From an uncultured Eubacteriales bacterium (GTDB lineage Bacteria > Bacillota > Clostridia > Christensenellales > Aristaeellaceae): a DNA stretch of 64,000 bases. The stretch covers positions 28,615 to 92,614 of the forward strand of contig CACWZP010000007.1 of the NCBI GenBank assembly GCA_902765395.1, given 5' to 3'. Numbering within the stretch: position 1 is the first letter of the stretch; each line of letters begins with the position of its first letter. Under the pieces are notes generated by a model. It saw only the letters and a program-made list of their open reading frames with translations, was not told the origin of the DNA and did not search any database. Shown here in pieces: positions 1 through 64,000 of the stretch. A program made the translations under genes and the position numbers.

Positions 1-604
1 CAAGCACCATCTCCAGCCTTTCGGACACGCTGCGGCACTCCAGAACGGCCTGCTTGTCCTCCAGGCGGGTGATCAGGTTGGAGGCCACCACGTCGCACAG
101 GGCGGAGGCGTCCCGCTCGCCCTGGATGGCGCTCAGGAACTCCGGCATGTTCAGCCCCTTGGCCCGCAGCGCACGGTCTGCCAGGTTGACGATGATGCCC
201 ATCATGCCGATCTCTTCGTTCTTGAAGGCCTTGGGTGCGGAGTGGGCCACGGACAGCTCGGCTACCTGGTAGTCCACGTCTTCGTACAGGTTCACCAGCA
301 GTGCCCGCGCGCGGCCCTCCAGCAGCACCCGCACGGTGCGGTCCGGCAGGTGGAGCAGCTGTTTGACCACGCAGATGGTGCCCATGGTGTACAGGTCCTC
401 CAGGCCGGGGCGCTCCACAAGGCTGTCCCGCTGGGCCACGACGAACACGCCCTGGTCCTCCCGCCCGGCGGCGGCGACCAGCGCGGCGATGGACCGGTCC
501 CGGGCGGCGTCGATGGTGACGACGGTGTTGGGAAACAGGACCACGCCCCGCAGCGGCAGCAGCGGCAGCTTTTCGATTGTGCTCTGGTTCTTGGGTTTAT
601 TCAA
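1..604 (-). CDS. lon: Lon protease, N-terminal part (runs off the left edge)
   Basis: The visible 201 residues are the N-terminal substrate-binding domain of an ATP-dependent LonA protease, which degrades damaged and regulatory proteins in the cytoplasm. The recognisable feature is the opening motif LPLLPLRGVVLFPNTVV, followed by a LON-type beta domain and the start of the helical region. The AAA+ and Ser-Lys protease domains lie outside the window. I place the start at a TTG at 604, because it has a GGGGGA ribosome-binding site about 8 bases upstream and no in-frame ATG gives a better fit. A leftward promoter lies at 638-665. The family call is firm; the rest of the protein cannot be checked here. 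Confidence 0.93.
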   Translation of the reverse strand, partial: MNKPKNQSTIEKLPLLPLRGVVLFPNTVVTIDAARDRSIAALVAAAGREDQGVFVVAQRDSLVERPGLEDLYTMGTICVVKQLLHLPDRTVRVLLEGRARALLVNLYEDVDYQVAELSVAHSAPKAFKNEEIGMMGIIVNLADRALRAKGLNMPEFLSAIQGERDASALCDVVASNLITRLEDKQAVLECRSVSERLEMVL

Positions 605-637
605 TGCAGGTGTCCCCCGTGTATATTCGTATGTTTC

Positions 638-665
638 AGTATACCGTAAATGTGTTAAGAATCAA
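638..665 (-). promoter_or_regulatory. Putative sigma-A promoter for lon
   Basis: On the minus strand a TTGATT -35 (665-660) is separated by 16 bases from a TATACT -10 (643-638), about 35 bases before the TTG start of lon. The hexamers fit the housekeeping consensus well. Confidence 0.6.
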
Positions 666-715
666 AGGGATTGCGCTGGTGTTTTCAGGGATATGTGGAT
701 GGATACAACATTTTT

Positions 716-744
716 TTGACGAAACGGGGCTCATATGATATGAT
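716..744 (+). promoter_or_regulatory. Putative sigma-A promoter for the redoxin gene
   Basis: TTGACG at 716-721, a 17-base spacer and TATGAT at 739-744 form a near-consensus promoter 40 bases upstream of the redoxin start. It is back to back with the lon promoter. Confidence 0.75.
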
Positions 745-783
745 AGAGGCGAACACCATTCCATCGAACAAGGAGCAACGGCC

Positions 784-1563
784 ATGAAGAAGCTTTTTGC
801 GATCATCCTCTGCGCGGCGCTCATGCTGACCGCCGCGGCGCTTGCGGAGCCGTCGGGCCTGGTGGGCTCGGCCGCGCCGGACTTCACCGTCACCACCTGC
901 GACGGCGAGACGTTGACCCTCGGCGGACTGCTGGCAGAGAAGGAGCTGGTGGCACTGAACATATTTACCTCCTGGTGCCCGCCCTGCAGGCAGGAATTTC
1001 CCGAGATGGAAGGAATCTACGAGGCGCTGTCCGACCGCATGGAGATCGTGGCGGTGTCCGCCGAGCCGGAGGACACGGACGAGATCATCGCCGCCTATCG
1101 GGACGAGCTGGGCCTCACCTTCCCCATGGGGCTGGCCTCGGGCACCGGGATCGTGGAATACGCCCGGGTGCAGGGCTATCCCACCACGCTGTTCATCGAC
1201 AGGGACGGTAACGTGGGCTATTACCAGCTGGGCATGTTCCTGGTGGGCGAGCAGTTCAAGGTGCTTGCGGACTACTTCCTGTCCGACAGCTATGACGGCA
1301 CCCCCGCCACGGCCTGCAACGTGTACGTGTGCGACCAGGATGAGGAGCCCGTCGCCGGCGCGTATCTGAACTTCTGCACCGACACCACCTGCGAGACGAA
1401 GCAATCCGACGAGAACGGCCTGATCTGCTTCGCCGGCAAGCCGGAGAGCTATCACGTGCAGATCCTGAAGCTGCCCGAGGGCTACAGCTTCGACGAGAAT
1501 TACGACGAGACCTATGACAGCCCCAGCGGCGACTGGATGTATGTGCAGGTGACGAAGGGCTGA
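784..1563 (+). CDS. Secreted TlpA/ResA-like thiol-disulfide redoxin with a C-terminal Cna-B-like domain
   Basis: This 259-residue protein has an N-terminal signal peptide (cleavage after ALA, near residue 21) and a TlpA/AhpC-type thioredoxin fold. The redox motif WCPPC is at residues 64-68 and the cis-proline loop reads GYPTT. A second domain from about residue 178 resembles a carboxypeptidase-regulatory or Cna-B beta sandwich and contains extra cysteines. The family exchanges thiol-disulfide electrons outside the membrane. The start is fixed by AAGGAG 8 bases upstream and by the signal peptide. A good promoter lies just upstream and the hydrogenase maturation genes follow. No partner such as CcdA is visible, so the physiological substrate is unknown; a link with the extracytoplasmic redox genes at 6-22 kb is only inference. 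Confidence 0.85.
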   Translation: MKKLFAIILCAALMLTAAALAEPSGLVGSAAPDFTVTTCDGETLTLGGLLAEKELVALNIFTSWCPPCRQEFPEMEGIYEALSDRMEIVAVSAEPEDTDEIIAAYRDELGLTFPMGLASGTGIVEYARVQGYPTTLFIDRDGNVGYYQLGMFLVGEQFKVLADYFLSDSYDGTPATACNVYVCDQDEEPVAGAYLNFCTDTTCETKQSDENGLICFAGKPESYHVQILKLPEGYSFDENYDETYDSPSGDWMYVQVTKG

Positions 1564-1623
1564 CCAGAATCTTTACTTGATTTCCCCTGCTCCTTCGGTT
1601 ATCATACATGGGAGGTGAGCGAC

Positions 1624-1869
1624 ATGGACAATCGCGTGGCCGTCATCAGCATCATCGTGGAGAAGGAAGAGGCCGTCGCGCCGCTGAACGAGCTACTGCA
1701 CCAGTACGGGCAGTTCATCATCGGCCGCATGGGCATCCCCTATCGCGCCAAGGGCGTGAACATCATCTGCGTGGCCATCGACGCCCCCGGCGACAGCATC
1801 AACGCCCTTACCGGCGCGCTGGGCCGCATCCAGGGCATCAACGCCAAGGCGACCTACAGCAACGTCTGA
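1624..1869 (+). CDS. TM1266-type iron-only hydrogenase system regulator
   Basis: An 81-residue protein of the TM1266 family, small ACT/NikR-C-like ferredoxin-fold proteins usually encoded beside [FeFe]-hydrogenase maturation genes and thought to regulate the system. The sequence shows the typical pattern: a starting VAVISIIVE strand, a LLHQYGQFIIGRMGIPY segment, and a final strand around ICVAIDAP. A GTG at 1615 is in frame, but GGAGG at 1611-1615 sits 8 bases before the ATG at 1624, which I prefer. It lies upstream of hydF, hydE and hydG on the same strand, with 244 bases before hydF. It has no DNA-binding domain, so how it regulates is not evident. Confidence 0.85.
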   Translation: MDNRVAVISIIVEKEEAVAPLNELLHQYGQFIIGRMGIPYRAKGVNIICVAIDAPGDSINALTGALGRIQGINAKATYSNV

Positions 1870-2113
1870 CCGTCCCTGACAACCGAATACTTCCGCATCC
1901 CCTGACGCCGAAACGCAACACTTGAGGCGAAAGATACGATGTGTGGCACAGGCCCGCTCGCGGGTTTATACTGTAATGCCGCCGTATCCCATTGGGGTGC
2001 GGCGGCATTTGTTGAGATTATTCACGATTTGCGGACGGACCGCCAAAGGCGGGTGTCGCGCTGTTCGGCAGAGCCCGCAGGACTTTGCCGGAAATCGTTA
2101 TGGAGAAATATCT

Positions 2114-3319
2114 ATGAGCATGAATTCAACCCCCTCCGCCGAGCGGACGCACATCGGCTTCTTCGGCTGCCGCAACGCCGGCAAGTCCAGCCTGGTGAAC
2201 GCCGTGACCGGCCAGGCGCTGGCCATCGTGTCCGACGTGCGCGGCACCACCACCGACCCAGTGCTGAAGGCCATGGAGCTCTTGCCCCTGGGGCCTGTGG
2301 TGATCATCGATACCCCCGGCTTTGACGACGAGGGCGAGCTGGGCGCGCTGCGCATCCAGCGCACGCTGGACACGCTGAACCGCTGCGACGCGGCGGTGCT
2401 GGTGGTGGATGGCGAAGCGGGCCTGCAGGCCGGGGACGTCCGCCTGATTCAGCGGATGAAGGCGCGCAAGCTGCCCTTCCTGATCGCATGGAACAAGGTG
2501 GATTCCCCGGCCGCGCGGCCCGTCGCGGCGGATGCCATGCCTGTCAGTGCCGTCACCGGCGCGGGCGTGGATTCCCTCAAGGAAGCACTGGCGCGGATCG
2601 TCCCCCAGCGCGGCGAGCGCAAGCTGCTGGCCGACCTGGTCAGTCCCGGTGAGACGGCGATCCTCGTGTGCCCCATCGACGAATCCGCGCCGAAGGGCCG
2701 CATCATACTGCCCCAGCAGCAGGCCATCCGTGACCTGCTGGACACCGGGGCGCTGGCGCTGGTGTGCCGGGAGACGGAGCTGCAAGGGGCGCTGGATTCC
2801 CTGGCGGTACCGCCCGCGCTGGTGGTCACCGACAGCCAGGCGTTCAGGGTGGTAAGCGGGATCGTGCCGGACGAAATCCCCCTCACCTCCTTCTCCATAC
2901 TGATGGCCCGGTACAAGGGCTTCCTGGAGGCGGCGGTGGCGGGCGTTGCGGCGGTGGACGCGCTGAAGGACGGCGATCGGGTGCTGATGGCCGAGGGCTG
3001 CACCCACCACCGGCAGTGCAACGACATCGGCACGGTGAAGATCCCTCGGTGGCTCAGGCAGCACACCGGCGCGGACCTGGCCATTGAAACCTGCTCCGGC
3101 CGGGAGTTCCCGGAGGACCTGACGCCCTACAAGCTGGTGATCCACTGCGGCGGCTGCATGCTGACGGAAACCGTGGTGCAGTACCGCATGAACCTGGCGC
3201 TCAGCCAGGGCGTGCCCTTTACCAACTACGGCACCGCCATCGCACGCATGACCGGCGCGCTGGAGCGCAGCCTGCGGCTGTTCCCGCGGGTCCACGCGCT
3301 GCTGGAGGGCAGGACATGA
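2114..3319 (+). CDS. hydF: [FeFe]-hydrogenase H-cluster maturation GTPase HydF
   Basis: HydF is the scaffold on which the di-iron subcluster of [FeFe]-hydrogenase is assembled before transfer to HydA. The 401-residue protein has an N-terminal Era-like GTPase domain (P-loop GCRNAGKS near residues 18-25, DTPGFDD switch II, NKVD specificity motif), a central dimerisation domain, and a C-terminal cluster-binding domain. That last domain carries the family motif C-x-H (near residue 296) and HCGGC (near residue 346), so all expected cluster ligands are present. An upstream in-frame extension to 1922 lacks a ribosome-binding site; GGAGAA before the ATG at 2114 fixes the start. Its stop overlaps the hydE start in an ATGA arrangement, so the two are translationally coupled. 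The hydrogenase structural gene is not in this window. Confidence 0.96.
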   Translation: MSMNSTPSAERTHIGFFGCRNAGKSSLVNAVTGQALAIVSDVRGTTTDPVLKAMELLPLGPVVIIDTPGFDDEGELGALRIQRTLDTLNRCDAAVLVVDGEAGLQAGDVRLIQRMKARKLPFLIAWNKVDSPAARPVAADAMPVSAVTGAGVDSLKEALARIVPQRGERKLLADLVSPGETAILVCPIDESAPKGRIILPQQQAIRDLLDTGALALVCRETELQGALDSLAVPPALVVTDSQAFRVVSGIVPDEIPLTSFSILMARYKGFLEAAVAGVAAVDALKDGDRVLMAEGCTHHRQCNDIGTVKIPRWLRQHTGADLAIETCSGREFPEDLTPYKLVIHCGGCMLTETVVQYRMNLALSQGVPFTNYGTAIARMTGALERSLRLFPRVHALLEGRT

Positions 3320-4422
3320 ACGGGCGAACGCGGGATTTGATCGAGCGGCTGGCGCGGGAACATCACCTTGCGGAGGATGAATATGCCGAACTGGTCGAGG
3401 CCCGGGACGATGAAGCCGCCGCGCTGCTCTCCGAGAGGGCCGTGGCCGTGCGCAGGGCGATCTACGGCGACGCGGTGTTCACCCGGGGGCTGATCGAGAT
3501 CAGCAACATCTGCAAGAACGACTGCCTGTACTGCGGCATCCGAAGGAGCAACGGGAATATCGAGCGCTATCGCCTGACGCCGGAGGAGATCCTCGCCTGC
3601 GCGGACGAGGGGCACGCGCTGGGCTTTCGCACGTTCGTGCTACAGGGCGGCGAGGATGGGTGGTTCACGGACGAGGCGCTGGGCGGCATCGTGTCGGAGC
3701 TCAAGCGCCGCCACCCCGACTGCGCCGTGACGCTGTCCATGGGCGAGCGCAGCCGGGCGAGCTACCAGCGGCTGTTTGACGCCGGGGCGGACAGGTACCT
3801 GCTGCGCCACGAGACCGCCGACGCGGCCCATTATGCAAGGCTCCACCCGCCGGGGATGTCCTTTGAAAACCGGATGCGCTGCCTGAACGACCTGAAGGAG
3901 ATCGGCTATCAGGTAGGCTGCGGGTTCATGGTAGGTTCGCCCTTCCAGACGGCGCGGGAACTGGCGAAGGACCTCGCGTTCATCGAAGCCTTTAAGCCCG
4001 ATATGTGCGGCATCGGCCCCTTCATCCCCCACCACGATACGCCGTTCAGGGATCAAGGCGCGGGGACGCTGGAGCTGACGCTGTACCTGCTGTCCGTCAT
4101 CCGGCTGATCCACCCGCCGGTGCTGCTGCCCGCCACCACGGCGCTGGGCACCATCCATCCCCAGGGCCGGGAAAAGGGCATACTGGCCGGGGCCAACGTG
4201 GTGATGCCGAACCTGTCGCCGGTGGGCGTGCGCAAGCAGTACGCACTGTACGACAACAAGATCTGCACCGGCGACGAGTCCGCCCAGTGCCGGCACTGCC
4301 TGGACGCGCGGATGCGAAGCATCGGGTATCGACTGGTGGTCGACCGCGGAGACGTAAAAAGAGTTGAGAGTTTAGAGTTAAGCGCTTGGATAACAGTGAA
4401 ACAGCTGTTCTCTAAACTCTGA
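3316..4422 (+). CDS. hydE: [FeFe]-hydrogenase maturase HydE (radical SAM), with a repeat-encoded C-terminus
   Basis: HydE is a radical SAM enzyme that processes the organometallic precursor made by HydG during assembly of the H-cluster. The radical SAM motif CX3CX2C is C66, C70 and C73 (CKNDCLYC), and a second cysteine group ends in CRHC near residue 331. The barrel residues continue in family fashion to about residue 351. The last 18 or so residues are encoded by a dispersed palindromic repeat (4361-4446) and are unlikely to belong to the ancestral protein. It overlaps the hydF stop by 4 bases. hydG follows after 50 bases that consist mostly of the same repeat. Confidence 0.95.
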   Translation: MNGRTRDLIERLAREHHLAEDEYAELVEARDDEAAALLSERAVAVRRAIYGDAVFTRGLIEISNICKNDCLYCGIRRSNGNIERYRLTPEEILACADEGHALGFRTFVLQGGEDGWFTDEALGGIVSELKRRHPDCAVTLSMGERSRASYQRLFDAGADRYLLRHETADAAHYARLHPPGMSFENRMRCLNDLKEIGYQVGCGFMVGSPFQTARELAKDLAFIEAFKPDMCGIGPFIPHHDTPFRDQGAGTLELTLYLLSVIRLIHPPVLLPATTALGTIHPQGREKGILAGANVVMPNLSPVGVRKQYALYDNKICTGDESAQCRHCLDARMRSIGYRLVVDRGDVKRVESLELSAWITVKQLFSKL

Positions 4423-4446
4423 ACTCTGAACACTGTACTCTCTCAA
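4361..4446. repeat. Dispersed palindromic repeat, family A (ACTCTAAACTCTGAAC type), overlapping the hydE 3' end
   Basis: An imperfect inverted repeat with a left arm built from GAGTTGAGAGTTTAGAGTT and a right arm built from CTCTAAACTCTGAACTCTG. A second copy with the same arms is at 14164-14257. It supplies the last codons and stop of hydE and fills most of the hydE-hydG gap. Confidence 0.75.
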
Positions 4447-4472
4447 TAAACAACATATGGAGGAATCAAACT

Positions 4473-5921
4473 ATGTATGCTTACGATCCAACCTCATTAA
4501 AGGCCGAGGAATTCATCAACGACACGGAGATCCGCGCGACGCTGGAGTATGCCGAAGCGAACAAGAACAACGTAGAGCTGATCGACCGGATCCTGGAGAA
4601 GGCCCGCCCGGTGAAGAAGGGCAACGGCTGCACCTGCGCGGGGCTGACCCACCGGGAGGCCTCGGTGCTGCTGGCCTGCGAGATCCCGGAGAAGATCGAG
4701 AAGATGTATGAAATCGCCGAGGAGATCAAGCTGGCCTTCTACGGCAACCGCATCGTGATGTTCGCGCCGCTGTACCTGTCCAACTACTGCGTCAACGGCT
4801 GCCTGTACTGCCCCTATCACCTGAAGAACAAGCACATCGCCCGCCGGAAGCTGACCCAGGACGAGGTGCGCGCAGAGGTGATCGCGCTCCAGGACATGGG
4901 CCACAAGCGCCTGGCCATCGAAGCCGGCGAGGACCCGGTGAACAACCCCATCGAGTACATCCTGGACTGCATCCACACCATCTACTCCGTCCACCACAAG
5001 AACGGCGACATCCGCCGGGTGAACGTGAACATCGCCGCCACCACGGTGGAGAACTACAAAAAACTCAAGGATGCCGGCATCGGCACCTATATCCTGTTCC
5101 AGGAGACCTATCACAAAGAGAGCTACGAGCGGCTGCACCCCACCGGGCCCAAGCACAATTACGCCTACCACACCGAGGCCATGGATCGCGCCATGGAGGG
5201 CGGCATCGACGACGTGGGCCTGGGCGTGCTGTTCGGGCTGGAGCTGTACAAGTACGAGTTCGCCGGGCTCATCATGCACGCGGAACACCTGGAGGCCGTG
5301 CACGGCGTGGGCCCGCACACCATCAGCGTGCCCCGGGTGAAGCGGGCGGACGACATCGACCCGGACGAGTTCGACAACGGCATCGACGACGAGACCTTCA
5401 CCAAGATCGCGGCCTGCATCCGCCTGGCCGTGCCCTACACCGGCATGATCGTCTCCACCCGCGAGAGCGAGGCCGTGCGCGCACGGCTCTTGCAGGTGGG
5501 CATCAGCCAGGTCAGCGGCGCCAGCCGCACCTCCGTGGGCGGCTACACCGAAGAGGAACGCCCCCACGACACCGAGCAGTTCGACGTGTCCGACCAGCGC
5601 ACGCTGGACGAGGTGGTGCGCTGGCTGATGGAGACGGGCCACATCCCCTCCTTTTGCACGGCCTGCTACCGCGCCGGGCGCACCGGTGACAGGTTCATGA
5701 GCCTGTGCAAGAGCGGGCAGATATTGAACTGCTGCCACCCCAACGCGCTGATGACGCTGGCGGAGTACCTGGTGGATTACGCCAGCGAGGAGACCCGCGA
5801 GGTGGGCTGGAGGATGATCGCCGAGGAGCTGAACCACATCCCCAAAGAGAGCGTGCGGAAGATCGCCGAGGAGAACATCGAGGCCATCAAGAACTCCAAC
5901 CGCAGGGATTTCAGGTTCTGA
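4473..5921 (+). CDS. hydG: [FeFe]-hydrogenase maturase HydG (radical SAM tyrosine lyase)
   Basis: HydG cleaves tyrosine and produces the Fe(CO)(CN) units used to build the H-cluster. The 482-residue length is usual for the family. The radical SAM cysteines are C106, C110 and C113 (CVNGCLYC), and the C-terminal auxiliary cluster ligands appear as CTAC near residues 395-398 and a third cysteine in SLCKSG near residue 411. A strong GGAGG precedes the ATG. It is the last gene of the maturation group and is followed directly by a Rho-independent terminator at 5931. The call is secure. Confidence 0.97.
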   Translation: MYAYDPTSLKAEEFINDTEIRATLEYAEANKNNVELIDRILEKARPVKKGNGCTCAGLTHREASVLLACEIPEKIEKMYEIAEEIKLAFYGNRIVMFAPLYLSNYCVNGCLYCPYHLKNKHIARRKLTQDEVRAEVIALQDMGHKRLAIEAGEDPVNNPIEYILDCIHTIYSVHHKNGDIRRVNVNIAATTVENYKKLKDAGIGTYILFQETYHKESYERLHPTGPKHNYAYHTEAMDRAMEGGIDDVGLGVLFGLELYKYEFAGLIMHAEHLEAVHGVGPHTISVPRVKRADDIDPDEFDNGIDDETFTKIAACIRLAVPYTGMIVSTRESEAVRARLLQVGISQVSGASRTSVGGYTEEERPHDTEQFDVSDQRTLDEVVRWLMETGHIPSFCTACYRAGRTGDRFMSLCKSGQILNCCHPNALMTLAEYLVDYASEETREVGWRMIAEELNHIPKESVRKIAEENIEAIKNSNRRDFRF

Positions 5922-5930
5922 GTGATATGA

Positions 5931-5966
5931 AAAGACCGCGCGTTTGTTGACGCGCGGTCTTTGATT
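5931..5966 (+). terminator. Rho-independent terminator after hydG
   Basis: AAGACCGCGCG pairs with CGCGCGGTCTT around an 8-base loop and is followed by a T-rich stretch. It closes the hydrogenase maturation operon. Confidence 0.85.
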
Positions 5967-5975
5967 TTCTTGGGA

Positions 5976-6084
5976 AACCGGATTGCCATGTCGCTTCGCT
6001 CCCCGCAATGTCGTGTCCAAAGCTCCACGAGAGCGCGTTATCATTGCGAGGTGGGCCCGCAGGGCCGGACGTGGCAATCCGGTT
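5976..6084. repeat. Dispersed palindromic repeat, family C (GGATTGCCA...TGGCAATCC)
   Basis: A roughly 109-bp unit whose ends are a perfect inverted repeat: AACCGGATTGCCA at 5976-5988 and its complement at 6072-6084. Internal palindromic motifs CGCAATG and CATTGCG are near 6005 and 6042. It fills the gap between the hydG terminator and the convergent gene at 6123 and holds no credible gene. Confidence 0.75.
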
Positions 6085-6122
6085 CATTTTTCACTCTTAT
6101 ACGACTGGGATACGCGATGCGG

Positions 6123-6545
6123 TCACGGCGCTTCGGTCGCCTCCGGCAGCACCGGCAGCTCGCCCAGGATGGCCAGTGTTTCCTCCGGGGTGAACAGCTC
6201 CAGCACCACCTGGTTGGGCAGGCAGATGATCATGTTGCCCAGCACGCGCTCGGGGATGTTCTCCAGCGTCACCTCGCCCTGGCCCATGCAGTCGTGGTTT
6301 TCGCAGGTGGCGTCCTCCATGTACACGCCGTTCGGCATCAGGTGGATCAGGTTCAGCGACTCGCTGCCGTCCGGCATCCGCTGCACCAGCGGAAAGGTGG
6401 TGTCCTCCTCAAGCGGCAGCGGCAGCCAGCCGGCCTCCACGGCGGTGCTCACCCGCACATAGCCCGCGGGCATGGCATCTTCCGCCTCCGCCAACGCGCA
6501 GGCGGCCAGCAGCGCAATCATCAGCAATACGGCCAGTTTCTTCAT
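6123..6545 (-). CDS. Secreted NusG-domain-II (NusG_II) family protein
   Basis: A 140-residue protein with an N-terminal signal peptide (MKKLAVLLMIALLAACALAEA) and a C-terminal NusG-II-like domain, recognised by CENHDCMGQG followed by IICLPNQVV. Proteins of this family are extracytoplasmic and are commonly encoded next to ApbE and Gx-type membrane proteins in Firmicutes; their biochemical role is not settled, although a redox or flavin-handling function is suspected. The start is set by the signal peptide (the upstream frame is low-quality shadow). It is the last gene of a leftward group that begins with another NusG_II protein at 9042. The GC in ALAAC could form a weak lipobox. Confidence 0.8.
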   Translation of the reverse strand: MKKLAVLLMIALLAACALAEAEDAMPAGYVRVSTAVEAGWLPLPLEEDTTFPLVQRMPDGSESLNLIHLMPNGVYMEDATCENHDCMGQGEVTLENIPERVLGNMIICLPNQVVLELFTPEETLAILGELPVLPEATEAP

Positions 6546-6568
6546 GTCAGGATGGCGCCTCTCAATCG

Positions 6569-6883
6569 TCAATCGCTCTCGTGCTTGTTTTCCCAGTGGA
6601 TCAGCAGCGTCATGGCCGCGCGCATCAGCAGCACCGCGCAGGTCATGCCCACGTCCTTCCAGTCCGGGGTGACGATGGTCTTCAGGATCTCGCTGCCCAG
6701 CAGGAAGGTGAGCGCGGTGGAGATGCCGTCGTAGAGGATGTGCTTGCTCTTGTGCCTGTCCCGGAACAGCCATACCAGCGCCCGCACCGCCGCGATGAGC
6801 AGTATGATCACGCCCACGGCCTCGAAGGCCAGTATGCCGTACTGTACAGCGGTTGAAAAGATGTGCTCAAGGGTCTCGTACAT
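6569..6883 (-). CDS. DUF1622 family membrane protein
   Basis: A 104-residue integral membrane protein with three predicted hydrophobic helices, containing the family pattern (FEAVGVIILLIAAV near the N-terminus, a charged cytoplasmic loop, then LLGSEILKTIV). The function of DUF1622 proteins is unknown. Two ATGs 6 bases apart are possible; AGGAG is placed correctly (7 bases) for the ATG at 6883. It sits between apbE and the NusG_II gene on the same strand, with gaps of 23 and 39 bases, so it is probably co-transcribed with the flavin-modification group. Confidence 0.8.
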   Translation of the reverse strand: MYETLEHIFSTAVQYGILAFEAVGVIILLIAAVRALVWLFRDRHKSKHILYDGISTALTFLLGSEILKTIVTPDWKDVGMTCAVLLMRAAMTLLIHWENKHESD

Positions 6884-6922
6884 GTTCATTCTCCTCGCAA
6901 TTCTCTTTGGTTCAGCGGGACA

Positions 6923-7906
6923 TTATTCCATCATGTAGGCGTCCGCGCCGCTGGTGGTGTGGAGGGTCCGGTCCCGGGCGATGAAGGCGGCCTCCACGCC
7001 GTCTATGCCCTCGATCAGCGCCATTCCCCCGTCCGTGCCCAGGGCGAAGGCCGCCGTGGCCAGGGCGTCGCCCCACATGGAGCTGTCGGAGAATATGGTC
7101 ACCGAGGCCAGCTCGTTGTCCACCGGCCAGCCGGTGTGGGCATCGAGGATGTGGTGGTAGTACCTTCCGTCCACCTCGAAGCCCCGCTCGTAGATGCCGC
7201 TGGTGACGGTGGAGCCGCCGAAGTTCCTCGCCACGGCCATGTATTCCCCGGTGGGCTTGTCGATGTCCTGTATGCCCACCTTCCAAGGGCTGCCGTCGGG
7301 CTTTTCGCCGATGGCCACGATGTTGCCGCCGAAGGAGAGTATGGCGCTGGTCACGCCGCGGTCGACCAGGTACTGCTTCACGGCGTCGGCGATATAGCCC
7401 TTGGCGATGCCGCCCAGGTCGATCATCATGCCCTCGGGCAGGGTGACGGTATCGCCGTCCACCACCAGGCGGCGGTAATCCACCAGCGCCGCCGCGGCCT
7501 CCAGGGCGCCCGCGTCCGGCAGTTCGTTCTTCCCGGAGGTGAAGTCCCACAGCGTGGACGCCGGGGCGATGGTGATGTCGAACGCCCCGCCGGACATCTC
7601 GCTGACCCGGCTGGCCGTGTCGATGATCTCCAGCGTCTCCTTCGAGACCTGCACCGGCTGTCCGCCCGCGTGGTTCATCCGCCAGACGTCGCTGCCCTCT
7701 ATCGTCCGGGAAAGCAGCTTTTCGTAGCGGCCGCATTCTTCAAGCGCGTCCTTCAGCACCGAGGCGTCCTCCACATAGGCCGTCAGCGTGATGACGGTGT
7801 CCAGGTAGAAGCCTACGGCGGACTCCTTCTTCGGCTCCGCCTTCGCGCAGCCCGCCAGCAGCAGCGCCAGCGCCATCAGAAGCGCGGCCCCTTTCAATCC
7901 CTTCAT
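6923..7906 (-). CDS. apbE: FAD:protein FMN transferase, lipoprotein
   Basis: ApbE-family enzyme that attaches FMN covalently to Ser/Thr of extracytoplasmic proteins carrying the D-x-x-S/T-G-A-T/S motif. The 327-residue protein starts with a lipoprotein signal (LLLAGC), then the ApbE fold with the MIDLGGIAKGYIAD segment, SFGGN, and the Mg-binding C-terminal region ending in HTTSGADAY. I chose ATG 7906 since AAAGGA lies 8 bases upstream, rather than a codon 30 bases earlier. Probable substrates are encoded nearby: the secreted reductase (9266-11782) and the FMN-domain permease (14931-16457), both with SGAT motifs. It is co-directional with the Gx-type gene upstream (22-base gap). Confidence 0.93.
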   Translation of the reverse strand: MKGLKGAALLMALALLLAGCAKAEPKKESAVGFYLDTVITLTAYVEDASVLKDALEECGRYEKLLSRTIEGSDVWRMNHAGGQPVQVSKETLEIIDTASRVSEMSGGAFDITIAPASTLWDFTSGKNELPDAGALEAAAALVDYRRLVVDGDTVTLPEGMMIDLGGIAKGYIADAVKQYLVDRGVTSAILSFGGNIVAIGEKPDGSPWKVGIQDIDKPTGEYMAVARNFGGSTVTSGIYERGFEVDGRYYHHILDAHTGWPVDNELASVTIFSDSSMWGDALATAAFALGTDGGMALIEGIDGVEAAFIARDRTLHTTSGADAYMME

Positions 7907-7928
7907 TCGGCAAATCCTTTCCATGAGA

Positions 7929-8606
7929 TTATGCACCCTGCACCCGCAGCGCCCTGAACACCCGCTGGGCCACGATGCCCGTCAGGCAGCCCACCACCGC
8001 GCCGATGCCGACGAGTATCGGCAGGTACGTGAACATCAGCTGGGGCGTGCGCAGCATGGCGCTGGCGGCCAGGATCTGGCCGATGTTGTGGGCCACGGCT
8101 CCGGCCAGGGACGTGCCCAGCACGCTCCACTCCGGCCGTTTGCGGATGGCGGCAAACGCCACGATGGCCGCGAGCCCCGCCAGGGCGATCAGCAGCATGC
8201 ACCAGAGCATCTGGCCCCGGGGCGCGCGGTTGCGCAGCAACAGGTACAAATCGCTCGCAAAGGCCATCAGGCCGATCACCAGCGCGCCGATCCTGGCGTT
8301 CTTCCGCACCAGCAGCATGACGATCAGGCTGAGCACGCCGCCGGACAGGCTGTAGATGATGGCGCTCATGGAGCCGAACATGAACCCGGACAGCAGCACC
8401 TTTGCCAGCATCAGCGCCGCGCAGCCCCGCCAGTCCATCAAATAGACGGCGTAGAGCAGCACCGTGTTGGCCAGGCCCAGCTTGATGCCCGGCACCGCCC
8501 CGCTCAAGAACCAGGTGAGCGGTATGGCCCGGTCCAGCCAGCCCAGCACCAGCGACAGCGCCACCAGCAGCCCGAAGCGCGCCACGGTTTTCGCCTTTGA
8601 ATTCAA
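7929..8606 (-). CDS. Gx-type transporter family membrane protein (heptaprenyl diphosphate synthase component I family) with a two-helix insertion
   Basis: A 225-residue membrane protein with the signature segments of the family, GAVPGIKLGLANTV and later SLAGAVAHNIGQ. The start is a TTG with GGAGG 7 bases upstream. Family members are usually about 170 residues; here about 55 residues (approximately 103-160) containing two additional hydrophobic helices separate the two conserved halves. Members occur beside ApbE and NusG_II genes and may supply a membrane substrate or cofactor for extracytoplasmic flavinylation, but that is inferred from context. The older name as a prenyl-diphosphate synthase subunit is probably not informative here. 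Confidence 0.82.
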   Translation of the reverse strand: MNSKAKTVARFGLLVALSLVLGWLDRAIPLTWFLSGAVPGIKLGLANTVLLYAVYLMDWRGCAALMLAKVLLSGFMFGSMSAIIYSLSGGVLSLIVMLLVRKNARIGALVIGLMAFASDLYLLLRNRAPRGQMLWCMLLIALAGLAAIVAFAAIRKRPEWSVLGTSLAGAVAHNIGQILAASAMLRTPQLMFTYLPILVGIGAVVGCLTGIVAQRVFRALRVQGA

Positions 8607-8622
8607 GTGATGACCTCCATGC

Positions 8623-9042
8623 TCACATTCCGCGGACTTCCACAGACAGTTTGTGGGGCAGGCACACGATAAAGCCGCCCAGTACCCTTAATTCCAGGTT
8701 CTCCTCGGTGACCTCGCCCATGTTCACGCAGTCCTGGCCCTCGCAGTTGGCGCTTTCCATGTGCACGCCGCTCCCCGTGAGGGCGACGGTGTTCTCGCCG
8801 CCGTCCGGCTGGGCGATGGTCAGGGTGTGCGGCTCGGAGAAGGGCAGGTCGATCAGCGGCGCGCCGTCCAGCGTGACATACACCCGCAGGCCATCCACCT
8901 CCGGCGCCACGCTGCCGGCCTGTACGGCCTCACCGTCCAGAAGCAGCCGAACCGCGCGGTCCGCAGGCTCCCCGGACCAGCCGCAGCCGGCCAGCGCCGC
9001 GCACAGCGCAATGGCCAGGATCAATAAGGAGAATCGCCTCAC
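8623..9042 (-). CDS. NusG-domain-II lipoprotein
   Basis: A 139-residue predicted lipoprotein (signal ending in ALAGC) with the same NusG-II C-terminal pattern as the protein at 6123: CEGQDCVNMGEVT followed by GGFIVCLPHKLSVEV. The start is GTG at 9042, with GGAGG 8 bases upstream; an in-frame extension to 9111 would add a hydrophilic leader before the signal peptide and is rejected. It is the first gene of the leftward group NusG_II, Gx-type protein, apbE, DUF1622, NusG_II. A strong promoter is at 9083-9111. Its function is unknown beyond the extracytoplasmic redox context. Confidence 0.82.
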   Translation of the reverse strand: MRRFSLLILAIALCAALAGCGWSGEPADRAVRLLLDGEAVQAGSVAPEVDGLRVYVTLDGAPLIDLPFSEPHTLTIAQPDGGENTVALTGSGVHMESANCEGQDCVNMGEVTEENLELRVLGGFIVCLPHKLSVEVRGM

Positions 9043-9082
9043 TGCCCATTCCTCCGGGAATACATCATAATAATCCTTGTAT

Positions 9083-9111
9083 ATTATACATGGTTCGCGC
9101 CATTTTATCAA
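9083..9111 (-). promoter_or_regulatory. Putative sigma-A promoter for the NusG_II-apbE group
   Basis: On the minus strand TTGATA (9111-9106), a 17-base spacer and a perfect TATAAT (9088-9083) lie 41 bases before the GTG start at 9042. Confidence 0.8.
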
Positions 9112-9116
9112 CCTCT

Positions 9117-9143
9117 GTCACATCTCATAATTTCTTATGTGAC
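9117..9143. promoter_or_regulatory. Inverted repeat between divergent promoters (possible operator)
   Basis: GTCACAT at 9117-9123 and ATGTGAC at 9137-9143 form a perfect 7-bp inverted repeat with a 13-bp spacer. It lies between the leftward promoter (9083-9111) and the rightward one (9185-9213), where a shared regulator of the flavin module could bind. Confidence 0.5.
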
Positions 9144-9184
9144 CGCTATAATTTTTCATTTGTCGCCATTGCGCGCCAATTCCA

Positions 9185-9213
9185 TTGACTTGAAGGCGGC
9201 AATCTGTTAAAAT
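9185..9213 (+). promoter_or_regulatory. Putative sigma-A promoter for the secreted reductase
   Basis: TTGACT (9185-9190), a 17-base spacer and TAAAAT (9208-9213), 53 bases upstream of the ATG at 9266. Confidence 0.75.
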
Positions 9214-9265
9214 AATTATGTACGATTGGCATCACGCCCGTCAAGATTATAACAGGAGGGATACC

Positions 9266-11782
9266 ATGAAGAAACTGCTTGCTTTGTTGTTGAGCGCATG
9301 CATGCTGCTGGGCTGCGTGGCGCTCGCGGAAGGCGAAACCGTTCTCACCGGCAGCGCCCAGGGCTTTGCCAGTGAGGTGAGCGTGGAAGTGACCGTCGAC
9401 GCCGACGGCAAGATCATCGCCCTGACGGTTGACGATTCCAACGAAACCTACCCCACAGCCGGCATTGAGCGCGCCAACAGCGTGGAAAAGCTCATCGCCG
9501 CCATCCTGGACGCCGGTACCGTGGAGGGTGTCGACACCACCACCACCGCGACTTTCACCAGCAACGGCGTCGTGGATGCCGTGAAGGCCGCCCTGGCCAG
9601 CGCCGGTTCCGATGAAGGAGCCGCCGCCGAGGCCGCCGAAATGGCCTTCACCGCCGGCACCTACGAGGCCACCGCGGACGGCTACAACGGCCCCGTGACC
9701 GTGGCCGTCACCTACACCGACAGCGCCATCGAGAACATCGAGATCGTGAACAGCGTGGAGACCGACCATGTGGGCACCCCCGCCTTTGAGATCATGATCC
9801 CCGAGATGATCGAGGCCAACGGCGCGGGCGTGGACGGCGTCTCCGGCGCCACCTTCTCCACCCGCGCGCTGCGCACCGCCGTGCTGGACACCGCCGAGCA
9901 GGCCGGCTGCACCAACATGGACGCCTTCAAGGCCGCCAAGATCGAGCACACCGCCAGCGATCCCATCGCCCTGGACTACGACGTGGTCGTGGTCGGCGCG
10001 GGCGGCGCGGGCATGGCCGCCGCGGCTCAGGCCGCCCAGGACGGCAACACCGTGCTGGTGATCGAGAAGAACGCCGAGGTCGGCGGCAACACGCTGGTCT
10101 CCGGCGGTCAGTATCAGTCCGTGATGCCCTACCTGGTGTGGGATCCCGCCGATCCGGACGCTGAAACCGGCGTCTATGCCTTCGACGGCCAGACCTACAA
10201 CAAGGTGAAGTCCGTGCAGGGCTGCATCAACGAGCTGAAGATGATCCTCAACTGGTCCGAAGAGCCCTTCGACGAGGACTACTACAAGGACAACGAGTTC
10301 GTGGCCGGCGATGCCGCCGAGCTGAGCAAGCATGGCGTGCATGCCGAGTACCTGCCCATCCTGAAGGCCCTGAAGGAAGAGATCCAGGCCTATCTGGATT
10401 GGGCGCAGCCGAAGCTGGACGCGGGCATCCCCGAGAACCAGCTGACCCTGTTCTCCACCGTGAACCTGCACATCTTCCAGACTTACTACGGCGGCCTGCG
10501 CCAGAGCGCGGACAAGAGCGAGTGGATCTACGGCGACGTGGACCTGGTTTCCCAGTTCATCCAGGACGGCCAGGGCCTGAAGGAGTGGCTGGAGGAGCAG
10601 GGCGCGACCTTCATCGAGGACACTCAGCCCACCCTGATCGGCGCGCTGTGGTATCGTGAAAACGAGTTCGTCGGCTCCACCATCGACCTGGACGGCGACG
10701 GCGAGCCGGAGATGGGCCGCTGGGGCAGCTACTTCGCCGCGCCCATGAAGACCATCTACGAAGCCAACGAGAAGAACAACATCATGCTGCGCACCACCGC
10801 CACCGACCTGATCGTCGAAGACGGCCGCGTGACCGGCGTGAAGGCCGAGACCTATGACGGCACCGAAGTGACCGCCAAGGCCTCCAAGGGCGTCATTCTG
10901 ACCACCGGCGGCTATGCCGCGAACATCAACATGGTGCTGGACAACAACGTGTACTGGTCCACCGAGTACCTGTCCACCGCCACCAAGACCACCAACCGCT
11001 CCAGCCTGCAGGGCGACGGCATCGTCATGGCCGAGGCCGCGGGCGCCGCGACCACCGGCCTGGGCTTCACCCAGCTGATGCCCATCTCCTGGGTGGACAA
11101 CGGCAACCTGGCCTTCGGCGGCGGCAACTACGCCTGCTGGATCAACCCCACCACCGGCCACCGCTTCGTGGACGAGGGCTCCGAGCGCGACGTGCTGAGC
11201 CTGGCCGAGTTCAAGAACGGCATGGAAGTGAACGGCACCAAGGGCGTGTTCCTGGAGTTCTACAACAAGGAGCAGATGATGCCCGCGCCGATGCAGCTGG
11301 CCGAGGGCGACTATCCGGGCCGCTACTATCGCCGCACCATCGCCGACCTGCCCGCTCTGTTCGAGGAGCTGGGCGTGACCGCCGATCCCGAGGTCGTCAT
11401 CCAGACCATCCGCGACTACGACGCGGCTGTGATGGGCCAGGGCGAGTTCCCGGACGTTGGCAAGGCCATCGCCTCCCGCACCATCGGCAACGTGGAGCTG
11501 AACGAGGACGGCAGCTACAACGTGGACACCTATGACCTGGACAACGCGCTGCTGACCATCCGCCTGATGGCCCCCTCCACCCACCACACCATGGGCGGCC
11601 TGAAGGTGGACACCTCCCGTCACGTGCTGAACGCCGACGGCGAGATCATCCCCGGCCTGTACGCGGCTGGCGAGGTCACCGGCGGCATCCACGGCGGCAA
11701 CCGCCTGGGCGGCAACGCCATCGTGGAGATCTTCGTGTCCGGCCGTACCGCGGCCAAGGCCGTCACGGCTGACAACCAGTAA
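9266..11782 (+). CDS. Secreted flavoprotein reductase: two FMN-binding domains plus a fumarate-reductase-type FAD domain
   Basis: An 838-residue exported enzyme. After the signal peptide (about residues 1-22; CMLLGC could also be a lipobox) come two FMN-binding domains: residues 26-113 with a degenerate site (DTTTTATFTS) and residues 130-214 with a canonical flavinylation motif, DGVSGAT, acceptor Thr196. The rest is a fumarate reductase/succinate dehydrogenase-type FAD domain: VVVVGAGGAGMAAA near residue 241, HRFVDEGSERD, THHTMGGLKV and a final GGNRLGGNAIVE. In this family those conserved His and Arg residues bind and protonate an alpha,beta-unsaturated carboxylate, so it probably serves as a terminal reductase for fumarate, urocanate or a similar acceptor; the true substrate cannot be read from sequence. 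GGAGGG precedes the ATG at 9266. ApbE is encoded divergently. Confidence 0.93.
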   Translation: MKKLLALLLSACMLLGCVALAEGETVLTGSAQGFASEVSVEVTVDADGKIIALTVDDSNETYPTAGIERANSVEKLIAAILDAGTVEGVDTTTTATFTSNGVVDAVKAALASAGSDEGAAAEAAEMAFTAGTYEATADGYNGPVTVAVTYTDSAIENIEIVNSVETDHVGTPAFEIMIPEMIEANGAGVDGVSGATFSTRALRTAVLDTAEQAGCTNMDAFKAAKIEHTASDPIALDYDVVVVGAGGAGMAAAAQAAQDGNTVLVIEKNAEVGGNTLVSGGQYQSVMPYLVWDPADPDAETGVYAFDGQTYNKVKSVQGCINELKMILNWSEEPFDEDYYKDNEFVAGDAAELSKHGVHAEYLPILKALKEEIQAYLDWAQPKLDAGIPENQLTLFSTVNLHIFQTYYGGLRQSADKSEWIYGDVDLVSQFIQDGQGLKEWLEEQGATFIEDTQPTLIGALWYRENEFVGSTIDLDGDGEPEMGRWGSYFAAPMKTIYEANEKNNIMLRTTATDLIVEDGRVTGVKAETYDGTEVTAKASKGVILTTGGYAANINMVLDNNVYWSTEYLSTATKTTNRSSLQGDGIVMAEAAGAATTGLGFTQLMPISWVDNGNLAFGGGNYACWINPTTGHRFVDEGSERDVLSLAEFKNGMEVNGTKGVFLEFYNKEQMMPAPMQLAEGDYPGRYYRRTIADLPALFEELGVTADPEVVIQTIRDYDAAVMGQGEFPDVGKAIASRTIGNVELNEDGSYNVDTYDLDNALLTIRLMAPSTHHTMGGLKVDTSRHVLNADGEIIPGLYAAGEVTGGIHGGNRLGGNAIVEIFVSGRTAAKAVTADNQ

Positions 11783-11799
11783 GTTTCCCGGTATGCCAA

Positions 11800-11834
11800 G
11801 CGGGGCAGGATGCAAATCCTGCCCCGCATTATTG
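11800..11834 (+). terminator. Rho-independent terminator after the secreted reductase
   Basis: GCGGGGCAGGAT pairs with ATCCTGCCCCGC around a GCAA loop and is followed by ATTATT. It also separates this gene from the convergent ABC genes. Confidence 0.8.
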
Positions 11835-11849
11835 CGCCGTATGCTTCCA

Positions 11850-12548
11850 TCAATTCATCCCGGTTGTCCTTGCCGGACTCAACTCTCCCCCATCCATCCG
11901 GTACACGTGATCCGCGTAGCGCGCGGCCTCGCTGTCGTGGGAGACGATCAGCACGGCGCGGCCGTCGCTCTTCGCGGTGTCGCGCAGCACGGTCAGCACC
12001 CGCTCGGTGTTTTCGTCGTCCAGGTCGCCGGTGGGCTCGTCGGCCAGGATCACCTCGGGGGCCTGTGCCAGCGCACGGGCGATGGCCATGCGCCGCAGCT
12101 CGCCGCCGGAGAGCTCCGCGGGCATGGCGTCCGAAAGGTGTTCGATGCCAAGCGCCGCCATCCAGCGCTTCGCGGCCTCGATATCGCCGCCCTTCCCGGC
12201 CAGCTGGGCCGGCAGCAGTATGTTCTCCAGCGCGGTCAGCGTGTCGATGGCGCTCCTGCCCTGGGGGATCACGCCCAGCTTCCCGTTGCGCAGCCTGGAC
12301 AGCGCCTTGTCGTTCAGGCCGTAGACATCCGTCTCGCCCAGCCAGACCTTGCCCTCCGTGGGCGTGAGCAGCCCGGACAGCATGTGCAATAGCGTGGTCT
12401 TGCCGGAGCCGGAGCGGCCCATCAGCACCGTCACCTCGCCGCTGTTCAGCGCAAGGCTCGCGTCCTTTACGGCATAGAAGCAGTTGGCCTGCCCTGTCTT
12501 TCTGAAGTACTGTTTGGACAGGTTTTCAGCTCGAAGCACCATGCTCAT
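11850..12548 (-). CDS. ABC transporter ATP-binding protein (MacB/LolD type)
   Basis: A 232-residue ATPase with Walker A GRSGSGKT, signature LSGGELRR, Walker B VILADEPTGDLD and the H-loop VSHD. It is of the class that works with FtsX/MacB-type permeases, which perform mechanotransmission or export rather than classical import. The start (ATG 12548) overlaps the stop of the preceding permease gene by an ATGA, so the pair forms a translationally coupled unit. It is the last gene of the long leftward iron/redox cluster beginning with the FTR1 gene at 21846. Confidence 0.92.
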   Translation of the reverse strand: MSMVLRAENLSKQYFRKTGQANCFYAVKDASLALNSGEVTVLMGRSGSGKTTLLHMLSGLLTPTEGKVWLGETDVYGLNDKALSRLRNGKLGVIPQGRSAIDTLTALENILLPAQLAGKGGDIEAAKRWMAALGIEHLSDAMPAELSGGELRRMAIARALAQAPEVILADEPTGDLDDENTERVLTVLRDTAKSDGRAVLIVSHDSEAARYADHVYRMDGGELSPARTTGMN

Positions 12549-13747
12549 GCCCCCTCCCGCAAGGTCGTACCGGGGTCGACCCGGCTCAGTCGCCAGGCCG
12601 CAAAGGCGCTGGCGATCGCGCCCACCAGCAGCGTGACCAGCAGCGTGGTGCCCGCCAGTGCAAGCACCGTGCCGGTACTGGGCGTCAGGTACGGAAGGCC
12701 CAGCCGCGATTCGATCAGCGTGGTGAACGGGAACACCGCCAGAGACGCCACGCCCACGCCCAGCAGGCCGCCCGCCAGGCTGCACAGCGCCGTCTCGGTG
12801 AGGATCAGGCCGGTGAGGCCGCCCCTGGACGTGCCCAGCAGCCGCAGCACCGCGAATTCGCGGCGGCGCTCGGCGATCATCATGGCAAAGGCGATCAGCA
12901 GCACCACGAAGGCCAGTGCCCACACCGCCACCGCCAGCAGCGACACGGTGCGCGCGATGCCGGCGAGGCTCTCGGACACGTCGGTAATCATCGTGCGGGT
13001 GCGCACGGTCTTGGTCTTGCGCACGTGGGCGGCCAGTCGCACCTCGATGTCACTGACGTCATAGCCCGGGGCCACCTTCACATAGATGGCGGAGATCCGG
13101 TCGCCGTTGTCGCTGGTGAGCCTGTGCACGATCCCCTTCTCCTCGGCGGCGGCCAGCAGGGTCTTCATGGTGTCCATGTTGCAGTAGACCGCGGTGTCAA
13201 ACCCCGTGCCGGTCTCGGCCAGCTTTGCCACCACGCGGCAGCTGCGGTCGTAGATGCGCAGGTTCTCCCCTACGCCGGTGGACACCTTGCAGCCCACGGC
13301 CAGCTCCATGTCGCCCAGGTCACGGGAGAGGCTCCGGTCGATCCAGGGCTTGACGGTGAAGTCCACGCCCGGGTCGATGCCGATGATCTGCACCTTCACG
13401 GCGCAGCAGTCCGCCTTCAGGGACGTGAGGTAGGTCTGCGGCGCGGCGATTTCCACGCCCTCCACCTCCCGCACCTTGTCCAGCGCGGAGGCCTTCATGT
13501 AATACTCGCCCACGGTACCCTGCAGGAACAGCTCCTTCAGGTCCACCTTGCTGGCCATCTCGCCGGGGACGACGATGATGTCCGCACCCAGGCGGGCCTC
13601 AAGGCTGTTCAGGCCGCCCCGCAGCGAGCGCACGACGACGGACCCGCCGAACACGGCCAGCGCCAGGAAGGCCGTCAGCAGCACCAGGGCACAGGTGCGT
13701 CCCGGTTTGCGCAGCAGGTTTTTGATGGGCAGTTTGCCGGTTCCCAT
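12545..13747 (-). CDS. FtsX/MacB-like ABC transporter permease
   Basis: A 400-residue permease: one N-terminal transmembrane helix (residues about 20-40), a roughly 220-residue extracytoplasmic MacB-type periplasmic core domain, then three C-terminal helices with the FtsX segment ERRREFAVLRLLGTSRGGL. No FMN-type domain or SGAT motif is present, unlike the permease at 14931. The ATG at 13747 follows the DUF4418 gene by 4 bases and has only a weak AGAAG site, suggesting translational coupling. It pairs with the ATPase at 11850. The substrate is unknown; position suggests a role with the iron-uptake genes. Confidence 0.9.
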   Translation of the reverse strand: MGTGKLPIKNLLRKPGRTCALVLLTAFLALAVFGGSVVVRSLRGGLNSLEARLGADIIVVPGEMASKVDLKELFLQGTVGEYYMKASALDKVREVEGVEIAAPQTYLTSLKADCCAVKVQIIGIDPGVDFTVKPWIDRSLSRDLGDMELAVGCKVSTGVGENLRIYDRSCRVVAKLAETGTGFDTAVYCNMDTMKTLLAAAEEKGIVHRLTSDNGDRISAIYVKVAPGYDVSDIEVRLAAHVRKTKTVRTRTMITDVSESLAGIARTVSLLAVAVWALAFVVLLIAFAMMIAERRREFAVLRLLGTSRGGLTGLILTETALCSLAGGLLGVGVASLAVFPFTTLIESRLGLPYLTPSTGTVLALAGTTLLVTLLVGAIASAFAAWRLSRVDPGTTLREGA

Positions 13748-13751
13748 GCCG

Positions 13752-14141
13752 TCACTTCTCTTTCCGCGCCGCCAGCCAGCCGACGAGCGCTGCCAGCAGC
13801 GCAATGCCGAACAGGATCAGCATCGCCGGGCGCATCAGCATGCGGCAGCGCATGGTGTCCATTCCGCAGATGGCAATCAGCGTGCCGGGGGTCAGCATGC
13901 CCAGCAGCGACGCAGGCGCCATGGCCAGATAAAGGCCCGCCCGCTCCTTCTTCAGCGCCATGGCCAGCGCCGCCAGCACCGCCAGCAGCGCGCCTTCGCC
14001 CAGGATCGCCCGCGCCGCCCAGTGGCAGGCGCCGAAGCTGCCGTCTTCGTGGACGCAGGCGCCCAGGAAGGTCTGGCTGCCGACGGCGATGACGAGGGCA
14101 AGGACGAGGATTATGATGGCGGGAATTATGGCTTTTTTCAT
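13752..14141 (-). CDS. DUF4418 family membrane protein
   Basis: A 129-residue protein with four hydrophobic helices. It contains conserved-looking cysteines in ACVHEDG, GACHW and ICGMDTMRCRM, the last resembling the DUF4418 family, which is of unknown function and is often encoded next to MacB-type ABC genes. Two ATGs are adjacent; GGAG lies 7 bases before the one at 14141. It sits between the two ABC modules of the cluster. The extracytoplasmic cysteine, histidine and methionine residues could bind a metal, which would fit the iron context, but this is inference. Confidence 0.75.
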   Translation of the reverse strand: MKKAIIPAIIILVLALVIAVGSQTFLGACVHEDGSFGACHWAARAILGEGALLAVLAALAMALKKERAGLYLAMAPASLLGMLTPGTLIAICGMDTMRCRMLMRPAMLILFGIALLAALVGWLAARKEK

Positions 14142-14163
14142 CATTTCTCTCCTTTGTTCCAAA

Positions 14164-14257
14164 CGAGAGTTTAGAGTTCAGAGTTCAGAGTTTAGATAAT
14201 AGCGGAGAACTTGCGCCATTCAATCCAAACTCTAAGCTCTTGACTCTCAACTCTATT
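14164..14257. repeat. Dispersed palindromic repeat, family A, inside the iron cluster
   Basis: Left arm GAGTTTAGAGTTCAGAGTT and right arm AACTCTAAGCTCTTGACTCT form an imperfect hairpin of about 94 bp. It is the same family as 4361-4446. Its right edge contains the stop codon of the ATPase gene at 14253, so the element separates the first ABC module from the DUF4418 module. Confidence 0.75.
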
Positions 14258-14927
14258 CAACGAAGTTCTCGTTGACGATCTCCCGGGCCACCTTGCCGTG
14301 CTCCAGCACGATGGTGCGCTGGGCGGCCTCGGCCACCTCGGGATCGTGGGTGACGACGATCAGCGTGGTGCCCTCCCGGTGCAGCTGGCGGAACAGGTCC
14401 AGCACGATGTTCTCGTTGGCCTCGTCCAGGTTGCCGGTGGGCTCGTCTGCCAGGATCAGCTCCGGGTGATTGATCAACGCCCGGGCCACGCACACGCGCT
14501 GCTGCTCGCCGCCGGAGAGCTGGCTGGGCAGGTGCTTGGCGCGCTCCCGCAGGCCCACGCGGCCCAGGGCCTCCAGGGCCTCTTCCTCGTCGGGCATGGA
14601 GTGGTAGTACTGGCTGACCATCACGTTCTCCACCGCGGTGAGGTAGCCCACCATGTGGAACTGCTGGAAGATCAGACCGATCTTGTCCCGGCGAATGTCG
14701 GTCAGGCGCTTGCTGGATTCCTTGGAGATATCCACGCCGTCCAGCAGCACCTCGCCCTTGGTGGGCTTGTCCATGCAGCCGATGATGTTCATCATCGTGG
14801 ACTTGCCAGAGCCGGAGGGGCCCATGATGGCCACCCACTCGCCCTTGTCCACGTGCAGGCTCACGTTGTTCAGCGCCTTCAGCTCGCCGTATATCTTGGA
14901 AATGTTCTTCAGTTCAAGAAGTGCCAT
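14253..14927 (-). CDS. ABC transporter ATP-binding protein (LolD/MacB type)
   Basis: A 224-residue ATPase: Walker A GPSGSGKS, Q-loop FQQFHMVGYLT, signature LSGGEQQR, Walker B LILADEPTGNLD, H-loop VTHD. It starts 3 bases after the stop of the FMN-domain permease, with a good AGGAG, so they are surely co-translated. In the related Campylobacter jejuni p19 locus a single ATPase serves two permeases encoded just upstream, the same order seen here (permease 16599, permease 14931, ATPase 14253). Confidence 0.93.
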   Translation of the reverse strand: MALLELKNISKIYGELKALNNVSLHVDKGEWVAIMGPSGSGKSTMMNIIGCMDKPTKGEVLLDGVDISKESSKRLTDIRRDKIGLIFQQFHMVGYLTAVENVMVSQYYHSMPDEEEALEALGRVGLRERAKHLPSQLSGGEQQRVCVARALINHPELILADEPTGNLDEANENIVLDLFRQLHREGTTLIVVTHDPEVAEAAQRTIVLEHGKVAREIVNENFVE

Positions 14928-14930
14928 AAA

Positions 14931-16457
14931 TCATTCTCCTTTCAGTACCAGGGCGGGGTCGATGGCCACGGCCCGCTTGATGGGCATCAGGCAGCTGGCC
15001 GCGGCGATCAGCACGGAAACAATCACCGCCGCGGGCAGCAGCAGCGGCTGGAACGTGATGGAGGAACCAAACACGTTCACGCTGACCACCTGGGCAAACA
15101 CGAAGCCCAGCAGCGCGCCCAGCACGCCGCCCAGGATGCCCAGGAACACGCCCTCGCCCAGGAATTCCACCCGAATGGAGTTGTCCGACGCGCCCAGGGC
15201 CTTGCGCAGGCCGATCTCCCGCCGGCGCTCGGAGACCACCGCCATCATCGTGGTGGACACGCAGATCATGGTCAGCAGCAGCACGACCACCGTCACCAGG
15301 AACACCAGCGCCTGGAGCTTGCCCAGCACCGCCGTCTCCGACTTGGTGACGCGCTTCACCAGCCGCGCCGTGACGCCCTGGCCGCTCTGGCCGATCTGCT
15401 CGGCGTAGGCGTTCAGCTGCTCCTCCTCGGCGGAGACGGACAGCTCCGCCACGTCCAGCTTGTCCTCGCCGGTCAGGCTCTGCATGTCCCCGAGGGACAT
15501 GAACACATAGCCCTCCTCCTCGCCACCGGTGACCAGTATGCCCGTGACGGTGTACTTGACCGTGTTGGGCTTGGCGGCGGCGTCGGCATTGCGCGCGGAA
15601 TTCAGCGCGTTCACGATGGCCGCGGAGGACACCGTCGCGCCGGACAGGGCGTCCACCTGATCGCTGCCCTCGGGGGCAGCGTTCTTGGCGGAGGCGACCC
15701 CCGCGCCCACTGTCTCGTCCGCGTCCGGGTTCAGCCGAAGCGGCAGCTTCTTGCCGACGAACTGGGAAAGGAACGCCTGGTCCGTCTGGGTGCGGCCGCC
15801 GAACTCCTCGGTCTGGGTGGAGGCGTCCACGGCGATCTCCGCGATGGCGCCGTCCTCGCCCAGGGTGGCCGTGACGGTCATCGTGCCGCCGCTCCAGCCC
15901 TCGGCGCTGCCGGTGAGCTTCGCGCCGGGGACCCAGTCCGCCGAGACATCGCCGGAGGCGCTCGTAACGCTGGGCTGGTAGGTCAGCTCCATGGTGGAGC
16001 CCTCCTTCACGCCGATGGTCTCGGCGATCTCCTTGCCCACCAGCACCTCGCGCGTGCCATCGGGATAGCGGCCCTCCACGCTGAAATAGGGGCTGGTCTT
16101 CTTGACCTGTTCAAAGTCCGTGCCCGCCGAGGTAAAGGACTGCTGGCGGGAGGTCATGTCCAGGCGCACATAGCGATAGGGCGTGGCGCCCACCAGGGCC
16201 TCCTCCGGGAACAGGGCAAGCACGCCGTCCAGCTTTTCCGTCGTCAGCGTCTCGCCCTCGTCCGGCATCAGCAGCATGTTCGCGCCGTAGGAGCGCATCT
16301 GCGAGCGCATCTGCCGGGGCACGTCGTAGTATATCGTCACCATGCCCGCCAGGATCGTCGCGCCGATGCCGATGGACAGCAGCGCGATGAGCATGCGGGA
16401 GCGCCGCCTGAGCAGCGACGCGGTGATCATCCGCAGGAACATACGTCTTTTAGTCAT
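14931..16457 (-). CDS. FtsX-type ABC permease with an FMN-binding (flavinylation) domain embedded in its extracytoplasmic region
   Basis: A 508-residue permease. Residues 22-45 form the N-terminal membrane helix; the extracytoplasmic MacB-type domain follows; the C-terminal third has three helices with ERRREIGLRKALGASDNS. Within the extracytoplasmic domain, residues about 181-288 match the FMN-binding domain found in RnfG/NqrC and secreted reductases: TGSAEGWSGGTMTVTATL, then IAEIAVDAS, and the flavinylation motif DALSGATVSSAA at 269-280 with predicted acceptor Thr275. Removing it leaves a normal 400-residue permease. The domain faces outside, where the neighbouring ApbE acts. It lies between the permease at 16599 and the ATPase at 14253. 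It probably passes electrons to iron or to the DUF2318/P19 partners during uptake; that role is inference. Confidence 0.9.
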   Translation of the reverse strand: MTKRRMFLRMITASLLRRRSRMLIALLSIGIGATILAGMVTIYYDVPRQMRSQMRSYGANMLLMPDEGETLTTEKLDGVLALFPEEALVGATPYRYVRLDMTSRQQSFTSAGTDFEQVKKTSPYFSVEGRYPDGTREVLVGKEIAETIGVKEGSTMELTYQPSVTSASGDVSADWVPGAKLTGSAEGWSGGTMTVTATLGEDGAIAEIAVDASTQTEEFGGRTQTDQAFLSQFVGKKLPLRLNPDADETVGAGVASAKNAAPEGSDQVDALSGATVSSAAIVNALNSARNADAAAKPNTVKYTVTGILVTGGEEEGYVFMSLGDMQSLTGEDKLDVAELSVSAEEEQLNAYAEQIGQSGQGVTARLVKRVTKSETAVLGKLQALVFLVTVVVLLLTMICVSTTMMAVVSERRREIGLRKALGASDNSIRVEFLGEGVFLGILGGVLGALLGFVFAQVVSVNVFGSSITFQPLLLPAAVIVSVLIAAASCLMPIKRAVAIDPALVLKGE

Positions 16458-16490
16458 GTCATGCCTCCATAGGAAGGATAAGCGGATACC

Positions 16491-16602
16491 AATCAGGAAT
16501 CAGGAATGCTGAATTATGGTGCAAATCCTGACGGATATGATTCATTGAAAAGAGCATCCTCAATTTCTCATTCCTGACTCCTCATTCCTCATTGAGAATC
16601 AC
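16491..16602. repeat. Dispersed palindromic repeat, family B (ATTCCTCATTCC type)
   Basis: Left arm AATCAGGAATCAGGAATG, right arm CTCATTCCTGACTCCTCATT: an imperfect inverted repeat of about 110 bp filling the space between the two permease genes. The stop codon of the permease at 16599 lies on its edge. Partial copies are near 20068, 53040 and 58318. Confidence 0.75.
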
Positions 16603-17897
16603 TGTCCCCCGTGCAGCACTTCCGCGGGCTTCAGCCGCAGCACCATGCGGATGGCGGGCAGGCTGCCGGCGATGGTCACCAGCGCGATCAGCCCCGCCAC
16701 GATGGGGATCACCTTCGGATTCATATCAATGGCCGAGCCGAACACGCTGTGGCCGATCAGCTGGGCAAAGCCCAGGCCCATGAAATAGCCCGCGGCCAGG
16801 CCGAACAGCGCCGTGATCAATATCTCCGTCATCACCACGCCGGTGATGGACCGGTCCTTGGCGCCGATGGCCTTCAGCAGGCCGATCTCCTTGGAGCGCT
16901 CCATGACGGAGGCGGTGACCAGGTTGGAGATGCCCAGCGCCGAGCCGATCAGGCTCAGGGCCGTGATCAGGATCATCAGCAGCTTCGTCTTGTCCAGCAC
17001 GGTGCCCTCGCTCTCGGCCACCTGGCGCACGGCGTTGGCCACGGAGCCAGTGATGGCCTCCTGGATCTGGTAGCAGATAGCGCTGACGTAGGCCGTACAG
17101 TACCAGGTCTCGTAGTCGTGGCTGTTCAGCGCCGAGGGGTTCTTGGCGGCGCGGCGGGCCAGGTCGTTGTCCGGGGTGGTCAGGGCGGAGACCTCGATAG
17201 AGTTCACCTTGCCCTCCCGGTCGGTGAGCGCCTGCACCGCGTCCAGCGTGGCGAATATCTGGCTGTCCTCGTCGCCGCCGGCGTCATATATGCCCACGAT
17301 CTCGGCGTCCAGCTTCCCCTGCGGGGTGGTCAGCGCCACGGTCTCGCCCACGGTCCAGCGCTTCTCCTCGGCCAGCATCGTGCCGACCATGATCTCGTTG
17401 TCGGCGTTTTCGTCCGCCTCGTTCAGCCAGCGGCCGTCGGTGATCTCCCACCACGAGCGCATGCCCGCCACGCCGGCGTCCATTTCCTCGCCGGTGGGCA
17501 GGGACAGGTGGTGGTTGAACCAGGTGCCGATCACCTGGGCCTCGGTGCCGTCGGGCAGCGCAGCCTTGGCCTGGAGGAACGGTGTGAAGTCCACGATGTT
17601 GAAGGCCCAGAAGATGGTCTTGAGCTTGCCCAGCTCATCCTCCTTCAGGTAGGCGTCGTTCAGCACCTCGTCCCCCTCGCCCACCTCGTAGATGGCGGTG
17701 AGCAGCGAGGCGTCCTTGGACTTCACGGTGATGTTGGCGCCGTAGTTCTTCAACTCCTTGTTCACCTTTTCCTCCACGCCCATCACCACGTTCAGCATGC
17801 CCGTGGCCAGGGACGCGCCCAGGGCGATGGTGACGGCGATCAGCAGCATCTTGCTCTTCTGGTGGAGCAGCACGCCGCGAATCATTCTGAATAACAT
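16599..17897 (-). CDS. FtsX/MacB-like ABC transporter permease
   Basis: A 432-residue permease with an N-terminal helix, an extracytoplasmic domain of about 260 residues, and three C-terminal helices including MERSKEIGLLKAIGAKDRS. The outer domain has unusual W and H-rich stretches (FNHHLSLPTG, RSWWEITDGRWL, YETWYCTAYV) but no FMN motif. AAGGAGC before the ATG supports the start. It lies 16 bases downstream of the DUF2318 gene. By order it corresponds to Cj1661 or Cj1662 of the Campylobacter p19 system. Confidence 0.9.
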   Translation of the reverse strand: MLFRMIRGVLLHQKSKMLLIAVTIALGASLATGMLNVVMGVEEKVNKELKNYGANITVKSKDASLLTAIYEVGEGDEVLNDAYLKEDELGKLKTIFWAFNIVDFTPFLQAKAALPDGTEAQVIGTWFNHHLSLPTGEEMDAGVAGMRSWWEITDGRWLNEADENADNEIMVGTMLAEEKRWTVGETVALTTPQGKLDAEIVGIYDAGGDEDSQIFATLDAVQALTDREGKVNSIEVSALTTPDNDLARRAAKNPSALNSHDYETWYCTAYVSAICYQIQEAITGSVANAVRQVAESEGTVLDKTKLLMILITALSLIGSALGISNLVTASVMERSKEIGLLKAIGAKDRSITGVVMTEILITALFGLAAGYFMGLGFAQLIGHSVFGSAIDMNPKVIPIVAGLIALVTIAGSLPAIRMVLRLKPAEVLHGGQ

Positions 17898-17913
17898 AGT
17901 GTCCGCTCCTTTC

Positions 17914-19203
17914 TTATTTGAACTCCCGTTCGCCGGCCAGGATGTCCTCCAATTTGAACATCAGCTTGCCGTCCTCCACCTCGTATTTCAGCGGGATGGG
18001 GTTGCAGCCGCCCTTGAAGCCGATGGTGTTGGTGTTCATGATGACGTCGCAGCGGCGGCAGACCACCTGGCCGTTGCGCTCGTAGTAGCCCGCGTTGCCG
18101 CAGACCTCGCAGGCGTCCAGGCCCACGCCGTAGGCGGCGGAATTGGGCTTGCGCACCACGATCCAGCGCACGTCGACGTTGTTCTCCGTGCGATACTCGA
18201 AGCGGTGGAGGTGGAAGTCGTTCACATCCTCCATGGCCACGTAGATCTTGTCCCCCTCCACGGTGTAGGTCTCCGGCGCGGAGAGCTCGATCTCCCGGGT
18301 GTCGTATTCCTTGATGATGGTCAGCGACAGGCCGAACACCACCATGCAGGCCAGCGCCACGCAGGCCATGCGCCGATAGGAACGGTTCTTCGCCCGCAGC
18401 TTGCGGTGCTGGGCGGGGTTGAACCAGGGCTCGGTGACCCGGGTGTTCTGGATGAAGCAGGCCACAAAACAGATCACTGCCAGGGCGAAGATCGAAAATA
18501 TGAACAACAGCGGATAGTTCGCCGACAGCATCACCAGGTCGCCCACAAAGCCGTGGACGGCCTTGTCGTATTTGATGGGCCAGTGCAGCCACTTGGCCCG
18601 GGTGATCCACGGGGCGAAGAAGCGGCAGACGCTGTAGAAACCGTAGATGAATACGCCCGCCCAGGTGAGCGCCATGCCGGCGCCATAGGGCCGGATATGT
18701 TCAGCGCAGCGATAGAGCATGCGCGAATAGACGACGAGGAGTATGAGCGCCAGCAGCCAGCCTACCAGGCGGATCATGTAATTGGTGGACAGCACGCCCA
18801 CGCCCATGGTGTTGAAACTGGTGAGATAGAGCGCCACATTGGGCAGGCGCAGGAAGATCATCGCGGCGGCGAGGCCCGCTCCGGCGACGCACACCAGCGT
18901 GCCGCCCGCGCCCGGCGCGGATTCTTCCCGCCGGCCGAAGATCAGAAGCAGCACCATGAAAGCCAATGAGAAGCCGATGATGAAGCCAAAGGTGTAGTGG
19001 TTCCAGTGGCTGGAGATGATTTTATTCGTCGTGGCTTTGGCCACGGTAAAGGCCGCGGAGGCGGCGAGGGAGACGCACACGCCTGCGATGTGGAAGCGCC
19101 GTCCGTACTTTCCGTACAGGCGGTCCAGCACGGCATAGATCAGCGTGACCAGCGTCACCGTGGAGAACAGGTCCTGGGTCACCGTCCAGAGATATTTGAG
19201 CAT
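17914..19203 (-). CDS. DUF2318 (Fe-S-containing) polytopic membrane protein
   Basis: A 429-residue protein with about eight membrane helices over residues 10-310, then an extracytoplasmic domain of the DUF2318 family. The domain has a paired-cysteine motif, DACEVCGNAGYYERNG followed by VVCRRCDVIMN and GGCNPIPL, that could hold an Fe-S cluster or iron. DUF2318 membrane proteins accompany P19 and FTR1 genes (Cj1660 in Campylobacter). GGAGG fits the ATG at 19203 (7 bases) better than the ATG 6 bases upstream. It probably moves electrons or iron across the membrane together with P19, but the mechanism is not known. Confidence 0.9.
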   Translation of the reverse strand: MLKYLWTVTQDLFSTVTLVTLIYAVLDRLYGKYGRRFHIAGVCVSLAASAAFTVAKATTNKIISSHWNHYTFGFIIGFSLAFMVLLLIFGRREESAPGAGGTLVCVAGAGLAAAMIFLRLPNVALYLTSFNTMGVGVLSTNYMIRLVGWLLALILLVVYSRMLYRCAEHIRPYGAGMALTWAGVFIYGFYSVCRFFAPWITRAKWLHWPIKYDKAVHGFVGDLVMLSANYPLLFIFSIFALAVICFVACFIQNTRVTEPWFNPAQHRKLRAKNRSYRRMACVALACMVVFGLSLTIIKEYDTREIELSAPETYTVEGDKIYVAMEDVNDFHLHRFEYRTENNVDVRWIVVRKPNSAAYGVGLDACEVCGNAGYYERNGQVVCRRCDVIMNTNTIGFKGGCNPIPLKYEVEDGKLMFKLEDILAGEREFK

Positions 19204-19348
19204 TTTCATGCCTCCCGGATGTATTCATGAAGACGCGATACAACAGTTAACACAAGTTAACGTGCGCTTCACATTGTTCCTGAACATACCTACTGCTGAT
19301 GCGCATCCCCCGCGGATCGCACATCAGCAGTCATGGTTTTTGGGTTTG

Positions 19349-19372
19349 GCCGGCGCGGAAGGCCGCGCCGGC
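19349..19372 (-). terminator. Strong GC hairpin after the P19 gene (attenuator-like)
   Basis: GCCGGCGCGG pairs perfectly with CCGCGCCGGC around a 4-base loop, 23 bases after the P19 stop codon. There is no U-tract on the minus-strand transcript, so it may stabilise the P19 mRNA 3' end or lower read-through into DUF2318 rather than terminate fully. A second, longer imperfect hairpin (ACTGCTGATG...CATCAGCAGT) is at 19292-19332. Confidence 0.5.
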
Positions 19373-19394
19373 ATAATGGGTCGCTGTGGTCAGA

Positions 19395-19946
19395 TTACCA
19401 CTGCTTGACGAAGTCCCAGCCAGTCCAGGTCGCTTCGATGGGCTCGTCCCACCAGGCATCGGCCTCGGGGCCAGTCTCGTCGGTATGCAGCAGCATGCCG
19501 TTCTCGCCGGGGTTCTTGATGGACAGCTTCACGGAATAGCCCTCGCCCTCGGGCAGAGCGATGTTGTTGCCGTAGTGCTGGCCGTCGGAGGCGTTCATGG
19601 GCATCATGGTGCCGTCGGCGATCTGGTTGCCCTCGGCATCCAGGACGACGTAGTCGATGGTCAGGTAGGGAACCCACTCGCCCTTATTGAAGCCATACTC
19701 GTTCTCCTCGGCGGTCAGGTCCACTTCGATGTGCAGGTCAGAGCCCTCCTTGGGAGTGGCCAGGTCGGTGGGAGCCATGTCCACGGGCTGGAAATAAACC
19801 ATGCTCATGGTCAGGAAGCCGACGGTCTGCTCACCCTCGACGCCCAGATCGAACTCGTCGAAACCAGCCTCGTCCTCGGCCAGAGCCAGGGCGGAAACGC
19901 TCAGCAGCATCAGAGCGGCCATCAGCAGAGCAAGAAACTTCTTCAT
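19395..19946 (-). CDS. P19/Tp34-type iron-binding protein (periplasmic or surface)
   Basis: A 183-residue secreted protein with a clear signal peptide (ending ALALAED) and the P19/Tp34 iron-transport fold: FLTMSMVYFQPVDMAP, DLHIEVDLTA, FNKGEWVPYLTIDY, and a late ADAWWDEPIEATWTGWDF. P19 proteins bind copper and iron and act with FTR1-type permeases in iron uptake. AGGAGG lies 9 bases before the ATG. It is flanked by the FTR1 gene upstream and DUF2318 downstream, the same order as in Campylobacter. The hairpins downstream suggest it may be made in larger amounts than the membrane partners. Confidence 0.93.
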   Translation of the reverse strand: MKKFLALLMAALMLLSVSALALAEDEAGFDEFDLGVEGEQTVGFLTMSMVYFQPVDMAPTDLATPKEGSDLHIEVDLTAEENEYGFNKGEWVPYLTIDYVVLDAEGNQIADGTMMPMNASDGQHYGNNIALPEGEGYSVKLSIKNPGENGMLLHTDETGPEADAWWDEPIEATWTGWDFVKQW

Positions 19947-20067
19947 GTTGCAAATCCTCCTAATGTGTGTTGTGTTTGTATCTTCAACGCGGCGTCCGCG
20001 CGGGGCAGCGCCGCATGGAGAACCCTTTTTATGTGGAATGTTTAATCAGCCAATGAGGCCATATCAA

Positions 20068-20097
20068 TTCCTCATTCCTAATTCCTCATTCCTACTT
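20068..20097. repeat. Family B repeat fragment (ATTCCTCATTCC type) between FTR1 and P19
   Basis: Tandem ATTCCTCATTCCTAATTCC units matching one arm of the element at 16491-16602. The other arm is not obvious, so it may be a decayed copy. It abuts the FTR1 stop codon. Confidence 0.6.
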
Positions 20098-21846
20098 TTT
20101 TGAAGCGTACTGCGCCTTCAAGGCGTCCATCTTACCGCGGTAGTGGGCGATCATGAACGTCACCAGCAGCACGATGGACAGGATCAGCTGGGGCACCAGC
20201 GTCTCAAGCCACGGATAGATGCCGAAGATCTGGATCACGTCGTTCTCCGGGATGCCCGGCACGTTCAGCGTCAGGTCGAACACGTTGCCCTCGGCCAGCT
20301 CCTTGATGCCGCTGCCCAGGAAGGACACGCACATCACGGCCATCAGGATGGACGTGGCGGTGAAGAACACCTTGATCGGCAGCTTGATGGACAGCTTGGT
20401 GATGGCCAGGTAGACGAACACCAGCAGCACGCAGCCCGCCCCGAAGCCCGCCCAGACCATGCCCGGGTTGCCCTCGGAGAGCATCGGCTGGTAGAACAGC
20501 ACCACCTCAGCGCCCTCGCGGAACACCGACAGGAACGCGGTAAACGCCAGTGCAAACGCGCTGCCCTGCTCCACGGAGGACTGCACCTTGTTGTCGATGT
20601 AGCGGCTCCAGGACGCAGCCTCGGCCTTGGAGATCATCCAGTTGGACACGTAGAACAGCACGCACACGGCAATCAGGGCGGTGATGCCCTCGATGACCTC
20701 CTGGGCCAGGCCGGCGCTGGCAAAGGCGCTCTTGGCCCAGGCCAGCACGGCCGCGGCGGCGAAGGAGGCGGCGATGCCCGCGATGGCGCCGATGTAGACG
20801 TTCTTCAGGCTCTTGCCGTTGCCGCTCTTGGTGAGATAGGCGATGATGGCGGCGATGACCAGGATGGCCTCCAGGCCCTCGCGCACGATGATGCCGAAGG
20901 CGCCCAGGAAGGTGAGCAGCCGCGGGTCGGACTCGGCGGCCTCCACTTCGGCCTCATCGGTTTCGGCGGCCTCGGGATTCGCGGCGGCCTTGGCTTCGGC
21001 CTCCTGCTCGTCGATCTTCTTGGCCTTCTTGAACAGCATCTGCTCGATGCCGTTGTTGCGCTTGCGGTACTTGGTGATGGAGTAGTTCTCGTCTCCCTTC
21101 TTGGCCATGGACAGCATGGCGCTGAAGGAGTTTTCCACCTCAAGCCTGTCCTCCAGGGACAGATCGGTGTAGATCTTGTGGTCCAGCCCGGACTCCTCGT
21201 AGACGGTGTAGTAGGCGGTCTGCAGGTTGTCCACGGCGGCCTCGAAATCCTTGTCCAGGTAGCCCTGGAACGCGGTGTCCAGCAGCTCCTGGGTCAGCAC
21301 CGCCACCTCGTACCAGCTTTCGTACTTCATGGCGGCGTTGGGATCGGCGGAGTACTCGGGATAGGGATCGGCGTCCACCATCTCCCCTGCCTTGTACCAC
21401 TTGTTCTCGCTGGTGACGCCGCCCTGCTTGCCGGCCAGGGTGTTGCCGTCGTCGCGGATCATGGTCTTCAGCTTCACCAGCGCGCTGCGCACGGAGGTGA
21501 TGGTCTCGGGGTCAGTGTTCTCCTTCTTGACTGCGCTCTTGCAGGCGGAGAACTGCATCTCCACGGCGTTCTTGCGATTGCCGGAGATATAGGTCATCGT
21601 CTGGCGCTCAAAGCCGGTGGTCTCATAGACCCGGAAGTAGGCGTCGCTCACGTTCTGGTAGGCGGAAGCGGCGTCCCCGGCCAGGTAGTCCTCAAAGGCC
21701 GTGTCCAGGTACTTGTCGATCTGGTCGGAGGCGTCCGCCCAGCGGGTGTCCCCCGTGGATTCCGCCAGCACCGGCGCACACTGCACAAGCAGCATCATCG
21801 CCAGGACGGCGACCAGCGCCAGCCGGGCGATTCTCTTCATTTTCAT
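20092..21846 (-). CDS. FTR1-family iron permease with an extracytoplasmic N-terminal domain
   Basis: A 584-residue protein. A signal peptide is followed by about 270 extracytoplasmic residues that contain two tandem related units (LDTAFEDYL...AYFRVYE and LDTAFQGYL...AYYTVYE). The C-terminal seven-helix FTR1/EfeU domain has both REXXE iron-binding motifs, REGLE and REGAE. FTR1 permeases import ferric iron, usually after oxidation or reduction by a partner. A charged, Glu/Ala-rich linker joins the two parts. It is the first gene of the leftward cluster, so its promoter region (21900-22120) probably controls the whole set, and a DtxR-like box is found there. Confidence 0.94.
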   Translation of the reverse strand: MKMKRIARLALVAVLAMMLLVQCAPVLAESTGDTRWADASDQIDKYLDTAFEDYLAGDAASAYQNVSDAYFRVYETTGFERQTMTYISGNRKNAVEMQFSACKSAVKKENTDPETITSVRSALVKLKTMIRDDGNTLAGKQGGVTSENKWYKAGEMVDADPYPEYSADPNAAMKYESWYEVAVLTQELLDTAFQGYLDKDFEAAVDNLQTAYYTVYEESGLDHKIYTDLSLEDRLEVENSFSAMLSMAKKGDENYSITKYRKRNNGIEQMLFKKAKKIDEQEAEAKAAANPEAAETDEAEVEAAESDPRLLTFLGAFGIIVREGLEAILVIAAIIAYLTKSGNGKSLKNVYIGAIAGIAASFAAAAVLAWAKSAFASAGLAQEVIEGITALIAVCVLFYVSNWMISKAEAASWSRYIDNKVQSSVEQGSAFALAFTAFLSVFREGAEVVLFYQPMLSEGNPGMVWAGFGAGCVLLVFVYLAITKLSIKLPIKVFFTATSILMAVMCVSFLGSGIKELAEGNVFDLTLNVPGIPENDVIQIFGIYPWLETLVPQLILSIVLLVTFMIAHYRGKMDALKAQYASKK

Positions 21847-21955
21847 GCAAAGACTTCCTTTCCCGCCCCGCCGGGTTTTGCCGTCTGGGCGTGCGGACCG
21901 GGGATGCTATCGTTAACCAATCTTAACATTCGTTAGTTCTCCCTAATCTGCGAAC

Positions 21956-21974
21956 CTATTTTAGCATAATCTAA
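21956..21974 (-). promoter_or_regulatory. Putative DtxR/IdeR-like box overlapping the FTR1 promoter
   Basis: On the minus strand TTAGATTATGCTAAAATAG matches the DtxR/IdeR consensus (TTAGGTTAGSCTAACCTAA) at about 13 of 19 positions. It contains TGCTAAAAT, a plausible extended -10, about 110 bases before the FTR1 start. Additional TTAG/CTAA half-sites lie at 21925-21950 and 22070-22100. A DtxR-like protein is encoded divergently at 22510. Confidence 0.45.
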
Positions 21975-22079
21975 CCCGCTGTGCTATTCTGATATTGACT
22001 TGTTGGACGGTTGTGCTTGTCTGTTTTTGACTTTTTACACGATAGGACTGGCGCAGAAAGTTATTATATGCTAACATAT

Positions 22080-22099
22080 ATTAGTGATATTAAACTAAT
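22080..22099. promoter_or_regulatory. Inverted repeat ATTAGT-N8-ACTAAT upstream of the AraC-like gene
   Basis: A perfect 6-bp inverted repeat with an 8-bp spacer, about 21 bases before the ATG at 22121. It could be an autoregulatory operator. Confidence 0.45.
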
Positions 22100-22120
22100 A
22101 TGATCGGCAGGTGGGCATAT

Positions 22121-22498
22121 ATGACCGACGCGAAGCTGAACCGGGCCCCATCCGGCCGCGGAGACGCCGGCAGGGTTTTGGCCGAGGCGGCCGAGGCTTA
22201 TATCGAGGCGCACAGCGCGGAGAAGTTCTCGCTGCAGGCCATGTCCGACGCGCTGTTCGTGAACGGCAGCTATCTGCTGCGGGTGTTCAAGGCGCGCACG
22301 GGCCACACGCTGCTTTGGTACCACAACCACGTGCGCTGTGAAAAGGCGAAGGCAATGCTGGCGGACTCGGAAAGGAGCATCAGCCAGGTCGGCGAGGAAG
22401 TCGGGTTCGTGTCCTCGGCCCACTTTTCCCATGTTTTCAGGAAGATGGCGGGCTGCACCCCCACCGAGTACCGTGTCGCCCACCGGGACGGCGATTGA
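22121..22498 (+). CDS. AraC-family transcriptional regulator (DNA-binding domain only)
   Basis: A 125-residue protein made up almost entirely of the AraC C-terminal double helix-turn-helix: LQAMSDALFVNGSYLLRVFK, then ISQVGEEVGFVSSAHFSHVFRK and CTPTEYR. It has no ligand-binding or receiver domain, so it may need another partner or respond only to its own level. AGGTGG 6 bases before the ATG at 22121 makes this the start. It is divergent from the FTR1-led cluster and immediately upstream of the DtxR-like gene, so both probably regulate iron uptake; the target is inferred from position. Confidence 0.85.
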   Translation: MTDAKLNRAPSGRGDAGRVLAEAAEAYIEAHSAEKFSLQAMSDALFVNGSYLLRVFKARTGHTLLWYHNHVRCEKAKAMLADSERSISQVGEEVGFVSSAHFSHVFRKMAGCTPTEYRVAHRDGD

Positions 22499-22509
22499 GG
22501 AAACCACCC

Positions 22510-22920
22510 ATGGAAAAAAAGGAAAGGCCCCAGCGCGTCATCAGCGGCGCCACGCTGGATCGCTACCTGGGCGCCATCGTGGTGCTTGGACGTCGGCTGG
22601 CCATCGTGCGGTCGGTGGATGTGGCCGGATACCTGGGCTACTCCAAGGCCTGCGTGTGCGTGGCCGTGAAGCAAATGATCCAGGAGGGACTGGTGCTGGT
22701 GGAGCGGCACGGGTCGCTGGTGCTCTCCGATGAGGGCAGTCGCCGCGCGCAGGCCTATCTGGACCGCTGCAACTTCTTTCACATGCTGCTGATGGAATCC
22801 GGCGTGGAGGCCGACGCCGCCCGCCAGGAGGCAGACGCCATCACCCGCGCCATGAGCGGCCCGTCCTTCGAGGCTCTGCGGCGGTATTTGAGCGACAGGG
22901 GCGTCACGGTAGGGGCATGA
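22510..22920 (+). CDS. DtxR/MntR-family-like transcriptional regulator with a degenerate metal site
   Basis: A 136-residue protein with the DtxR-type winged helix (VDVAGYLGYSKACVCVAVKQMI, EGLVLVERHGSLVLSDEG) and a helical dimerisation domain. By alignment with MntR, the metal ligand H77 is kept (NFFHMLL) and E99 is replaced by Asp, but D8, E11, E102 and H103 are not conserved. It may therefore sense metal differently or not at all. GAGGAAA precedes the ATG at 22510; an overlapping TTG at 22495 is less likely. It follows the AraC-like gene by 11 bases and faces the FTR1 cluster. Confidence 0.8.
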   Translation: MEKKERPQRVISGATLDRYLGAIVVLGRRLAIVRSVDVAGYLGYSKACVCVAVKQMIQEGLVLVERHGSLVLSDEGSRRAQAYLDRCNFFHMLLMESGVEADAARQEADAITRAMSGPSFEALRRYLSDRGVTVGA

Positions 22921-22921
22921 C

Positions 22922-22957
22922 AAAAGAGCCTTCCACAAAGGAAGGCTCTTTTCTTAA
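22922..22957. terminator. Bidirectional Rho-independent terminator
   Basis: AAAAGAGCCTTCC (22922-22934) pairs with GGAAGGCTCTTTT (22940-22952), with A-rich and T-rich flanks usable from both strands. It separates the regulator gene from the convergent gene at 22980. Confidence 0.9.
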
Positions 22958-22979
22958 TGCGTATTCCGCTGTTTGCCCG

Positions 22980-23609
22980 TCACTTTCTCTTGTACCCGCA
23001 ATCGCAATACGGGCCGCCCCCGGCGATGGTATACTGCCGCACGAAGTTCGTCGCCCTGCCGGCCTCGCTCATGGCGTAGTCCAGCCTGCACATGGCAGGC
23101 ACGTATTCCCACAGGCCCAGTTCCCGCATCAGCGTGCAGATGCCGCAGCGAGTAAAGCGGGCCTCGTATCCGCTGCCGTCGGCATAGGGCAGGAAATCCA
23201 TGTTCCAGGAATAGGGGTTGCGATCCGCCGCGCGCAGCGCCGCCGTGGCCTTCATGCCCGCCACGTCCGCCTCCGAGAACTTGCGCTTTCCCGACATCCG
23301 GCAGAACCAGCGCATGAACCCGGTCATCATGCCGTCGTTGTAGAATGCCGTGGCCTGCTGCAGCGTGGGCTTTCTGTCCATGGAGAGCAGGAAGGCCGAC
23401 AGCATGGCGCAGCTGACGATGTTCATCTTGAAGCGGTCGCCCTTTTCAAACTCCGGCAGCCTGCCGATGATTTCCCGATACTTCCCCTTCGCCCGGCGAG
23501 CGGTCTCCCCCGCCTCGGCCCGGCTCACGCCGCAGTTGGCGGCCAGGCTGCGCCTGAAGGGACCCGCGAACAGCAGCCACATTCCCGAGGGCATACCCGT
23601 GTACTTCAT
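22980..23609 (-). CDS. L-2-amino-thiazoline-4-carboxylic acid hydrolase-like protein
   Basis: A 209-residue cytoplasmic protein of the ATC-hydrolase family (PF14196 type), judged from the C-terminal pattern with FTRCGICTLMRELG, the conserved acidic and methionine-rich segment, and the final CDCGYKRK with spaced cysteines. The founding member hydrolyses ATC to S-carbamoyl-cysteine, but most family members are uncharacterised. The ATG at 23609 has AGGGG 8 bases upstream; upstream in-frame codons run into poor sequence. It stands alone between two terminators. Confidence 0.75.
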   Translation of the reverse strand: MKYTGMPSGMWLLFAGPFRRSLAANCGVSRAEAGETARRAKGKYREIIGRLPEFEKGDRFKMNIVSCAMLSAFLLSMDRKPTLQQATAFYNDGMMTGFMRWFCRMSGKRKFSEADVAGMKATAALRAADRNPYSWNMDFLPYADGSGYEARFTRCGICTLMRELGLWEYVPAMCRLDYAMSEAGRATNFVRQYTIAGGGPYCDCGYKRK

Positions 23610-23689
23610 TCGATTCGCCCCTGTCATGTATGAGTTATAATTAACTAACATCATTATATTCATCCTGCGGCCCGTTGTCAAGCAAAACA

Positions 23690-23715
23690 AAACCGCCCCG
23701 AAGGGCGGTTTGTTT
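23690..23715 (-). terminator. Rho-independent terminator after the DHH phosphoesterase
   Basis: AAACCGCCC pairs with GGGCGGTTT around a CGAA loop; on the minus strand it is followed by TTGTTTTG. Confidence 0.85.
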
Positions 23716-23726
23716 CGCTTCTACGG

Positions 23727-24656
23727 TCAGGCGTTCAGCGCCTCGATGATGGCGGGCAGCTCCGCGTCCACCACGTCGTTCTCCAGCTGGCAGGTGCCGG
23801 CGTTGTGGTGTCCGCCGCCGCCATACTTCAGGCACAGTTCGCCGATGTCCACGGTGGAGGCCTTGTTGATGATGGACTTGCCGATCATCACCGCGGTGTT
23901 CTGCTTGCGGAAGCCCCAGGCCACGTGCACGGAGATCTGGGTCTCGGGATACATGGCGTAGATCATGAAGCGGTTGCCCGCGTGGATGACCTCCTCATTG
24001 CGCAGATCCAGCACGGCCACCTTGCCGTGGATCTTCACGATGCGCCTGAGCTGCTCCTTGAACATGTCGGCCTGCTCGAAGTACAGGTCCACGCGCTCCT
24101 TTACGTCCGGCAGCTCCAGGATCTCGTCGATGTTGTGGTCCATGCAGTAGCCGATCAGCTCCATCATCAAATCATAGTTGGAGATGCGGAACTGGCGGAA
24201 GCGGCCCAGGCCGGTGCGCGGGTCCATCAGGTAGTGCAGCAGCACCCAGCCCTTGGGGTTCAGGATCTCGTCCTCGGTGAAGTCGGCGCTGTCGCCCTTG
24301 TCCACGGCCGCCATCAGCTCGTCGCTCACCCGGGGGAACGTCGCCTTGCCGCCGTAGTAGTCGTACACCACGCGGGCCGCGCTGCGGGCGTTGGGGTCGA
24401 TGATCAGCTTGCCGCCGGTCTCCTGGGCCTTCAGGCGGTCCATCTCGGACTCGTGATGGTCGAATGCCAGGCCCACGCGAGGGTCATAGGGCAGGTTGGT
24501 GGTGATGTCCGTGGGGAAAAGCTCCACCTTGCCGTCCTGCACGTCCTTGGGGTGTACAAACTTGATCTCGTCGATCTCCCCCAGTTCGCGCAGCATCATG
24601 GCGCAGGCGAGGCCGTCAAAGTCGCTTCGGGTGACCAGTCTCTTCTTCTGTTCCAT
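23727..24656 (-). CDS. DHH-family phosphoesterase
   Basis: A 309-residue protein with an N-terminal DHH domain (RSDFDGLACA, then AFDHHESEM as the DHH motif) and a C-terminal DHHA1-type domain ending in KYGGGGHHNAGTCQ. The family includes nanoRNases, cyclic dinucleotide phosphodiesterases and exopolyphosphatases. It has no PAS or GGDEF domains as in GdpP, so a soluble phosphoesterase on oligonucleotides or phosphate esters is likely, but the substrate is open. GGGAGG before the ATG sets the start. The next gene, divergent, encodes a GGDEF protein. Confidence 0.88.
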   Translation of the reverse strand: MEQKKRLVTRSDFDGLACAMMLRELGEIDEIKFVHPKDVQDGKVELFPTDITTNLPYDPRVGLAFDHHESEMDRLKAQETGGKLIIDPNARSAARVVYDYYGGKATFPRVSDELMAAVDKGDSADFTEDEILNPKGWVLLHYLMDPRTGLGRFRQFRISNYDLMMELIGYCMDHNIDEILELPDVKERVDLYFEQADMFKEQLRRIVKIHGKVAVLDLRNEEVIHAGNRFMIYAMYPETQISVHVAWGFRKQNTAVMIGKSIINKASTVDIGELCLKYGGGGHHNAGTCQLENDVVDAELPAIIEALNA

Positions 24657-24789
24657 TCTATTACCTCCCGCACTCGCCCGATCTGTCCATGGGCGCTGTT
24701 TTCTGTCATCATTATAACACAGGATTTTGAATTTTCAACCGTCCGCGTGCTTTTTGCCGCTAAATTCACCGCCGCTGCCCCCAGGCGGC

Positions 24790-24818
24790 TTGAAGTTTGC
24801 CCTCCGCTTTGGTATAAT
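24790..24818 (+). promoter_or_regulatory. Putative sigma-A promoter for the GGDEF gene
   Basis: TTGAAG, a 17-base spacer and a perfect TATAAT (24813-24818), 66 bases before the ATG at 24884. Confidence 0.8.
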
Positions 24819-24883
24819 TATCCCCGAATTGATCTGTTTAATCGGATGAGCCAATGGAATACGCCATGCCGGGAGATGCTCTC

Positions 24884-26833
24884 ATGAAAAAGGTCCTGTA
24901 CGTTCTGAACGACTGCATGCGCAAGTTCAGCTATGAGCGCTCCGCCAGTCTCCACCGCGCCCTGCAGGAAGCGGGCGAGCCCTTCAGCCTGCATATTCTG
25001 CGCAGCGACGCGTATTTTGGCTACGACGCAGGGCACAACCGCGGCGAATACAACATCTATCGCCTGCCGGATTTCACCGATTACGACGCCATCCTGCTGG
25101 ACATCAACACCACCATCGGCGACGATTCCAGCGTCTCGGACGCGCAGGCCATCCAGCACGTGATCCAGGCCGCCGCCGCGTCCGGGAAGCCTGTGCTCTC
25201 CATGGCGAACCTCATCCCCGGCTTCCACTACGTGGGCATCGACAACTACGCGGCCATGGCCTCCGTCATCCGCCACCTGCACCGCGGCCACGGCCTCACC
25301 GACTTCTGGTTCGCGCTCGGCCCGGCGGACAACTATGAAAACCAGGCCCGTATCAGGGGCATTGAGGACTATTGCGCCGCCAACGGCCTGCCCTTCGGCG
25401 AGGATCGCGTCTACTCGGAGAGCTTCATCATCGAATGCGGCATCCATGCCTTCGAGATGCTGCTTCACCGCCACGGCGGCCGGCTGCCCCAGGCCGTCAT
25501 CTGCGCCAACGACCAGATCGCCATGGGCGTCTGCCATGCGGCGAAGGCTGCAGGCTGCAGCGTGCCGGAGGATTTCCTGGTCACCGGCTTTGACAACGAC
25601 GACCTCTCCGCCGCCTTCTCCCCCGCCATCACCACCGTAGACCAGCAGCCCTGGAACATGGGCGACGCCTGCGTGGACGTCCTGCGCCGCATCTGGCGGG
25701 GCGAATCCGTGCCCGAAGTCGTCACCACGCCCGCGCGCCTCGTGCTGCGCCAGAGCACGGAGCGCGAGCAGCCGGCGATCCAAAGCAACGCGGCGACCGC
25801 CCTGGACTACATCGGCGGCGAGTTGAGCAGCACGGATTTCAACTACAGGATGAGCGTCATGCAATACCGCCTGCCCGGCTGCCAGTCCATTGAGGAGATC
25901 TGCCTCGCGTTGATCGATTGCGTCTCCGTGCTGAACTGCGACGGCCTGGCCCTGGTGCTGGACGGCAGGCTGTTCGACCCCGACCGGATGCTCTCCTTCC
26001 GGGAGGAAACCGGCCAGATGCGCGATCTCGCGAGCGGCCTGTCCATCGAGGGCTATCCGGACACGCTGGAGCTCATCTTCCAATGGGAGAAGGGCTCCGA
26101 CGCCCGGTTCCCGCGCCGGAAGCTGGGCGCCAATCCATCCACGCTTTCCCTGAACGGCACCCAGAGCAATTATCTGTTTGCCCCACTGCACTTCATGGAG
26201 CGCACCGCGGGCTATCTGTGCGTGCGCAACTGCCTGGACCTGATGCGCATCCGAGGCGTCTCCGCCCTGGTCAGCACCCTCACCATGGCGCTGCGCTCCC
26301 ATTTCGCCACGCGCAACCTCTCCTACATCAACCACGTGCTCTCCGGCGTGTCCATGAAGGACGGCCTGACGGGGCTGTACAACCGCCTGGGCTATCACGA
26401 GCTGGCCTATCCCCTCTTCCGGGACGTCTCCGGCCGGGGCGAAAAGCTGGCGATCCTGTTCATGGACATGGACCGCCTCAAATACATCAACGATGCCTAC
26501 GGCCACACCGCTGGGGACCAGGCCATACTGTGCGTCGCTGACGCCATCCGCCAAGCCCTGCCGAAGGACGCCCTCCCCGTGCGCTACGGCGGCGACGAGT
26601 TCCTGGTGCTGATGCCCGACATCGGCCCCGACGCGACCCAGGCGCTCATGCGCTCCGTCGCCGACGCGCTGCCCGGCCACGCCCGCGATCTCGGCCTGCC
26701 GGAGGCCCCTGGCATCAGCTTCGGCTGTGTGCTTACCGACCCTGCCTGCGACAACTCCCTGGACGAATACGTGCAGCAGGCCGACGCGCTTATGTACCGC
26801 CAGAAGAAGGCCAAGAAGGCGCAGCGGACATAA
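24884..26833 (+). CDS. Diguanylate cyclase with a cytoplasmic LacI-type sensor domain
   Basis: A 649-residue protein without signal peptide or membrane helices. Residues about 1-300 resemble the sugar-sensing periplasmic-binding-like half of LacI/GalR regulators (AVICANDQIAMGVCHAAKAAG, VTGFDNDDLSAAFSPAITTVDQ) but lack the DNA-binding headpiece. A middle region (about 310-490) is of unclear fold, perhaps GAF-like. A C-terminal GGDEF domain starts at KDGLTGLYNRLG and carries an intact YGGDEF; the RxxD inhibitory site is absent. It should synthesise cyclic di-GMP in response to a small ligand. GGGAG 8 bases upstream favours ATG 24884 over 24854. Confidence 0.87.
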   Translation: MKKVLYVLNDCMRKFSYERSASLHRALQEAGEPFSLHILRSDAYFGYDAGHNRGEYNIYRLPDFTDYDAILLDINTTIGDDSSVSDAQAIQHVIQAAAASGKPVLSMANLIPGFHYVGIDNYAAMASVIRHLHRGHGLTDFWFALGPADNYENQARIRGIEDYCAANGLPFGEDRVYSESFIIECGIHAFEMLLHRHGGRLPQAVICANDQIAMGVCHAAKAAGCSVPEDFLVTGFDNDDLSAAFSPAITTVDQQPWNMGDACVDVLRRIWRGESVPEVVTTPARLVLRQSTEREQPAIQSNAATALDYIGGELSSTDFNYRMSVMQYRLPGCQSIEEICLALIDCVSVLNCDGLALVLDGRLFDPDRMLSFREETGQMRDLASGLSIEGYPDTLELIFQWEKGSDARFPRRKLGANPSTLSLNGTQSNYLFAPLHFMERTAGYLCVRNCLDLMRIRGVSALVSTLTMALRSHFATRNLSYINHVLSGVSMKDGLTGLYNRLGYHELAYPLFRDVSGRGEKLAILFMDMDRLKYINDAYGHTAGDQAILCVADAIRQALPKDALPVRYGGDEFLVLMPDIGPDATQALMRSVADALPGHARDLGLPEAPGISFGCVLTDPACDNSLDEYVQQADALMYRQKKAKKAQRT

Positions 26834-26862
26834 CGCCGCGTCAAGCGCTTTCATGCCATATG

Positions 26863-26890
26863 AAAACGGACCCCGAAGGGTCCGTTTTTG
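26863..26890 (+). terminator. Rho-independent terminator after the GGDEF gene
   Basis: AAAACGGACCC pairs with GGGTCCGTTTT around CGAA, followed by TTG. It sits directly against the left attachment site of the integrated element. Confidence 0.9.
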
Positions 26891-26913
26891 TGGCGGAGAA
26901 GGAGGGATTCGAA
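26891..26913. other. Left attachment site (attL), 23-bp copy of the tRNA-Ser 3' end
   Basis: TGGCGGAGAAGGAGGGATTC plus GAA, identical to 42013-42035. The flanking bases differ on both sides, so the crossover core is within these 23 bp. The 182 bases that follow, up to 27095, hold no gene but contain the arm-type repeats at 27031. Confidence 0.9.
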
Positions 26914-27030
26914 TTTTAAGAATTGGTTAATCTTTGTAGTATTTGCACATAATTCCATGTAATATATCAGTGCATACTGCATCAATTTCAGGCATCTAAT
27001 CCAACGCCGACCAACCTCGATAAATCGTAT

Positions 27031-27052
27031 TTGGGGTACGATTTGGGGTATG
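27031..27052. repeat. Left paired arm-type repeats (TGGGGTA twice, 12-bp period)
   Basis: TTGGGGTACGA and TTTGGGGTATGA in tandem, with TGGGGTA at 27032-27038 and 27044-27050. The same pair with the same 12-bp period is at 41936-41954, near the other end. Probable integrase arm-binding sites. Confidence 0.6.
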
Positions 27053-27095
27053 AATCGTGGTGAATATCCTGTGAATCCTGTTCCAGATTACTCCC

Positions 27096-27587
27096 TTACG
27101 GATTCTCACCCGCCTGTTTGAGCGCCATTGCCTTGACAGTTTCATCCACATAGAAGCCGTTTTTGCACAGATCTTCAATGAGTGGTGTGATTCCCTCAAC
27201 CAGCCCCATCCTCTTTGCTTTCAGCAACACGCCCAGCGTTCCCGTCACATGAAGCCCCAGGAACTTGGCTGTCTTCTTGGCGGCATTGTCATCGATGATC
27301 AACAAGTCAGCGGTCGGCGGCTCCTGGGCAAGTATCATCACCTCGACCTCTCCATCGTGCAGCTTGGCCCGATACATTTGCTTCTGGGAGTTGTCTGAAA
27401 TCTGTTTAACCTCAATCCAGTCCGGGCGCTGTTTGATCTGGCGGCAGGCTGAATCGTCTTTTTCCGTCACCTCGTCAAAGACCGCTTGAGGGATCACGAT
27501 TCTGCCATATACCTTCTGGAGCAAGTCCAGTCTGCCTATGTTGCACAGCGCGATCAGCGGTGTGGAGTTGACGATCACTCTAAGCAT
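27096..27587 (-). CDS. DUF3368 PIN-like toxin
   Basis: A 163-residue protein with PIN-domain character: N-terminal VIVNSTPLIAL (the first acidic position is replaced by Asn-Ser), a central LHDGEVEVMILA with its acidic residue, and LLIIDDNAAKKTAK with the paired Asp. DUF3368 proteins are regarded as the toxin partner of UPF0175 antitoxins and are likely RNases. It overlaps the upstream antitoxin gene by 8 bases. It is the leftmost gene of the element, which may stabilise it. Confidence 0.85.
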   Translation of the reverse strand: MLRVIVNSTPLIALCNIGRLDLLQKVYGRIVIPQAVFDEVTEKDDSACRQIKQRPDWIEVKQISDNSQKQMYRAKLHDGEVEVMILAQEPPTADLLIIDDNAAKKTAKFLGLHVTGTLGVLLKAKRMGLVEGITPLIEDLCKNGFYVDETVKAMALKQAGENP

Positions 27588-27834
27588 TCTTCATTTCCTC
27601 CAAAAACTCCGCCTCATCATCGAAGTGGAATATGGAGACGTGATTCTCGCCCAGATATTTGATGAAGTCTTCTTCCGTCATACCTGCGATCTGGGCACAA
27701 TACCCTATGGAAACGCCATTCTGTGTATAATAGCCCAACGCTATCGCCCGCTTGGCGAAGGACAACGCTTGTTCCTTCGTCATCCGCGTATCGTAAAGCA
27801 CCGCATCCGGTATCTTTATCGCCAGTTCACACAC
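27580..27834 (-). CDS. UPF0175 family antitoxin
   Basis: An 84-residue protein with the UPF0175 pattern: a short strand (LAIKIPDAVL), a helix with KEQALSFAKRAIALGYY, and GVSIGYCAQIAGMTEEDFIKYLGENH, which resembles a ribbon-helix or HTH fold. The start is GTG at 27834 because GGGAGG lies 8 bases upstream; a second GTG at 27843 is too close to it. Its stop overlaps the DUF3368 toxin start, the usual order for this pair. Confidence 0.85.
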   Translation of the reverse strand: MCELAIKIPDAVLYDTRMTKEQALSFAKRAIALGYYTQNGVSIGYCAQIAGMTEEDFIKYLGENHVSIFHFDDEAEFLEEMKNA

Positions 27835-27933
27835 AGTTTCCACCTCCCATTGCAGCCAACGTTTTCTACAATTGTATCCGGCCTTCGTCTACAGAATACC
27901 ACATGAAAGCGGGGAATGCAAGATTCCCGCACG

Positions 27934-28797
27934 CTATTCATCATCCTTTTCAGTCCTGTCCGCCATGTCCTCAATGAGATTGGTCACAAGCGAATTGAGC
28001 TTCGCGGCGTTTTTTGAAGTGATGACCGGCTGCCCCGTTCTGGCCTCGATCTCTTTGCGCGCATTCCCCGCGATTCCCCCTCCCTCGCGGGCAACGGCCT
28101 GATTCTGCGTCAGGCCTTGCGGATTCTGGGTTCGGGTCAGCTCTGTCGTGGTGGCCTCAGCCAGCATGTTCAGGGCAAGCTCAAGCGTGCTCATGTTGTC
28201 CCGAAGATTCTCTTTCTTAAGTCCCTTCAGATCCTTATAACGCCGCGTCGTCATACCTGACCAGGCCTTCGTGACTTCGTCGGTTAGGATGGCATATTCC
28301 CGGCCTTCCTGGACGCCGTGCGCTTTCCACTCGTCCGTCAGCTCCTTCCGGGCACGAATGGTCTGGAGGCGCTGATTGATCCACTCCGGCGAATAGCCCA
28401 GACGGGCATAAGTCTCCAGGGCACGGTCGATGGTCAGCTCCGGGTCGATGGTCTCGTCAATGCGCTCACGGCCCACCTCCGCCAGCCACATCTTGAAAGG
28501 CTCCGCTTTGGGCGAAGGAATGGACTGTATCAAGCGGAGAAGCTGCTCCGTCGTGGCGACGTCAGTAGCCCTCTGCTTTCCATCGTGCGCGCGCATTTTC
28601 AAAGCGTGACAATTTGTCACGGTTTGATTGCCCTCTTCCCTGAGACGCTGCTTCAACTTGCGCCAATAAGCGTTCGGATCCTTGCTCTCAGTCAGAACCC
28701 GAACCACATCCACGATGGAGAAATACCATTCCTCGTTCTCATTGTCCCATGCTGTTCGGATGGGCTGATCTCCAAATAGCTGGAGTTTATCATTCAT
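27934..28797 (-). CDS. dinD: BRO-N/DinD-like damage-inducible protein
   Basis: A 287-residue protein with an N-terminal BRO domain (IRTAWDNENEEWYFSIVDVV, then YWRKLKQRLREE) and the DinD-type C-terminal part (ETYARLGYSPEWINQRLQTI, TDEVTKAWSGMTTRRYKDLKGL). Escherichia coli DinD affects RecA-dependent strand exchange; BRO proteins bind DNA and are common on mobile elements. It starts 29 bases after the DUF3800 stop on the same strand, so it is the last gene of the Mod-Res-DUF3800-DinD run. Whether it acts in defence or in element maintenance is unknown. Confidence 0.85.
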   Translation of the reverse strand: MNDKLQLFGDQPIRTAWDNENEEWYFSIVDVVRVLTESKDPNAYWRKLKQRLREEGNQTVTNCHALKMRAHDGKQRATDVATTEQLLRLIQSIPSPKAEPFKMWLAEVGRERIDETIDPELTIDRALETYARLGYSPEWINQRLQTIRARKELTDEWKAHGVQEGREYAILTDEVTKAWSGMTTRRYKDLKGLKKENLRDNMSTLELALNMLAEATTTELTRTQNPQGLTQNQAVAREGGGIAGNARKEIEARTGQPVITSKNAAKLNSLVTNLIEDMADRTEKDDE

Positions 28798-28826
28798 AGT
28801 GTTTACCTATCAATTAGTAGTAGATC

Positions 28827-29996
28827 CTAATTGGGCTGAGAGTCAAAAAAGCCTTTAAGTGTACTATACTCAGGTTGATCAAGAAGGTCCAAATCATTAT
28901 TGGTGGCTAGCTTTACTAAATCCCTGCATCTTTTGAGGCGCGCAAGCATAGGGATGACAATTTTGGCGTCATGGTTTATAAAATCATATAATTCTGAACG
29001 TTTTGAGGGAATCTTATACCCTCGATTAGAACTTGCAATAATAACTCCATTGTCTCTCAGCTTCCCAATAATTCTCATACGAAACGTTGATTCTGAAATG
29101 TGAGCCATATCAGTATGTCTCAATTGATCTCTTAACTCGCTAGTATAAATGTATCCTCGCGTGCTATTGTTCATAAATCTGAACAAGAGATACTGTGCAA
29201 CAATTACTTGTGCTTTGATCTCAGAGTCTTCACTATCAGAATTGTTCTCAACGAATATGGCTGCCTGCCTAAAACATAATGAGGCTATGTCTCTATCATA
29301 GTCATCCGCCAAGGCGCTATCTTCAAGTATATAACTCTTTAACGTTTTAGGATATATTTCGATTCGCGTTACTTTGGGGCGGATAATACTTAGAAAGTCC
29401 GGAGCACCAAGATTCTTCTTGTGATCATCAAATGCATAGGCCAAAGTACCACTGATAAAGTCGGCAACTTGGATTCTAACATCCGCATGACTGCGGCTGA
29501 AACTAAAATTTGCTTCATTCAGCAAATCTGGAATATCTTGTCTCGCTTCTACATAGCCACAAAAACTTGCCATATAATCGTTCGAACCTATCTCATCAGC
29601 TACTATTGTTAACTTGGTAAAAGCTCGTTTGAGCTCTTTATGAACTATATTATTCATAAATTTATAGAAAGTTTTTTTATACTGTAAGCCACGGCTGTTC
29701 ATATTCAGCATACACGCTTTTTTATCTATGCACACAGAAAAGAAACTGCACGGCAACTGCATAATATCATTTAGTATCATTTCCCGTCTATGATGATTCA
29801 AGGCGACCTTTGAAGATTTCATTTCGCCTGTCTGGAAGTATTTCTTTCGTATTTCCTCTGCTTTAGCTGCATATTCTGCCAATTCGCTATCTTTCACCAA
29901 AACTGCTGTAATGATGAAATGAGTGGAGACAGTAGGATTCGCAATATCCCAACCGAACGCACCATATTCATCAGTGAAAGCATATATACGTTCCAT
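28827..29996 (-). CDS. DUF3800-like RNase H-fold protein with a C-terminal winged-helix region
   Basis: A 389-residue AT-rich gene. The N-terminal half fits DUF3800, a presumed RNase H-like nuclease family: first acidic motif AFTDEYGAFG, second TIVADEIGSND, third RIQVADFISGTLAYAF. The C-terminal 160 residues contain a winged-helix-like stretch (HISESTFRMRIIGKLRDNGVI), suggesting DNA binding. The start is ATG 29996, 4 bases after the Res stop codon, so it is co-translated with the restriction subunit. Base composition is lower in GC than Res upstream, so it may have joined the operon separately. Confidence 0.75.
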   Translation of the reverse strand: MERIYAFTDEYGAFGWDIANPTVSTHFIITAVLVKDSELAEYAAKAEEIRKKYFQTGEMKSSKVALNHHRREMILNDIMQLPCSFFSVCIDKKACMLNMNSRGLQYKKTFYKFMNNIVHKELKRAFTKLTIVADEIGSNDYMASFCGYVEARQDIPDLLNEANFSFSRSHADVRIQVADFISGTLAYAFDDHKKNLGAPDFLSIIRPKVTRIEIYPKTLKSYILEDSALADDYDRDIASLCFRQAAIFVENNSDSEDSEIKAQVIVAQYLLFRFMNNSTRGYIYTSELRDQLRHTDMAHISESTFRMRIIGKLRDNGVIIASSNRGYKIPSKRSELYDFINHDAKIVIPMLARLKRCRDLVKLATNNDLDLLDQPEYSTLKGFFDSQPN

Positions 29997-30000
29997 AGTG

Positions 30001-32805
30001 TTATTCAAACTCCCCTTTGATGTCAAATACATGGTCCAACTCATCCACAGTTTGCACCTGCGATACCAACCCTCTGACAGAATTCTTGGCCAAGTCCAGC
30101 CGTTTCAGCCGACTTTTACCCGTGATATCCTTATCCATATGGATAAGCTGCAATCGAGCGATTCTCGGCTCGTCTTTCCCGTACTGCGCAAGCGCCTTGG
30201 CCTTCGGCAGATTGTCGGCGTATTGCTGCCCATGCGGCTCCAGCACATCAACGATATACCCCAACACAGGATCACGTCGTATGATCAGGAAATCCGGATA
30301 GAAACCGGCCATCTTGCCATCCTTCTCATAGGGCAGACAAAGCGCCCACTTCGCCCTGGACTGGTTGCGCAGCCAACACACAAAGTCCGGACGCCTCATC
30401 TCCTCGGACAGAACGGCATCCTCCCATGTATTCAGCCTGATCTTTGCCTTGCCGGTCTCATCGTCCACATAGAGGTGGTTATCGTATTCCTTGCCGTCCT
30501 TGTCCTCAAACGCTCCGATGGTCTCCGGCAGACGCATGGGATGCTTGCTGACCTCATCACTGTCAGCCACGATGTCATTGTACAGCTTCAGGTACTGTTG
30601 ATTGCCACCATAGGCAAACGCCACGCGATACTTGTCGCACAGCTCATGGTACTCTGCTTCGGCGTATTTGTTCAGCTTCGCCACACATGCGTCGTCCGCC
30701 GCAAACAGCACCACGTCGATGATAAACCCATTAGGATTCTCCGCGTCATAATACTTCCGTCCATAGGCATTGGAGATTCCCATATTTCCCAGCTTCGCGT
30801 CGGCCTTCCGCTGCTGATAGCCCAGTTCCGCGTCAGTGGACATATAGATATCATGCTCGGCATACTGATCTACGGATTCACCAAACACATCGAAAATCTG
30901 AGCCGACAGCTTCAGCTGCGTCACCTGATCCGCAAAGTATTCATACTCGCCCTCTTCCCTCAGCTTTTCAGCGTAAGCATGAATCATCTCCACAATGTCG
31001 CCCTCGAACCTGGTGCGGGCCTGTCTGTCGATACCGGAGATTGTCAGCAGCCCCACCAGCTTTTCCAACGAAGCGAGGTATGTGCTGGTCTTCACCAAAC
31101 GAATCTCATAGGTCAACAGACCGAGATCGTTGATGGCTTTGATGATGGCTTCCCGATCGATCTCGCCCGTGTTCATCTTGAGCTGAATCGCCTCCGCCAC
31201 AGGCGTGACAGGTTCGTCGTCAGTCTGTTCCTGAGGCACATCGGAAGGAACAGTTGTCGGTTCTTCCTGAGGATGAATCTGCTTTACAGTGATCGGCGTC
31301 TGCGGCACAGTGTTAGAGCCTGGAACCCGCTTGGACAAATCCTCGCCGGTCACGGGATCATTGCCGAAGTCAAACAGGTTCATCGGAATCTGGCCCTGCA
31401 CAGGCTTGTTGTTCCACCAGCCCGGACGCGCCGTCCACGTCTTGAACTCGCGGTTTTCCAGCGATTCTTCCTCGATCACCGTCGGGATATCGCCGCCCTC
31501 GGCATTCTGCAATTCATCGACGATCTTTTTCGCGGTATCCCTGTTGAAGTACGGCAGATACAGATGGACGTCGTTCAGCGATTCGTCCACCTTAATCCGC
31601 ATCTGCAACGGCGTGCGAATCATCCGCCCCAACAGCTGCGCGATATAGGTTGCGTCCTCCGCATGGCGGAAGGACATCATCGTCTCCGCCCGCGGACAAT
31701 CCCAGCCCGTGGAGAGGTTCTCCTTAAAGAACACCACGCGGATGCGCTTATCACCCGCGATCTCCGACGCCTCCACATGGGGAATATTCAGGCCGTTGGC
31801 GGTAATAGTCGCTGTCTGCCCGAAGGTATGGACGACCTCATTCTCATGCAACTGCCAGCCCGTGCGCCGCTCGATAACGGAGATACACTCGCCCATATCC
31901 GTCGCCGTGGCTTCCTTGCCCGCGCTGTTCAGCACTTGGATCAGCAGGATCGGGTTGACCTGCTCATAGTGCTGTTCATAGGAATACTGGTACCAATGCA
32001 GGCATTTGTCCTTCCAATCCTCGGCGGCGGCCTCCAGCACGGACATGCCGTCGGTGGTGGGATTCTCCGGATAAGTCAAGATGATGCGATCCTTCAAAAG
32101 GCCGGAGCTGCGCACCTCGTTGGCCGTCACGACCACCTTGTGCTCGGTCGAAGTGATGCCCGCGACCAGCTTGTTGAACCGCGCCGTGGTCGCGCTCATA
32201 CCGATGACCACCGGCATGGGGCTGAGTTTGTCCGAAGGGCTGCCCTTCAGGAACTTCTGCATGATGGTAGTCGCGCGACCGGCATCCGTGCCCTGCATAC
32301 CGCGATGGGCTTCATCAATGATGAAATACAGGTGGTCGGCCTTCTGCTTTGCCGTGTTTTCCAGCGTCTCCCAAATCGTCCAGGTGCGCCCGTCGCCCGC
32401 CTTGGACAGCTTGCCCTTCTTGCCAAGCTTCTGTGTGTTGAGGAAGTAGATGTGCCCCTCCTCCAGCGTCTCCATGTCGAAGGATTCCTCTTCGATGGTC
32501 ACGCACTGGCCGAAGCGAATCTTATCGGCCTTCACATTGATCTTATCCTTCGACTGCGCGTTCAGCTGCGGGGAATCGGACAGCCATACGAAGATGGCCT
32601 CCGGCTGCTCCACGATCTGATCGGTTCCAAACAGTATATCCTCAATCAGCGTGGCCATGATGATCGTCTTGCCGGAACCGGTCGGCGCGGTAAAAGAGAC
32701 GACCTGCGGCGTATGCGTCATCCGATATCCATTCAGCGCAGCGGCGACCTTCAGCCGAAGCTCGCCGACAGCCTTTCTCTGGAATGGAAATAGCTCGTCT
32801 CTCAT
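30001..32805 (-). CDS. res: Type III restriction enzyme Res subunit (SF2 helicase with nuclease-like C-terminus)
   Basis: A 934-residue SF2 helicase: motif I APTGSGKT, motif II DEAHRG, motif III SATTARF, motif VI LLGRMIRT. A Pro/Gln/Glu-rich linker is near residues 495-530. The C-terminal region has a nuclease-like GFYPDFLIIRR followed by YIVDVLEPHG, where the usual PD...D/E-x-K has His instead of Lys. In type III systems Res translocates DNA and cuts near unmethylated Mod sites. GGAGG before the ATG overlaps the end of mod (4-base gap). Cleavage ability cannot be judged from the sequence. Confidence 0.9.
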   Translation of the reverse strand: MRDELFPFQRKAVGELRLKVAAALNGYRMTHTPQVVSFTAPTGSGKTIIMATLIEDILFGTDQIVEQPEAIFVWLSDSPQLNAQSKDKINVKADKIRFGQCVTIEEESFDMETLEEGHIYFLNTQKLGKKGKLSKAGDGRTWTIWETLENTAKQKADHLYFIIDEAHRGMQGTDAGRATTIMQKFLKGSPSDKLSPMPVVIGMSATTARFNKLVAGITSTEHKVVVTANEVRSSGLLKDRIILTYPENPTTDGMSVLEAAAEDWKDKCLHWYQYSYEQHYEQVNPILLIQVLNSAGKEATATDMGECISVIERRTGWQLHENEVVHTFGQTATITANGLNIPHVEASEIAGDKRIRVVFFKENLSTGWDCPRAETMMSFRHAEDATYIAQLLGRMIRTPLQMRIKVDESLNDVHLYLPYFNRDTAKKIVDELQNAEGGDIPTVIEEESLENREFKTWTARPGWWNNKPVQGQIPMNLFDFGNDPVTGEDLSKRVPGSNTVPQTPITVKQIHPQEEPTTVPSDVPQEQTDDEPVTPVAEAIQLKMNTGEIDREAIIKAINDLGLLTYEIRLVKTSTYLASLEKLVGLLTISGIDRQARTRFEGDIVEMIHAYAEKLREEGEYEYFADQVTQLKLSAQIFDVFGESVDQYAEHDIYMSTDAELGYQQRKADAKLGNMGISNAYGRKYYDAENPNGFIIDVVLFAADDACVAKLNKYAEAEYHELCDKYRVAFAYGGNQQYLKLYNDIVADSDEVSKHPMRLPETIGAFEDKDGKEYDNHLYVDDETGKAKIRLNTWEDAVLSEEMRRPDFVCWLRNQSRAKWALCLPYEKDGKMAGFYPDFLIIRRDPVLGYIVDVLEPHGQQYADNLPKAKALAQYGKDEPRIARLQLIHMDKDITGKSRLKRLDLAKNSVRGLVSQVQTVDELDHVFDIKGEFE

Positions 32806-32809
32806 ACTT

Positions 32810-34903
32810 CTACCTCCTGGTATTGATGCGGAAGTTGTCCAGATAATCCCGATAGAGCTGATAGGTCGTCCCGGCGTTCAGGTTACTTGCCATGAAGCGA
32901 TACGTCGTCCCCGAATCCGTGACGAGATAGACGGTTTCAATCTCCGGCAGCGCGTTGACCTGCTCAGCGAAAGTGTCGAAGCTGTCCTCGCAGTTCAGCA
33001 CCGCAAAGCGGTTCTCCGGCAGGATGAGCATGTCCGGGATATCCTCCCCGTCAAGACGGGGACACGGTCCATGACAGCCCGCCTTCATCCACAATGTGGG
33101 CAGCATCTCCCAGAACTGCCTGCCCATGGCGACGGAATGTTTATCCAGGAAGCCCAGCTTGAAGAAGGCGGCGTTGGCCTTGAAGCCCTCCGACATGGGG
33201 CGATCACTGCCCAGATAATTGCCCTTGAGGGGAGCGCCGTTCACGTCATGCCCCTCAATGCTGCAAACCGTGCGCGGCCATGTGACGTAATGGGCAATGC
33301 CCAGCCGCTCCCATTCCGGGTCGCCGGGTTGATGGCCTTGTGCGGATAAGATTTTGGCTTCATCAGCAGAAACTTCGTTGTTTGTCACTAGAATACAGCG
33401 ACGATTCCCACCATCCTCGGTATTTAACAGATTGACAGCGTGCAGTGTCGTACCAGAGCCGGCGAAGAAGTCGATGATGAGGGCATTGGGCTTGTTTTCG
33501 ACATAAAACCGTATTGTATCATGGACAGCATAAAGCGATTTTGGGAATGAAAACCGTCCTGAATTAAGTATTTGATTGACAATTTTAGTCCCATATTCAC
33601 TCGCATTATGCGATGTTATCGACCAATTTGTGCTTGGCGTATATTTCGCTTGATAATTGCTTTCATCAACAATTATGGAGCCATCTTTCGCCTTCCCAAG
33701 TATTGTAAACTCGCCATTTTCTACTTTACGTTGTTCGCCTTGAGCAATATAGTTTATCGTCATTCCAACATCAGTGAATTTTCCCAGTTGTAGATATCCC
33801 TTTTCAATTAGCAGCTTTAGGCTTGTTTGCTGATAAACCCAGCATCCTTCTCTCCCATCCGGGAAGAGTGGCCAAATCACACGAGTCCCTGGAAGTGGCT
33901 GTATTTCATTTCTGTTATAGCCTCGATAAGTCTCACCAATTTCAACTATTCTGCTGCCATCTTCACTAACGAATATTGGATAGAATAAACCAGGTCTCTC
34001 TTCTCTTGAACTATGTGATCCGCTTCGACGAAACTCACGCCACCTCAATTTGTTTTTTGTCGTATTCTTGACATTGCCAAGCCATTCCGCATCAAGAGGT
34101 AACGCTTCTGGTGCAGATACCCCCTGCATAACGAAAAAAATATATTCATCAGAACGCGAAAACTCTTGCCCTCTTGCTACACCACCATGGTTAATAACGC
34201 TGCTTATCATCTGAATCCTTGAATCTTTATATATCTCTTCCAGTAAGCATCCCAAATGCAAATATTCCTTTTCATCTATGGTAACGATCAGCACAGAATC
34301 CTGCGGGTTGAGCAGCTTCTTCGCCAGCTTCAACCGCTTTTCCATCATGGACAGCCACTTACTGTGGCGATAGGTGTCGTTACCATCCACATAATCGTTG
34401 TTATACTTCCAGTCCTTCGCGCCGGTATTGTAGGGCGGATCGATGTAGATGCAGTCCACCTTTCCGGCGTACAGGTACTCCAGCAGCTGGAGGGCATGAT
34501 AGTTGTCAGCTTCGATCAGGGTATGCCAAAGGTCGCTGTCCGGGGCGTTGCAGACAGCGTCAATGGGTTTCAGATAGGGATAGATGGGATCGCCAAATTG
34601 CGCGACGCATACCAGCTTCTCCACGGGAATGTCGCTGGCTTCGCTGGTGGCCTTGCTGATGCACCTGGCCACGCCATCCTTGATTCCGGCGACGAAATAC
34701 TGAGCGTCTGTGTCCTGCCCCTTGACGGCAACCATGCGTCCCCTCTGCACGGGAACGTCATACAGCAGCGTACACTCCGGAATGTGATCCTCAAACACCA
34801 GCCCAAACTTCTTCTGCCGGCTGAGCGCATCCACTTCCTTCTGAATCCGCTCCCGCAGCTCCACGTTCTCAATCTGGCTGATCAGATCGTTGATCGTCGC
34901 CAT
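32810..34903 (-). CDS. mod: Type III DNA methyltransferase Mod subunit
   Basis: A 697-residue beta-class N6-adenine/N4-cytosine methyltransferase: catalytic motif IV DPPYNTG near residue 165 and, in the C-terminal half, AdoMet motif I as DFFAGSGTTLHA. The variable region between them (about 230-440) is strongly AT-rich and should hold target recognition. It modifies host DNA and gives sequence specificity to Res. AAGGGG 8 bases upstream supports ATG 34903; a GTG at 34912 overlaps the ribosome-binding site. It leads the operon Mod, Res, DUF3800, DinD. Confidence 0.92.
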   Translation of the reverse strand: MATINDLISQIENVELRERIQKEVDALSRQKKFGLVFEDHIPECTLLYDVPVQRGRMVAVKGQDTDAQYFVAGIKDGVARCISKATSEASDIPVEKLVCVAQFGDPIYPYLKPIDAVCNAPDSDLWHTLIEADNYHALQLLEYLYAGKVDCIYIDPPYNTGAKDWKYNNDYVDGNDTYRHSKWLSMMEKRLKLAKKLLNPQDSVLIVTIDEKEYLHLGCLLEEIYKDSRIQMISSVINHGGVARGQEFSRSDEYIFFVMQGVSAPEALPLDAEWLGNVKNTTKNKLRWREFRRSGSHSSREERPGLFYPIFVSEDGSRIVEIGETYRGYNRNEIQPLPGTRVIWPLFPDGREGCWVYQQTSLKLLIEKGYLQLGKFTDVGMTINYIAQGEQRKVENGEFTILGKAKDGSIIVDESNYQAKYTPSTNWSITSHNASEYGTKIVNQILNSGRFSFPKSLYAVHDTIRFYVENKPNALIIDFFAGSGTTLHAVNLLNTEDGGNRRCILVTNNEVSADEAKILSAQGHQPGDPEWERLGIAHYVTWPRTVCSIEGHDVNGAPLKGNYLGSDRPMSEGFKANAAFFKLGFLDKHSVAMGRQFWEMLPTLWMKAGCHGPCPRLDGEDIPDMLILPENRFAVLNCEDSFDTFAEQVNALPEIETVYLVTDSGTTYRFMASNLNAGTTYQLYRDYLDNFRINTRR

Positions 34904-35062
34904 CCAATCCACCCCTTCAAGACGAAGGCTTACCCTTTGTAGCCTAAACTTCCAATGATATTATACAATAATTCACGGGTGGATTCAATCATAGTTTACA
35001 GTTTTTATTCTGGTTATGGCATAACCTTGCCAAATATGGTTGTATTCAACATCTGAAAAGGA

Positions 35063-35950
35063 TTATCCATCTCGGTTGTTTTTTGACAGTCGTGCCCTTG
35101 CTTCCTTGATAATCTCCAATTGATCGTCCGTAAGCATATTTTTTGAATAAATCCATCTTCGCGCACATACAGCGATGTTTGTCTGAATATCATTGATTTG
35201 CTGCTCGCTCATTTTAAAGAAGCAGCTTGTTTCATTCTGCTCAGCATTTTGAATAGGAAACAGATATAACACAAGCCTCGAGGTCAAAGGAAAAGCAACT
35301 GCTCTTGGCCGATTATCAGAGCTATCATGTGATGGCCATTGAATACCCGGCCTGTCCGATGTTATTATAGTGTCATCATCTGTATAACCAATTTGAAAAA
35401 ACATTCCACTAAGACTCTCCAGCGCAGACCTAATGACTGTACTATTGTCCCATTCAGGATCAACGCCTAAAGGTAGAAGGTTCATCAATGTGAAGTTTCT
35501 CGCTTCTCTACCATCCATACTTGGGTTCGATTTTTGAAGAAACCTTATCCCCATCTCAATTGTTTGGGGATCACGATACAAAAGAGCTGTTATAAAGATG
35601 GTTAAGTAGCTCTTATCATCCTGTGAAAGAACAGTTGAACAATTTAGGCACGTTTCATTTTGTGACTTGACAACGATCGACCTAATCACTCTGGCAGTAA
35701 AATCCTCAATTCGCCCGAAGTTGTTTTCAATATGATTTTGTGCTATATACGAACCATCGCTGTTTCTTAATTCATATAGATTCTTTTCGAAGCAGACATC
35801 CTCCACATTCACCGAGGTCGGCGTTTGCCGCATCGTATTGGTATCAAACTGACATATAAACGCTTTTTCTCCTTTAATCTCAGAGAAACCACGCAAATAC
35901 ATTCTTGGAACATAATGCTCATCTACGGTCGGATTATTTCCATTTGCCAT
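35063..35950 (-). CDS. DUF4238 family protein
   Basis: A 295-residue cytoplasmic protein with the DUF4238 opening (DEHYVPRMYLRGFSE), a middle helical part, and a late strand TIITSDRPGIQWP followed by AVAFPLTSRLVLYLFP, which is the characteristic segment of the family. Its function is unknown; members occur sporadically on islands and next to restriction genes. GGAGG 8 bases before the ATG at 35950 sets the start. It is co-directional with mod but 159 bases upstream, so it may have its own transcript. Strong AT bias marks it as recent cargo. Confidence 0.8.
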   Translation of the reverse strand: MANGNNPTVDEHYVPRMYLRGFSEIKGEKAFICQFDTNTMRQTPTSVNVEDVCFEKNLYELRNSDGSYIAQNHIENNFGRIEDFTARVIRSIVVKSQNETCLNCSTVLSQDDKSYLTIFITALLYRDPQTIEMGIRFLQKSNPSMDGREARNFTLMNLLPLGVDPEWDNSTVIRSALESLSGMFFQIGYTDDDTIITSDRPGIQWPSHDSSDNRPRAVAFPLTSRLVLYLFPIQNAEQNETSCFFKMSEQQINDIQTNIAVCARRWIYSKNMLTDDQLEIIKEARARLSKNNRDG

Positions 35951-36145
35951 CAGGCTCACCTCCCCACGATATGTAGGTCCTAAAAATACACGCTATTTCA
36001 TGAATTCATTTTAGCAATGTTGTGTAGTCAAGGCAAGCCCTATCCTTATCAGTAGTACTCGCCTTTCTTGATTCAAATATATATGTTCATGTACATTGTC
36101 GCTCGCACTCCTCAGTAGCTCCATGATCTCTGCAAGTTTTGCAGG

Positions 36146-36171
36146 CCTTGTTTACGTTTTTGTTTACAGCC
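36146..36171 (-). repeat. Long inverted-repeat partner, copy 1 (GGCTGTAAACAA...)
   Basis: Read on the minus strand: GGCTGTAAACAAAAACGTAA followed by ACAAGG. It matches 40237-40261 at 23 of 25 positions, in opposite orientation. A shorter GGCTGTAAACA is at 38172-38182. Confidence 0.7.
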
Positions 36172-36345
36172 ATATTGGCTTGGAATACGGCGCAGAAAGA
36201 TTTAACATAATAATAACTATATTTTAGAACACATGTTTTACGCGGTCGATTTGCGTGTTTCCTTGTCTTATGGTATATTTGTACCGAGATATCCTCTTGT
36301 GAACAGATGTCTTCCCATCCAAAATCACTTCCATGAATTCGAAAA

Positions 36346-36383
36346 TGGCACTATTTATGCAGATTTGGCACTGTTTATGCAGA
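36346..36383 (+). repeat. Tandem iteron-like repeats
   Basis: TGGCACTATTTATGCAGA (36346-36363) and TGGCACTGTTTATGCAGA (36366-36383), 17 of 18 identical, 20-bp period (two turns of DNA). Located upstream of the ParM-like gene. Confidence 0.65.
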
Positions 36384-36736
36384 ACTTATTGACATTATTA
36401 TGACATTGGGTTATGATGCACCTGTCATTGACAAGAACGACTGCAGTTAAAAACTTCACAGGCTTTCCAAGGCAATAGACTATCGTCTGAATGTGGTGCA
36501 TGCCCACCTCAGCCGGAGCGTTGCGAAGGAAGACCACAGCATCCAGGTGTCCCGCTGGAACCATGGCCAGCGGCAGCAGCCCGACGGGGCGGATTGTGCT
36601 TCGGCACGATTCCCTGTACAGCCGGTTTATGTCGGCCTGATGCTGATGCGTTTTTCTCCAATGCTCCGGCTTTGCTTTTGCCGGAAAGCCTCCACACACA
36701 ACAGCACCGCCTGTATGGGCATGAAAGGAGTCGAAC

Positions 36737-37720
36737 ATGAATCAAACAATCAAACCCGAAGCGGCTGGCAATACTATTTCTACCGTTAACTCTAACGAAC
36801 CCATCATCATCGCCATCGACCATGGATACGGCAACATCAAGACCTCCAACTTCTGCTTTCCCGCCAGTGTCACGCCCATCAATGACGGATTGTGCTTCAC
36901 CGACGACATTCTCAACTACGATGGAGCCACCTATGCCATCGGAATGGGGCACAAGGAATTCCGGGCGGACAAGATCATGGATCAGGACTACTATCTGCTC
37001 ACGCTGGCAGCCATTGGGAAAGAGCTCGACCGCAGAGGCATGACGAAGGCGACGATTGTCATTGCTGCTGGGCTGCCGCTGACCTGGGGCATCGAGCAGA
37101 AGAAAAGCTTTCAGGAATACCTGACCCAAAAGAAGCACGTGGATTTTTCGTATAAAAGCATCGTTTATCATGTGGAAGTCCAGGAAGCCATGATCTTCAA
37201 TCAGGGCATCGCGGCGGTAGCCAACCTGATCAACAAGAGTTTCAGGGGAACGAACATGCTGGTGGATATCGGGAACGGAACCATGAATGTGATGAACATC
37301 AACGAGAAAACCGCCATCCTGGAATCATGCTTCACAGAAAAGTACGGTACCTATCAGTGCGTCATCCGGGCCCGGGAGATGCTCCAGCGCAAGTTCGGCA
37401 GCCTGCCCACGGATGCCCAGATAGAAAAGTATCTGCGCTCCATGAATGCCGACATCGGCGAGAAGTACAAAGCCGTCATCCAGGAAACCGCCAAGCAATA
37501 TGTCGCAGAAATCTTCCGGCGCTTGCGGGAGCACGAGTACAATCCAGACCTCATGCGGCTCTGGGTGATCGGCGGCGGTGGTTGCCTGGTCAAGAACTTC
37601 GGCGTATATGACGCGGATCGGGTCATCTTCATCGAAGACCTGCGTGCCAACGCCAAGGGGTACGAGCGCATGGCGCGTCGCGCGCTGGAGAAGAGGCGAG
37701 CGAAGGATGAACAGCAATAG
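36737..37720 (+). CDS. ParM/StbA-like actin-family segregation protein
   Basis: A 327-residue actin-like ATPase of the ParM/Alp type: phosphate 1 motif IIAIDHGYGNIKTSN, a long first domain, phosphate 2 MLVDIGNGTMNVM, and the adenosine motif LWVIGGGGCLVKNFG. Such proteins form filaments that separate plasmid copies. AAAGGAG lies before the ATG. A small acidic protein gene overlaps its 3' end by 14 bases. Its presence in an integrated element suggests that the element can exist as a replicating circle. Confidence 0.88.
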   Translation: MNQTIKPEAAGNTISTVNSNEPIIIAIDHGYGNIKTSNFCFPASVTPINDGLCFTDDILNYDGATYAIGMGHKEFRADKIMDQDYYLLTLAAIGKELDRRGMTKATIVIAAGLPLTWGIEQKKSFQEYLTQKKHVDFSYKSIVYHVEVQEAMIFNQGIAAVANLINKSFRGTNMLVDIGNGTMNVMNINEKTAILESCFTEKYGTYQCVIRAREMLQRKFGSLPTDAQIEKYLRSMNADIGEKYKAVIQETAKQYVAEIFRRLREHEYNPDLMRLWVIGGGGCLVKNFGVYDADRVIFIEDLRANAKGYERMARRALEKRRAKDEQQ

Positions 37721-38084
37721 GGAAAAGCGAATCACGCTGAGGTTCTATTTAGATGATCCCATAGCCAGCGAAACCTTCGATAGCCTGATGCGGCGTCGCT
37801 TGGCAACCGGCGCGGTGATGAACACGCTGATCGTGCAGCTGCTTCACCGGGAACTGTGTCAGGAGAATGTCTTGAGTCTGGACGAGCTGGAAAAGCTGTT
37901 CAGAAATGTTATTCGCTCGGAGGGAAGAGCATTGCTGCGCGAATGGGGCGTGGCGGTTCCAATGAAGGCAGCAACCGCTCCTCATTCTGATTACGTGCTG
38001 GATGAATGCCCTGCAGAGGACGATGATGAGGACGACGATGACTCTATCGACATGGCTACTGCATTCTGCGGAAATCTGGCCTGA
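37707..38084 (+). CDS. Small ParR/StbB-like partner protein (hypothetical)
   Basis: A 125-residue protein. The N-terminus (REKRITLRFYLDDPIASETFDSL) resembles a ribbon-helix-helix DNA-binding start, and the C-terminus is very acidic (ECPAEDDDEDDDDS). Size, position and overlap with the ParM-like gene suggest the centromere-binding adaptor of a type II partition system, but I do not recognise a defined family. AGAGG sits 9 bases upstream of the ATG. The stop codon falls in the first CTGACATCAG of the inverted repeats that follow. Confidence 0.6.
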   Translation: MNSNREKRITLRFYLDDPIASETFDSLMRRRLATGAVMNTLIVQLLHRELCQENVLSLDELEKLFRNVIRSEGRALLREWGVAVPMKAATAPHSDYVLDECPAEDDDEDDDDSIDMATAFCGNLA

Positions 38085-38142
38085 CATCAGTTTGGCGGCA
38101 ATCGGCGATTTCGGGGCGAATCTGATGTCAGCCTGACATCAG
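38081..38142. repeat. CTGACATCAG inverted/direct repeat cluster
   Basis: CTGACATCAG at 38081-38090 and 38133-38142, with its inverse CTGATGTCAG at 38122-38131. The latter two form a near-continuous palindrome. The cluster lies between the ParM partner and the primase gene and could be an operator, centromere or origin component. GTAAACA motifs occur just after it (38176, and inverted at 38251). Confidence 0.6.
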
Positions 38143-38315
38143 ATCAAAGATGGATTATGGCTTGGATTGAGGGCTGTAAACAGGGCGCATCTTTGTGGTC
38201 TGGCCCAGGGCAAGATACGCCACGTTAAACAAATTGCGCTTCGCGCCCTTTGTTTACTGGCATCTTGATGGGGTTCCCCCATACCCGTTATCCTGGTTCG
38301 CTCCGCTCACAGCAG

Positions 38316-39077
38316 ATGCAGGCATCTGGGAAGGAGGCCGAGAAAATCGCAAACAGCAACATATTCAAAACTGTGAAGCAGGCGGTGACCACGAGACAGG
38401 TAGCGGAGCATCTGGGACTGACGATTGACGAGAAGGGAATGACCTGCTGCCCCTTCCATGGGGGCAATACTCCCAACATGCGTATCAGCAATAGGTATTA
38501 CTGCTTCGACTGCCGTGCCTCAGGAGACGTGATTGACTTCGTCGCTGCCTATCTCTCCGTTGATAAGCTCGAAGCGGCGAAACTCATCGCAAACGACTTT
38601 GGCGTCCCCATCGAAGACCAGTCCCGTTCAAAATCATCATCCCCATCCACAAAAGACAAGTCGGCGCCCACGCCGGAGCAACGCCATGAATGGTGCGTTC
38701 AGAAGACACAGCGGCAGTTTGAAAAGTGGCGGACACGCAGCTTAGACCTGCTCAACAGCTATTATGCGATTCTGGATGAGCAGGAGCGGGCATGCATACG
38801 ACGGAGGTCGGAAGCCGCGGACCGCAATGCCCTTGACAGGATCACGGAGAGGAAGGCGGTCATCCAGTTCTACCTAAAAACTTTGCAATCAGGTACACTG
38901 GACGACCAGATCGACCTGTATCTCTATGGAAGGGAGGTTATTACGCGAATTGAACGACGATTGGAAGAACATCAGCAGGGAGAAGCTGGACAAGCTGTCT
39001 GCGGAGATGGTGCCGGTGGATTATGTCCGGGAGCAGCTGCATCGGAACGAGAAGGGCAAGGTCACGCAGACCATTGA
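38316..39077 (+). CDS. CHC2 zinc-finger primase-like protein
   Basis: A protein of about 253 residues with a DnaG-type CHC2 zinc finger: CCPFHGGNTPNM followed by YYCFDCRASGDVIDFV. It is followed by a charged helical region. The toprim domain is absent, as usual for primase-like proteins of this kind on mobile elements. The start is uncertain: ATG 38316 has no clear ribosome-binding site, whereas an excellent AAGGAGG at 38332 is followed at the right distance only by an ATC codon. From about residue 210 the frame reads a low-complexity tail while the +1 frame encodes the VirE protein, so the two genes overlap by about 150 bases or are joined by a frameshift. Confidence 0.75.
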   Translation: MQASGKEAEKIANSNIFKTVKQAVTTRQVAEHLGLTIDEKGMTCCPFHGGNTPNMRISNRYYCFDCRASGDVIDFVAAYLSVDKLEAAKLIANDFGVPIEDQSRSKSSSPSTKDKSAPTPEQRHEWCVQKTQRQFEKWRTRSLDLLNSYYAILDEQERACIRRRSEAADRNALDRITERKAVIQFYLKTLQSGTLDDQIDLYLYGREVITRIERRLEEHQQGEAGQAVCGDGAGGLCPGAAASEREGQGHADH

Positions 39078-40365
39078 GAACTGCATGCTGGCGGTTCAGG
39101 AGGACAGCTTCCTGCGCGGGCTGGTACGGCTGAACATGCTCAGCTGCCGGATGGTGATTTGCAAGGAAGTCCCCTGGCGGCGCAGCGGTGCGGCGCTGAC
39201 GGACAACGACATGGACAACATTCTCAGCTACATGGCTCAGAACTATGATCTCCGAAATGACAGTCTGTGTCGCCGGGCGGTCTCCATGGCGGCGAACAAC
39301 GACAGCTTCCATCCCATCCGGGATTACCTGAACGGCCTGAAATGGGATGGACAGCAGCGGCTCCGGCACGCCCTGCGCCATTTCCTCGGCGCGCCGGAGG
39401 ATGAACTGACCTACCTCTGTCTCAAGACCTACATGATAGGCGCGCTCCAGCGGGTGTTCTGGCCGGGCTGCAAGTGCGAGTATGTGCTGACGCTGATCGG
39501 CGGGCAGGGCGTCGGCAAATCGACCTTCTTCCGCTTCCTGGCGATCAAGGATGATTGGTTTACGGACGATCTTGTGGATTTCAAGAGCAGTCGAATCTAT
39601 GAAAAGATAAACGGGCACTGGATCATCGAAATGCCTGAAATGCTCGCCATGATGAACGGTAAGCGGGCGGAGGAGACGAAGGCGTTTGTCTCCAGGCAGT
39701 CCGATGTGTACCGCGATCCTTACGCGGTCTATCCCGCCGATCGTCCCCGGCAGTGCGTTTTCGGTGCGACCACCAACCGGCAAAAGTGCTTGCCTTTCGA
39801 CCATACCGGCAACCGCAGGTTCCTGCCGGTCACGGTGGATCTGGACAACGCGGAGGTGCACATCCTGGAAGACGAAGCAGCGTCCAGGGAGTACATCAAT
39901 CAGATGTGGGCGGAAGCCATGGACATCTTCAAGAGAAGGGACTACACGATGACCTTCTCGCCCGAAATCACACGACAGCTCGACCAGCTCCGGCAGGAAT
40001 TCATGCCGGAAGATACCAATGCAGGATTGATTCAGGCGTATCTGGATGAATATGAGGGCGACTATGTCTGCACCACGCAGCTATACCGGGAAGCGCTAAG
40101 AAACTTCGGCGAGCCCACTCGCATCGAGAGCAGCGAGATCGGTGAGATCATGCGTTACAGCATTCAAGGCTGGAAGGTCGGCCCGCAGCACCGTTTCCCA
40201 ATCTACGGACAGCAGCGGTCATGGATACGTGATGAAGGCTGTAAACAAGAACGTAAACGAGACCATCCAAACCCTGAAAAGCAACTGTCCATGCTGGAGC
40301 AGGGCTTTGTCCCGGTCACGGATACTTCGGATGTGCCGTTCCCGGAGGCGCATGAGCCATCATAA
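38926..40365 (+). CDS. Virulence-associated E (VirE) family helicase/ATPase
   Basis: A protein of up to 479 residues of the VirE family, SF3-like P-loop ATPases used as replicative helicases by phages and islands. Walker A is GGQGVGKSTFFRFL, the acidic Walker B region follows at HWIIEMPEM, and a typical downstream segment reads VFGATTNRQKCLPFDHTGNRRFLPV. ATG 38926 is the first in-frame start, without a clear ribosome-binding site; a later ATG near 39008 is possible. It works with the CHC2 protein encoded upstream. Its 3' end contains one copy of the long inverted repeat (40237-40261). Confidence 0.88.
   Translation: MEGRLLRELNDDWKNISREKLDKLSAEMVPVDYVREQLHRNEKGKVTQTIENCMLAVQEDSFLRGLVRLNMLSCRMVICKEVPWRRSGAALTDNDMDNILSYMAQNYDLRNDSLCRRAVSMAANNDSFHPIRDYLNGLKWDGQQRLRHALRHFLGAPEDELTYLCLKTYMIGALQRVFWPGCKCEYVLTLIGGQGVGKSTFFRFLAIKDDWFTDDLVDFKSSRIYEKINGHWIIEMPEMLAMMNGKRAEETKAFVSRQSDVYRDPYAVYPADRPRQCVFGATTNRQKCLPFDHTGNRRFLPVTVDLDNAEVHILEDEAASREYINQMWAEAMDIFKRRDYTMTFSPEITRQLDQLRQEFMPEDTNAGLIQAYLDEYEGDYVCTTQLYREALRNFGEPTRIESSEIGEIMRYSIQGWKVGPQHRFPIYGQQRSWIRDEGCKQERKRDHPNPEKQLSMLEQGFVPVTDTSDVPFPEAHEPS
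40237..40261 (+). repeat. Long inverted-repeat partner, copy 2 (GGCTGTAAACAA...), inside the VirE gene
   Basis: GGCTGTAAACAAGAACGTAA followed by ACGAG, 23 of 25 identical to the minus strand of 36146-36171. It lies in coding sequence about 100 bases before the VirE stop and 150 bases before the HTH gene. Confidence 0.7.
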
Positions 40366-40406
40366 TCGAGATCGACCTATGAAAGAAGGAGGATACAAGA
40401 AACAAC

Positions 40407-40721
40407 ATGAATAACGAGGATGTTATCCAGCAAATCATCGACATCGTTTGCAATCGATTCGAGGATATGATAAAATCTATGGTGTCGGCGAACCTTGAAA
40501 ACGGAATAGGATCACAGGATTATTCACCACTTGTAGAAGCGATCACTGTCGAAGAACTGGCCAGCCTGCTAAAGGTTTCCAAACCGGTCGCCTATGAACT
40601 TGCCAACAGCGAAGGCTTCCCATCCTTTCGGATTGGAAAGAACATTCGCGTCGACAAGCGTGGGCTTTCCGATTGGATGTCGAAACAGACGGCGGTTCGG
40701 AAAGGAACACAACAGACATGA
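40407..40721 (+). CDS. Excisionase-like helix-turn-helix protein
   Basis: A 104-residue protein whose C-terminal half is a MerR/excisionase-type HTH: ITVEELASLLKVSKPVAYELANSEGFPSFRIGKNIRVDKRGLSDWM. The N-terminal half is a short helical region. Proteins of this sort are usually the recombination directionality factor (Xis) or a regulator encoded beside the integrase. Its stop codon overlaps the integrase start (ATGA). AAGGAGG is present upstream at a rather long distance. Confidence 0.85.
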   Translation: MNNEDVIQQIIDIVCNRFEDMIKSMVSANLENGIGSQDYSPLVEAITVEELASLLKVSKPVAYELANSEGFPSFRIGKNIRVDKRGLSDWMSKQTAVRKGTQQT

Positions 40722-41926
40722 CGAAACATACAAATGGTGGATCCAATAAGAAACCCAGGAAGAACACAAGAACCTCGAACAATACGGGCTCCATCCGTCA
40801 GCGTCCCAACGGGCTCTGGGAGGCCCGGGTCGTGATCGGAACTGACCCCGCGACCGGCAAGCAGGTGCGCAAGTCGGTCTATGGGGACAAGGAGAAGGAC
40901 GTCCGGCGCAAGGTAACGGAGATTCAAAATGCGCTGGACAACGGCACCTATCAGGAGCCCAACAGGATGAAGGTCAGCGAGTGGCTGGAGGAATGGTTGA
41001 ACACGTTTTGCGCGCACAAGCTGAAGCCTTATACGATCGTGGCCTATCGCGGGATCATCAAGAATCATCTGAACCCCGCCATCGGCGCAATGAAGCTCCA
41101 GGAGGTTCGCGGGCTGCACATTCAGCGAATCTATAACCGTATGATTGCCGACGGCGCATCCCCCAAGACCGTCAAGAACATCGGAGCCGTGGCGCACAAG
41201 GCCTTCAATGTGGCGATCAAGCAGGGATTGATCTCAGTCAATCCCTGCGACGCCGCAGAGTTTCCAAAGATGGAGCACCACGAGATCAAGCCCCTCACGG
41301 ACGCGGAGATTCCCATCTTCCTCAACGCCATCAAGGGCGACCCCATGGAAAACGCCTACGCGCTCTGCCTGTTCGCAGGGCTGCGCGAGGGCGAGTGCCT
41401 GGGATTGTCGTGGAATCAGGTGGACTTCGAGAGGCAGACGCTGGTCATCAGCCAGCAGCTCCAGCGAGGCAAGACCAAGGGCGGTCAGTACTACATCGCC
41501 TCGTCCACGAAGTCTGGCAGATCCCGTACGATCATGCCCCCGCCGATCGCATTTGAATACCTCAAGAGCGAGAAGCGGCGGCAGCTTGCCAACCAGCTTG
41601 CAGCCGGTACGGAATGGAATAATGAACACAACCTCGTATTTACCACGGACAAGGGAAAGAACTGCGCCGTGTCCACCTTCTACAAGGGGTTCAAGCGACT
41701 GTTGAAGGAAATGGGGCGGCCGGACGCTCGCCCGCACGACCTGCGCCACACCGCCGCGACCGTCGCCATCGCCAGCGGCGCGGACATCAAATCCGTGCAA
41801 AGCCTGCTGGGGCACGCCACAGCAAGCTTCACGCTGAACGTCTACGCACACACTTCAGAGAAGATGATGGAAGACACTGCCGCCCGTGTTCAAAACTATT
41901 ACGATCAGTTGAAGACATCGTTATAG
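40718..41926 (+). CDS. int: Tyrosine recombinase (phage/ICE-type integrase)
   Basis: A 402-residue integrase: an N-terminal AP2-like arm-binding region (GSIRQRPNGLWEARV), a SAM-like core-binding domain, and a catalytic domain with Arg in AGLREGECLG (about residue 222), H-x-x-R in HDLRHTAA (about 340), a following His in LLGHATASF and the nucleophile Tyr in NVYAHTS (about 375). All catalytic residues are present. It sits 86 bases from the right attachment site. Start at ATG 40718, supported by AAAGGA and coupling to the HTH gene. Confidence 0.95.
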   Translation: MTKHTNGGSNKKPRKNTRTSNNTGSIRQRPNGLWEARVVIGTDPATGKQVRKSVYGDKEKDVRRKVTEIQNALDNGTYQEPNRMKVSEWLEEWLNTFCAHKLKPYTIVAYRGIIKNHLNPAIGAMKLQEVRGLHIQRIYNRMIADGASPKTVKNIGAVAHKAFNVAIKQGLISVNPCDAAEFPKMEHHEIKPLTDAEIPIFLNAIKGDPMENAYALCLFAGLREGECLGLSWNQVDFERQTLVISQQLQRGKTKGGQYYIASSTKSGRSRTIMPPPIAFEYLKSEKRRQLANQLAAGTEWNNEHNLVFTTDKGKNCAVSTFYKGFKRLLKEMGRPDARPHDLRHTAATVAIASGADIKSVQSLLGHATASFTLNVYAHTSEKMMEDTAARVQNYYDQLKTSL

Positions 41927-41935
41927 ACATTTAAA

Positions 41936-41954
41936 TGGGGTATACTGTGGGGTA
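41936..41954. repeat. Right paired arm-type repeats (TGGGGTA twice, 12-bp period)
   Basis: TGGGGTA at 41936-41942 and 41948-41954, the same motif, period and orientation as at 27032-27050. Located between the integrase stop and the right attachment site. Confidence 0.6.
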
Positions 41955-41974
41955 CGGACATTGTTAAGATTGTT

Positions 41975-42010
41975 AAATGCCTTGAAAACACGAGGTTTTC
42001 AAGGCATTTG
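41975..42010. terminator. Perfect 15-bp hairpin between the integrase and tRNA-Ser
   Basis: AAATGCCTTGAAAAC (41975-41989) pairs exactly with GTTTTCAAGGCATTT (41995-42009) around a 5-base loop. It can terminate the integrase transcript and, on the opposite strand, the tRNA transcript. Confidence 0.75.
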
Positions 42011-42012
42011 AT

Positions 42013-42035
42013 TGGCGGAGAAGGAGGGATTCGAA
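42013..42035. other. Right attachment site (attR) within tRNA-Ser
   Basis: The 23 bp identical to 26891-26913, covering the CCA end, the acceptor stem strand and half of the T arm. The integration leaves the tRNA functional. Confidence 0.9.
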
Positions 42036-42105
42036 CCCTCGAGACGCTTTTGACGCCTACACGATTTCCAGTCGTGCGCCCTCGACCAAGCTAGGCGACT
42101 TCTCC
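42013..42105 (-). tRNA. tRNA-Ser (anticodon GGA)
   Basis: On the minus strand the gene starts GGAGAAG and ends CTTCTCC-G-CCA (CCA encoded at 42015-42013). The anticodon stem-loop is CACGA-CTGGAAA-TCGTG, giving anticodon GGA. The long variable arm (GGCGTCAAAAGCGTC) and the T arm GAGGGTTCGAATCCCTC are typical of tRNA-Ser. The gene is intact; the element is integrated at its 3' end. Confidence 0.96.
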
Positions 42106-42318
42106 ATGCTATTCAGTTGTGCGATCCGGAAGGGTCAGTTCCGAATCAGTCAACAGCAGATATTATAGCACAGGGTGGTCGGAAATGCAATACCCTTTCA
42201 GGGAAAATTTGTGTGAAAAGGGTCGGGTGAGATGGATTTCGGGGAGCCGGAATCGGGGCAAATCATTACAAAAAGTTTAAATCCGGCGAAAGACGGCGAC
42301 AGGCAGTGGGTTTCATGT

Positions 42319-42324
42319 TATAAT
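42319..42324 (+). promoter_or_regulatory. Putative extended -10 promoter element of degV
   Basis: TGTTATAAT: a perfect TATAAT with an upstream TG, 39 bases before the degV start. The -35 region at 42296-42301 is weak. Confidence 0.6.
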
Positions 42325-42362
42325 GGCAGATAGGCAAGATTGACACCAAGGAGGGACAAGGC

Positions 42363-43235
42363 ATGAGCGAATATGTCATCATGACGGACTCGTCGTGCGA
42401 CCTGCCGGCGAAGCTGGCCGATGAGATGGAGCTGACCGTGCTGCCGCTGTATGTGGACGTGGACGGCCAGAAATTCACCAATTACCTGGACGAGCGGGAG
42501 ATCTCCTTTGCCGAGATCTACGCCAAGCTGCGCACCAAGTGCCCGGCCAAGACCTCCGCGGTGAACGTGAACGACTTCATGGAGCCGATGGAAAGCCTGC
42601 TGAAGGACGGCAAGGACGTGCTGTACATCGGCTTCTCCTCCGGCCTGAGCGGCACCTACAACGCCGGGGCCATGGCCGCGCGGGAGCTGGCCGAAAAGTA
42701 TCCCGAGCGCAAGATACTGACCACGGACTCCCTGTGCGCCTCCATGGGCCAGGGGCTGCTGGTGTACCTGGCCTGGCAGCAGAAGCAGCAAGGCAAGAGC
42801 ATCGAAGAGGTGCGCGACTTCGTGGAGGAGAACAAGCTGCACCTGTGCCACTGGTTCACCATCGACGATCTGATGTTCCTGAAGCGCGGCGGCCGCGTGT
42901 CCGGCGCGACGGCCATCGTGGGCAGCATGCTGTCCATCAAGCCGGTGATGCACGTGGACAACGACGGGCACCTGATCAAGGTGGACACCGCCCGCGGGCG
43001 CAAGGCCTCCATCAAGGCGCTGGCCGACCGTGCGGAGCAGCTGGGCATCGACCTGGCCAACCAGGTGATCTTCATCTCCCACGGCGACTGCATCGAGGAC
43101 GCCAATTACCTGGCGGACATCATGCGCAACCGCTTCCACGTGAAGGACGTGGTGATCAGCTACGTCGGCCCGGTGATCGGCGCCCACTCCGGCCCCGGCA
43201 CCATCGCGCTGTTCTTCCTGGGCAGGGAGCGATAA
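42363..43235 (+). CDS. DegV family protein (fatty-acid-binding)
   Basis: A 290-residue EDD-fold protein: opening VIMTDSSCDLP, then FSSGLSGTYNAG, KLHLCHWFTIDDLMFLKRGGR and the final HSGPGTIALFFLGRER. DegV proteins of Firmicutes bind fatty acids, and the FakB members deliver them to the kinase FakA; whether this one is FakB-like is not decided. AAGGAGGG lies before the ATG. It has its own promoter and terminator. Confidence 0.93.
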   Translation: MSEYVIMTDSSCDLPAKLADEMELTVLPLYVDVDGQKFTNYLDEREISFAEIYAKLRTKCPAKTSAVNVNDFMEPMESLLKDGKDVLYIGFSSGLSGTYNAGAMAARELAEKYPERKILTTDSLCASMGQGLLVYLAWQQKQQGKSIEEVRDFVEENKLHLCHWFTIDDLMFLKRGGRVSGATAIVGSMLSIKPVMHVDNDGHLIKVDTARGRKASIKALADRAEQLGIDLANQVIFISHGDCIEDANYLADIMRNRFHVKDVVISYVGPVIGAHSGPGTIALFFLGRER

Positions 43236-43248
43236 TCGACATTTCATG

Positions 43249-43285
43249 GCGGGATGCGCCGCGAGGCGTATCCCGCTTGTTGTTG
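43249..43285 (+). terminator. Rho-independent terminator after the DegV gene
   Basis: GCGGGATGCGCC pairs with GGCGTATCCCGC (one mismatch) around GCGA, followed by TTGTTGTTG. It lies just before the ribosome-binding site of the next gene. Confidence 0.8.
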
Positions 43286-43295
43286 TGAGGTATCT

Positions 43296-43979
43296 ATGCA
43301 GACACTGGACGTCATCGCCCACATCCACACCGACTTCCCCGCCAAGTTCGGCATCCCGCGCCAGAGCGGGCTGGTGGACGCGCTGGAGGGCGAGATCGTG
43401 TTCACCGAAAAGTACCGGGACGCCAGCGCCCTGCGGGGCATCGAGGGCTACAGCCACCTGTGGCTGATCTGGCAGTTCTCCGAATCGGTGACGGAGCGCT
43501 TTTCCCCCACCGTCAAGCCGCCGCGGCTGGGCGGCAACACGCGCATGGGCGTGTTCGCCACGCGCTCGCCCTTCCGGCCCAACCCGCTGGGGCTGTCCTG
43601 CGTGCGGCTGTTGGGCGTGGAGTATGGCACGCCCCGGGGGGCGGTGCTGCGCGTGGCGGGAGCCGATCTGATGGATGGCACGCCGATCTACGACATCAAG
43701 CCCTATCTGCCGTATGTGGACAGCCACCCGGACGCCAGGGGCGGGTTCACCGACGGGATCGAGTATCCCCGGCTGCGGGTGGACTTCCCGGAGGCGCTGC
43801 TTTCAAAGATCCCCCAGGGCAAGCGGGCGGCGCTGATGGAGGTGCTGGCCCAGGACCCCCGGCCCGGCTATCGCCACGAGAGCGACGGCAGGCGCTACGG
43901 GGTGCAGTTTGCAGGGTTCGACGTGCGGTTTTATGTGGACGGGGATGTGCTGACCGTGGTCGAAGTGGTCCCGGCATAG
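43296..43979 (+). CDS. trmO: TrmO (TsaA) family tRNA methyltransferase
   Basis: A 227-residue protein of the TrmO/TsaA family, which N6-methylates threonylcarbamoyladenosine at position 37 of tRNA. Recognised by the N-terminal beta-barrel motifs GIPRQSGL, the segment HLWLIWQF, RMGVFATRSPFRPNPLGLS and YDIKPYLPYVDS. The start is ATG 43296 (GAGGT upstream); an in-frame extension to 43254 would run through the preceding terminator. The C-terminal 60 residues form the second small domain usual in this family. Confidence 0.92.
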   Translation: MQTLDVIAHIHTDFPAKFGIPRQSGLVDALEGEIVFTEKYRDASALRGIEGYSHLWLIWQFSESVTERFSPTVKPPRLGGNTRMGVFATRSPFRPNPLGLSCVRLLGVEYGTPRGAVLRVAGADLMDGTPIYDIKPYLPYVDSHPDARGGFTDGIEYPRLRVDFPEALLSKIPQGKRAALMEVLAQDPRPGYRHESDGRRYGVQFAGFDVRFYVDGDVLTVVEVVPA

Positions 43980-43982
43980 ACA

Positions 43983-44008
43983 AAGAGACGCCTTGCGGCG
44001 TCTCTTCT
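43983..44008. terminator. Terminator shared by convergent genes
   Basis: AAGAGACGCC pairs with GGCGTCTCTT around TTGC, then CTTT on the plus strand. Confidence 0.8.
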
Positions 44009-44024
44009 TTATGGCTTCTGTCGT

Positions 44025-44738
44025 TTATGCGATCTCCAGCGCGATCTCCATCATCCGGGTGAAGGTGTTCTGGCGATCCTCCGCGGGCAGGCTCTCGCCG
44101 GTGACCAGGCTGTCGGAGATGGTCAGCAGCGCCAGGGCGTTCTTCCCGGCGGCGGCAGCGTTCAGATAGAGGGCGTAGGCCTCCATCTCCACGCACAGCA
44201 CGCCCAGCTTTTGCAGGATCGGCATGGCGCTGTAGCTGCCCTGGCCGTAAAATGCGTCGGAGGAATAGATCGGACCGGGCACGATGGGCTGGCCGATCTT
44301 CTCCGCGGCGGCCACGGCCTCCTGGAGCAGCTTGTAGGAGCAGCAGGGCGCCAGGATGCCGTTGAAGGCGAACTGTCCGCCATAGTTGGAATCGGTATAG
44401 GCGCTCATGCCGGCCACCACGTCCCGCAGCTGCAGCTTGTCGGTCAGGGCTCCGGCGGAACCGATGCGGATGATGTTCTCCACGCCATAGAAGTTGAAGA
44501 GCTCATAGGAATAGATGCCGATGGCGGGCATGCCCATGCCCGAGGCCATCACGGACACCTTCTTGCCCTTGTATTCGCCGGTATAGCCCTGCACGCCGCG
44601 CACGTTGTTCACCAGCACGGGGTTCTCCAGATACGTCTCGGCGATGAATTTGGAGCGCAGCGGGTCGCCGGGCATCAGCACGGTGCGGGCAAACGCGCCT
44701 TCAGGGGCGTTGATGTGGGGCGTAGGAATGTTGCTCAT
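44025..44738 (-). CDS. deoD: Purine-nucleoside phosphorylase, DeoD type
   Basis: A 237-residue PNP of the hexameric trimer-of-dimers class, cleaving purine (deoxy)nucleosides with phosphate in salvage. The sequence has VLMPGDPLRSKFIAETYLEN, the GSAGAL phosphate-binding segment, and the purine-binding CVEMEAYALY. The catalytic Asp is present in LLTISDSLVTGE. GGAGGGAAGAACC before ATG 44738 sets the start. The barstar and barnase-like genes are upstream on the same strand (24-base gap) and may be co-transcribed. Confidence 0.95.
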   Translation of the reverse strand: MSNIPTPHINAPEGAFARTVLMPGDPLRSKFIAETYLENPVLVNNVRGVQGYTGEYKGKKVSVMASGMGMPAIGIYSYELFNFYGVENIIRIGSAGALTDKLQLRDVVAGMSAYTDSNYGGQFAFNGILAPCCSYKLLQEAVAAAEKIGQPIVPGPIYSSDAFYGQGSYSAMPILQKLGVLCVEMEAYALYLNAAAAGKNALALLTISDSLVTGESLPAEDRQNTFTRMMEIALEIA

Positions 44739-44762
44739 GGTTCTTCCCTCCAATTCATGTAA

Positions 44763-45011
44763 TCAATCCAGCAATACCTGCAAGCCGTTGTCCGCGAACA
44801 CGCGCAGAAGCCGCGCGCCATAGGCGCCGTCGGCCTCCAGGAAGGCGGCGGCGTTCTCAATGACCACCAGCTCCCGCTCCGCCCGCTCGCCCAGGCAGTC
44901 GTTCAGGGCATCCAGGTTGCCGCCGTAGTAGTCCGGCAGGCAGAGCTTGCGCTTCAGTTCCGCGTGGGTCGCCTCGCGGCCGTCCATCCTGTTTCCATCC
45001 AATACAATCAT
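44763..45011 (-). CDS. Barstar-like ribonuclease inhibitor
   Basis: An 82-residue protein of the barstar family: LKRKLCLPDYYGGNLDALNDCLGE is the typical inhibitory helix, followed by the core strand LVVIENAA. Barstar blocks barnase inside the producing cell. The cognate nuclease gene is immediately upstream with 2 bases between them; GGAGG 7 bases before the ATG at 45011 overlaps the end of the nuclease gene. Confidence 0.9.
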   Translation of the reverse strand: MIVLDGNRMDGREATHAELKRKLCLPDYYGGNLDALNDCLGERAERELVVIENAAAFLEADGAYGARLLRVFADNGLQVLLD

Positions 45012-45013
45012 AA

Positions 45014-45547
45014 TCAATCCTCCGGGAACATTTCAGTGAATGTCTGGTAATGGTCGTCGGTGTAATAGTACAGGCCGTCGGAGCTGAACAACACCCGCTG
45101 CTTGCCCCGCTTCTTGCCCTTGTAGTTGGCATCGCACTCATACCACTTGCGGCCCTTCTTCTCGGGCAGCTGACCTTCGTAGTTGCCAAAGCGATCGCCG
45201 CCGATGCTCTTGCCCGGGGCCACCTCGCCCACGTAGTTGTATCGGCTGTCCCAGCCCAGGGCCTTGGCCTCGTTCTTGGTGATGAAGTTCTCCGGCAGCT
45301 CGCCGTAGATCGATAGATAATTGACGATCTGCTGGGGGTCTGTCACCGGAAGCTCAAATTCGACTTCGGTCTGTTCTTCTTCATCGTTATAGACTTCGGT
45401 CTGTTCTTCGACCTCGTAGTCGTCGGTGAGGCCGTAAAGGTCCCTGAGCAGCTCCCGCCAATCGTCCGCGACGGCCACCGTGAGCGCCGACAGCGCCAGC
45501 AGGGCGGCCATCACCAGCGCCAGGAAGCGCCTGACATACCTTTGCAT
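45014..45547 (-). CDS. Secreted barnase-like guanyl ribonuclease
   Basis: A 177-residue exported protein: signal peptide to about residue 27, a 45-residue acidic propeptide-like stretch (VEEQTEVYNDEEEQTEVEFE), then the barnase domain. The catalytic residues of the family can be placed: Glu in KWYECDANY, Arg in KQRVLFSSDGLYY, His in TDDHYQTF. Other conserved parts are LPENFITKNEAKALGW and GKSIGGDRFGN. It should hydrolyse RNA outside the cell, and the adjacent barstar protects the producer. GGGAGGG before ATG 45547 supports the start. Confidence 0.92.
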   Translation of the reverse strand: MQRYVRRFLALVMAALLALSALTVAVADDWRELLRDLYGLTDDYEVEEQTEVYNDEEEQTEVEFELPVTDPQQIVNYLSIYGELPENFITKNEAKALGWDSRYNYVGEVAPGKSIGGDRFGNYEGQLPEKKGRKWYECDANYKGKKRGKQRVLFSSDGLYYYTDDHYQTFTEMFPED

Positions 45548-45597
45548 CCGTATCCCTCCCTCATGGGTGGCGATGGGCGGTCTCCCGCCCTTCGCCG

Positions 45598-45783
45598 TCA
45601 TTTCCTTCGGAACTGCCTCTTGCGCGAACGCTTCGCGTCGTGAATGCCGCAGAGCGCGGCGCTTTCGACCTGCGCGGCGTCGTCCGGCGGCAGCGCGGGC
45701 ATCAGCCCGGTGCACTCCGTGGCGGACGCCACGTTCTCCGTCTCGCCGAAGGTGGCGTCCGGCTTTCGACCGTCGTCCTTCAC
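45598..45783 (-). CDS. Small hypothetical protein with an ATECTGLMPALP motif
   Basis: A 61-residue polypeptide starting at GTG with an excellent GGGGAGGTGATCGC ribosome-binding site. The central stretch NVASATECTGLMPALPPDD looks conserved-family-like (I have the impression of similar short proteins in Clostridia, which I cannot check), and the end is basic (KRSRKRQFRRK). No signal peptide or membrane helix is present. It is 50 bases upstream of the barnase-like gene on the same strand. Function unknown. Confidence 0.6.
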   Translation of the reverse strand: MKDDGRKPDATFGETENVASATECTGLMPALPPDDAAQVESAALCGIHDAKRSRKRQFRRK

Positions 45784-45938
45784 GCGATCACCTCCCCGGA
45801 CAAGTCTGCCCGGGCGGCGCCTCCGATATAACTATATTTTAACCGAAAGCGTCGCTGACGTCAAGGCGCAGGCGCGGTTTTCGTGCGCGCAGAGGCAGGT
45901 TTTGAGCATCCGCAGCGCTGTTTTTGTGCAGCGCGCCC

Positions 45939-45967
45939 TTGAACACGCTTCTCAACTATGTTATAAT
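45939..45967 (+). promoter_or_regulatory. Putative sigma-A promoter for the XpaC-like gene
   Basis: TTGAAC, 17-base spacer, perfect TATAAT (45962-45967), 23 bases before the ATG at 45991. Confidence 0.8.
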
Positions 45968-45990
45968 GCATGACATGAGGTGTGAATGAC

Positions 45991-46959
45991 ATGAGCAAGA
46001 GAAGATATGGCAACAACATCCGCGTGCCCGAGGATCCGCCGGGCAAGCCCTCGCTGCTGGCCATCGGCATACTGCTGATCGTCGCACCGCCGGTGAGCAC
46101 GTTAATCGGCATCTACCTTGGCTTCAAGCGGCTGCGCGCGGAGTGGACGCGCAAGCAGTACCAGATGTTCAGGCGCTACGCCAACGCCATCGGCGACCGG
46201 GACACCATCAGCATCCGCGGCCTGGCGGCGGAGATGGGCCGTTCCACCGGCGACGTGGTCAGCGAGCTGCAGACCATGATCGACGAGGGCATGATCCCCG
46301 GCAACGCCTACATCGACCGCAGCCACATGACCCTTTACCTGGATTCCGCCGTCCGCGGCACCGTGGAGACGGAGTTCGTTACCCCCGTGGTGAACGTGTT
46401 TGTGAACCCGGACGACCGCGCCCAGACCGTGGCCGAAGCCCGTACCAAGGCCGCTGAGCGCGCCGGGGAGGCCCCCGCCGCGCCGAAGCACGCCGCCCCC
46501 GAGCCCCGCAAGACGGGCACGGAGAACGAGGACTTCGAGGCCAAGCTGCGCGAGATCCGCCAGCTGAACGACGACATCCAGGACAAGGCCGTGTCGGACC
46601 GCATCGACCGCATCGGCGAGCTGACCGCCAGCATCTTCCGCGTGGTTCGGGAAAAGCCGGAGCACGCCGAGGAGGTGCGCAAGTTCATGAACTACTACCT
46701 GCCCACCACCCTCAAGCTGCTGAAATCCTACAGCCTGATGGAAAAGCAGAGCTACCAGGGCGAGAACATCCAGGCCTCCCGCAAGAAGATCGAGAGCGTG
46801 CTGGACACCCTCACCCACGCCTTCGAGCAGCAGCAGGACCGCCTGTTCAAGACCGAGGCGCTGGACGTGGAGACCGACATCAGCGTGCTGGAGACCATGA
46901 TGGCCAGCGACGGCCTGCTGGAAAAGCAGGGCGAGCTGCGCGTCGGCGGCGGACATTAA
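45991..46959 (+). CDS. XpaC-like (5-bromo-4-chloroindolyl phosphate hydrolysis) family protein
   Basis: A 322-residue protein: one N-terminal hydrophobic segment (SLLAIGILLIVAPPVSTLIGIYLG), a winged-helix-like region (TISIRGLAAEMGRSTGDVVSELQ), an Ala/Pro-rich linker and a C-terminal helical XpaC domain (KFMNYYLPTTLKLLKSYSLME, LDVETDISVLETMM). XpaC proteins are usually encoded with TelA-type proteins and are linked to stress or toxic-anion resistance; no telA is present here. GAGGTG upstream makes the ATG at 45991 the best start. A terminator follows. Confidence 0.88.
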   Translation: MSKRRYGNNIRVPEDPPGKPSLLAIGILLIVAPPVSTLIGIYLGFKRLRAEWTRKQYQMFRRYANAIGDRDTISIRGLAAEMGRSTGDVVSELQTMIDEGMIPGNAYIDRSHMTLYLDSAVRGTVETEFVTPVVNVFVNPDDRAQTVAEARTKAAERAGEAPAAPKHAAPEPRKTGTENEDFEAKLREIRQLNDDIQDKAVSDRIDRIGELTASIFRVVREKPEHAEEVRKFMNYYLPTTLKLLKSYSLMEKQSYQGENIQASRKKIESVLDTLTHAFEQQQDRLFKTEALDVETDISVLETMMASDGLLEKQGELRVGGGH

Positions 46960-46990
46960 AAACCGACGTCGGTTTGTTGTTGCGGAATAA

Positions 46991-47023
46991 GGCGGACGCG
47001 CCATAGAGCGCGCCCGCCTTTTA
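46991..47023 (+). terminator. Terminator after the XpaC-like gene
   Basis: GGCGGACGCGC and GCGCGCCCGCC pair (one mismatch) around CATAGA, followed by TTTTAT. Confidence 0.8.
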
Positions 47024-47032
47024 TCTCTCCGC

Positions 47033-48442
47033 TCACAGCCTCGGAAAATCGGGCCTGCAGGGGTTCTTGCGCATATCATCCGACCAGCCTACCCTGTCGC
47101 AGCGGATGCAGCGCACCTTGTGGCGATAGGTGTCATCCGGTTCCGGGATCGTCGCGTGGCCGTTGATGCGTTCGGCCTGAACCGACTGCTCGATCTTTGT
47201 AAGCATCACGCCGTTCCCGGCCCTCCAGGCCGCGCACCAGCGCAGGTGCTCCCGCTTGCCCGACGGATTGCTGGCCAGCGGATCCCGCGCGATTTCGCCC
47301 AACAACTCCCGGTCGCATATCTTCGCGATGGCCTTTTTTGTGAGCTGGCCGCTGTAATCCGCTGCGCCGGACTTCGCGAACCTCGCCAGAACCGCGTCGT
47401 CGTCGACGGATTCCAGCGCCTTCTCCCGCGTCTGGGATTGCGCCCGAACATCGAACAGCACGTATTCCGGCGTGTACGCTTCGCAGCGATTCATCAATAC
47501 GGGATAGATGTTCCACAGATTCAGGTTGTCAAGGCCCTTGGCGATGCTCGCCAGTCGTTCGCTGTCGGCCATGCGCTCGGCGGCGGCAAGCCCGGCCTCC
47601 TGCGAATCGCTCTCAATGACCTCCGCCAGCAGCGCGTCGTCCGGGCTCTTCATGCGCCGAACCGCCGCCGCACGTACCGAGGTGGGCAGGTTATCATCCA
47701 GAGCAAGCTCCGAAAGCAGCGCGTCGTCGGACATCTGTTCCACGAGCTTTGCGCGGGGCTCCGCCGGGCGCGAATCGTCTCTCGCGAAGGCCGCGCGGGC
47801 CTCGTCGGTGTCCAGAGCCTTCGCCTCCCGCCCGGCCAGCAGCTTTTCCACTTCCCTGAGGCGCGCGTTGCAGAGGTCGGTGACCTTCTGCCGACGCCGC
47901 TTTTCCTCGTCGATCAGGCCGTAGGCATAGGGCGGGATGACCGCCTGGATCAGCTCCGCGTCCTCGGTGGATGCCAGCGCGGCTTTCAGGGGATCCAGGT
48001 TCATCAGCGCCGCCGGGCTGTTCGGGGCCAGCAGCGCCACCGCCTTGCCGACCTGCTGCCTGTCGTCCGTCAGCTTCAAAAGCCCAGGGATCAGCGCCTC
48101 CGGCCAGGACACCTCGCTGAACCGCTGGACGGCCGCCTGGCGGTTGTCCTTGGCGCTGTCGCGCAGGGCGCACGCCAAAATCGCGTCCGTGGAGCGGAGC
48201 TTTCGGATGGCGTCGGCGCGGACGTACTGGTCCTCGTCCGACTTGGCGACGATCTCCAGCGCCTGCTGGTCCTCCAGCTTTTGCACCGCCTCGCGCCGTT
48301 TGGGCTGGCTGGGGCTTTTCAGCGCAATCTCACGCCAATGCTTCTGGCCGACCACCGCCACAGGCCGGCCGGGCTGGGTCGGCATCGCCGGCGCGGTATT
48401 GCTTTGCTTTTTCTTTCCCTTGAAAAGATCAAATAAACCCAT
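47033..48442 (-). CDS. HEAT-repeat-like hypothetical protein
   Basis: A 469-residue cytoplasmic protein that begins MGLFDLFKGKKK and continues with repeated short helical units (REAVQKLEDQQALEIVAKSD, YVRADAIRKLRS, and later DALLSELALDDNLPTSVRAAAVRRMKSPD), a HEAT or PBS-lyase-like solenoid. The C-terminus has CIRC and a further Cys that could bind zinc. No enzyme motif is visible. The start is fixed by the GGGGTGAGG upstream of ATG 48442. It has no obvious operon partners. It is likely a protein-interaction scaffold; function unknown. Confidence 0.7.
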   Translation of the reverse strand: MGLFDLFKGKKKQSNTAPAMPTQPGRPVAVVGQKHWREIALKSPSQPKRREAVQKLEDQQALEIVAKSDEDQYVRADAIRKLRSTDAILACALRDSAKDNRQAAVQRFSEVSWPEALIPGLLKLTDDRQQVGKAVALLAPNSPAALMNLDPLKAALASTEDAELIQAVIPPYAYGLIDEEKRRRQKVTDLCNARLREVEKLLAGREAKALDTDEARAAFARDDSRPAEPRAKLVEQMSDDALLSELALDDNLPTSVRAAAVRRMKSPDDALLAEVIESDSQEAGLAAAERMADSERLASIAKGLDNLNLWNIYPVLMNRCEAYTPEYVLFDVRAQSQTREKALESVDDDAVLARFAKSGAADYSGQLTKKAIAKICDRELLGEIARDPLASNPSGKREHLRWCAAWRAGNGVMLTKIEQSVQAERINGHATIPEPDDTYRHKVRCIRCDRVGWSDDMRKNPCRPDFPRL

Positions 48443-48529
48443 GCGCCTCACCCCTTTGTTTATTGCACTTATGTTAATTCTAACATTTATTCGCGTAAAT
48501 GTCAACGCTATGACAGGCTGCGCGCCGGT

Positions 48530-50035
48530 TTATTCAAACCAGTCGATGGTTTGGTTCGCGTAGTCGCCCACGTTGAAGGCCCAGTCGGTGAGGAAGGCCT
48601 CCCAGGACTGGCCGGTGGCGGCGTCCAGGGCGGCGACCAGATCCATCTCCGTGAGGATGTGGCCGTCCCGTCCCATCTGATAAAAGCCCCGCAGACCGTC
48701 CAGCAGCCCCTCCAGCCCCATGGCCTGCCGCAGCTCGTGGAGCACCACCGCGCCGCGGTTCAGCACCACGATGCCGTACTCCCGGCTGTTGAACATGGCC
48801 GCATCCGTGGTCAGCCGCAGGCCGCCCGGAACCGTCTGCTGCAGCGCAGGCACCCAGTCCCGGTTGACCGCCTTCAGAAAGGCGTCGCGGCCTTCGGCGT
48901 CCTCCAGCAGCAGGTATGAGATGTACTCGCTCACGGCGTCGCTCAGCCAGGCGTCGGCCACTGGCTCCGGGCTGGCGGCGATGCCGAAGTACTGCTGGGC
49001 CACGCAGAAGCGCAGCCGGTGGGCCAGCGCGTCGGCACTGCCCGCCCTCAACAGGTCGCCGGAGAGCCACACGGCGCCGGGAAAGTTCAGCGCGCCCAGC
49101 GGATAGTCGCTCTGGGCGATGTCCAGCCGGTCGAACGGAAAGGGGCCGAACCAGTCCTCGCAGCGCTCGATGGCGTCCGCGGCGATCTGCGCCGCACGGG
49201 CGGCCATGCCCCGGGCGCCCGACAGCACGCGCACCGTGACGCCGGAGGCGGTTTGGCACTCCGTCGCCCGCCAGCGCCTGCCGAAGGACAGCGCCAGCTC
49301 CCGGACGTCCTTCGCGGCCACGTGCCAGCGGTTCCCGTCTCGCTCGATCTCCCCCGTGCCTGCGAGGACATAGCCTTCGGGCAGGGCCAGCGTGGCATCG
49401 AAGTCCATGGGATCGGCGTAGAGCCAGCGGGTGTGCGAAAGCGGCTTTTTCAGGATGAAGTCGCCCTCGTTCGGATCGTAGACGCCGGGTGAAAAGTAGA
49501 ACGCGCTCAACCGCACATCCGTGTCGCCCACGCCCTGGAACGCGCCGCAGCGCATCAGCAGCAGGTAGTAGTCGAACTCAAATTCGCACCGGCCGCCGGG
49601 GGCCAGGTCGCAGTCCACCCGCAGGAACGTCTCGCCCTCGCCCTGAAAGCCGAACTCGGTCGGTTTTCCGTCCACGCGCACGTCAGTCAGGTCCACGCCC
49701 GCCAGCGCGTATCCCGCGAAGAACACGGTCTCCAGTTCGTCTGGCTCATACATCAGGGCGCTCTCCCGCCGGAACATGTTTCCCGCGCAGTTGAACACCA
49801 CGGCGCGCATTGGCCCGTCTGAGGGGTTGACATAGATGAGGCGCTGCGTGACGTGCAGCGCCTGTTCATCGGGCATGTATTCCATTGCGAGCGTACACTG
49901 GCCGCGGGCGGAAGCGACTTCGGTCTGTTCTTCCGCCAGGCTGCTGAACAGCGCGCTGAACACCACGCCGCCCGCCAGCAGCACCACCAGGACGATGGCC
50001 AGTATGCGTATGAGCTTCTTGTTCCTGCCTGTCAT
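48530..50035 (-). CDS. Membrane-anchored M1 aminopeptidase-like protein with a degenerate zinc site
   Basis: A 501-residue protein with one N-terminal membrane anchor (residues 9-33) and an extracytoplasmic M1-like architecture: a beta domain (CTLAMEYMPDEQALHVTQRLIYVN), then a catalytic-like domain. In the place of the G-x-M-E-N exopeptidase motif it has GALNFPGAV, and where HEXXH is expected it has RFCVAQQYFG; the downstream zinc ligand Glu position reads WLSDAVSEY. It is therefore probably not a zinc peptidase. It lies just downstream of two signal peptidase genes (10-base gap) and is likely co-expressed with them. Confidence 0.75.
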   Translation of the reverse strand: MTGRNKKLIRILAIVLVVLLAGGVVFSALFSSLAEEQTEVASARGQCTLAMEYMPDEQALHVTQRLIYVNPSDGPMRAVVFNCAGNMFRRESALMYEPDELETVFFAGYALAGVDLTDVRVDGKPTEFGFQGEGETFLRVDCDLAPGGRCEFEFDYYLLLMRCGAFQGVGDTDVRLSAFYFSPGVYDPNEGDFILKKPLSHTRWLYADPMDFDATLALPEGYVLAGTGEIERDGNRWHVAAKDVRELALSFGRRWRATECQTASGVTVRVLSGARGMAARAAQIAADAIERCEDWFGPFPFDRLDIAQSDYPLGALNFPGAVWLSGDLLRAGSADALAHRLRFCVAQQYFGIAASPEPVADAWLSDAVSEYISYLLLEDAEGRDAFLKAVNRDWVPALQQTVPGGLRLTTDAAMFNSREYGIVVLNRGAVVLHELRQAMGLEGLLDGLRGFYQMGRDGHILTEMDLVAALDAATGQSWEAFLTDWAFNVGDYANQTIDWFE

Positions 50036-50045
50036 GTGTTCAACC

Positions 50046-50801
50046 TCACTGCACGCCGCGGATCTTGTTCAGCGGCCAGATGACCTGGCGCACATGGCCC
50101 ACGATGGCGCTCTTGGAGATGGGGCCGACGTTGTTGGTGACCGTGCCGTCGTTGCCCTCGCCGTCCTCCACGCCCGGGCCGTTCCAGTCGCGGGAATCGT
50201 GGCTGTTGTAGCGGTTGTCGCCCACCACGAAGTATTCGTCCTCGCCCAGCACATAGGCCTCGTAGTCATAGGGGCTGCCGTAGATGTAAAACTGGCCGAA
50301 GCGGGAATCCAGCAGCTCGTCCACGGTCTCGCCATCCTGCTCGTAGACCACGTGGGTCACGCCGTTTTCGCAGTAGATGGTGTCGCCGGGCACGGCCACC
50401 ACGCGCTTGACAAAGTACTCCTGGGTCTTGAGGATGCCCAGGTTGAACCAGTCGTGATAGCGGCCGGGATAGTGGCAGATGACCACCTCGTCCCGCTTGA
50501 CATCGCCAAAGCGCACGTCTGTCACCGTGACGAACAGGCGCTCGCCGTTCTCCAGCGTGTCGTACATGGAGCTGCCCTCCACGCGGATGATGCGGAACAG
50601 GAAGGTCTGGATCACGATGACGATCAGCACGGCGGAGACCAGCGCCACGATCCACTCCCTCAGCTCCTGCTTCCAGCCCTTCTTCTTGCGCTTCGGCTTC
50701 CCTTCAGGCTCCAGTCTCTTCTCCTCGGGCTCCGTCTGCTCCGGTTGGGACACAGCGTCCATGTTTTCGTCAATGATGTTCTTGACGTCGTTCTTATCCA
50801 T
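50046..50801 (-). CDS. lepB: Type I signal peptidase
   Basis: A 251-residue membrane protease removing signal peptides from exported proteins. A charged cytoplasmic N-terminus (EEKRLEPEGKPKRKKKG) is followed by a single anchor. The catalytic Ser is in VEGSSMYDTL and the Lys in EYFVKRVVAVPGD; the GDNRYNSHDSR box is also present. The N-terminal extension of about 50 residues is longer than usual. GGAG lies 7 bases before the ATG. It follows a second signal peptidase gene by 18 bases. Confidence 0.95.
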   Translation of the reverse strand: MDKNDVKNIIDENMDAVSQPEQTEPEEKRLEPEGKPKRKKKGWKQELREWIVALVSAVLIVIVIQTFLFRIIRVEGSSMYDTLENGERLFVTVTDVRFGDVKRDEVVICHYPGRYHDWFNLGILKTQEYFVKRVVAVPGDTIYCENGVTHVVYEQDGETVDELLDSRFGQFYIYGSPYDYEAYVLGEDEYFVVGDNRYNSHDSRDWNGPGVEDGEGNDGTVTNNVGPISKSAIVGHVRQVIWPLNKIRGVQ

Positions 50802-50819
50802 GTTCGTTCTCCTCGCGTT

Positions 50820-51326
50820 CTATTGAATCGGGCCGAAGCGGCTCATCGGGAACAGTATCCACCGAACCCGGCCCAGTATATCCGCCCTGCCGATGGGGCC
50901 CATGTCCGCCATCCGGCTGTCGTAGCTCTCGTCGCGGTTGTCGCCCAGCGCCAGGTACTCGTCCTCGCCCAGGGCAATGGCGTAATCCTCGGTGGGCGTG
51001 GACACGTAGGGCTCGCTGACGAGGCTGCCGTTGACGGTCAGCTGCCCGCCCGTGAAGGCGATCTCATCCCCCGGCAGGCCCACGATCCGCTTGACATAGG
51101 TGTCGTCCCGCCCGGGAAAGCGGCACTCGACCACGTCGCCACGATTTGGACCGCGGCCGGCGTATTCCAGCCGGGTCACCAGCGCCAGGTCGCCGCTTTT
51201 CAGCGTGTCCTGCATGGAGGCCCCTGCCACGCGCACCGTGCCGAAGACATAGAGCCGCAGCATGAAGCCGGCAGCCACGGCCAGCAGCACGGCCAGCGCC
51301 GCGAAGAGCCAGCGGCCCGCTTTCAT
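50820..51326 (-). CDS. Type I signal peptidase (second, short form)
   Basis: A 168-residue signal peptidase with one anchor helix, catalytic Ser in VAGASMQDTL, Lys in DTYVKRIVGLPGD and the box GDNRDESYDSR. It differs clearly from the neighbouring copy and so is probably an old paralog with a separate substrate preference. Its start overlaps the stop of the DUF951 gene by 4 bases. It forms an operon with lepB and the M1-like gene. Confidence 0.93.
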   Translation of the reverse strand: MKAGRWLFAALAVLLAVAAGFMLRLYVFGTVRVAGASMQDTLKSGDLALVTRLEYAGRGPNRGDVVECRFPGRDDTYVKRIVGLPGDEIAFTGGQLTVNGSLVSEPYVSTPTEDYAIALGEDEYLALGDNRDESYDSRMADMGPIGRADILGRVRWILFPMSRFGPIQ

Positions 51327-51520
51327 GCCTCGGCCTCCCCCGCGCTCTCCACAATCTTCTTGACCCGCTTTTCAAACACCGGGCGCTCCAGCATCACGAT
51401 GCGCTCGCACTTCTCGCAGCGCATCTTGATGTCCGCGCCCACATAGGTCACGCGCCAAAGGTCATTGCCGCAGGGATGCGCCTTGCGCATCTTCACCAGG
51501 TCGCCAACGTGCAGCAGCAT
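51323..51520 (-). CDS. DUF951 family protein
   Basis: A 65-residue protein with the DUF951 pattern: LHVGDLVKMRKAHPCGNDLW, VTYVGADIKMRCEKC and a final VMLERPVFEKRV. The cysteines may bind zinc. The family is widely conserved in Firmicutes and its function is unknown. GGAGGCGAGGGA precedes ATG 51520. It is translationally coupled to the short signal peptidase gene. Confidence 0.9.
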   Translation of the reverse strand: MLLHVGDLVKMRKAHPCGNDLWRVTYVGADIKMRCEKCERIVMLERPVFEKRVKKIVESAGEAEA

Positions 51521-51596
51521 TCCCTCGCCTCCATGCCGTATTATAGAAGATGAATATTGCCTCAGTGTGAACTTTTGAAGAATGATTGTGGAAGGG

Positions 51597-52841
51597 CTAC
51601 CGGGGCAGCGCAAAGTAGTGGGAAATGCCCGTGATGTCGGACGCGCACAGCGCCAGCTCGCCCGCGTAGGCCGGCACGGCCAGCTCCCGCGCGAGGGCCC
51701 CCTCCCGCTTGCTGCGGGCGAACTCCGCCATCACGTGGTAGCCGTCGGAGCGCAGATAGCCCACCGACCAGTTGTCCACGATATCCAGTGGATCGGCAAG
51801 CTCCGGCAGGCCGGGAATGTCCGTTGAGAAGCCTTCCAGGATGACATGATAGAAGCCCACGCCGGCGTGAACCACCGCGTCGCATACAGACTCCGGTCTG
51901 TTTTCATTGTTCAAAAACAGACTGTAGTCTGCTCCCGTCAGCCTGCGCCGGGCGATGTTCAGCGTCAGCGGGCTGCGGTCGATGCCGATAAAGTTCCGGC
52001 CGTTGCGCCGGGCGGCCTCCAGCGTGGTGGCGCTGCCAGCGAAGGGGTCCAGCACCCAGTCGCCGGGACGGGACGCGCACTTGACGATCCTGTCCAGCAG
52101 CGCCAGGGGCTTTTGCACGTCAAAACCGGTGCGCTCCGGGTCCTTCTGCTGCAGGTGCGGCAGGTCCTGCCATACGTCCGTGGGGGCGATGGGATCGTCG
52201 TCGTAGTAGGTGTACACCCGCCCGCCGGAGCGGATGGAGCGATAGACGCGGCCGTCCGGGTCCACATGGCGGCGCATGTGGCTGGTGCGGGGCTTGTCCC
52301 GGGGCGCCTTCACGGCGTCGATGTTGAAGTCGTAGCGGTCGGACTTGCGGTAGAACAGGATCACGTCGTGCTTGCGGGAGAAGTGGTGGATGCTGCGGCC
52401 GCCGCTTTGGTAGACCCAGATGATCTCGTTGAGCAGGTTGTCCTCGCCGAAGATCTCGTCCATCAACAGGCGCACGTGGGGATGGGCGCGGTAGTCCAGG
52501 TGGACGAAGATCATGCCCTCGTCCGAGAGCAGCCGCCGGGACAGCTCCAGCACCCGGCGCATCATGGCCAGGTATTCCGCGCGGTCAAAGCGGTCGGAAA
52601 AGCTCTCCAGCGCGAAGCTGCCCTTGCCCTGGCGCCACTCCTTCTCTCCCACGCGCACGCGCATATAGAAGCGGTCGCCGGTCATGAAGGGCGGGTCCAT
52701 GTAGATCAGCTTGATCTTCCCCTCGTATTCGCCCAGCAGGCCCTCCATCCGCTCCACGGCATCGCCCAGCAGGAACATGCCCCTGGGCCCGCCGCTGACC
52801 GGATGCCGCTCCGCCGTCACCTGTATCCGCTCCAGCGCCAT
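51597..52841 (-). CDS. Orphan DNA methyltransferase (beta class, N4/N6)
   Basis: A 414-residue methyltransferase: motif IV DPPFMTG (instead of DPPYNTG) near residue 49 and motif I VLDPFAGSATTLEAA near residue 264, in the circularly permuted order typical of the beta class. The last 120 residues form an extra domain of unknown role. No restriction endonuclease gene is next to it, so it may be regulatory or a remnant of a restriction system. The start at 52841 has a GAGGCGG site. Composition matches the chromosome. Confidence 0.88.
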   Translation of the reverse strand: MALERIQVTAERHPVSGGPRGMFLLGDAVERMEGLLGEYEGKIKLIYMDPPFMTGDRFYMRVRVGEKEWRQGKGSFALESFSDRFDRAEYLAMMRRVLELSRRLLSDEGMIFVHLDYRAHPHVRLLMDEIFGEDNLLNEIIWVYQSGGRSIHHFSRKHDVILFYRKSDRYDFNIDAVKAPRDKPRTSHMRRHVDPDGRVYRSIRSGGRVYTYYDDDPIAPTDVWQDLPHLQQKDPERTGFDVQKPLALLDRIVKCASRPGDWVLDPFAGSATTLEAARRNGRNFIGIDRSPLTLNIARRRLTGADYSLFLNNENRPESVCDAVVHAGVGFYHVILEGFSTDIPGLPELADPLDIVDNWSVGYLRSDGYHVMAEFARSKREGALARELAVPAYAGELALCASDITGISHYFALPR

Positions 52842-52964
52842 CTGTCACACCGCCTCTTTCACCAATTAAACCTATTATAGCAGGTTTTGGGGGATGTGAC
52901 AAGGGCGCGGGCGTGACACATGGCATGTCCTTCTAAACGGCAAGAAAATGAACAAGTCAGTTTC

Positions 52965-53075
52965 CCCTTTTTAGGGGAGGCAAGAGGGATATCGGCGGGA
53001 CAACGCAGCCCTGACAAAGAGCGCGGCACCCTGATCCCGTATTCCTCATTCCTCATTCCTCATTCCTAATTCCCA
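52965..53075. repeat. Intergenic repeats: GGGGA hairpin fragment and family B tail
   Basis: A CCCCTTTTTTAGGGG hairpin near 52967-52981 and tandem ATTCCTCATTCC units at 53040-53075, up to the stop of the endolysin-like gene. The 234 bases between the two genes hold no credible coding sequence. Confidence 0.55.
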
Positions 53076-54077
53076 TCAAACCAGTCGTCCGTATTTCCCG
53101 GAAACCCAGCCGGCGCGGCCCTCGTAATCCACCTTCAGCCAGCGGGTGGCCTCGTCGATCTGCCCCAGCCAGCTGAGCCTGTCACCCGCGTGGGCCACGC
53201 CCAGGATCCTGCCGGAGGTGTTCGGCGCGTCGCGGACATAGCAGTTGCCCCCGGCGATCTCCACCAGCCGCGGCGCGTTGGGCGCGGCCTCCAGCTTCGC
53301 CAGCGCCTTCTCCAGCGCGACGCAGGTCTTCGGCCCGCAGATGCCGTCGGCGGCCAGGCGGCTGTCCCGCTGGAAGGCCTTCACCGCCAGCTCCGTGGCG
53401 TCGCCGAAGTCCCCGTCAGCGCCCCACCGGCCGCAATCGTAGCCCAGCCGGATCAGCGCCGACTGCAGCTGCTTCACATCCGGGCCCTCCATGCCGTTTT
53501 TCAGCAGCCGGTCGCCCAGCTTGAGCCCCTCGGCCTGGATCGCGCCGTAGTCGAAGTACCTGGTCATCAGGCCCCAGAAATCCGGCTTGCGGGACAGTAG
53601 CTTCGTCTCCACCACGCCGCTCATCACGCCCCGGGCCTCGATCAGATACCAGTCTCCCCGGGGCTTGTTCGCGTCCACGGGCCTGTAGAGGAAGGCCACG
53701 TGGGTGATATTTCCCGCCGTCTTGCCCCAGAACACCGCCGCGCCGGCCACGCGGTACTTCGGCGGGATCACGCCCGCGCCCTTGGGGGCGCACCAGTCGG
53801 CATAGTTGTAGCGGGCCTTGCTGTCGATGCTCTTGCCGCTGTAATCCTTGTACAGGCCCTCGGCCAGGCCGTTGCAGTCCCAGACCCGCTGGGCGTGCGC
53901 CCGCCAGTAGAGCGCCTTTTCCCGCTGGGCGCCGGTGTACTGGGTGAACCAGTGGCTGTTCACCGCCCACTTCTTCGGGTCCTGGCCCGTCGCCCCCATG
54001 ATATAGCCGTCCCTGCGCGAGAGCGCCTCGCCCAGCTCCATCGTGAACAGCGCCGCGGGCATCTTCTTGATCGCCAT
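53076..54077 (-). CDS. Endolysin-like protein: NlpC/P60-like, peptidoglycan-binding and SH3-like domains
   Basis: A 333-residue protein. The N-terminal 160 residues resemble NlpC/P60 or CHAP-type amidases (WDCNGLAEGLY with the presumed catalytic Cys; THVAFLYRP with His). A PG_binding_1 domain follows (GPDVKQLQSALIRLGYD, GDFGDATELAVKAFQ), then an SH3-like C-terminus (CYVRDAPNTSGRILGVA). There is no signal peptide, so it looks like a phage-type endolysin needing a holin or lysis for release. AAAGGAGG sets ATG 54077. No other phage gene is nearby. Confidence 0.82.
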   Translation of the reverse strand: MAIKKMPAALFTMELGEALSRRDGYIMGATGQDPKKWAVNSHWFTQYTGAQREKALYWRAHAQRVWDCNGLAEGLYKDYSGKSIDSKARYNYADWCAPKGAGVIPPKYRVAGAAVFWGKTAGNITHVAFLYRPVDANKPRGDWYLIEARGVMSGVVETKLLSRKPDFWGLMTRYFDYGAIQAEGLKLGDRLLKNGMEGPDVKQLQSALIRLGYDCGRWGADGDFGDATELAVKAFQRDSRLAADGICGPKTCVALEKALAKLEAAPNAPRLVEIAGGNCYVRDAPNTSGRILGVAHAGDRLSWLGQIDEATRWLKVDYEGRAGWVSGKYGRLV

Positions 54078-54190
54078 GCTGATACCTCCTTTCCCCATGC
54101 CTATGCCGCCCGCAGCGTAGGGGTGCGAAGATATAATCGAACATCTGTTTAAATCTTGCAAAGACTGTTTTCAATTAAAAATGCAGGTGC

Positions 54191-54196
54191 TATAAT
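54191..54196 (+). promoter_or_regulatory. Putative -10 element of uvrB
   Basis: TATAAT 34 bases upstream of ATG 54230; the -35 region (TTTTCA at 54168-54173) is weak. No clear LexA box was seen. Confidence 0.5.
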
Positions 54197-54229
54197 AGAG
54201 GCATCAATCACATACAAGAGGCCATGACC

Positions 54230-56251
54230 ATGTTCCAGCTCCATTCCGATTACAAGCCCACCGGCGACCAGCCCCAGGCCATCCAGAAGCTGACCGAGGG
54301 CCTGGAGAAGGGCTATAAGCACCAGGTGCTGCTGGGCGTCACCGGCTCGGGCAAGACGTTCACGATGGCGAACATCATCAAAAACGCCAACCGTCCCGCG
54401 CTCATCATCGCCCACAACAAGACTCTGGCGGCCCAGCTGGCGGCGGAGTTCCGGGAGTTCTTCCCGGAGAACGCCGTGGGCTACTTCGTGTCCTATTACG
54501 ACTACTACCAGCCGGAGGCCTACATCCCCTCCACGGACACGTTCATCGAGAAGGACGCCTCCATCAACGACGAGATCGACCGAATGCGCCACAGCGCCAC
54601 CAGCTGGCTGGCCGAGCGGCGGGACGTGGTGATCGTCGCCTCCGTCAGCTGCATCTACGGTCTGGGCGACCCGGAGGAATACGAGGGCCTGTCCGTTTCC
54701 CTGCGGGAGGGTCAGGAGATCGACCGGGACGAGCTGCTTCGCCGGCTGGTGGACATCCAGTTCACCCGCAACGACTTCGAGCCCGAGCGCGGCACCTTCC
54801 GCGTGCGCGGCGAGGTGATCGAGATCATCCCGGCGGCGTCGGAAAAGCGGGGCGTGCGGGTGGAATTCTTCGGGGATGAGATCGAGCGCATCAGCGAGAT
54901 CGACATGGTGACCGGCAAGGTGCTGCGGCTGATGAACCACGTGCTCATCTTCCCCGCCAGCCACTACGCCACCAGCAAGGACAAGCTGGACCGGTGCATC
55001 GGCCAGATCGAGCGGGATCTGGAGCTGCGGCTGAAGGACTTCCGGGAGAACGACCGCCTGCTGGAAGCGCAGCGGCTGGAGCAGCGGGTGCACTACGACA
55101 TCGAGATGATGCGGGAGATCGGCTATTGCAGCGGCATCGAGAACTATTCCCGCTACTTCGACGGCCGCCAGCCCGGCGAGGCGCCGTTCACCCTGCTGGA
55201 CTACTTCCCCAAGGACTTCCTGATCTTCATCGACGAGGCCCACGTGACCGTGCCCCAGATCCGCGCCATGTACAACGGCGACTTCGCCAGAAAGCGCACG
55301 CTGGTGGACTACGGCTTCCGGCTGCCCGCCGCCTACGACAACCGGCCGCTGAAGTTCCACGAATTCGAGGCGCGCGCCGGACAGACCATCTATGTCTCCG
55401 CCACCCCCGGCCCCTACGAGCTGGAGCGGGCGGACCAGGTGGTGGAGCAGATCATCCGCCCCACGGGGCTGATCGACCCGGAGATCGTGGTGCGCCCCGC
55501 CACCGGCCAGGTGGACGACCTGGTGGGCGAGATCAACAAGGTCACGTCCGAGGGCGGCAGGGTGCTGGTGACCACCCTCACCAAGCGCATGGCCGAGAGC
55601 CTGACGCAGTACCTGAAGGAGCTGGACGTGCGGGTGGAATACCTGCACAGCGACGTGGAGACGCTGGAGCGCATCAAGCTGATCCACGATTTGCGCAGCG
55701 GCGAGTTCGACGTGCTGGTGGGCATCAACCTGCTGCGCGAAGGCCTGGACATGCCGGAGGTCAGCCTGGTGTGCATACTGGACGCGGACAAGGAGGGCTT
55801 CCTGCGCAGCGAGACCAGCCTGATCCAGACCATCGGCCGCGCGGCGCGAAACGTGGACGGCCGGGTCATCATGTACGCGGACGGGATCACCGATTCCATG
55901 CAGCGGGCCATCGACGAGACCAACCGCCGCCGGGAGATCCAGCAGAGGTACAACGAGGAGAACGGCATCGAGCCCCAGACCGTGCGCACCGCCATCCGCG
56001 AGCTGATGGAGGTGACCCGCAAGCCTGACGACAGCGCCGCGACGGGCCTGGACGAGGAGGAGAAACGCATGGCCATCGAGCGGCTGGAGGAGCTGATGCT
56101 CCAGGCCGCCAACAACCTGGACTTCGAGAAGGCCGCCAAGTACCGCGACGAGATGCTGGCCCTGAAGGGCGAGAAGGTCATGGCGTCGGGCGAACAGTCA
56201 AGGCAGAAAAGAAGACGGCGTGAAAAAATGACCCACCGGAATCCGGGCTAA
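54230..56251 (+). CDS. uvrB: Excinuclease ABC subunit B
   Basis: UvrB, the damage-verifying helicase of nucleotide excision repair. Walker A is [13 protein letters not shown]; the beta-hairpin region is [17 protein letters not shown]; helicase motifs continue through QTIGRAARN; the UvrC-binding UVR motif is near the end ([20 protein letters not shown]). The protein is 673 residues with start ATG 54230 (AGAGG 8 bases upstream). The last 20 residues ([19 protein letters not shown]) are not typical: the terminal MTHRNPG is encoded by one copy of a 20-bp direct repeat (56228-56247). uvrA lies 2.1 kb downstream. Confidence 0.97.
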
Positions 56252-56374
56252 GGCCCGTAGGGAGGTGCTTGCGCCGACTAGCGGCGTGCACACCGGCTGT
56301 GCCGCCGCGTAGCTGCGACGGCCCCTTGTGGGCCGGGGCAGCCGAAGGGAAAAGATGACCCACCGGAATCCGGG
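56223..56374. repeat. Direct-repeat-flanked insertion at the uvrB 3' end
   Basis: ATGACCCACCGGAATCCGGG occurs at 56228-56247 and 56355-56374, 127 bp apart, and similarity extends a few bases upstream. Between them is a GC-rich segment with hairpins (GGCCCCTTGTGGGCC, GCCGCCGCG). It ends the uvrB reading frame and separates uvrB from the following gene. Confidence 0.7.
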
Positions 56375-56463
56375 ATGACTAAAGAATGGCGCATCGCGAT
56401 TAAACAGGGATTCATCGACAGGTGGATCAACCTTGGATTGGCTCAACAGTGAGGTGATAATTC

Positions 56464-56874
56464 GTGATGGTCACAATCCTGCTCCAGGCAGCGCTTTGGC
56501 TGTGGTTCCTCGGCTGTACGACCACCTATCGGTTCGGCAAACATACCCTCGTGGAGGGTATGGGCATCAAAAGCGCGGAGTTTGCCACGCTGTGCCTGTA
56601 CAGCATCGGATTGATCCTCTACCATTGCGCGAGGCCCGCCGGCAAGTGGATCCTGATGGCGATACTGTGCCTCTGGTTCGTCGTCGAGTTCTTCTGCCAC
56701 TGGTATTTCACGATCTTCGGCGCGTCCGAGCGAAAGCTGAAGGGCTACAATGAATGTTTCAGGGATACGATCCGCATCTTCCCGATGAGCGACACGCGGC
56801 TTGTCCCAGACCTCTATCATATTGTGCAGCATACGCTGATCCTGCTGAACATCATCGTGTGCCTGACAGCATGA
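56464..56874 (+). CDS. Small membrane protein of unknown function
   Basis: A 136-residue protein with four hydrophobic helices (LLQAALWLWFLGCTTTY, FATLCLYSIGLILYH, ILMAILCLWFVVEFFCHWYF, HTLILLNIIVCLTA). No domain is recognised. A GTG at 56464 has AGGTG 7 bases upstream; the neighbouring ATG at 56467 is also possible. It is 64 bases upstream of the TIGR04076 gene. Confidence 0.65.
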   Translation: MMVTILLQAALWLWFLGCTTTYRFGKHTLVEGMGIKSAEFATLCLYSIGLILYHCARPAGKWILMAILCLWFVVEFFCHWYFTIFGASERKLKGYNECFRDTIRIFPMSDTRLVPDLYHIVQHTLILLNIIVCLTA

Positions 56875-56937
56875 CGGAACGATGTTTTTGAGCTGAATCG
56901 GCATATCATCGACCGAATAATCCCTTTGGAGGCGACC

Positions 56938-57252
56938 ATGAAGAAGGTCAGGATCACCGTCGTGCGCATGGCGCGCTACGACGATCTGATGGAGCAGTAC
57001 GAGAACCCCATCGAGCACGCCTGTTCCATGCAGCTGGGGCAGGAATTCATCTGCAACGGCTGGGCCAGGCCCGAGGGCATGTGCGAAAGCGCATGGGAGA
57101 CCCTGTTCCCCTTCGTGATGACGCTGGCCCACGGCGGGGAGAATTTCTATGACGGCTGGATGAAGAACCCGAAGTCGGCCATGATCTCCTGCAACGACGG
57201 CTTCCGGCCGGTGAGCTTTTTGATTGAAACCATGGAGGAGGACGCAACATGA
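56938..57252 (+). CDS. TIGR04076 family protein
   Basis: A 104-residue protein matching the TIGR04076 pattern of small anaerobe proteins: VRITVVRMARYDDLMEQY, CSMQLGQEFICNGW, CESAWETLFPFVMTLAHGG and the final CNDGFRPVSFLIE. Its cysteines suggest metal or redox binding; no function is known. GGAGGCGACC precedes ATG 56938. Its stop overlaps the start of the RidA-family gene. A duplicate of its last 17 codons is found after that gene (57623-57673). Confidence 0.82.
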   Translation: MKKVRITVVRMARYDDLMEQYENPIEHACSMQLGQEFICNGWARPEGMCESAWETLFPFVMTLAHGGENFYDGWMKNPKSAMISCNDGFRPVSFLIETMEEDAT

Positions 57253-57617
57253 GCGGTATCGAGCGCTACGACGTCAACGAGGAATGGGCCCATTCCGGCG
57301 TGATCAGGGCCGGGAACATGGTGTTCCTCAATTACTGCGCGGGCAATGTGGGCCAGGGCATCGAGGCCCAGATCAACGGGGCCATTGACGAGATGGAAAA
57401 GCGCCTGGCGCTGGTGGGCCTGGGGCTTGAAAACGTGGTACAGATGGACTGCCTGTTCCGGGACGTGTGGAACATCCCGGTGATGGAAAAGGTCATCAAG
57501 GAGCGGTTCCATGGGAAGTACCCTGTCCGCAAGTCCATCCAGACCGAGTTCGCCCACGTGGGCGGACAGGACGGGCTTCTGTTCCAGATCGACGGCATCG
57601 CGTACGCGGGAGATTAA
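57249..57617 (+). CDS. RidA/YjgF-family protein
   Basis: A 122-residue protein of the RidA/YjgF/UK114 superfamily, enamine/imine deaminases or relatives: WAHSGVIRAGNMVFLNYCAGNVG, GAIDEMEKRLALVGLGLENVVQM and the final KSIQTEFAHVGGQDGLLFQID. The usual Arg105-type residue of the RidA deaminases cannot be placed with certainty, so it may belong to another subgroup. It overlaps the TIGR04076 gene by 4 bases (ATGA) and probably acts in the same process. Confidence 0.85.
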   Translation: MSGIERYDVNEEWAHSGVIRAGNMVFLNYCAGNVGQGIEAQINGAIDEMEKRLALVGLGLENVVQMDCLFRDVWNIPVMEKVIKERFHGKYPVRKSIQTEFAHVGGQDGLLFQIDGIAYAGD

Positions 57618-57673
57618 CAGAGAGCGACGGCTTCCGGCCGGTGAGCTTCCTGTTGGAAGCGCTGGACGAGTAG
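57618..57673 (+). pseudogene. Remnant of a second TIGR04076 gene (C-terminal 17 codons)
   Basis: The bases directly after the RidA-family stop encode SDGFRPVSFLLEALDE and a stop, closely matching NDGFRPVSFLIETMEE at the end of the intact TIGR04076 protein. No start or upstream part is present. It looks like what is left of a tandem duplication of the TIGR04076-RidA pair after deletion. Confidence 0.75.
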
Positions 57674-57691
57674 ACAGAACAGGAGGCGGCC

Positions 57692-58237
57692 ATGCAAAGG
57701 GCATTTGTTCTGAATTGCAGCCCGGTGCGAAACGGCGCGACAGCGCGAATCGTCGATTGCATCGCGGAACAGCTTGCGGCCCGGTATGACGTGCAAAGCG
57801 CCTGCATCGACGACTACCGCTTCGACTTCTGCCGGGGCTGCCGCAGCTGCCATGCAACGGCGAAATGCGCGATGGACGACGATGTACCGAGGCTGATGGG
57901 CGAGCTTGACCGGGCGGATGTGATCGTGTGCGTATCGCCCTCCTACTGGGCGGACGTGCCCGGCCAATTCAAGGCGTTCATCGACCGATGCACCCCCTGG
58001 TGCAACACGCATGAGCCTCACGCGGTGCTGAATCCCGACAAGCGCGGCTACGCTGTCGCGCTGCGCACCGGGCCGAACATGAAGGAGTGCGAGCGGATCA
58101 TCGCCACCATCGAGCATTTCTACGGCCATCTGGAGATTGAGCGCTCCGGCAGCCTGGGCCTGTGCAGCATGGAATGCCGGGAGGATGCGGAAGCGCGGCT
58201 CGACAGCGTCGTGGAATTCTGCGCCGGCATCGCCTGA
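57692..58237 (+). CDS. NAD(P)H-dependent oxidoreductase of the flavodoxin/iron-sulfur flavoprotein type
   Basis: A 181-residue flavodoxin-fold protein: FVLNCSPVRNGATARIVD binds FMN phosphate, and the motif DFCRGCRSCHATAKCAMDDDV has the cysteine spacing of iron-sulfur flavoproteins and NADPH-dependent FMN reductases. SPSYWADVPGQFKAFIDR is the second flavin loop. It may reduce O2, quinones or thiols in anaerobes; the electron partner is unknown. AGGAGG precedes the ATG. It is the last gene of the group between uvrB and uvrA. Confidence 0.87.
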   Translation: MQRAFVLNCSPVRNGATARIVDCIAEQLAARYDVQSACIDDYRFDFCRGCRSCHATAKCAMDDDVPRLMGELDRADVIVCVSPSYWADVPGQFKAFIDRCTPWCNTHEPHAVLNPDKRGYAVALRTGPNMKECERIIATIEHFYGHLEIERSGSLGLCSMECREDAEARLDSVVEFCAGIA

Positions 58238-58244
58238 CGACAAG

Positions 58245-58345
58245 GACCTCTTCCGCCTGCTCCGCAGGCACCTTCCCCAGAGGGGAAGGCTCCGGCGGGC
58301 GGCGCATCGCCTCCCCTGCATTCCCTACTCCCTAATCCCTAAAAC
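58245..58345. repeat. Intergenic palindromic repeat (CTTCCCC...GGGGAAGG) with a family B-like tail
   Basis: ACCTTCCCC and GGGGAAGGCT form a hairpin (near 58270-58291), preceded by CCTGCTCCGCAGG; a tail CATTCCCTACTCCCTAATCC follows. It fills the gap before uvrA. Confidence 0.6.
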
Positions 58346-58357
58346 GAGGTACTCACA

Positions 58358-61192
58358 TTGAACATCAACGAAATCATCATCAAAGGCGCGCGAGAGCACA
58401 ACCTTAAAAACGTAAACCTTGTCATCCCCCGGAATAAGCTGATCGTGATGACCGGCCTGTCCGGCAGCGGCAAGAGCAGTCTGGCGTTCGACACCATCTA
58501 TGCCGAGGGCCAGCGGCGCTATGTGGAGAGCCTGTCCAGCTACGCCCGCCAGTTCCTGGGCCAGATGGAGAAGCCGGACGTGGACTACATCGAGGGCCTT
58601 TCCCCCGCCATCTCCATCGACCAGAAGACCACCAGCCGCAACCCCCGCTCCACGGTGGGCACGGTGACGGAGATCCACGACTACCTGCGATTGATGTACG
58701 CCCGCATCGGCGTGCCCCACTGCCCCAACTGCGGAAAGCCCATCCGCCAGCAGACGGTGGACCAGATCGTGGACCAGATCATGGCCCTGCCGGAGCGCAC
58801 ACGGCTTATGATCCTGGCGCCGGTGGTGCGCGGCCGCAAGGGCGAATACACCAAGATGCTGGAGGACCTGGGCAAGCAGGGCTATGTGCGCGTGCGCATC
58901 GACGACGAGCTTTACGAGCTGTCCGACCCGCCGAAGCTGGCCAAGACCAAGAAGCACACCATTGAGGTGGTGGTGGATCGTCTGATCGTGCGCGAGGACA
59001 TCCAGCAGCGGCTGACAGACTCGCTGGAGACCGCCATGAAGCTGGCGGAGGGGCTGGTGATCGCCTCGATCATCGACGGCGAGGACATGCTCTTTTCCCA
59101 GAACTACGCCTGCCCGGACTGCGGCATCTCCATCGGCGAGCTGACGCCCCGCATGTTCTCCTTCAACAACCCCTACGGCGCCTGCCCCACCTGCTCGGGC
59201 CTGGGCATGCTGATGAAGATCGACCCGGCCATCGTGATCCCCGACCCCACGAAATCGCTGAACGGCGGGGCCATCCAGGTGACCGGCTGGAACAGCGCGG
59301 AGCTGGATTCCATGGCCCACACCTACCTGCAGGCGCTGGCCGACCACTATCACTTTTCGCTGGACACGCCCGTGGCGGACCTGCCGGAGGATGTGGTGGA
59401 CATGCTGCTCTATGGCACCAAGGGCGAGAAGGTGACCATCCACTACACCCGCGGCGACGGCGGCGGCACGTTCTCCGCGCCCTTCGAGGGCATCGTCACC
59501 AACCTGGAACGGCGCTACCGGGAGACCAACAGCGACGCCATGAAGGTCATGTACGAGGGCTACATGAGCCAGGTGCCCTGCCCGGACTGCAAGGGCAAGC
59601 GTCTGAAGAGGGAGACGCTGGCAGTGACCATCCAGGACAGGAACATCGCCCAGGTGTCCGACCTGTCTGTGCGGGACTGCCGCGCGTTCTTTGAAAACCT
59701 GGATTTGACCGAGAAGGAGCGGATCATCGCCCACCAGATCTTAAAGGAGATCCGCTCGCGGCTGGGCTTTTTGACCGACGTGGGGCTGGGGTACCTCACC
59801 CTGTCCCGCAGCGCGGGCACCCTCTCCGGCGGCGAAGCCCAGCGCATCCGGCTGGCCACCCAGATCGGCAGCGGCCTGGTGGGCGTGCTGTACATCCTGG
59901 ACGAGCCCAGCATCGGCCTGCACCAGCGGGACAACCGCCGTCTGCTGAATTCGCTCAAGGGCCTGCGGGATTTGGGCAACACGCTGATCGTGGTGGAGCA
60001 CGACGAGGAGACCATGCTGGACGCGGACTGGATCGTGGACGTGGGCCCAGGCGCGGGCATCCACGGCGGCGAGATCGTGGCCGAGGGCACGCCTCAGCAG
60101 ATCATGGCCAACCCGGCCTCCCTCACCGGGCAATACCTGTCCGGCGCGAAGGCCGTGCCCATACCGTCCACGCGGCGGGTGCCCAGCGGCTGGCTGACCG
60201 TGCGCGGTGCCCGGGCGAACAACCTGAAATCCATCGACGCAAAGTTCCCGCTGGGCGTCATCACCTGCGTCACCGGCGTGTCCGGCAGCGGCAAGTCCTC
60301 GCTGGTGAACGAGATATTGTACAAGAGCCTGTCGCGCACGCTGAACCGCAGCCGCCAGCGCTCCGGCCCCCATGACGGCATCGACGGCGTGGAGGCGCTG
60401 AACAAGATCATCGCCATCGACCAGAGCCCCATCGGCCGCACGCCCCGAAGCAACCCGGCCACCTACACCGGCCTGTTCGACATGATCCGCGACGTGTTTG
60501 CCTCCACGCCGGACGCCAAGGCCCGGGGCTACAAGCCCAACCGCTTCAGCTTCAACGTGAAGGGCGGGCGCTGCGAGGCCTGCTCCGGCGACGGCATCAT
60601 CAAGATCGAGATGCACTTTTTGAGCGACGTGTACGTGCCCTGCGAGGTGTGCAAGGGCCACCGCTACAACCGGGAGACGCTGGAGGTGCGCTACAAGGGC
60701 AAGAACATCTACGAGGTGCTGGAGATGACCGTGGACGAGGCGCTGGAGTTCTTCCGCCCCATCCAGAAGATCGCCCGGAAGCTGGAGACCATGCGGGACG
60801 TGGGCCTTGGCTATGTGAAGCTGGGCCAGCCCGCCACCACGCTTTCCGGCGGCGAGGCCCAGCGCGTGAAGCTGGCCACGGAGCTGTCCCGGCAGGCAAC
60901 GGGCCGCACGATCTACGTGCTGGACGAGCCCACCACGGGCTTGCACGTGGCCGACGTGGAGCGGCTGATCCAGGTGCTGGACCGGCTGGCGGAGGCGGGC
61001 AACACCGTCGTGGTGATCGAACACAATTTGGACGTGATCAAGACCGCCGACTGGATCATTGACCTGGGGCCGGAGGGCGGCGACGGCGGCGGCACCATCG
61101 TGGCCACGGGCACGCCGGAGGAAGTCGCGGAGCACCCGGAGAGCTTCACCGGGCAATACCTGAAGCGGGCGCTGAACGGCTGGAAGGAGTAA
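58358..61192 (+). CDS. uvrA: Excinuclease ABC subunit A
   Basis: UvrA, the damage-recognition ATPase of nucleotide excision repair, 944 residues. Two ABC cassettes: Walker [13 protein letters not shown] and [12 protein letters not shown]; signatures [12 protein letters not shown] and [12 protein letters not shown]; Walker [11 protein letters not shown] and [10 protein letters not shown]. Zinc modules show as CPNC, CPDC/CPTC and CEAC/CEVC pairs. The start is a TTG at 58358 with GAGGT 8 bases upstream; no in-frame ATG fits. Highly conserved, no defect seen. Confidence 0.97.
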
Positions 61193-61196
61193 ATCA

Positions 61197-61766
61197 ATGC
61201 TGAAATTGCGCGAGGCGCTTTTGCGCTTTGAACCCGCGTGCGAGCAGGAGGCGCGGGATAAGCAGGTGATGCTCTGGGCGCTGGACAACCAGCCCGCGCC
61301 GCTGACCCGGGACAATCCTCTGGCCCACTTCACGGCGTCGTCCTGGATCGTGAACCCGGATTTCACCAAGGCGCTGATGGTGCACCACAACATCTACAAC
61401 ACCTGGGCCTGGACCGGCGGCCACAACGACGGCGAGGAATACCCGCTGGCCGTGGCGCTGCGGGAAGCTAAGGAGGAGACCGGGGCCGGGTTTATCGAGC
61501 CGGTGAGCGAGGAGATCTATTCGGTGGAGATCCTGCCCGTGCCCAGCCACGTGAAGCGCGGCGCGTTCGTGTCCGCCCACGTGCACATGAACGTGACGTA
61601 CCTGCTGCGGGCAGAGGAGGGCCAGTCCTTTCACCGAAAGGCCGACGAGAACAGCGGCGTGAAGTGGTTCCCGCTGGATCAGGCCGCCGACAACAAAGAC
61701 GAGCCGTTCATGGCGGTGATCTATAAGAAATTGAACGGGAAGCTGGATAAGTACAGGAAGAATTGA
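61197..61766 (+). CDS. Nudix hydrolase
   Basis: A 189-residue Nudix protein hydrolysing a nucleoside-diphosphate-linked substrate. The Nudix box reads GGHNDGEEYPLAVALREA followed by KEETGA, with all acidic metal ligands present. It has an N-terminal helical extension of about 40 residues. GGAAGGAG lies before the ATG, 4 bases after uvrA, so it is co-transcribed with it; the substrate is unknown. Confidence 0.9.
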   Translation: MLKLREALLRFEPACEQEARDKQVMLWALDNQPAPLTRDNPLAHFTASSWIVNPDFTKALMVHHNIYNTWAWTGGHNDGEEYPLAVALREAKEETGAGFIEPVSEEIYSVEILPVPSHVKRGAFVSAHVHMNVTYLLRAEEGQSFHRKADENSGVKWFPLDQAADNKDEPFMAVIYKKLNGKLDKYRKN

Positions 61767-61813
61767 ACACAGGTTTGCGGCATCGGCGAAGCGTTGTTTG
61801 GCTGCGCAGCGTG

Positions 61814-61894
61814 CAGATCCTTCGACTTCGCTGCCGCTTCGCTCAGGATGACAGGCCTTCTGTCGTTGTCATCCTGAACGGAGTGAAGGACCTG
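61814..61894. repeat. Dispersed palindromic repeat, family D (TTCGCTCAGGATGACA)
   Basis: CTTCGCTCAGGATGACAG and its inverse TGTCATCCTGAACGGAGTG form the two arms. A further half copy (GATCCTTCGCTTCGCTCAGG plus ATGACA) is at the right end of the window, 63971-63998. Confidence 0.7.
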
Positions 61895-61938
61895 TTCGCA
61901 TCGACTGAGAAGAGCATCCTCCCTTGATATGTTGATTT

Positions 61939-62056
61939 GTAGGGGCGGCGTTGCGCCGCCCGCCCCCCGGCTGTGCCGGGTTCCATTCGCTGCCGCGCGG
62001 AATCGCGCATTGTGACAGGATGGATATGGCGGGCGACGCAGTGCCGCCCCTCCGGT
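61939..62056. repeat. Dispersed palindromic repeat, family E (GTAGGGGCGGC)
   Basis: AGGGGCGGC at 61941-61949 pairs with GCCGCCCCT at 62043-62051, with further inverted GCCGCCCGCC/GGCGGGC segments inside. About 118 bp. Confidence 0.7.
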
Positions 62057-62101
62057 TTATGGAATATACTTTTCCTCTTTAATCATCGGCGTTCTCGGGT
62101 T

Positions 62102-63373
62102 TCAGCTCATTATCCGCTTATGGTCGGGCGGTTCGATGCCGCCTGTGAGCACGTACTCGCCGTCGTCCAGCCTCCAGCCGATCGTCGCTGTGTACTCGCC
62201 GGAAGCGTCGCTGTAGCCAACCTCCAGCTCCCGGATCACGCCGTCCGAGCCGATGGCCACCCAGACGTTGCCTTCTTCCAGGTTCAATGGTTTGTCGATG
62301 CCCGATTCCTCGATCAAACGCTCCACCGCTTCATCCTTCTTGGCAAGGGCGATTTTCCCCGCCTCCGTCCCGGACAGGAAAGGCCACAGGTTGTCCAGGT
62401 TTCTGGCATCAAAGCTGATGCAGAGCACATCCTCCAGCGGCGTATCGAGATCGCTGTAAATGGATTGTTCTACGCCGTCCGCCTTGAGAAAGCTGCTGAC
62501 ATGGCAGGCCATGGAGTATGTCTCGCCGTCTGTGACAAACCAGCCATCGTCGCCGAAGAAGTCGGTCTCATGGCCGCAGTAGCCATAGGCCCAGCCCGGC
62601 ACCAGCGCCTCCAGGTCCTGTCCAAAGGCGCTGAGAAACAGATCGCAGTGATCCGGCTCGACGGGCTGGCAGACCGGGCAGCGCAGCTTGCCGCTCGCCA
62701 GTGCCAGCTCGACGGAATGGGGCTGGGCGTTCTGCATGCCGGAGCAGTGCTCATCGCCGTGGTAATAACTTCCGTACTCCGTGTAAAAGATGGGCGCTTC
62801 TACGGCCTCCGCCGAGGCGGCTTCCTCCGGGGCTTCCTCCATCGTCGCGTCTCCCGTGATACACACCGGGCAGGGCTGCTTGCCCACGGAGATCGCGGAT
62901 TCCTCCGTCCAGGCCACCGCGCCAACCATGCCGGAGCAGTTCGGTTCCGCGTGGTAGTAGTTGGAATCCGGCTGGGTGTAGACCAGGTTCACATCCGGCA
63001 CCAGGGTCGGCATCGGCGTCGGCTCCGGGGTGATCTCCGGCGTGGGCGTCGGCTCCGGGGTGATCTCTGGGGTGGGCGTGGGCTTTTGGGTGACCTCCGT
63101 CATGATATCCGCTGTTGCTTCTGCTGTCGCAATTGCTTTTTTGTTTTGAGACGCCACCACCGGGTCGGGCCTGGGGGCCGTCAGTCTGCCTGCCGCCAGG
63201 GCCAGACCGGCCAGGATCACCACGCAGGCCGCCGCCGCAGTCAGCGCGATCGTCAGCTTATGTCTCTTCTTCATCGCCTGTTCTCCTCTCCTGAATGCCG
63301 CTTCAACGGCGTCGTTCAGTTGGGAGGGGGCTTCCGTGAACGCCCGGGAAAGGCGCAGCTTGTCCTTCTTCAT
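62102..63373 (-). CDS. Membrane-anchored extracytoplasmic protein, probable ECF anti-sigma partner
   Basis: A 423-residue protein: a 35-residue cytoplasmic N-terminus, one membrane helix (about 38-60), a Pro/Thr/Glu repeat (PTPTPEITPEPTP twice, about 98-123), then two related cysteine modules (YYHAEPNCSGM...GKQPCPVC at 139-171 and YYHGDEHCSGM...GKLRCPVC at 203-235) and a C-terminal domain of about 190 residues. Its start overlaps the stop of the ECF sigma gene, so it is probably the regulator of that sigma factor, although no classical zinc anti-sigma motif is seen in the N-terminus. The cysteine modules may bind metal or sense redox state. Confidence 0.75.
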   Translation of the reverse strand: MKKDKLRLSRAFTEAPSQLNDAVEAAFRRGEQAMKKRHKLTIALTAAAACVVILAGLALAAGRLTAPRPDPVVASQNKKAIATAEATADIMTEVTQKPTPTPEITPEPTPTPEITPEPTPMPTLVPDVNLVYTQPDSNYYHAEPNCSGMVGAVAWTEESAISVGKQPCPVCITGDATMEEAPEEAASAEAVEAPIFYTEYGSYYHGDEHCSGMQNAQPHSVELALASGKLRCPVCQPVEPDHCDLFLSAFGQDLEALVPGWAYGYCGHETDFFGDDGWFVTDGETYSMACHVSSFLKADGVEQSIYSDLDTPLEDVLCISFDARNLDNLWPFLSGTEAGKIALAKKDEAVERLIEESGIDKPLNLEEGNVWVAIGSDGVIRELEVGYSDASGEYTATIGWRLDDGEYVLTGGIEPPDHKRIMS

Positions 63374-63843
63374 TATTCGTCACCTCCATCCAGCAGCGCG
63401 CGCAGGGCCTTTCTCGCCTGGTGCAGCCGGGACGCGGCCCGCGACCTTGGGATGCCCAGCGCCGCCGCCACGTCCGCCACGGGCCAGCCCTGCAGGTGGT
63501 GCAGCACCAGCGGCAGCCGGTATTTCTCCGGCAGGGCCTTCAGCGCCAGCCGCAGCTGCAGATCCTCGCACAGGCGGTCCTCCCGGGAAATCTGCTCCGG
63601 CAGCGGCACCGGGTCGCGCTTGCGTCGGCGCAGCATGTCCCGGCAGACGTTCACCAGTATGCGCGTCAGCCATGGCTCCAGGCGGTCGGCGTCGTTCAGC
63701 CGGTCCTTCTTCATCCAGCCCTTGAACACCGCCTCCTGCACCGCGTCCACGCTGTCGGCCTCCCGCCAGAGGATGGCCTGGGCGACGCGAAACAGCCGCC
63801 CCTCGATGGCGCGGACCCGCCGCATATATTCGTTGTCGTTCAT
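63373..63843 (-). CDS. ECF-type RNA polymerase sigma factor
   Basis: A 156-residue sigma-70 family protein with region 2 (RVRAIEGRLFRVAQAILWR, DAVQEAVFKGWMK, LTRILVNVCRDMLRRRKRD) and region 4 (ALPEKYRLPLVLHHLQGWPVADVAAALGIPRSRAASRLHQARKAL). GGAG lies 9 bases before ATG 63843; an in-frame extension to 63879 has no support. It overlaps the downstream membrane protein gene by one base (TAATG). Target promoters are not evident in the window. Confidence 0.93.
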   Translation of the reverse strand: MNDNEYMRRVRAIEGRLFRVAQAILWREADSVDAVQEAVFKGWMKKDRLNDADRLEPWLTRILVNVCRDMLRRRKRDPVPLPEQISREDRLCEDLQLRLALKALPEKYRLPLVLHHLQGWPVADVAAALGIPRSRAASRLHQARKALRALLDGGDE

Positions 63844-63970
63844 GGAAACCCGCTCCAGTGTGCCACAGACGGCCGTCAATTTGTAATTACACTATACAGA
63901 CGATGAAACAGGGGCAGATATTGGGTGGGTGGCAAGATTTAACATAACGATATACATGTTCGCAATGTAC

Positions 63971-63998
63971 AGATCCTTCGCTTCGCTCAGGATGACAT
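63971..63998. repeat. Family D repeat half copy at the right edge
   Basis: GATCCTTCGCTTCGCTCAGG followed by ATGACA, matching one arm of the element at 61814-61894. It may continue outside the window. Confidence 0.65.
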
Positions 63999-64000
63999 GA

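What the first reader, a model, noticed from the sequence alone, without database searches (positions are those of the whole stretch)
14931..16457. An ABC permease with a flavinylation domain built into its outer part
Residues about 181-288 of this FtsX/MacB-type permease are an FMN-binding domain with an intact DALSGAT motif (acceptor Thr275). Without it the protein has the ordinary 400-residue length. FMN-binding domains are known from Rnf/Nqr subunits and secreted reductases; one embedded in the stator-like domain of a mechanotransmission ABC permease would couple ATP hydrolysis to extracytoplasmic electron transfer. ApbE is encoded 7 kb away and the genes next to it encode iron-handling redox proteins.
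Basis: partly seen in the sequence, partly recalled or inferred. Interest (0 to 1): 0.8.

Follow-up and report, generated by a model that had tools for sequence, protein, structure and literature searches.

The report
Flavin domain inside iron-uptake ABC permease
In a group of uncultured gut bacteria, an iron-uptake machine carries its flavin electron carrier built into the outer part of an ATP-driven membrane protein, at the spot where a related machine docks its partner, instead of making it as a separate protein; this puts ATP use and electron transfer into one testable molecule.

Summary
Confirmed. The gene is on the minus strand (16457..14931, 508 aa): a MacB/FtsX-type permease with an FMN_bind domain (PF04205, E 3e-11) inserted at residues ~160-301, motif SGAT, Thr275. 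It is FetC of a complete FetM-FetP-FetABCD (P19/FTR1) iron-uptake operon. That such clusters use an FMN protein is known (Liu 2018; Meheust 2021), but as a separate gene after FetD. Here the carrier is fused: 0 of 29 distinct fused loci hold a separate FMN ORF, against 25 of 34 unfused loci. Fused permeases form one clade (57 of 93 rows, support 100) and were not seen outside the window's family in samples of its order, class and phylum; [ST]GAT is kept in 57 of 57 rows. Profiles match the insert to RnfG-type domains better than to the separate protein, though a tree test does not exclude descent from it. By alignment the insertion point is the Hook position of LolC, a partner-docking hairpin that moves in the ATP cycle. 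The genome has one ApbE, 7 kb away. Best reading: a tethered flavin carrier for iron reduction during uptake; ATP-driven movement is plausible, unproven. My searches of the held library showed no description of the fusion.

The parts
14931..16457 (-). FetC-type ABC permease with embedded FMN-binding domain (508 aa)
   Evidence: MacB_PCD + FMN_bind + FtsX in one ORF
15555..15980 (-). Inserted stretch, residues ~160-301, absent from unfused FetC
   Evidence: Alignment with unfused relatives; lies between predicted strands 155-160 and 298-309; Pfam FMN_bind core is residues 190-288
15633..15635 (-). Codon of Thr275, predicted FMN acceptor of the SGAT motif
   Evidence: Motif position; [ST]GAT in 57 of 57 insert rows
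15984..16391 (-). First part of the MacB-like outer (periplasmic core) domain, residues 23-158
   Evidence: Pfam PF12704
14955..15299 (-). FtsX transmembrane domain, residues 387-501
   Evidence: Pfam PF02687
16599..17897 (-). FetB: partner ABC permease, no FMN match
   Evidence: Pfam MacB_PCD + FtsX
14253..14927 (-). FetD: ABC ATPase, 3 bp after FetC
   Evidence: Pfam ABC_tran; GPSGSGKS, LSGGE, DEPT read in the sequence
17914..19209 (-). FetA: membrane protein with FtrD-like (formerly DUF2318) cysteine domain
   Evidence: Pfam PF10080; five Cys conserved in 86 of 86 aligned rows
19395..19946 (-). FetP/P19: extracytoplasmic iron-binding protein
   Evidence: Pfam PF10634, E 4e-43
20092..21846 (-). 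FetM: FTR1-family iron permease
   Evidence: Pfam PF03239, E 9e-26
6923..7936 (-). ApbE FMN transferase with lipobox-like LLAGC; only match in the genome
   Evidence: Pfam PF02424, E 5e-84; one match in the genome
11850..14162 (-). DUF4418 protein, second FtsX-type permease and second ABC ATPase; companion block of the fused clusters, role unknown
   Evidence: Pfam; a relative of the second permease is in 27 of 27 distinct fused loci with >=1800 nt held after FetD, and 1 of 28 unfused

Best explanation
This is the FetC subunit of a FetMP-FetABCD (P19/FTR1) iron uptake system in which the extracytoplasmic flavin electron carrier, in many relatives a separate protein encoded after FetD, is instead an RnfG-like FMN-binding domain spliced into the outer domain of the ABC permease. 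ApbE attaches FMN to Thr275 outside the membrane; the flavin takes electrons from a membrane donor not yet identified (FetA or RNF are candidates) and gives them to iron held by FetP/FetM or by an outside chelator, so that iron enters through FetM. Because the domain sits where LolC carries its partner-docking Hook, the FetBCD ATP cycle may set where the flavin stands. Shown: the architecture, conserved acceptor site, operon, absence of the separate gene from fused clusters, single origin, insertion site by alignment. Inferred: flavinylation itself, electron route, iron as acceptor, ATP-driven movement.
For: Domains; full FetM-P-A-B-C-D operon on one strand. FMN_bind matches 31 of 42 members of A1, the number of fused rows put in (window plus 30). 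[ST]GAT 57 of 57 rows. Separate FMN ORF in 0 of 29 fused and 25 of 34 unfused loci; ten of the 25 checked by Pfam, all PF04205 above cut-off. Fused rows one clade, SH-aLRT 100. Insert vs RnfG profile E 5.5e-20, vs separate proteins 3.4e-8 (28 of 57 inserts, 11 RnfG, 27 separate domains); PDB sequence hits of a mixed profile include RnfG 7zc6. Whole model: best PDB matches LolE/LolC/MacB. Insertion loop aligns with LolC ~165-183, which includes Met175, named as Hook (PMC8333309, passages). Single ApbE. In B. breve both the apbE::Tn5 mutant and sif mutants are impaired with ferrous chelators (PMC5449479, passages); deletion of fetM, P, A, B, C, D, or of fetE and F together, impairs C. jejuni growth (PMC10783030, passages).
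Against: No biochemistry. The isolated insert model found no PDB fold match at E <= 0.001, and the whole model has pTM 0.48. The tree does not reject common descent of insert and separate protein (p-AU 0.373), so 'RnfG-like replacement' is not settled. Nine of 34 unfused clusters, all distant, hold no FMN ORF, so flavin is not universal to the system. FetA has no transmembrane histidine conserved in 90% of rows where the window has one, so the donor is unknown. Three separate relatives have AGAT. FtsX-type permeases are frequent hosts of inserted domains in general (PMC13114784, one passage), so an insertion alone is weak evidence of a special mechanism.
Confidence: 0.7

Rival explanations
1. 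Passive tether (a rival to the ATP step only): the fusion just keeps carrier and transporter together in fixed ratio; the flavin passes electrons to iron and the ATP cycle does something else, for example exports a reductant or works on FetM/FetP.
For: The separate form is small (ORFs of about 140-240 aa), several with a lipobox-like GC near the N-terminus, so it is probably already membrane-anchored and serves unfused in relatives. FtsX-type permeases often host inserted domains (PMC13114784, passage).
Against: Insertion is at the LolC Hook position rather than at a terminus, where a moving outer domain would be expected to act.
Confidence: 0.45
2. The FMN domain serves another extracytoplasmic acceptor (for example the FAD/FMN fumarate-reductase-like enzyme at 9218-11782) and is in the iron operon only by linkage.
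For: The reductase and the single ApbE lie next to the operon; a relative of the reductase lies nearby in three fused loci, L068, L070 and, cut, L069.
Against: In the other fused loci listed no such reductase was found in the flank held, while the iron genes are constant: 26 of 31 counted fused rows have all of FetM, P, A and B, and the other five begin near a contig or stretch end.
Confidence: 0.08
3. The domain binds flavin or iron non-covalently, or is a structural spacer, and is not an electron carrier.
For: No biochemical data; three separate relatives (L106, L170, L171) have AGAT instead of [ST]GAT.
Against: [ST]GAT is kept in 57 of 57 fused rows although the 31 aligned inserts are only 38-66% identical to the window's, one at 93% excepted; ApbE found in 30 of 31 genomes tested.
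Confidence: 0.07
4. The insert descends from the neighbouring separate FMN gene (simple gene fusion) rather than from an RnfG-type domain.
For: Same operon; the separate gene is missing from fused loci; AU test does not reject one clade (p 0.373).
Against: Profile comparison prefers RnfG by about 12 orders of magnitude in E-value; the separate proteins form their own clade 99/92; different motif layout: QFxGK ahead of the acceptor in most inserts, YGKxNGxIxN...YxKAQ in most separate proteins.
Confidence: 0.3

Closest known systems
FetMP-FetABCDEF of Campylobacter jejuni (PMC10783030, PMC6083913: passages read)
   Same: Same gene order FTR1, P19, DUF2318 membrane protein, two permeases, ATPase; iron role shown genetically there
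   Different: There the redox partners are two separate thioredoxin-like proteins (FetE, FetF); the text of PMC10783030 describes FetC as an ABC permease and holds neither the word FMN nor flavin (0 hits)
sifABCDE of Bifidobacterium breve (PMC5449479: passages read)
   Same: A membrane protein, two FtsX-type permeases, an ATPase and an FMN-binding-domain protein; ferrous-iron phenotype
   Different: SifE is a separate membrane-associated FMN protein; here the FMN domain is inside the permease
P19-associated flavinylation clusters of Meheust et al. 2021 (PMC8238504: section 15 read whole, other passages)
   Same: 260 P19 clusters with a gene containing an FMN-binding domain; flavin/thioredoxin parallel proposed
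   Different: The words ABC and permease do not occur in its main text; figure supplement and supplementary tables were not readable here, so members may be listed there
RnfG / NqrC FMN subunits (PF04205)
   Same: Insert profile closest to RnfG among the sets compared; covalent FMN on the last Thr/Ser of the motif (known for these families, recalled)
   Different: RnfG is a subunit of a redox pump, not an ABC permease
LolCDE (PMC8333309, PMC9457489: passages read)
   Same: Permease fold; insertion loop aligns with the LolC Hook that docks LolA and is relocated as the LolC outer domain moves about 12 A
   Different: No redox cofactor; extracts lipoproteins
Listeria fumarate reductase FrdA with FMN-binding domain (PMC8238504, passage)
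   Same: FMN_bind domain fused to another protein as built-in electron carrier
   Different: Partner is an enzyme, not an ATP-driven transporter

Membership tests
FMN-binding domain PF04205 | Profile match above the curated cut-off | tested here: met
   44.1 bits, cut-off 22; 31 of 42 members of A1 at E <= 0.001, the number of fused rows put in
FMN-binding domain PF04205 | Acceptor motif [ST]GA[TS] | tested here: met
   DALSGAT in the window; [ST]GAT in 57 of 57 fused rows
FMN-binding domain PF04205 | FMN_bind fold | tested here: inconclusive
   Insert model pLDDT 75.9, pTM 0.71; Foldseek vs PDB gave no match at E <= 0.001; a sequence profile finds solved RnfG and FMN-domain chains
FMN-binding domain PF04205 | Covalent flavin attached by ApbE | not testable with these tools
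   Needs expression with and without ApbE
MacB/LolC/FtsX-type ABC permease | MacB_PCD plus FtsX domains and a cognate ATPase | tested here: met
   model matches LolE/LolC/MacB
FetMP-FetABCD (P19/FTR1) iron uptake system | FTR1, P19, DUF2318 protein, two permeases, ATPase in this order | tested here: met
   coordinates
FetMP-FetABCD (P19/FTR1) iron uptake system | Redox partner (thioredoxin or FMN protein) as a separate gene after the ATPase | tested here: not met
   ORF after FetD in the window is DUF4418; no separate FMN ORF in 29 distinct fused loci (thioredoxins were not searched for). Not universal: 9 of 34 unfused loci hold no FMN ORF either
FetMP-FetABCD (P19/FTR1) iron uptake system | Iron uptake activity | not testable with these tools
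   Shown for C. jejuni and B. breve in the cited papers, not for this organism
RnfG (TIGR01947) | Whole-protein score above the cut-off 102 | tested here: not met
   28.2 bits over residues 175-288 only: RnfG-like domain, not RnfG
LolC/LolE | Equivalog TIGR02212 cut-off 362.45 | tested here: not met
   65.4 bits: same fold class, not LolC/LolE

The most novel reading that the evidence does not exclude
An ATP-driven flavin shuttle: the FMN domain takes the place of the Hook of a LolC-like permease, so each ATP cycle of FetBCD carries the covalent flavin between a membrane electron donor and ferric iron on FetP/FetM. It would be a mechanotransmission ABC transporter whose moved cargo is an electron. 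In other Fet systems the separate FMN or thioredoxin protein would be the docked partner of FetC, as LolA is of LolC.
Probability: 0.25. Interest if true: 0.85.

Novelty: new variant of a known kind. Interest (0 to 1): 0.6.

Why it matters
What the FetBCD transporter does is an open question in the Fet literature: with FetM as iron permease, its function and substrate are called unclear (PMC10783030, passage). A natural fusion of its permease with the flavin carrier says which component the carrier works with, and where on it. It gives a single protein in which flavin redox state and ATP cycle can be measured together, and it suggests reading the B. breve apbE mutant phenotype (taken by its authors as Fe-S cluster repair) as loss of flavinylation of SifE.

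Tried and rejected
Assembly or frame artefact: rejected; same insert in 57 rows and in a 2-contig genome. The other strand: no family matched. Simple fusion of the adjacent gene: disfavoured by profiles, not excluded by the tree. Several origins: not needed, one change on the core tree; long branches among distant unfused rows make their own order unsure. Fold confirmation of the insert by Foldseek: no match, led nowhere. FetA as a heme conduit: no transmembrane histidine conserved in at least 90% of 86 rows. My first narrow FMN profile missed or barely scored several separate FMN genes; it was widened by iteration and ten hits were checked with Pfam. Counting by raw loci included duplicates; the de-duplicated count is the one used. 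Rows dropped from the core tree as incomplete: L098, L099, L120. The FMN tree and the profiles used 28 of 57 inserts and 11 of the RnfG domains found. FetC searches outside the family found no fusion: 297 genomes of the order, 398 of the phylum, 245 of the class, overlapping samples; three of the phylum matches (G261, G335, G499) are weak and look like other FtsX permeases. Other phyla were reached only through the 53 loci, whose patterns favour close relatives, so independent fusions elsewhere are not excluded. Paper searches (open-licence library; the listings were partial) showed no description of the fusion; one search was for the LolC Hook. PMC11334425 and PMC13114784 were seen in passages only.

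Full report
WHAT IS THERE. The finding's ORF is real and lies on the minus strand, 16457..14931, 508 residues, with GGAGG ahead of its ATG. Pfam gives three domains above their cut-offs: MacB_PCD (23-158), FMN_bind (190-288, 44.1 bits, E 3.3e-11) and FtsX (387-501).

THE OPERON. Upstream genes and the ATPase are on the same strand: FTR1 permease (21846-20092), P19/Iron_transport (19946-19395), FtrD-like/DUF2318 membrane protein (19209-17914), FtsX permease (17897-16599), this gene, ATPase (14927-14253). This is the gene order fetM-fetP-fetA-fetB-fetC-fetD described for Campylobacter jejuni (PMC10783030, PMC6083913; passages read), and resembles sifA-D of Bifidobacterium breve (PMC5449479; passages read). 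The window gene is therefore FetC. A DUF4418 protein, a second FtsX permease and a second ATPase follow. ApbE lies at 7936-6923 and is the only ApbE match in the genome. The genome has seven FMN_bind places, two of them in the reductase at 9218-11782.

FUSED AGAINST SEPARATE. Liu et al. 2018 (PMC6083913) report for 33 species that the seventh gene of such clusters is a thioredoxin in most Proteobacteria and an FMN-binding protein in Actinobacteria, Firmicutes, Spirochaetes and Synergistetes; Meheust et al. 2021 (PMC8238504) count 260 P19 clusters with an FMN-binding gene. How does the fusion relate to this? A scan of genome contigs gave 53 loci: L068-L100 (33, MAGs titled Clostridiales, Clostridia, Lachnospiraceae or Blautia) are fused; L101-L119 (19: Treponema/Spirochaetaceae, Fusobacteriaceae, Syntrophomonadaceae, Peptococcaceae, a Clostridia MAG) are unfused; L120 is too incomplete to use. 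Among distinct FetC loci with at least 500 nt held after FetD, a separate FMN ORF is found in 0 of 29 fused and 25 of 34 unfused loci (iterated profile, over 25 bits). The nine without are distant genomes of the phylum; two of them (L174, L175) have a small ORF with CxxCH motifs there instead. Ten of the 25 separate ORFs were tested with Pfam and all match PF04205 above its cut-off. Two members of the window's own family (G061, G121) are unfused and keep the separate gene, as does G768 of the same order.

DISTRIBUTION AND ORIGIN. In the window's family 50 of 150 genomes have a FetC match (own genome included); by my reading of the hit table 47 carry the insert, two are unfused and one (G113) is cut by a contig end. 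In 297 genomes of the order the only match outside the family was unfused; so were the 17 matches besides the window's own in 398 genomes of the phylum and the three in 245 of the class, judged by ORF length and match span. On a tree of the permease core without the insert (93 rows) the 57 fused rows are one side of one branch, SH-aLRT 100. One gain explains the pattern.

CONSERVATION. The inserts are 119-152 residues against 9-41 in unfused rows. [ST]GAT is present in 57 of 57 rows: 56 by pattern and L087 as DMLSGAT; at least one pair of rows (L125, L137) is one genome. Identity of 31 aligned inserts to the window's is 38-66%, apart from L068 at 93%. ApbE is found in 30 of 31 genomes tested (28 of the 46 other fused genomes, and three unfused relatives); the miss is G146, 96% complete.

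WHERE THE DOMAIN CAME FROM. Profile comparison gives insert against RnfG E 5.5e-20, against the first FMN domain of the FAD reductases 1.7e-12, against their second 4.7e-7, and against the separate Fet FMN proteins 3.4e-8; separate against RnfG 2.5e-5. NCBIfam also lists RnfG for the insert, far under its cut-off, and solved RnfG chains are among the PDB sequence matches of a profile made from inserts and separate proteins together. In the FMN tree the separate proteins form a clade (99/92) without the inserts, but holding the two together is not rejected (p-AU 0.373; 104 columns). The likeliest history is that an RnfG-like domain entered FetC and the separate gene was lost; descent from the separate gene is not excluded.

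WHERE IT SITS. The AlphaFold model of the whole protein (mean pLDDT 79.9, pTM 0.48) puts the insert between strands 155-160 and 298-309 of the outer domain; the best PDB matches are LolE, LolC and MacB. A profile of unfused FetC aligned with E. coli LolC (E 1e-10) and LolE (E 2e-15) places the insertion loop against LolC residues ~165-183. That residue mapping is my reading of the printed alignment: an automatic parse gave nothing for LolC and only the C-terminal flank for LolE. Met175 of LolC is named as a Hook residue, and the LolC outer domain moves about 12 A toward the centre between nucleotide states, relocating the Hook (PMC8333309, passages). The Hook docks LolA (PMC9457489, passages). 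So the flavin domain occupies the position at which a related transporter handles its extracytoplasmic partner. FtsX-like permeases are listed among the most frequent hosts of inserted domains (PMC13114784, one passage), so insertion as such is not rare. The isolated insert model (pLDDT 75.9) gave no Foldseek match, so the FMN fold rests on sequence.

MECHANISM. Best supported: ApbE flavinylates Thr275 outside the membrane; the flavin is the electron carrier of the iron-uptake system, in place of the separate FMN or thioredoxin protein. Richardson-Sanchez et al. propose that FetE and FetF relay reducing power likely sourced from FetBCD and FetA to FetMP (PMC10783030, passage; they also suggest FetE/F may act as oxidases); the fusion fits by joining carrier and transporter in one chain. 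In B. breve the apbE::Tn5 mutant, like sif mutants, is impaired with ferrous chelators (PMC5449479, passages); its authors think of Fe-S repair, but loss of SifE flavinylation is another reading (inference). Whether ATP moves the flavin or the fusion is a passive tether is undecided (about 0.25 and 0.45). The electron donor is unknown: FetA keeps five cysteines in 86 of 86 rows and no transmembrane histidine in 90% of rows; an RnfG match over the family cut-off is present in 27 of 41 relatives searched, own genome included.

NOVELTY. Paper searches (partial listings) showed no description of an FMN domain inside an FtsX/MacB permease; the figure supplement and supplementary tables of PMC8238504 were not readable here and may list members without comment. 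I rate it a new variant of a known kind.

Noticed in passing
window 11850-14162 (-): DUF4418 protein plus a second FtsX permease and ATPase follow FetD; a relative of the second permease is in 27 of 27 distinct fused loci with enough flank (DUF4418 in 25) and in 1 of 28 unfused. It may be a companion acquired with the fusion.
   Followed up: partly
window 9218-11782 (+): FAD-dependent fumarate-reductase-like protein with two N-terminal FMN_bind domains; the first reads TTAT where SGAT is expected, the second has SGAT.
   Followed up: no
G000:C3:29144-29713 (L001, L193) and genus relatives among L188-L214: RnfG-type domain at the C-terminus of ORFs of mostly 520-570 aa, with SGAS instead of SGAT in most of them; L192 and L199 show a second motif DGVSGATP upstream. 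Looks like an RnfD-RnfG fusion (inferred, not tested).
   Followed up: partly
G822:C92, G821:C13, G824:C43, G836:C135: ORFs of 664-915 aa with three or four RnfG-like FMN matches in a row: multi-flavinylated proteins in the same genus.
   Followed up: no
L174, L175 after FetD: Small ORFs with CxxCH motifs (cytochrome-like) where other clusters have an FMN or thioredoxin gene: possibly a third interchangeable redox partner.
   Followed up: no
L106:12561-13088, L170:5756-6304, L171:5150-5659: Separate FMN proteins with AGAT in place of [ST]GAT; whether these are still flavinylated is unknown.
   Followed up: no
window 16458-16598: 141-bp gap between FetB and FetC with repeats of ATTCCTGATT-like units in both orientations by eye; the other gaps of over 100 bp in the core operon are those around P19.
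   Followed up: no
window 8623-9111 and 6123-6773 (-): Two small ORFs with a similar stretch (NCEGQDC..GEVT, TCENHDC..GEVT) on either side of ApbE and a membrane protein; they recall NusG_II-type proteins (recalled, not tested).
   Followed up: no
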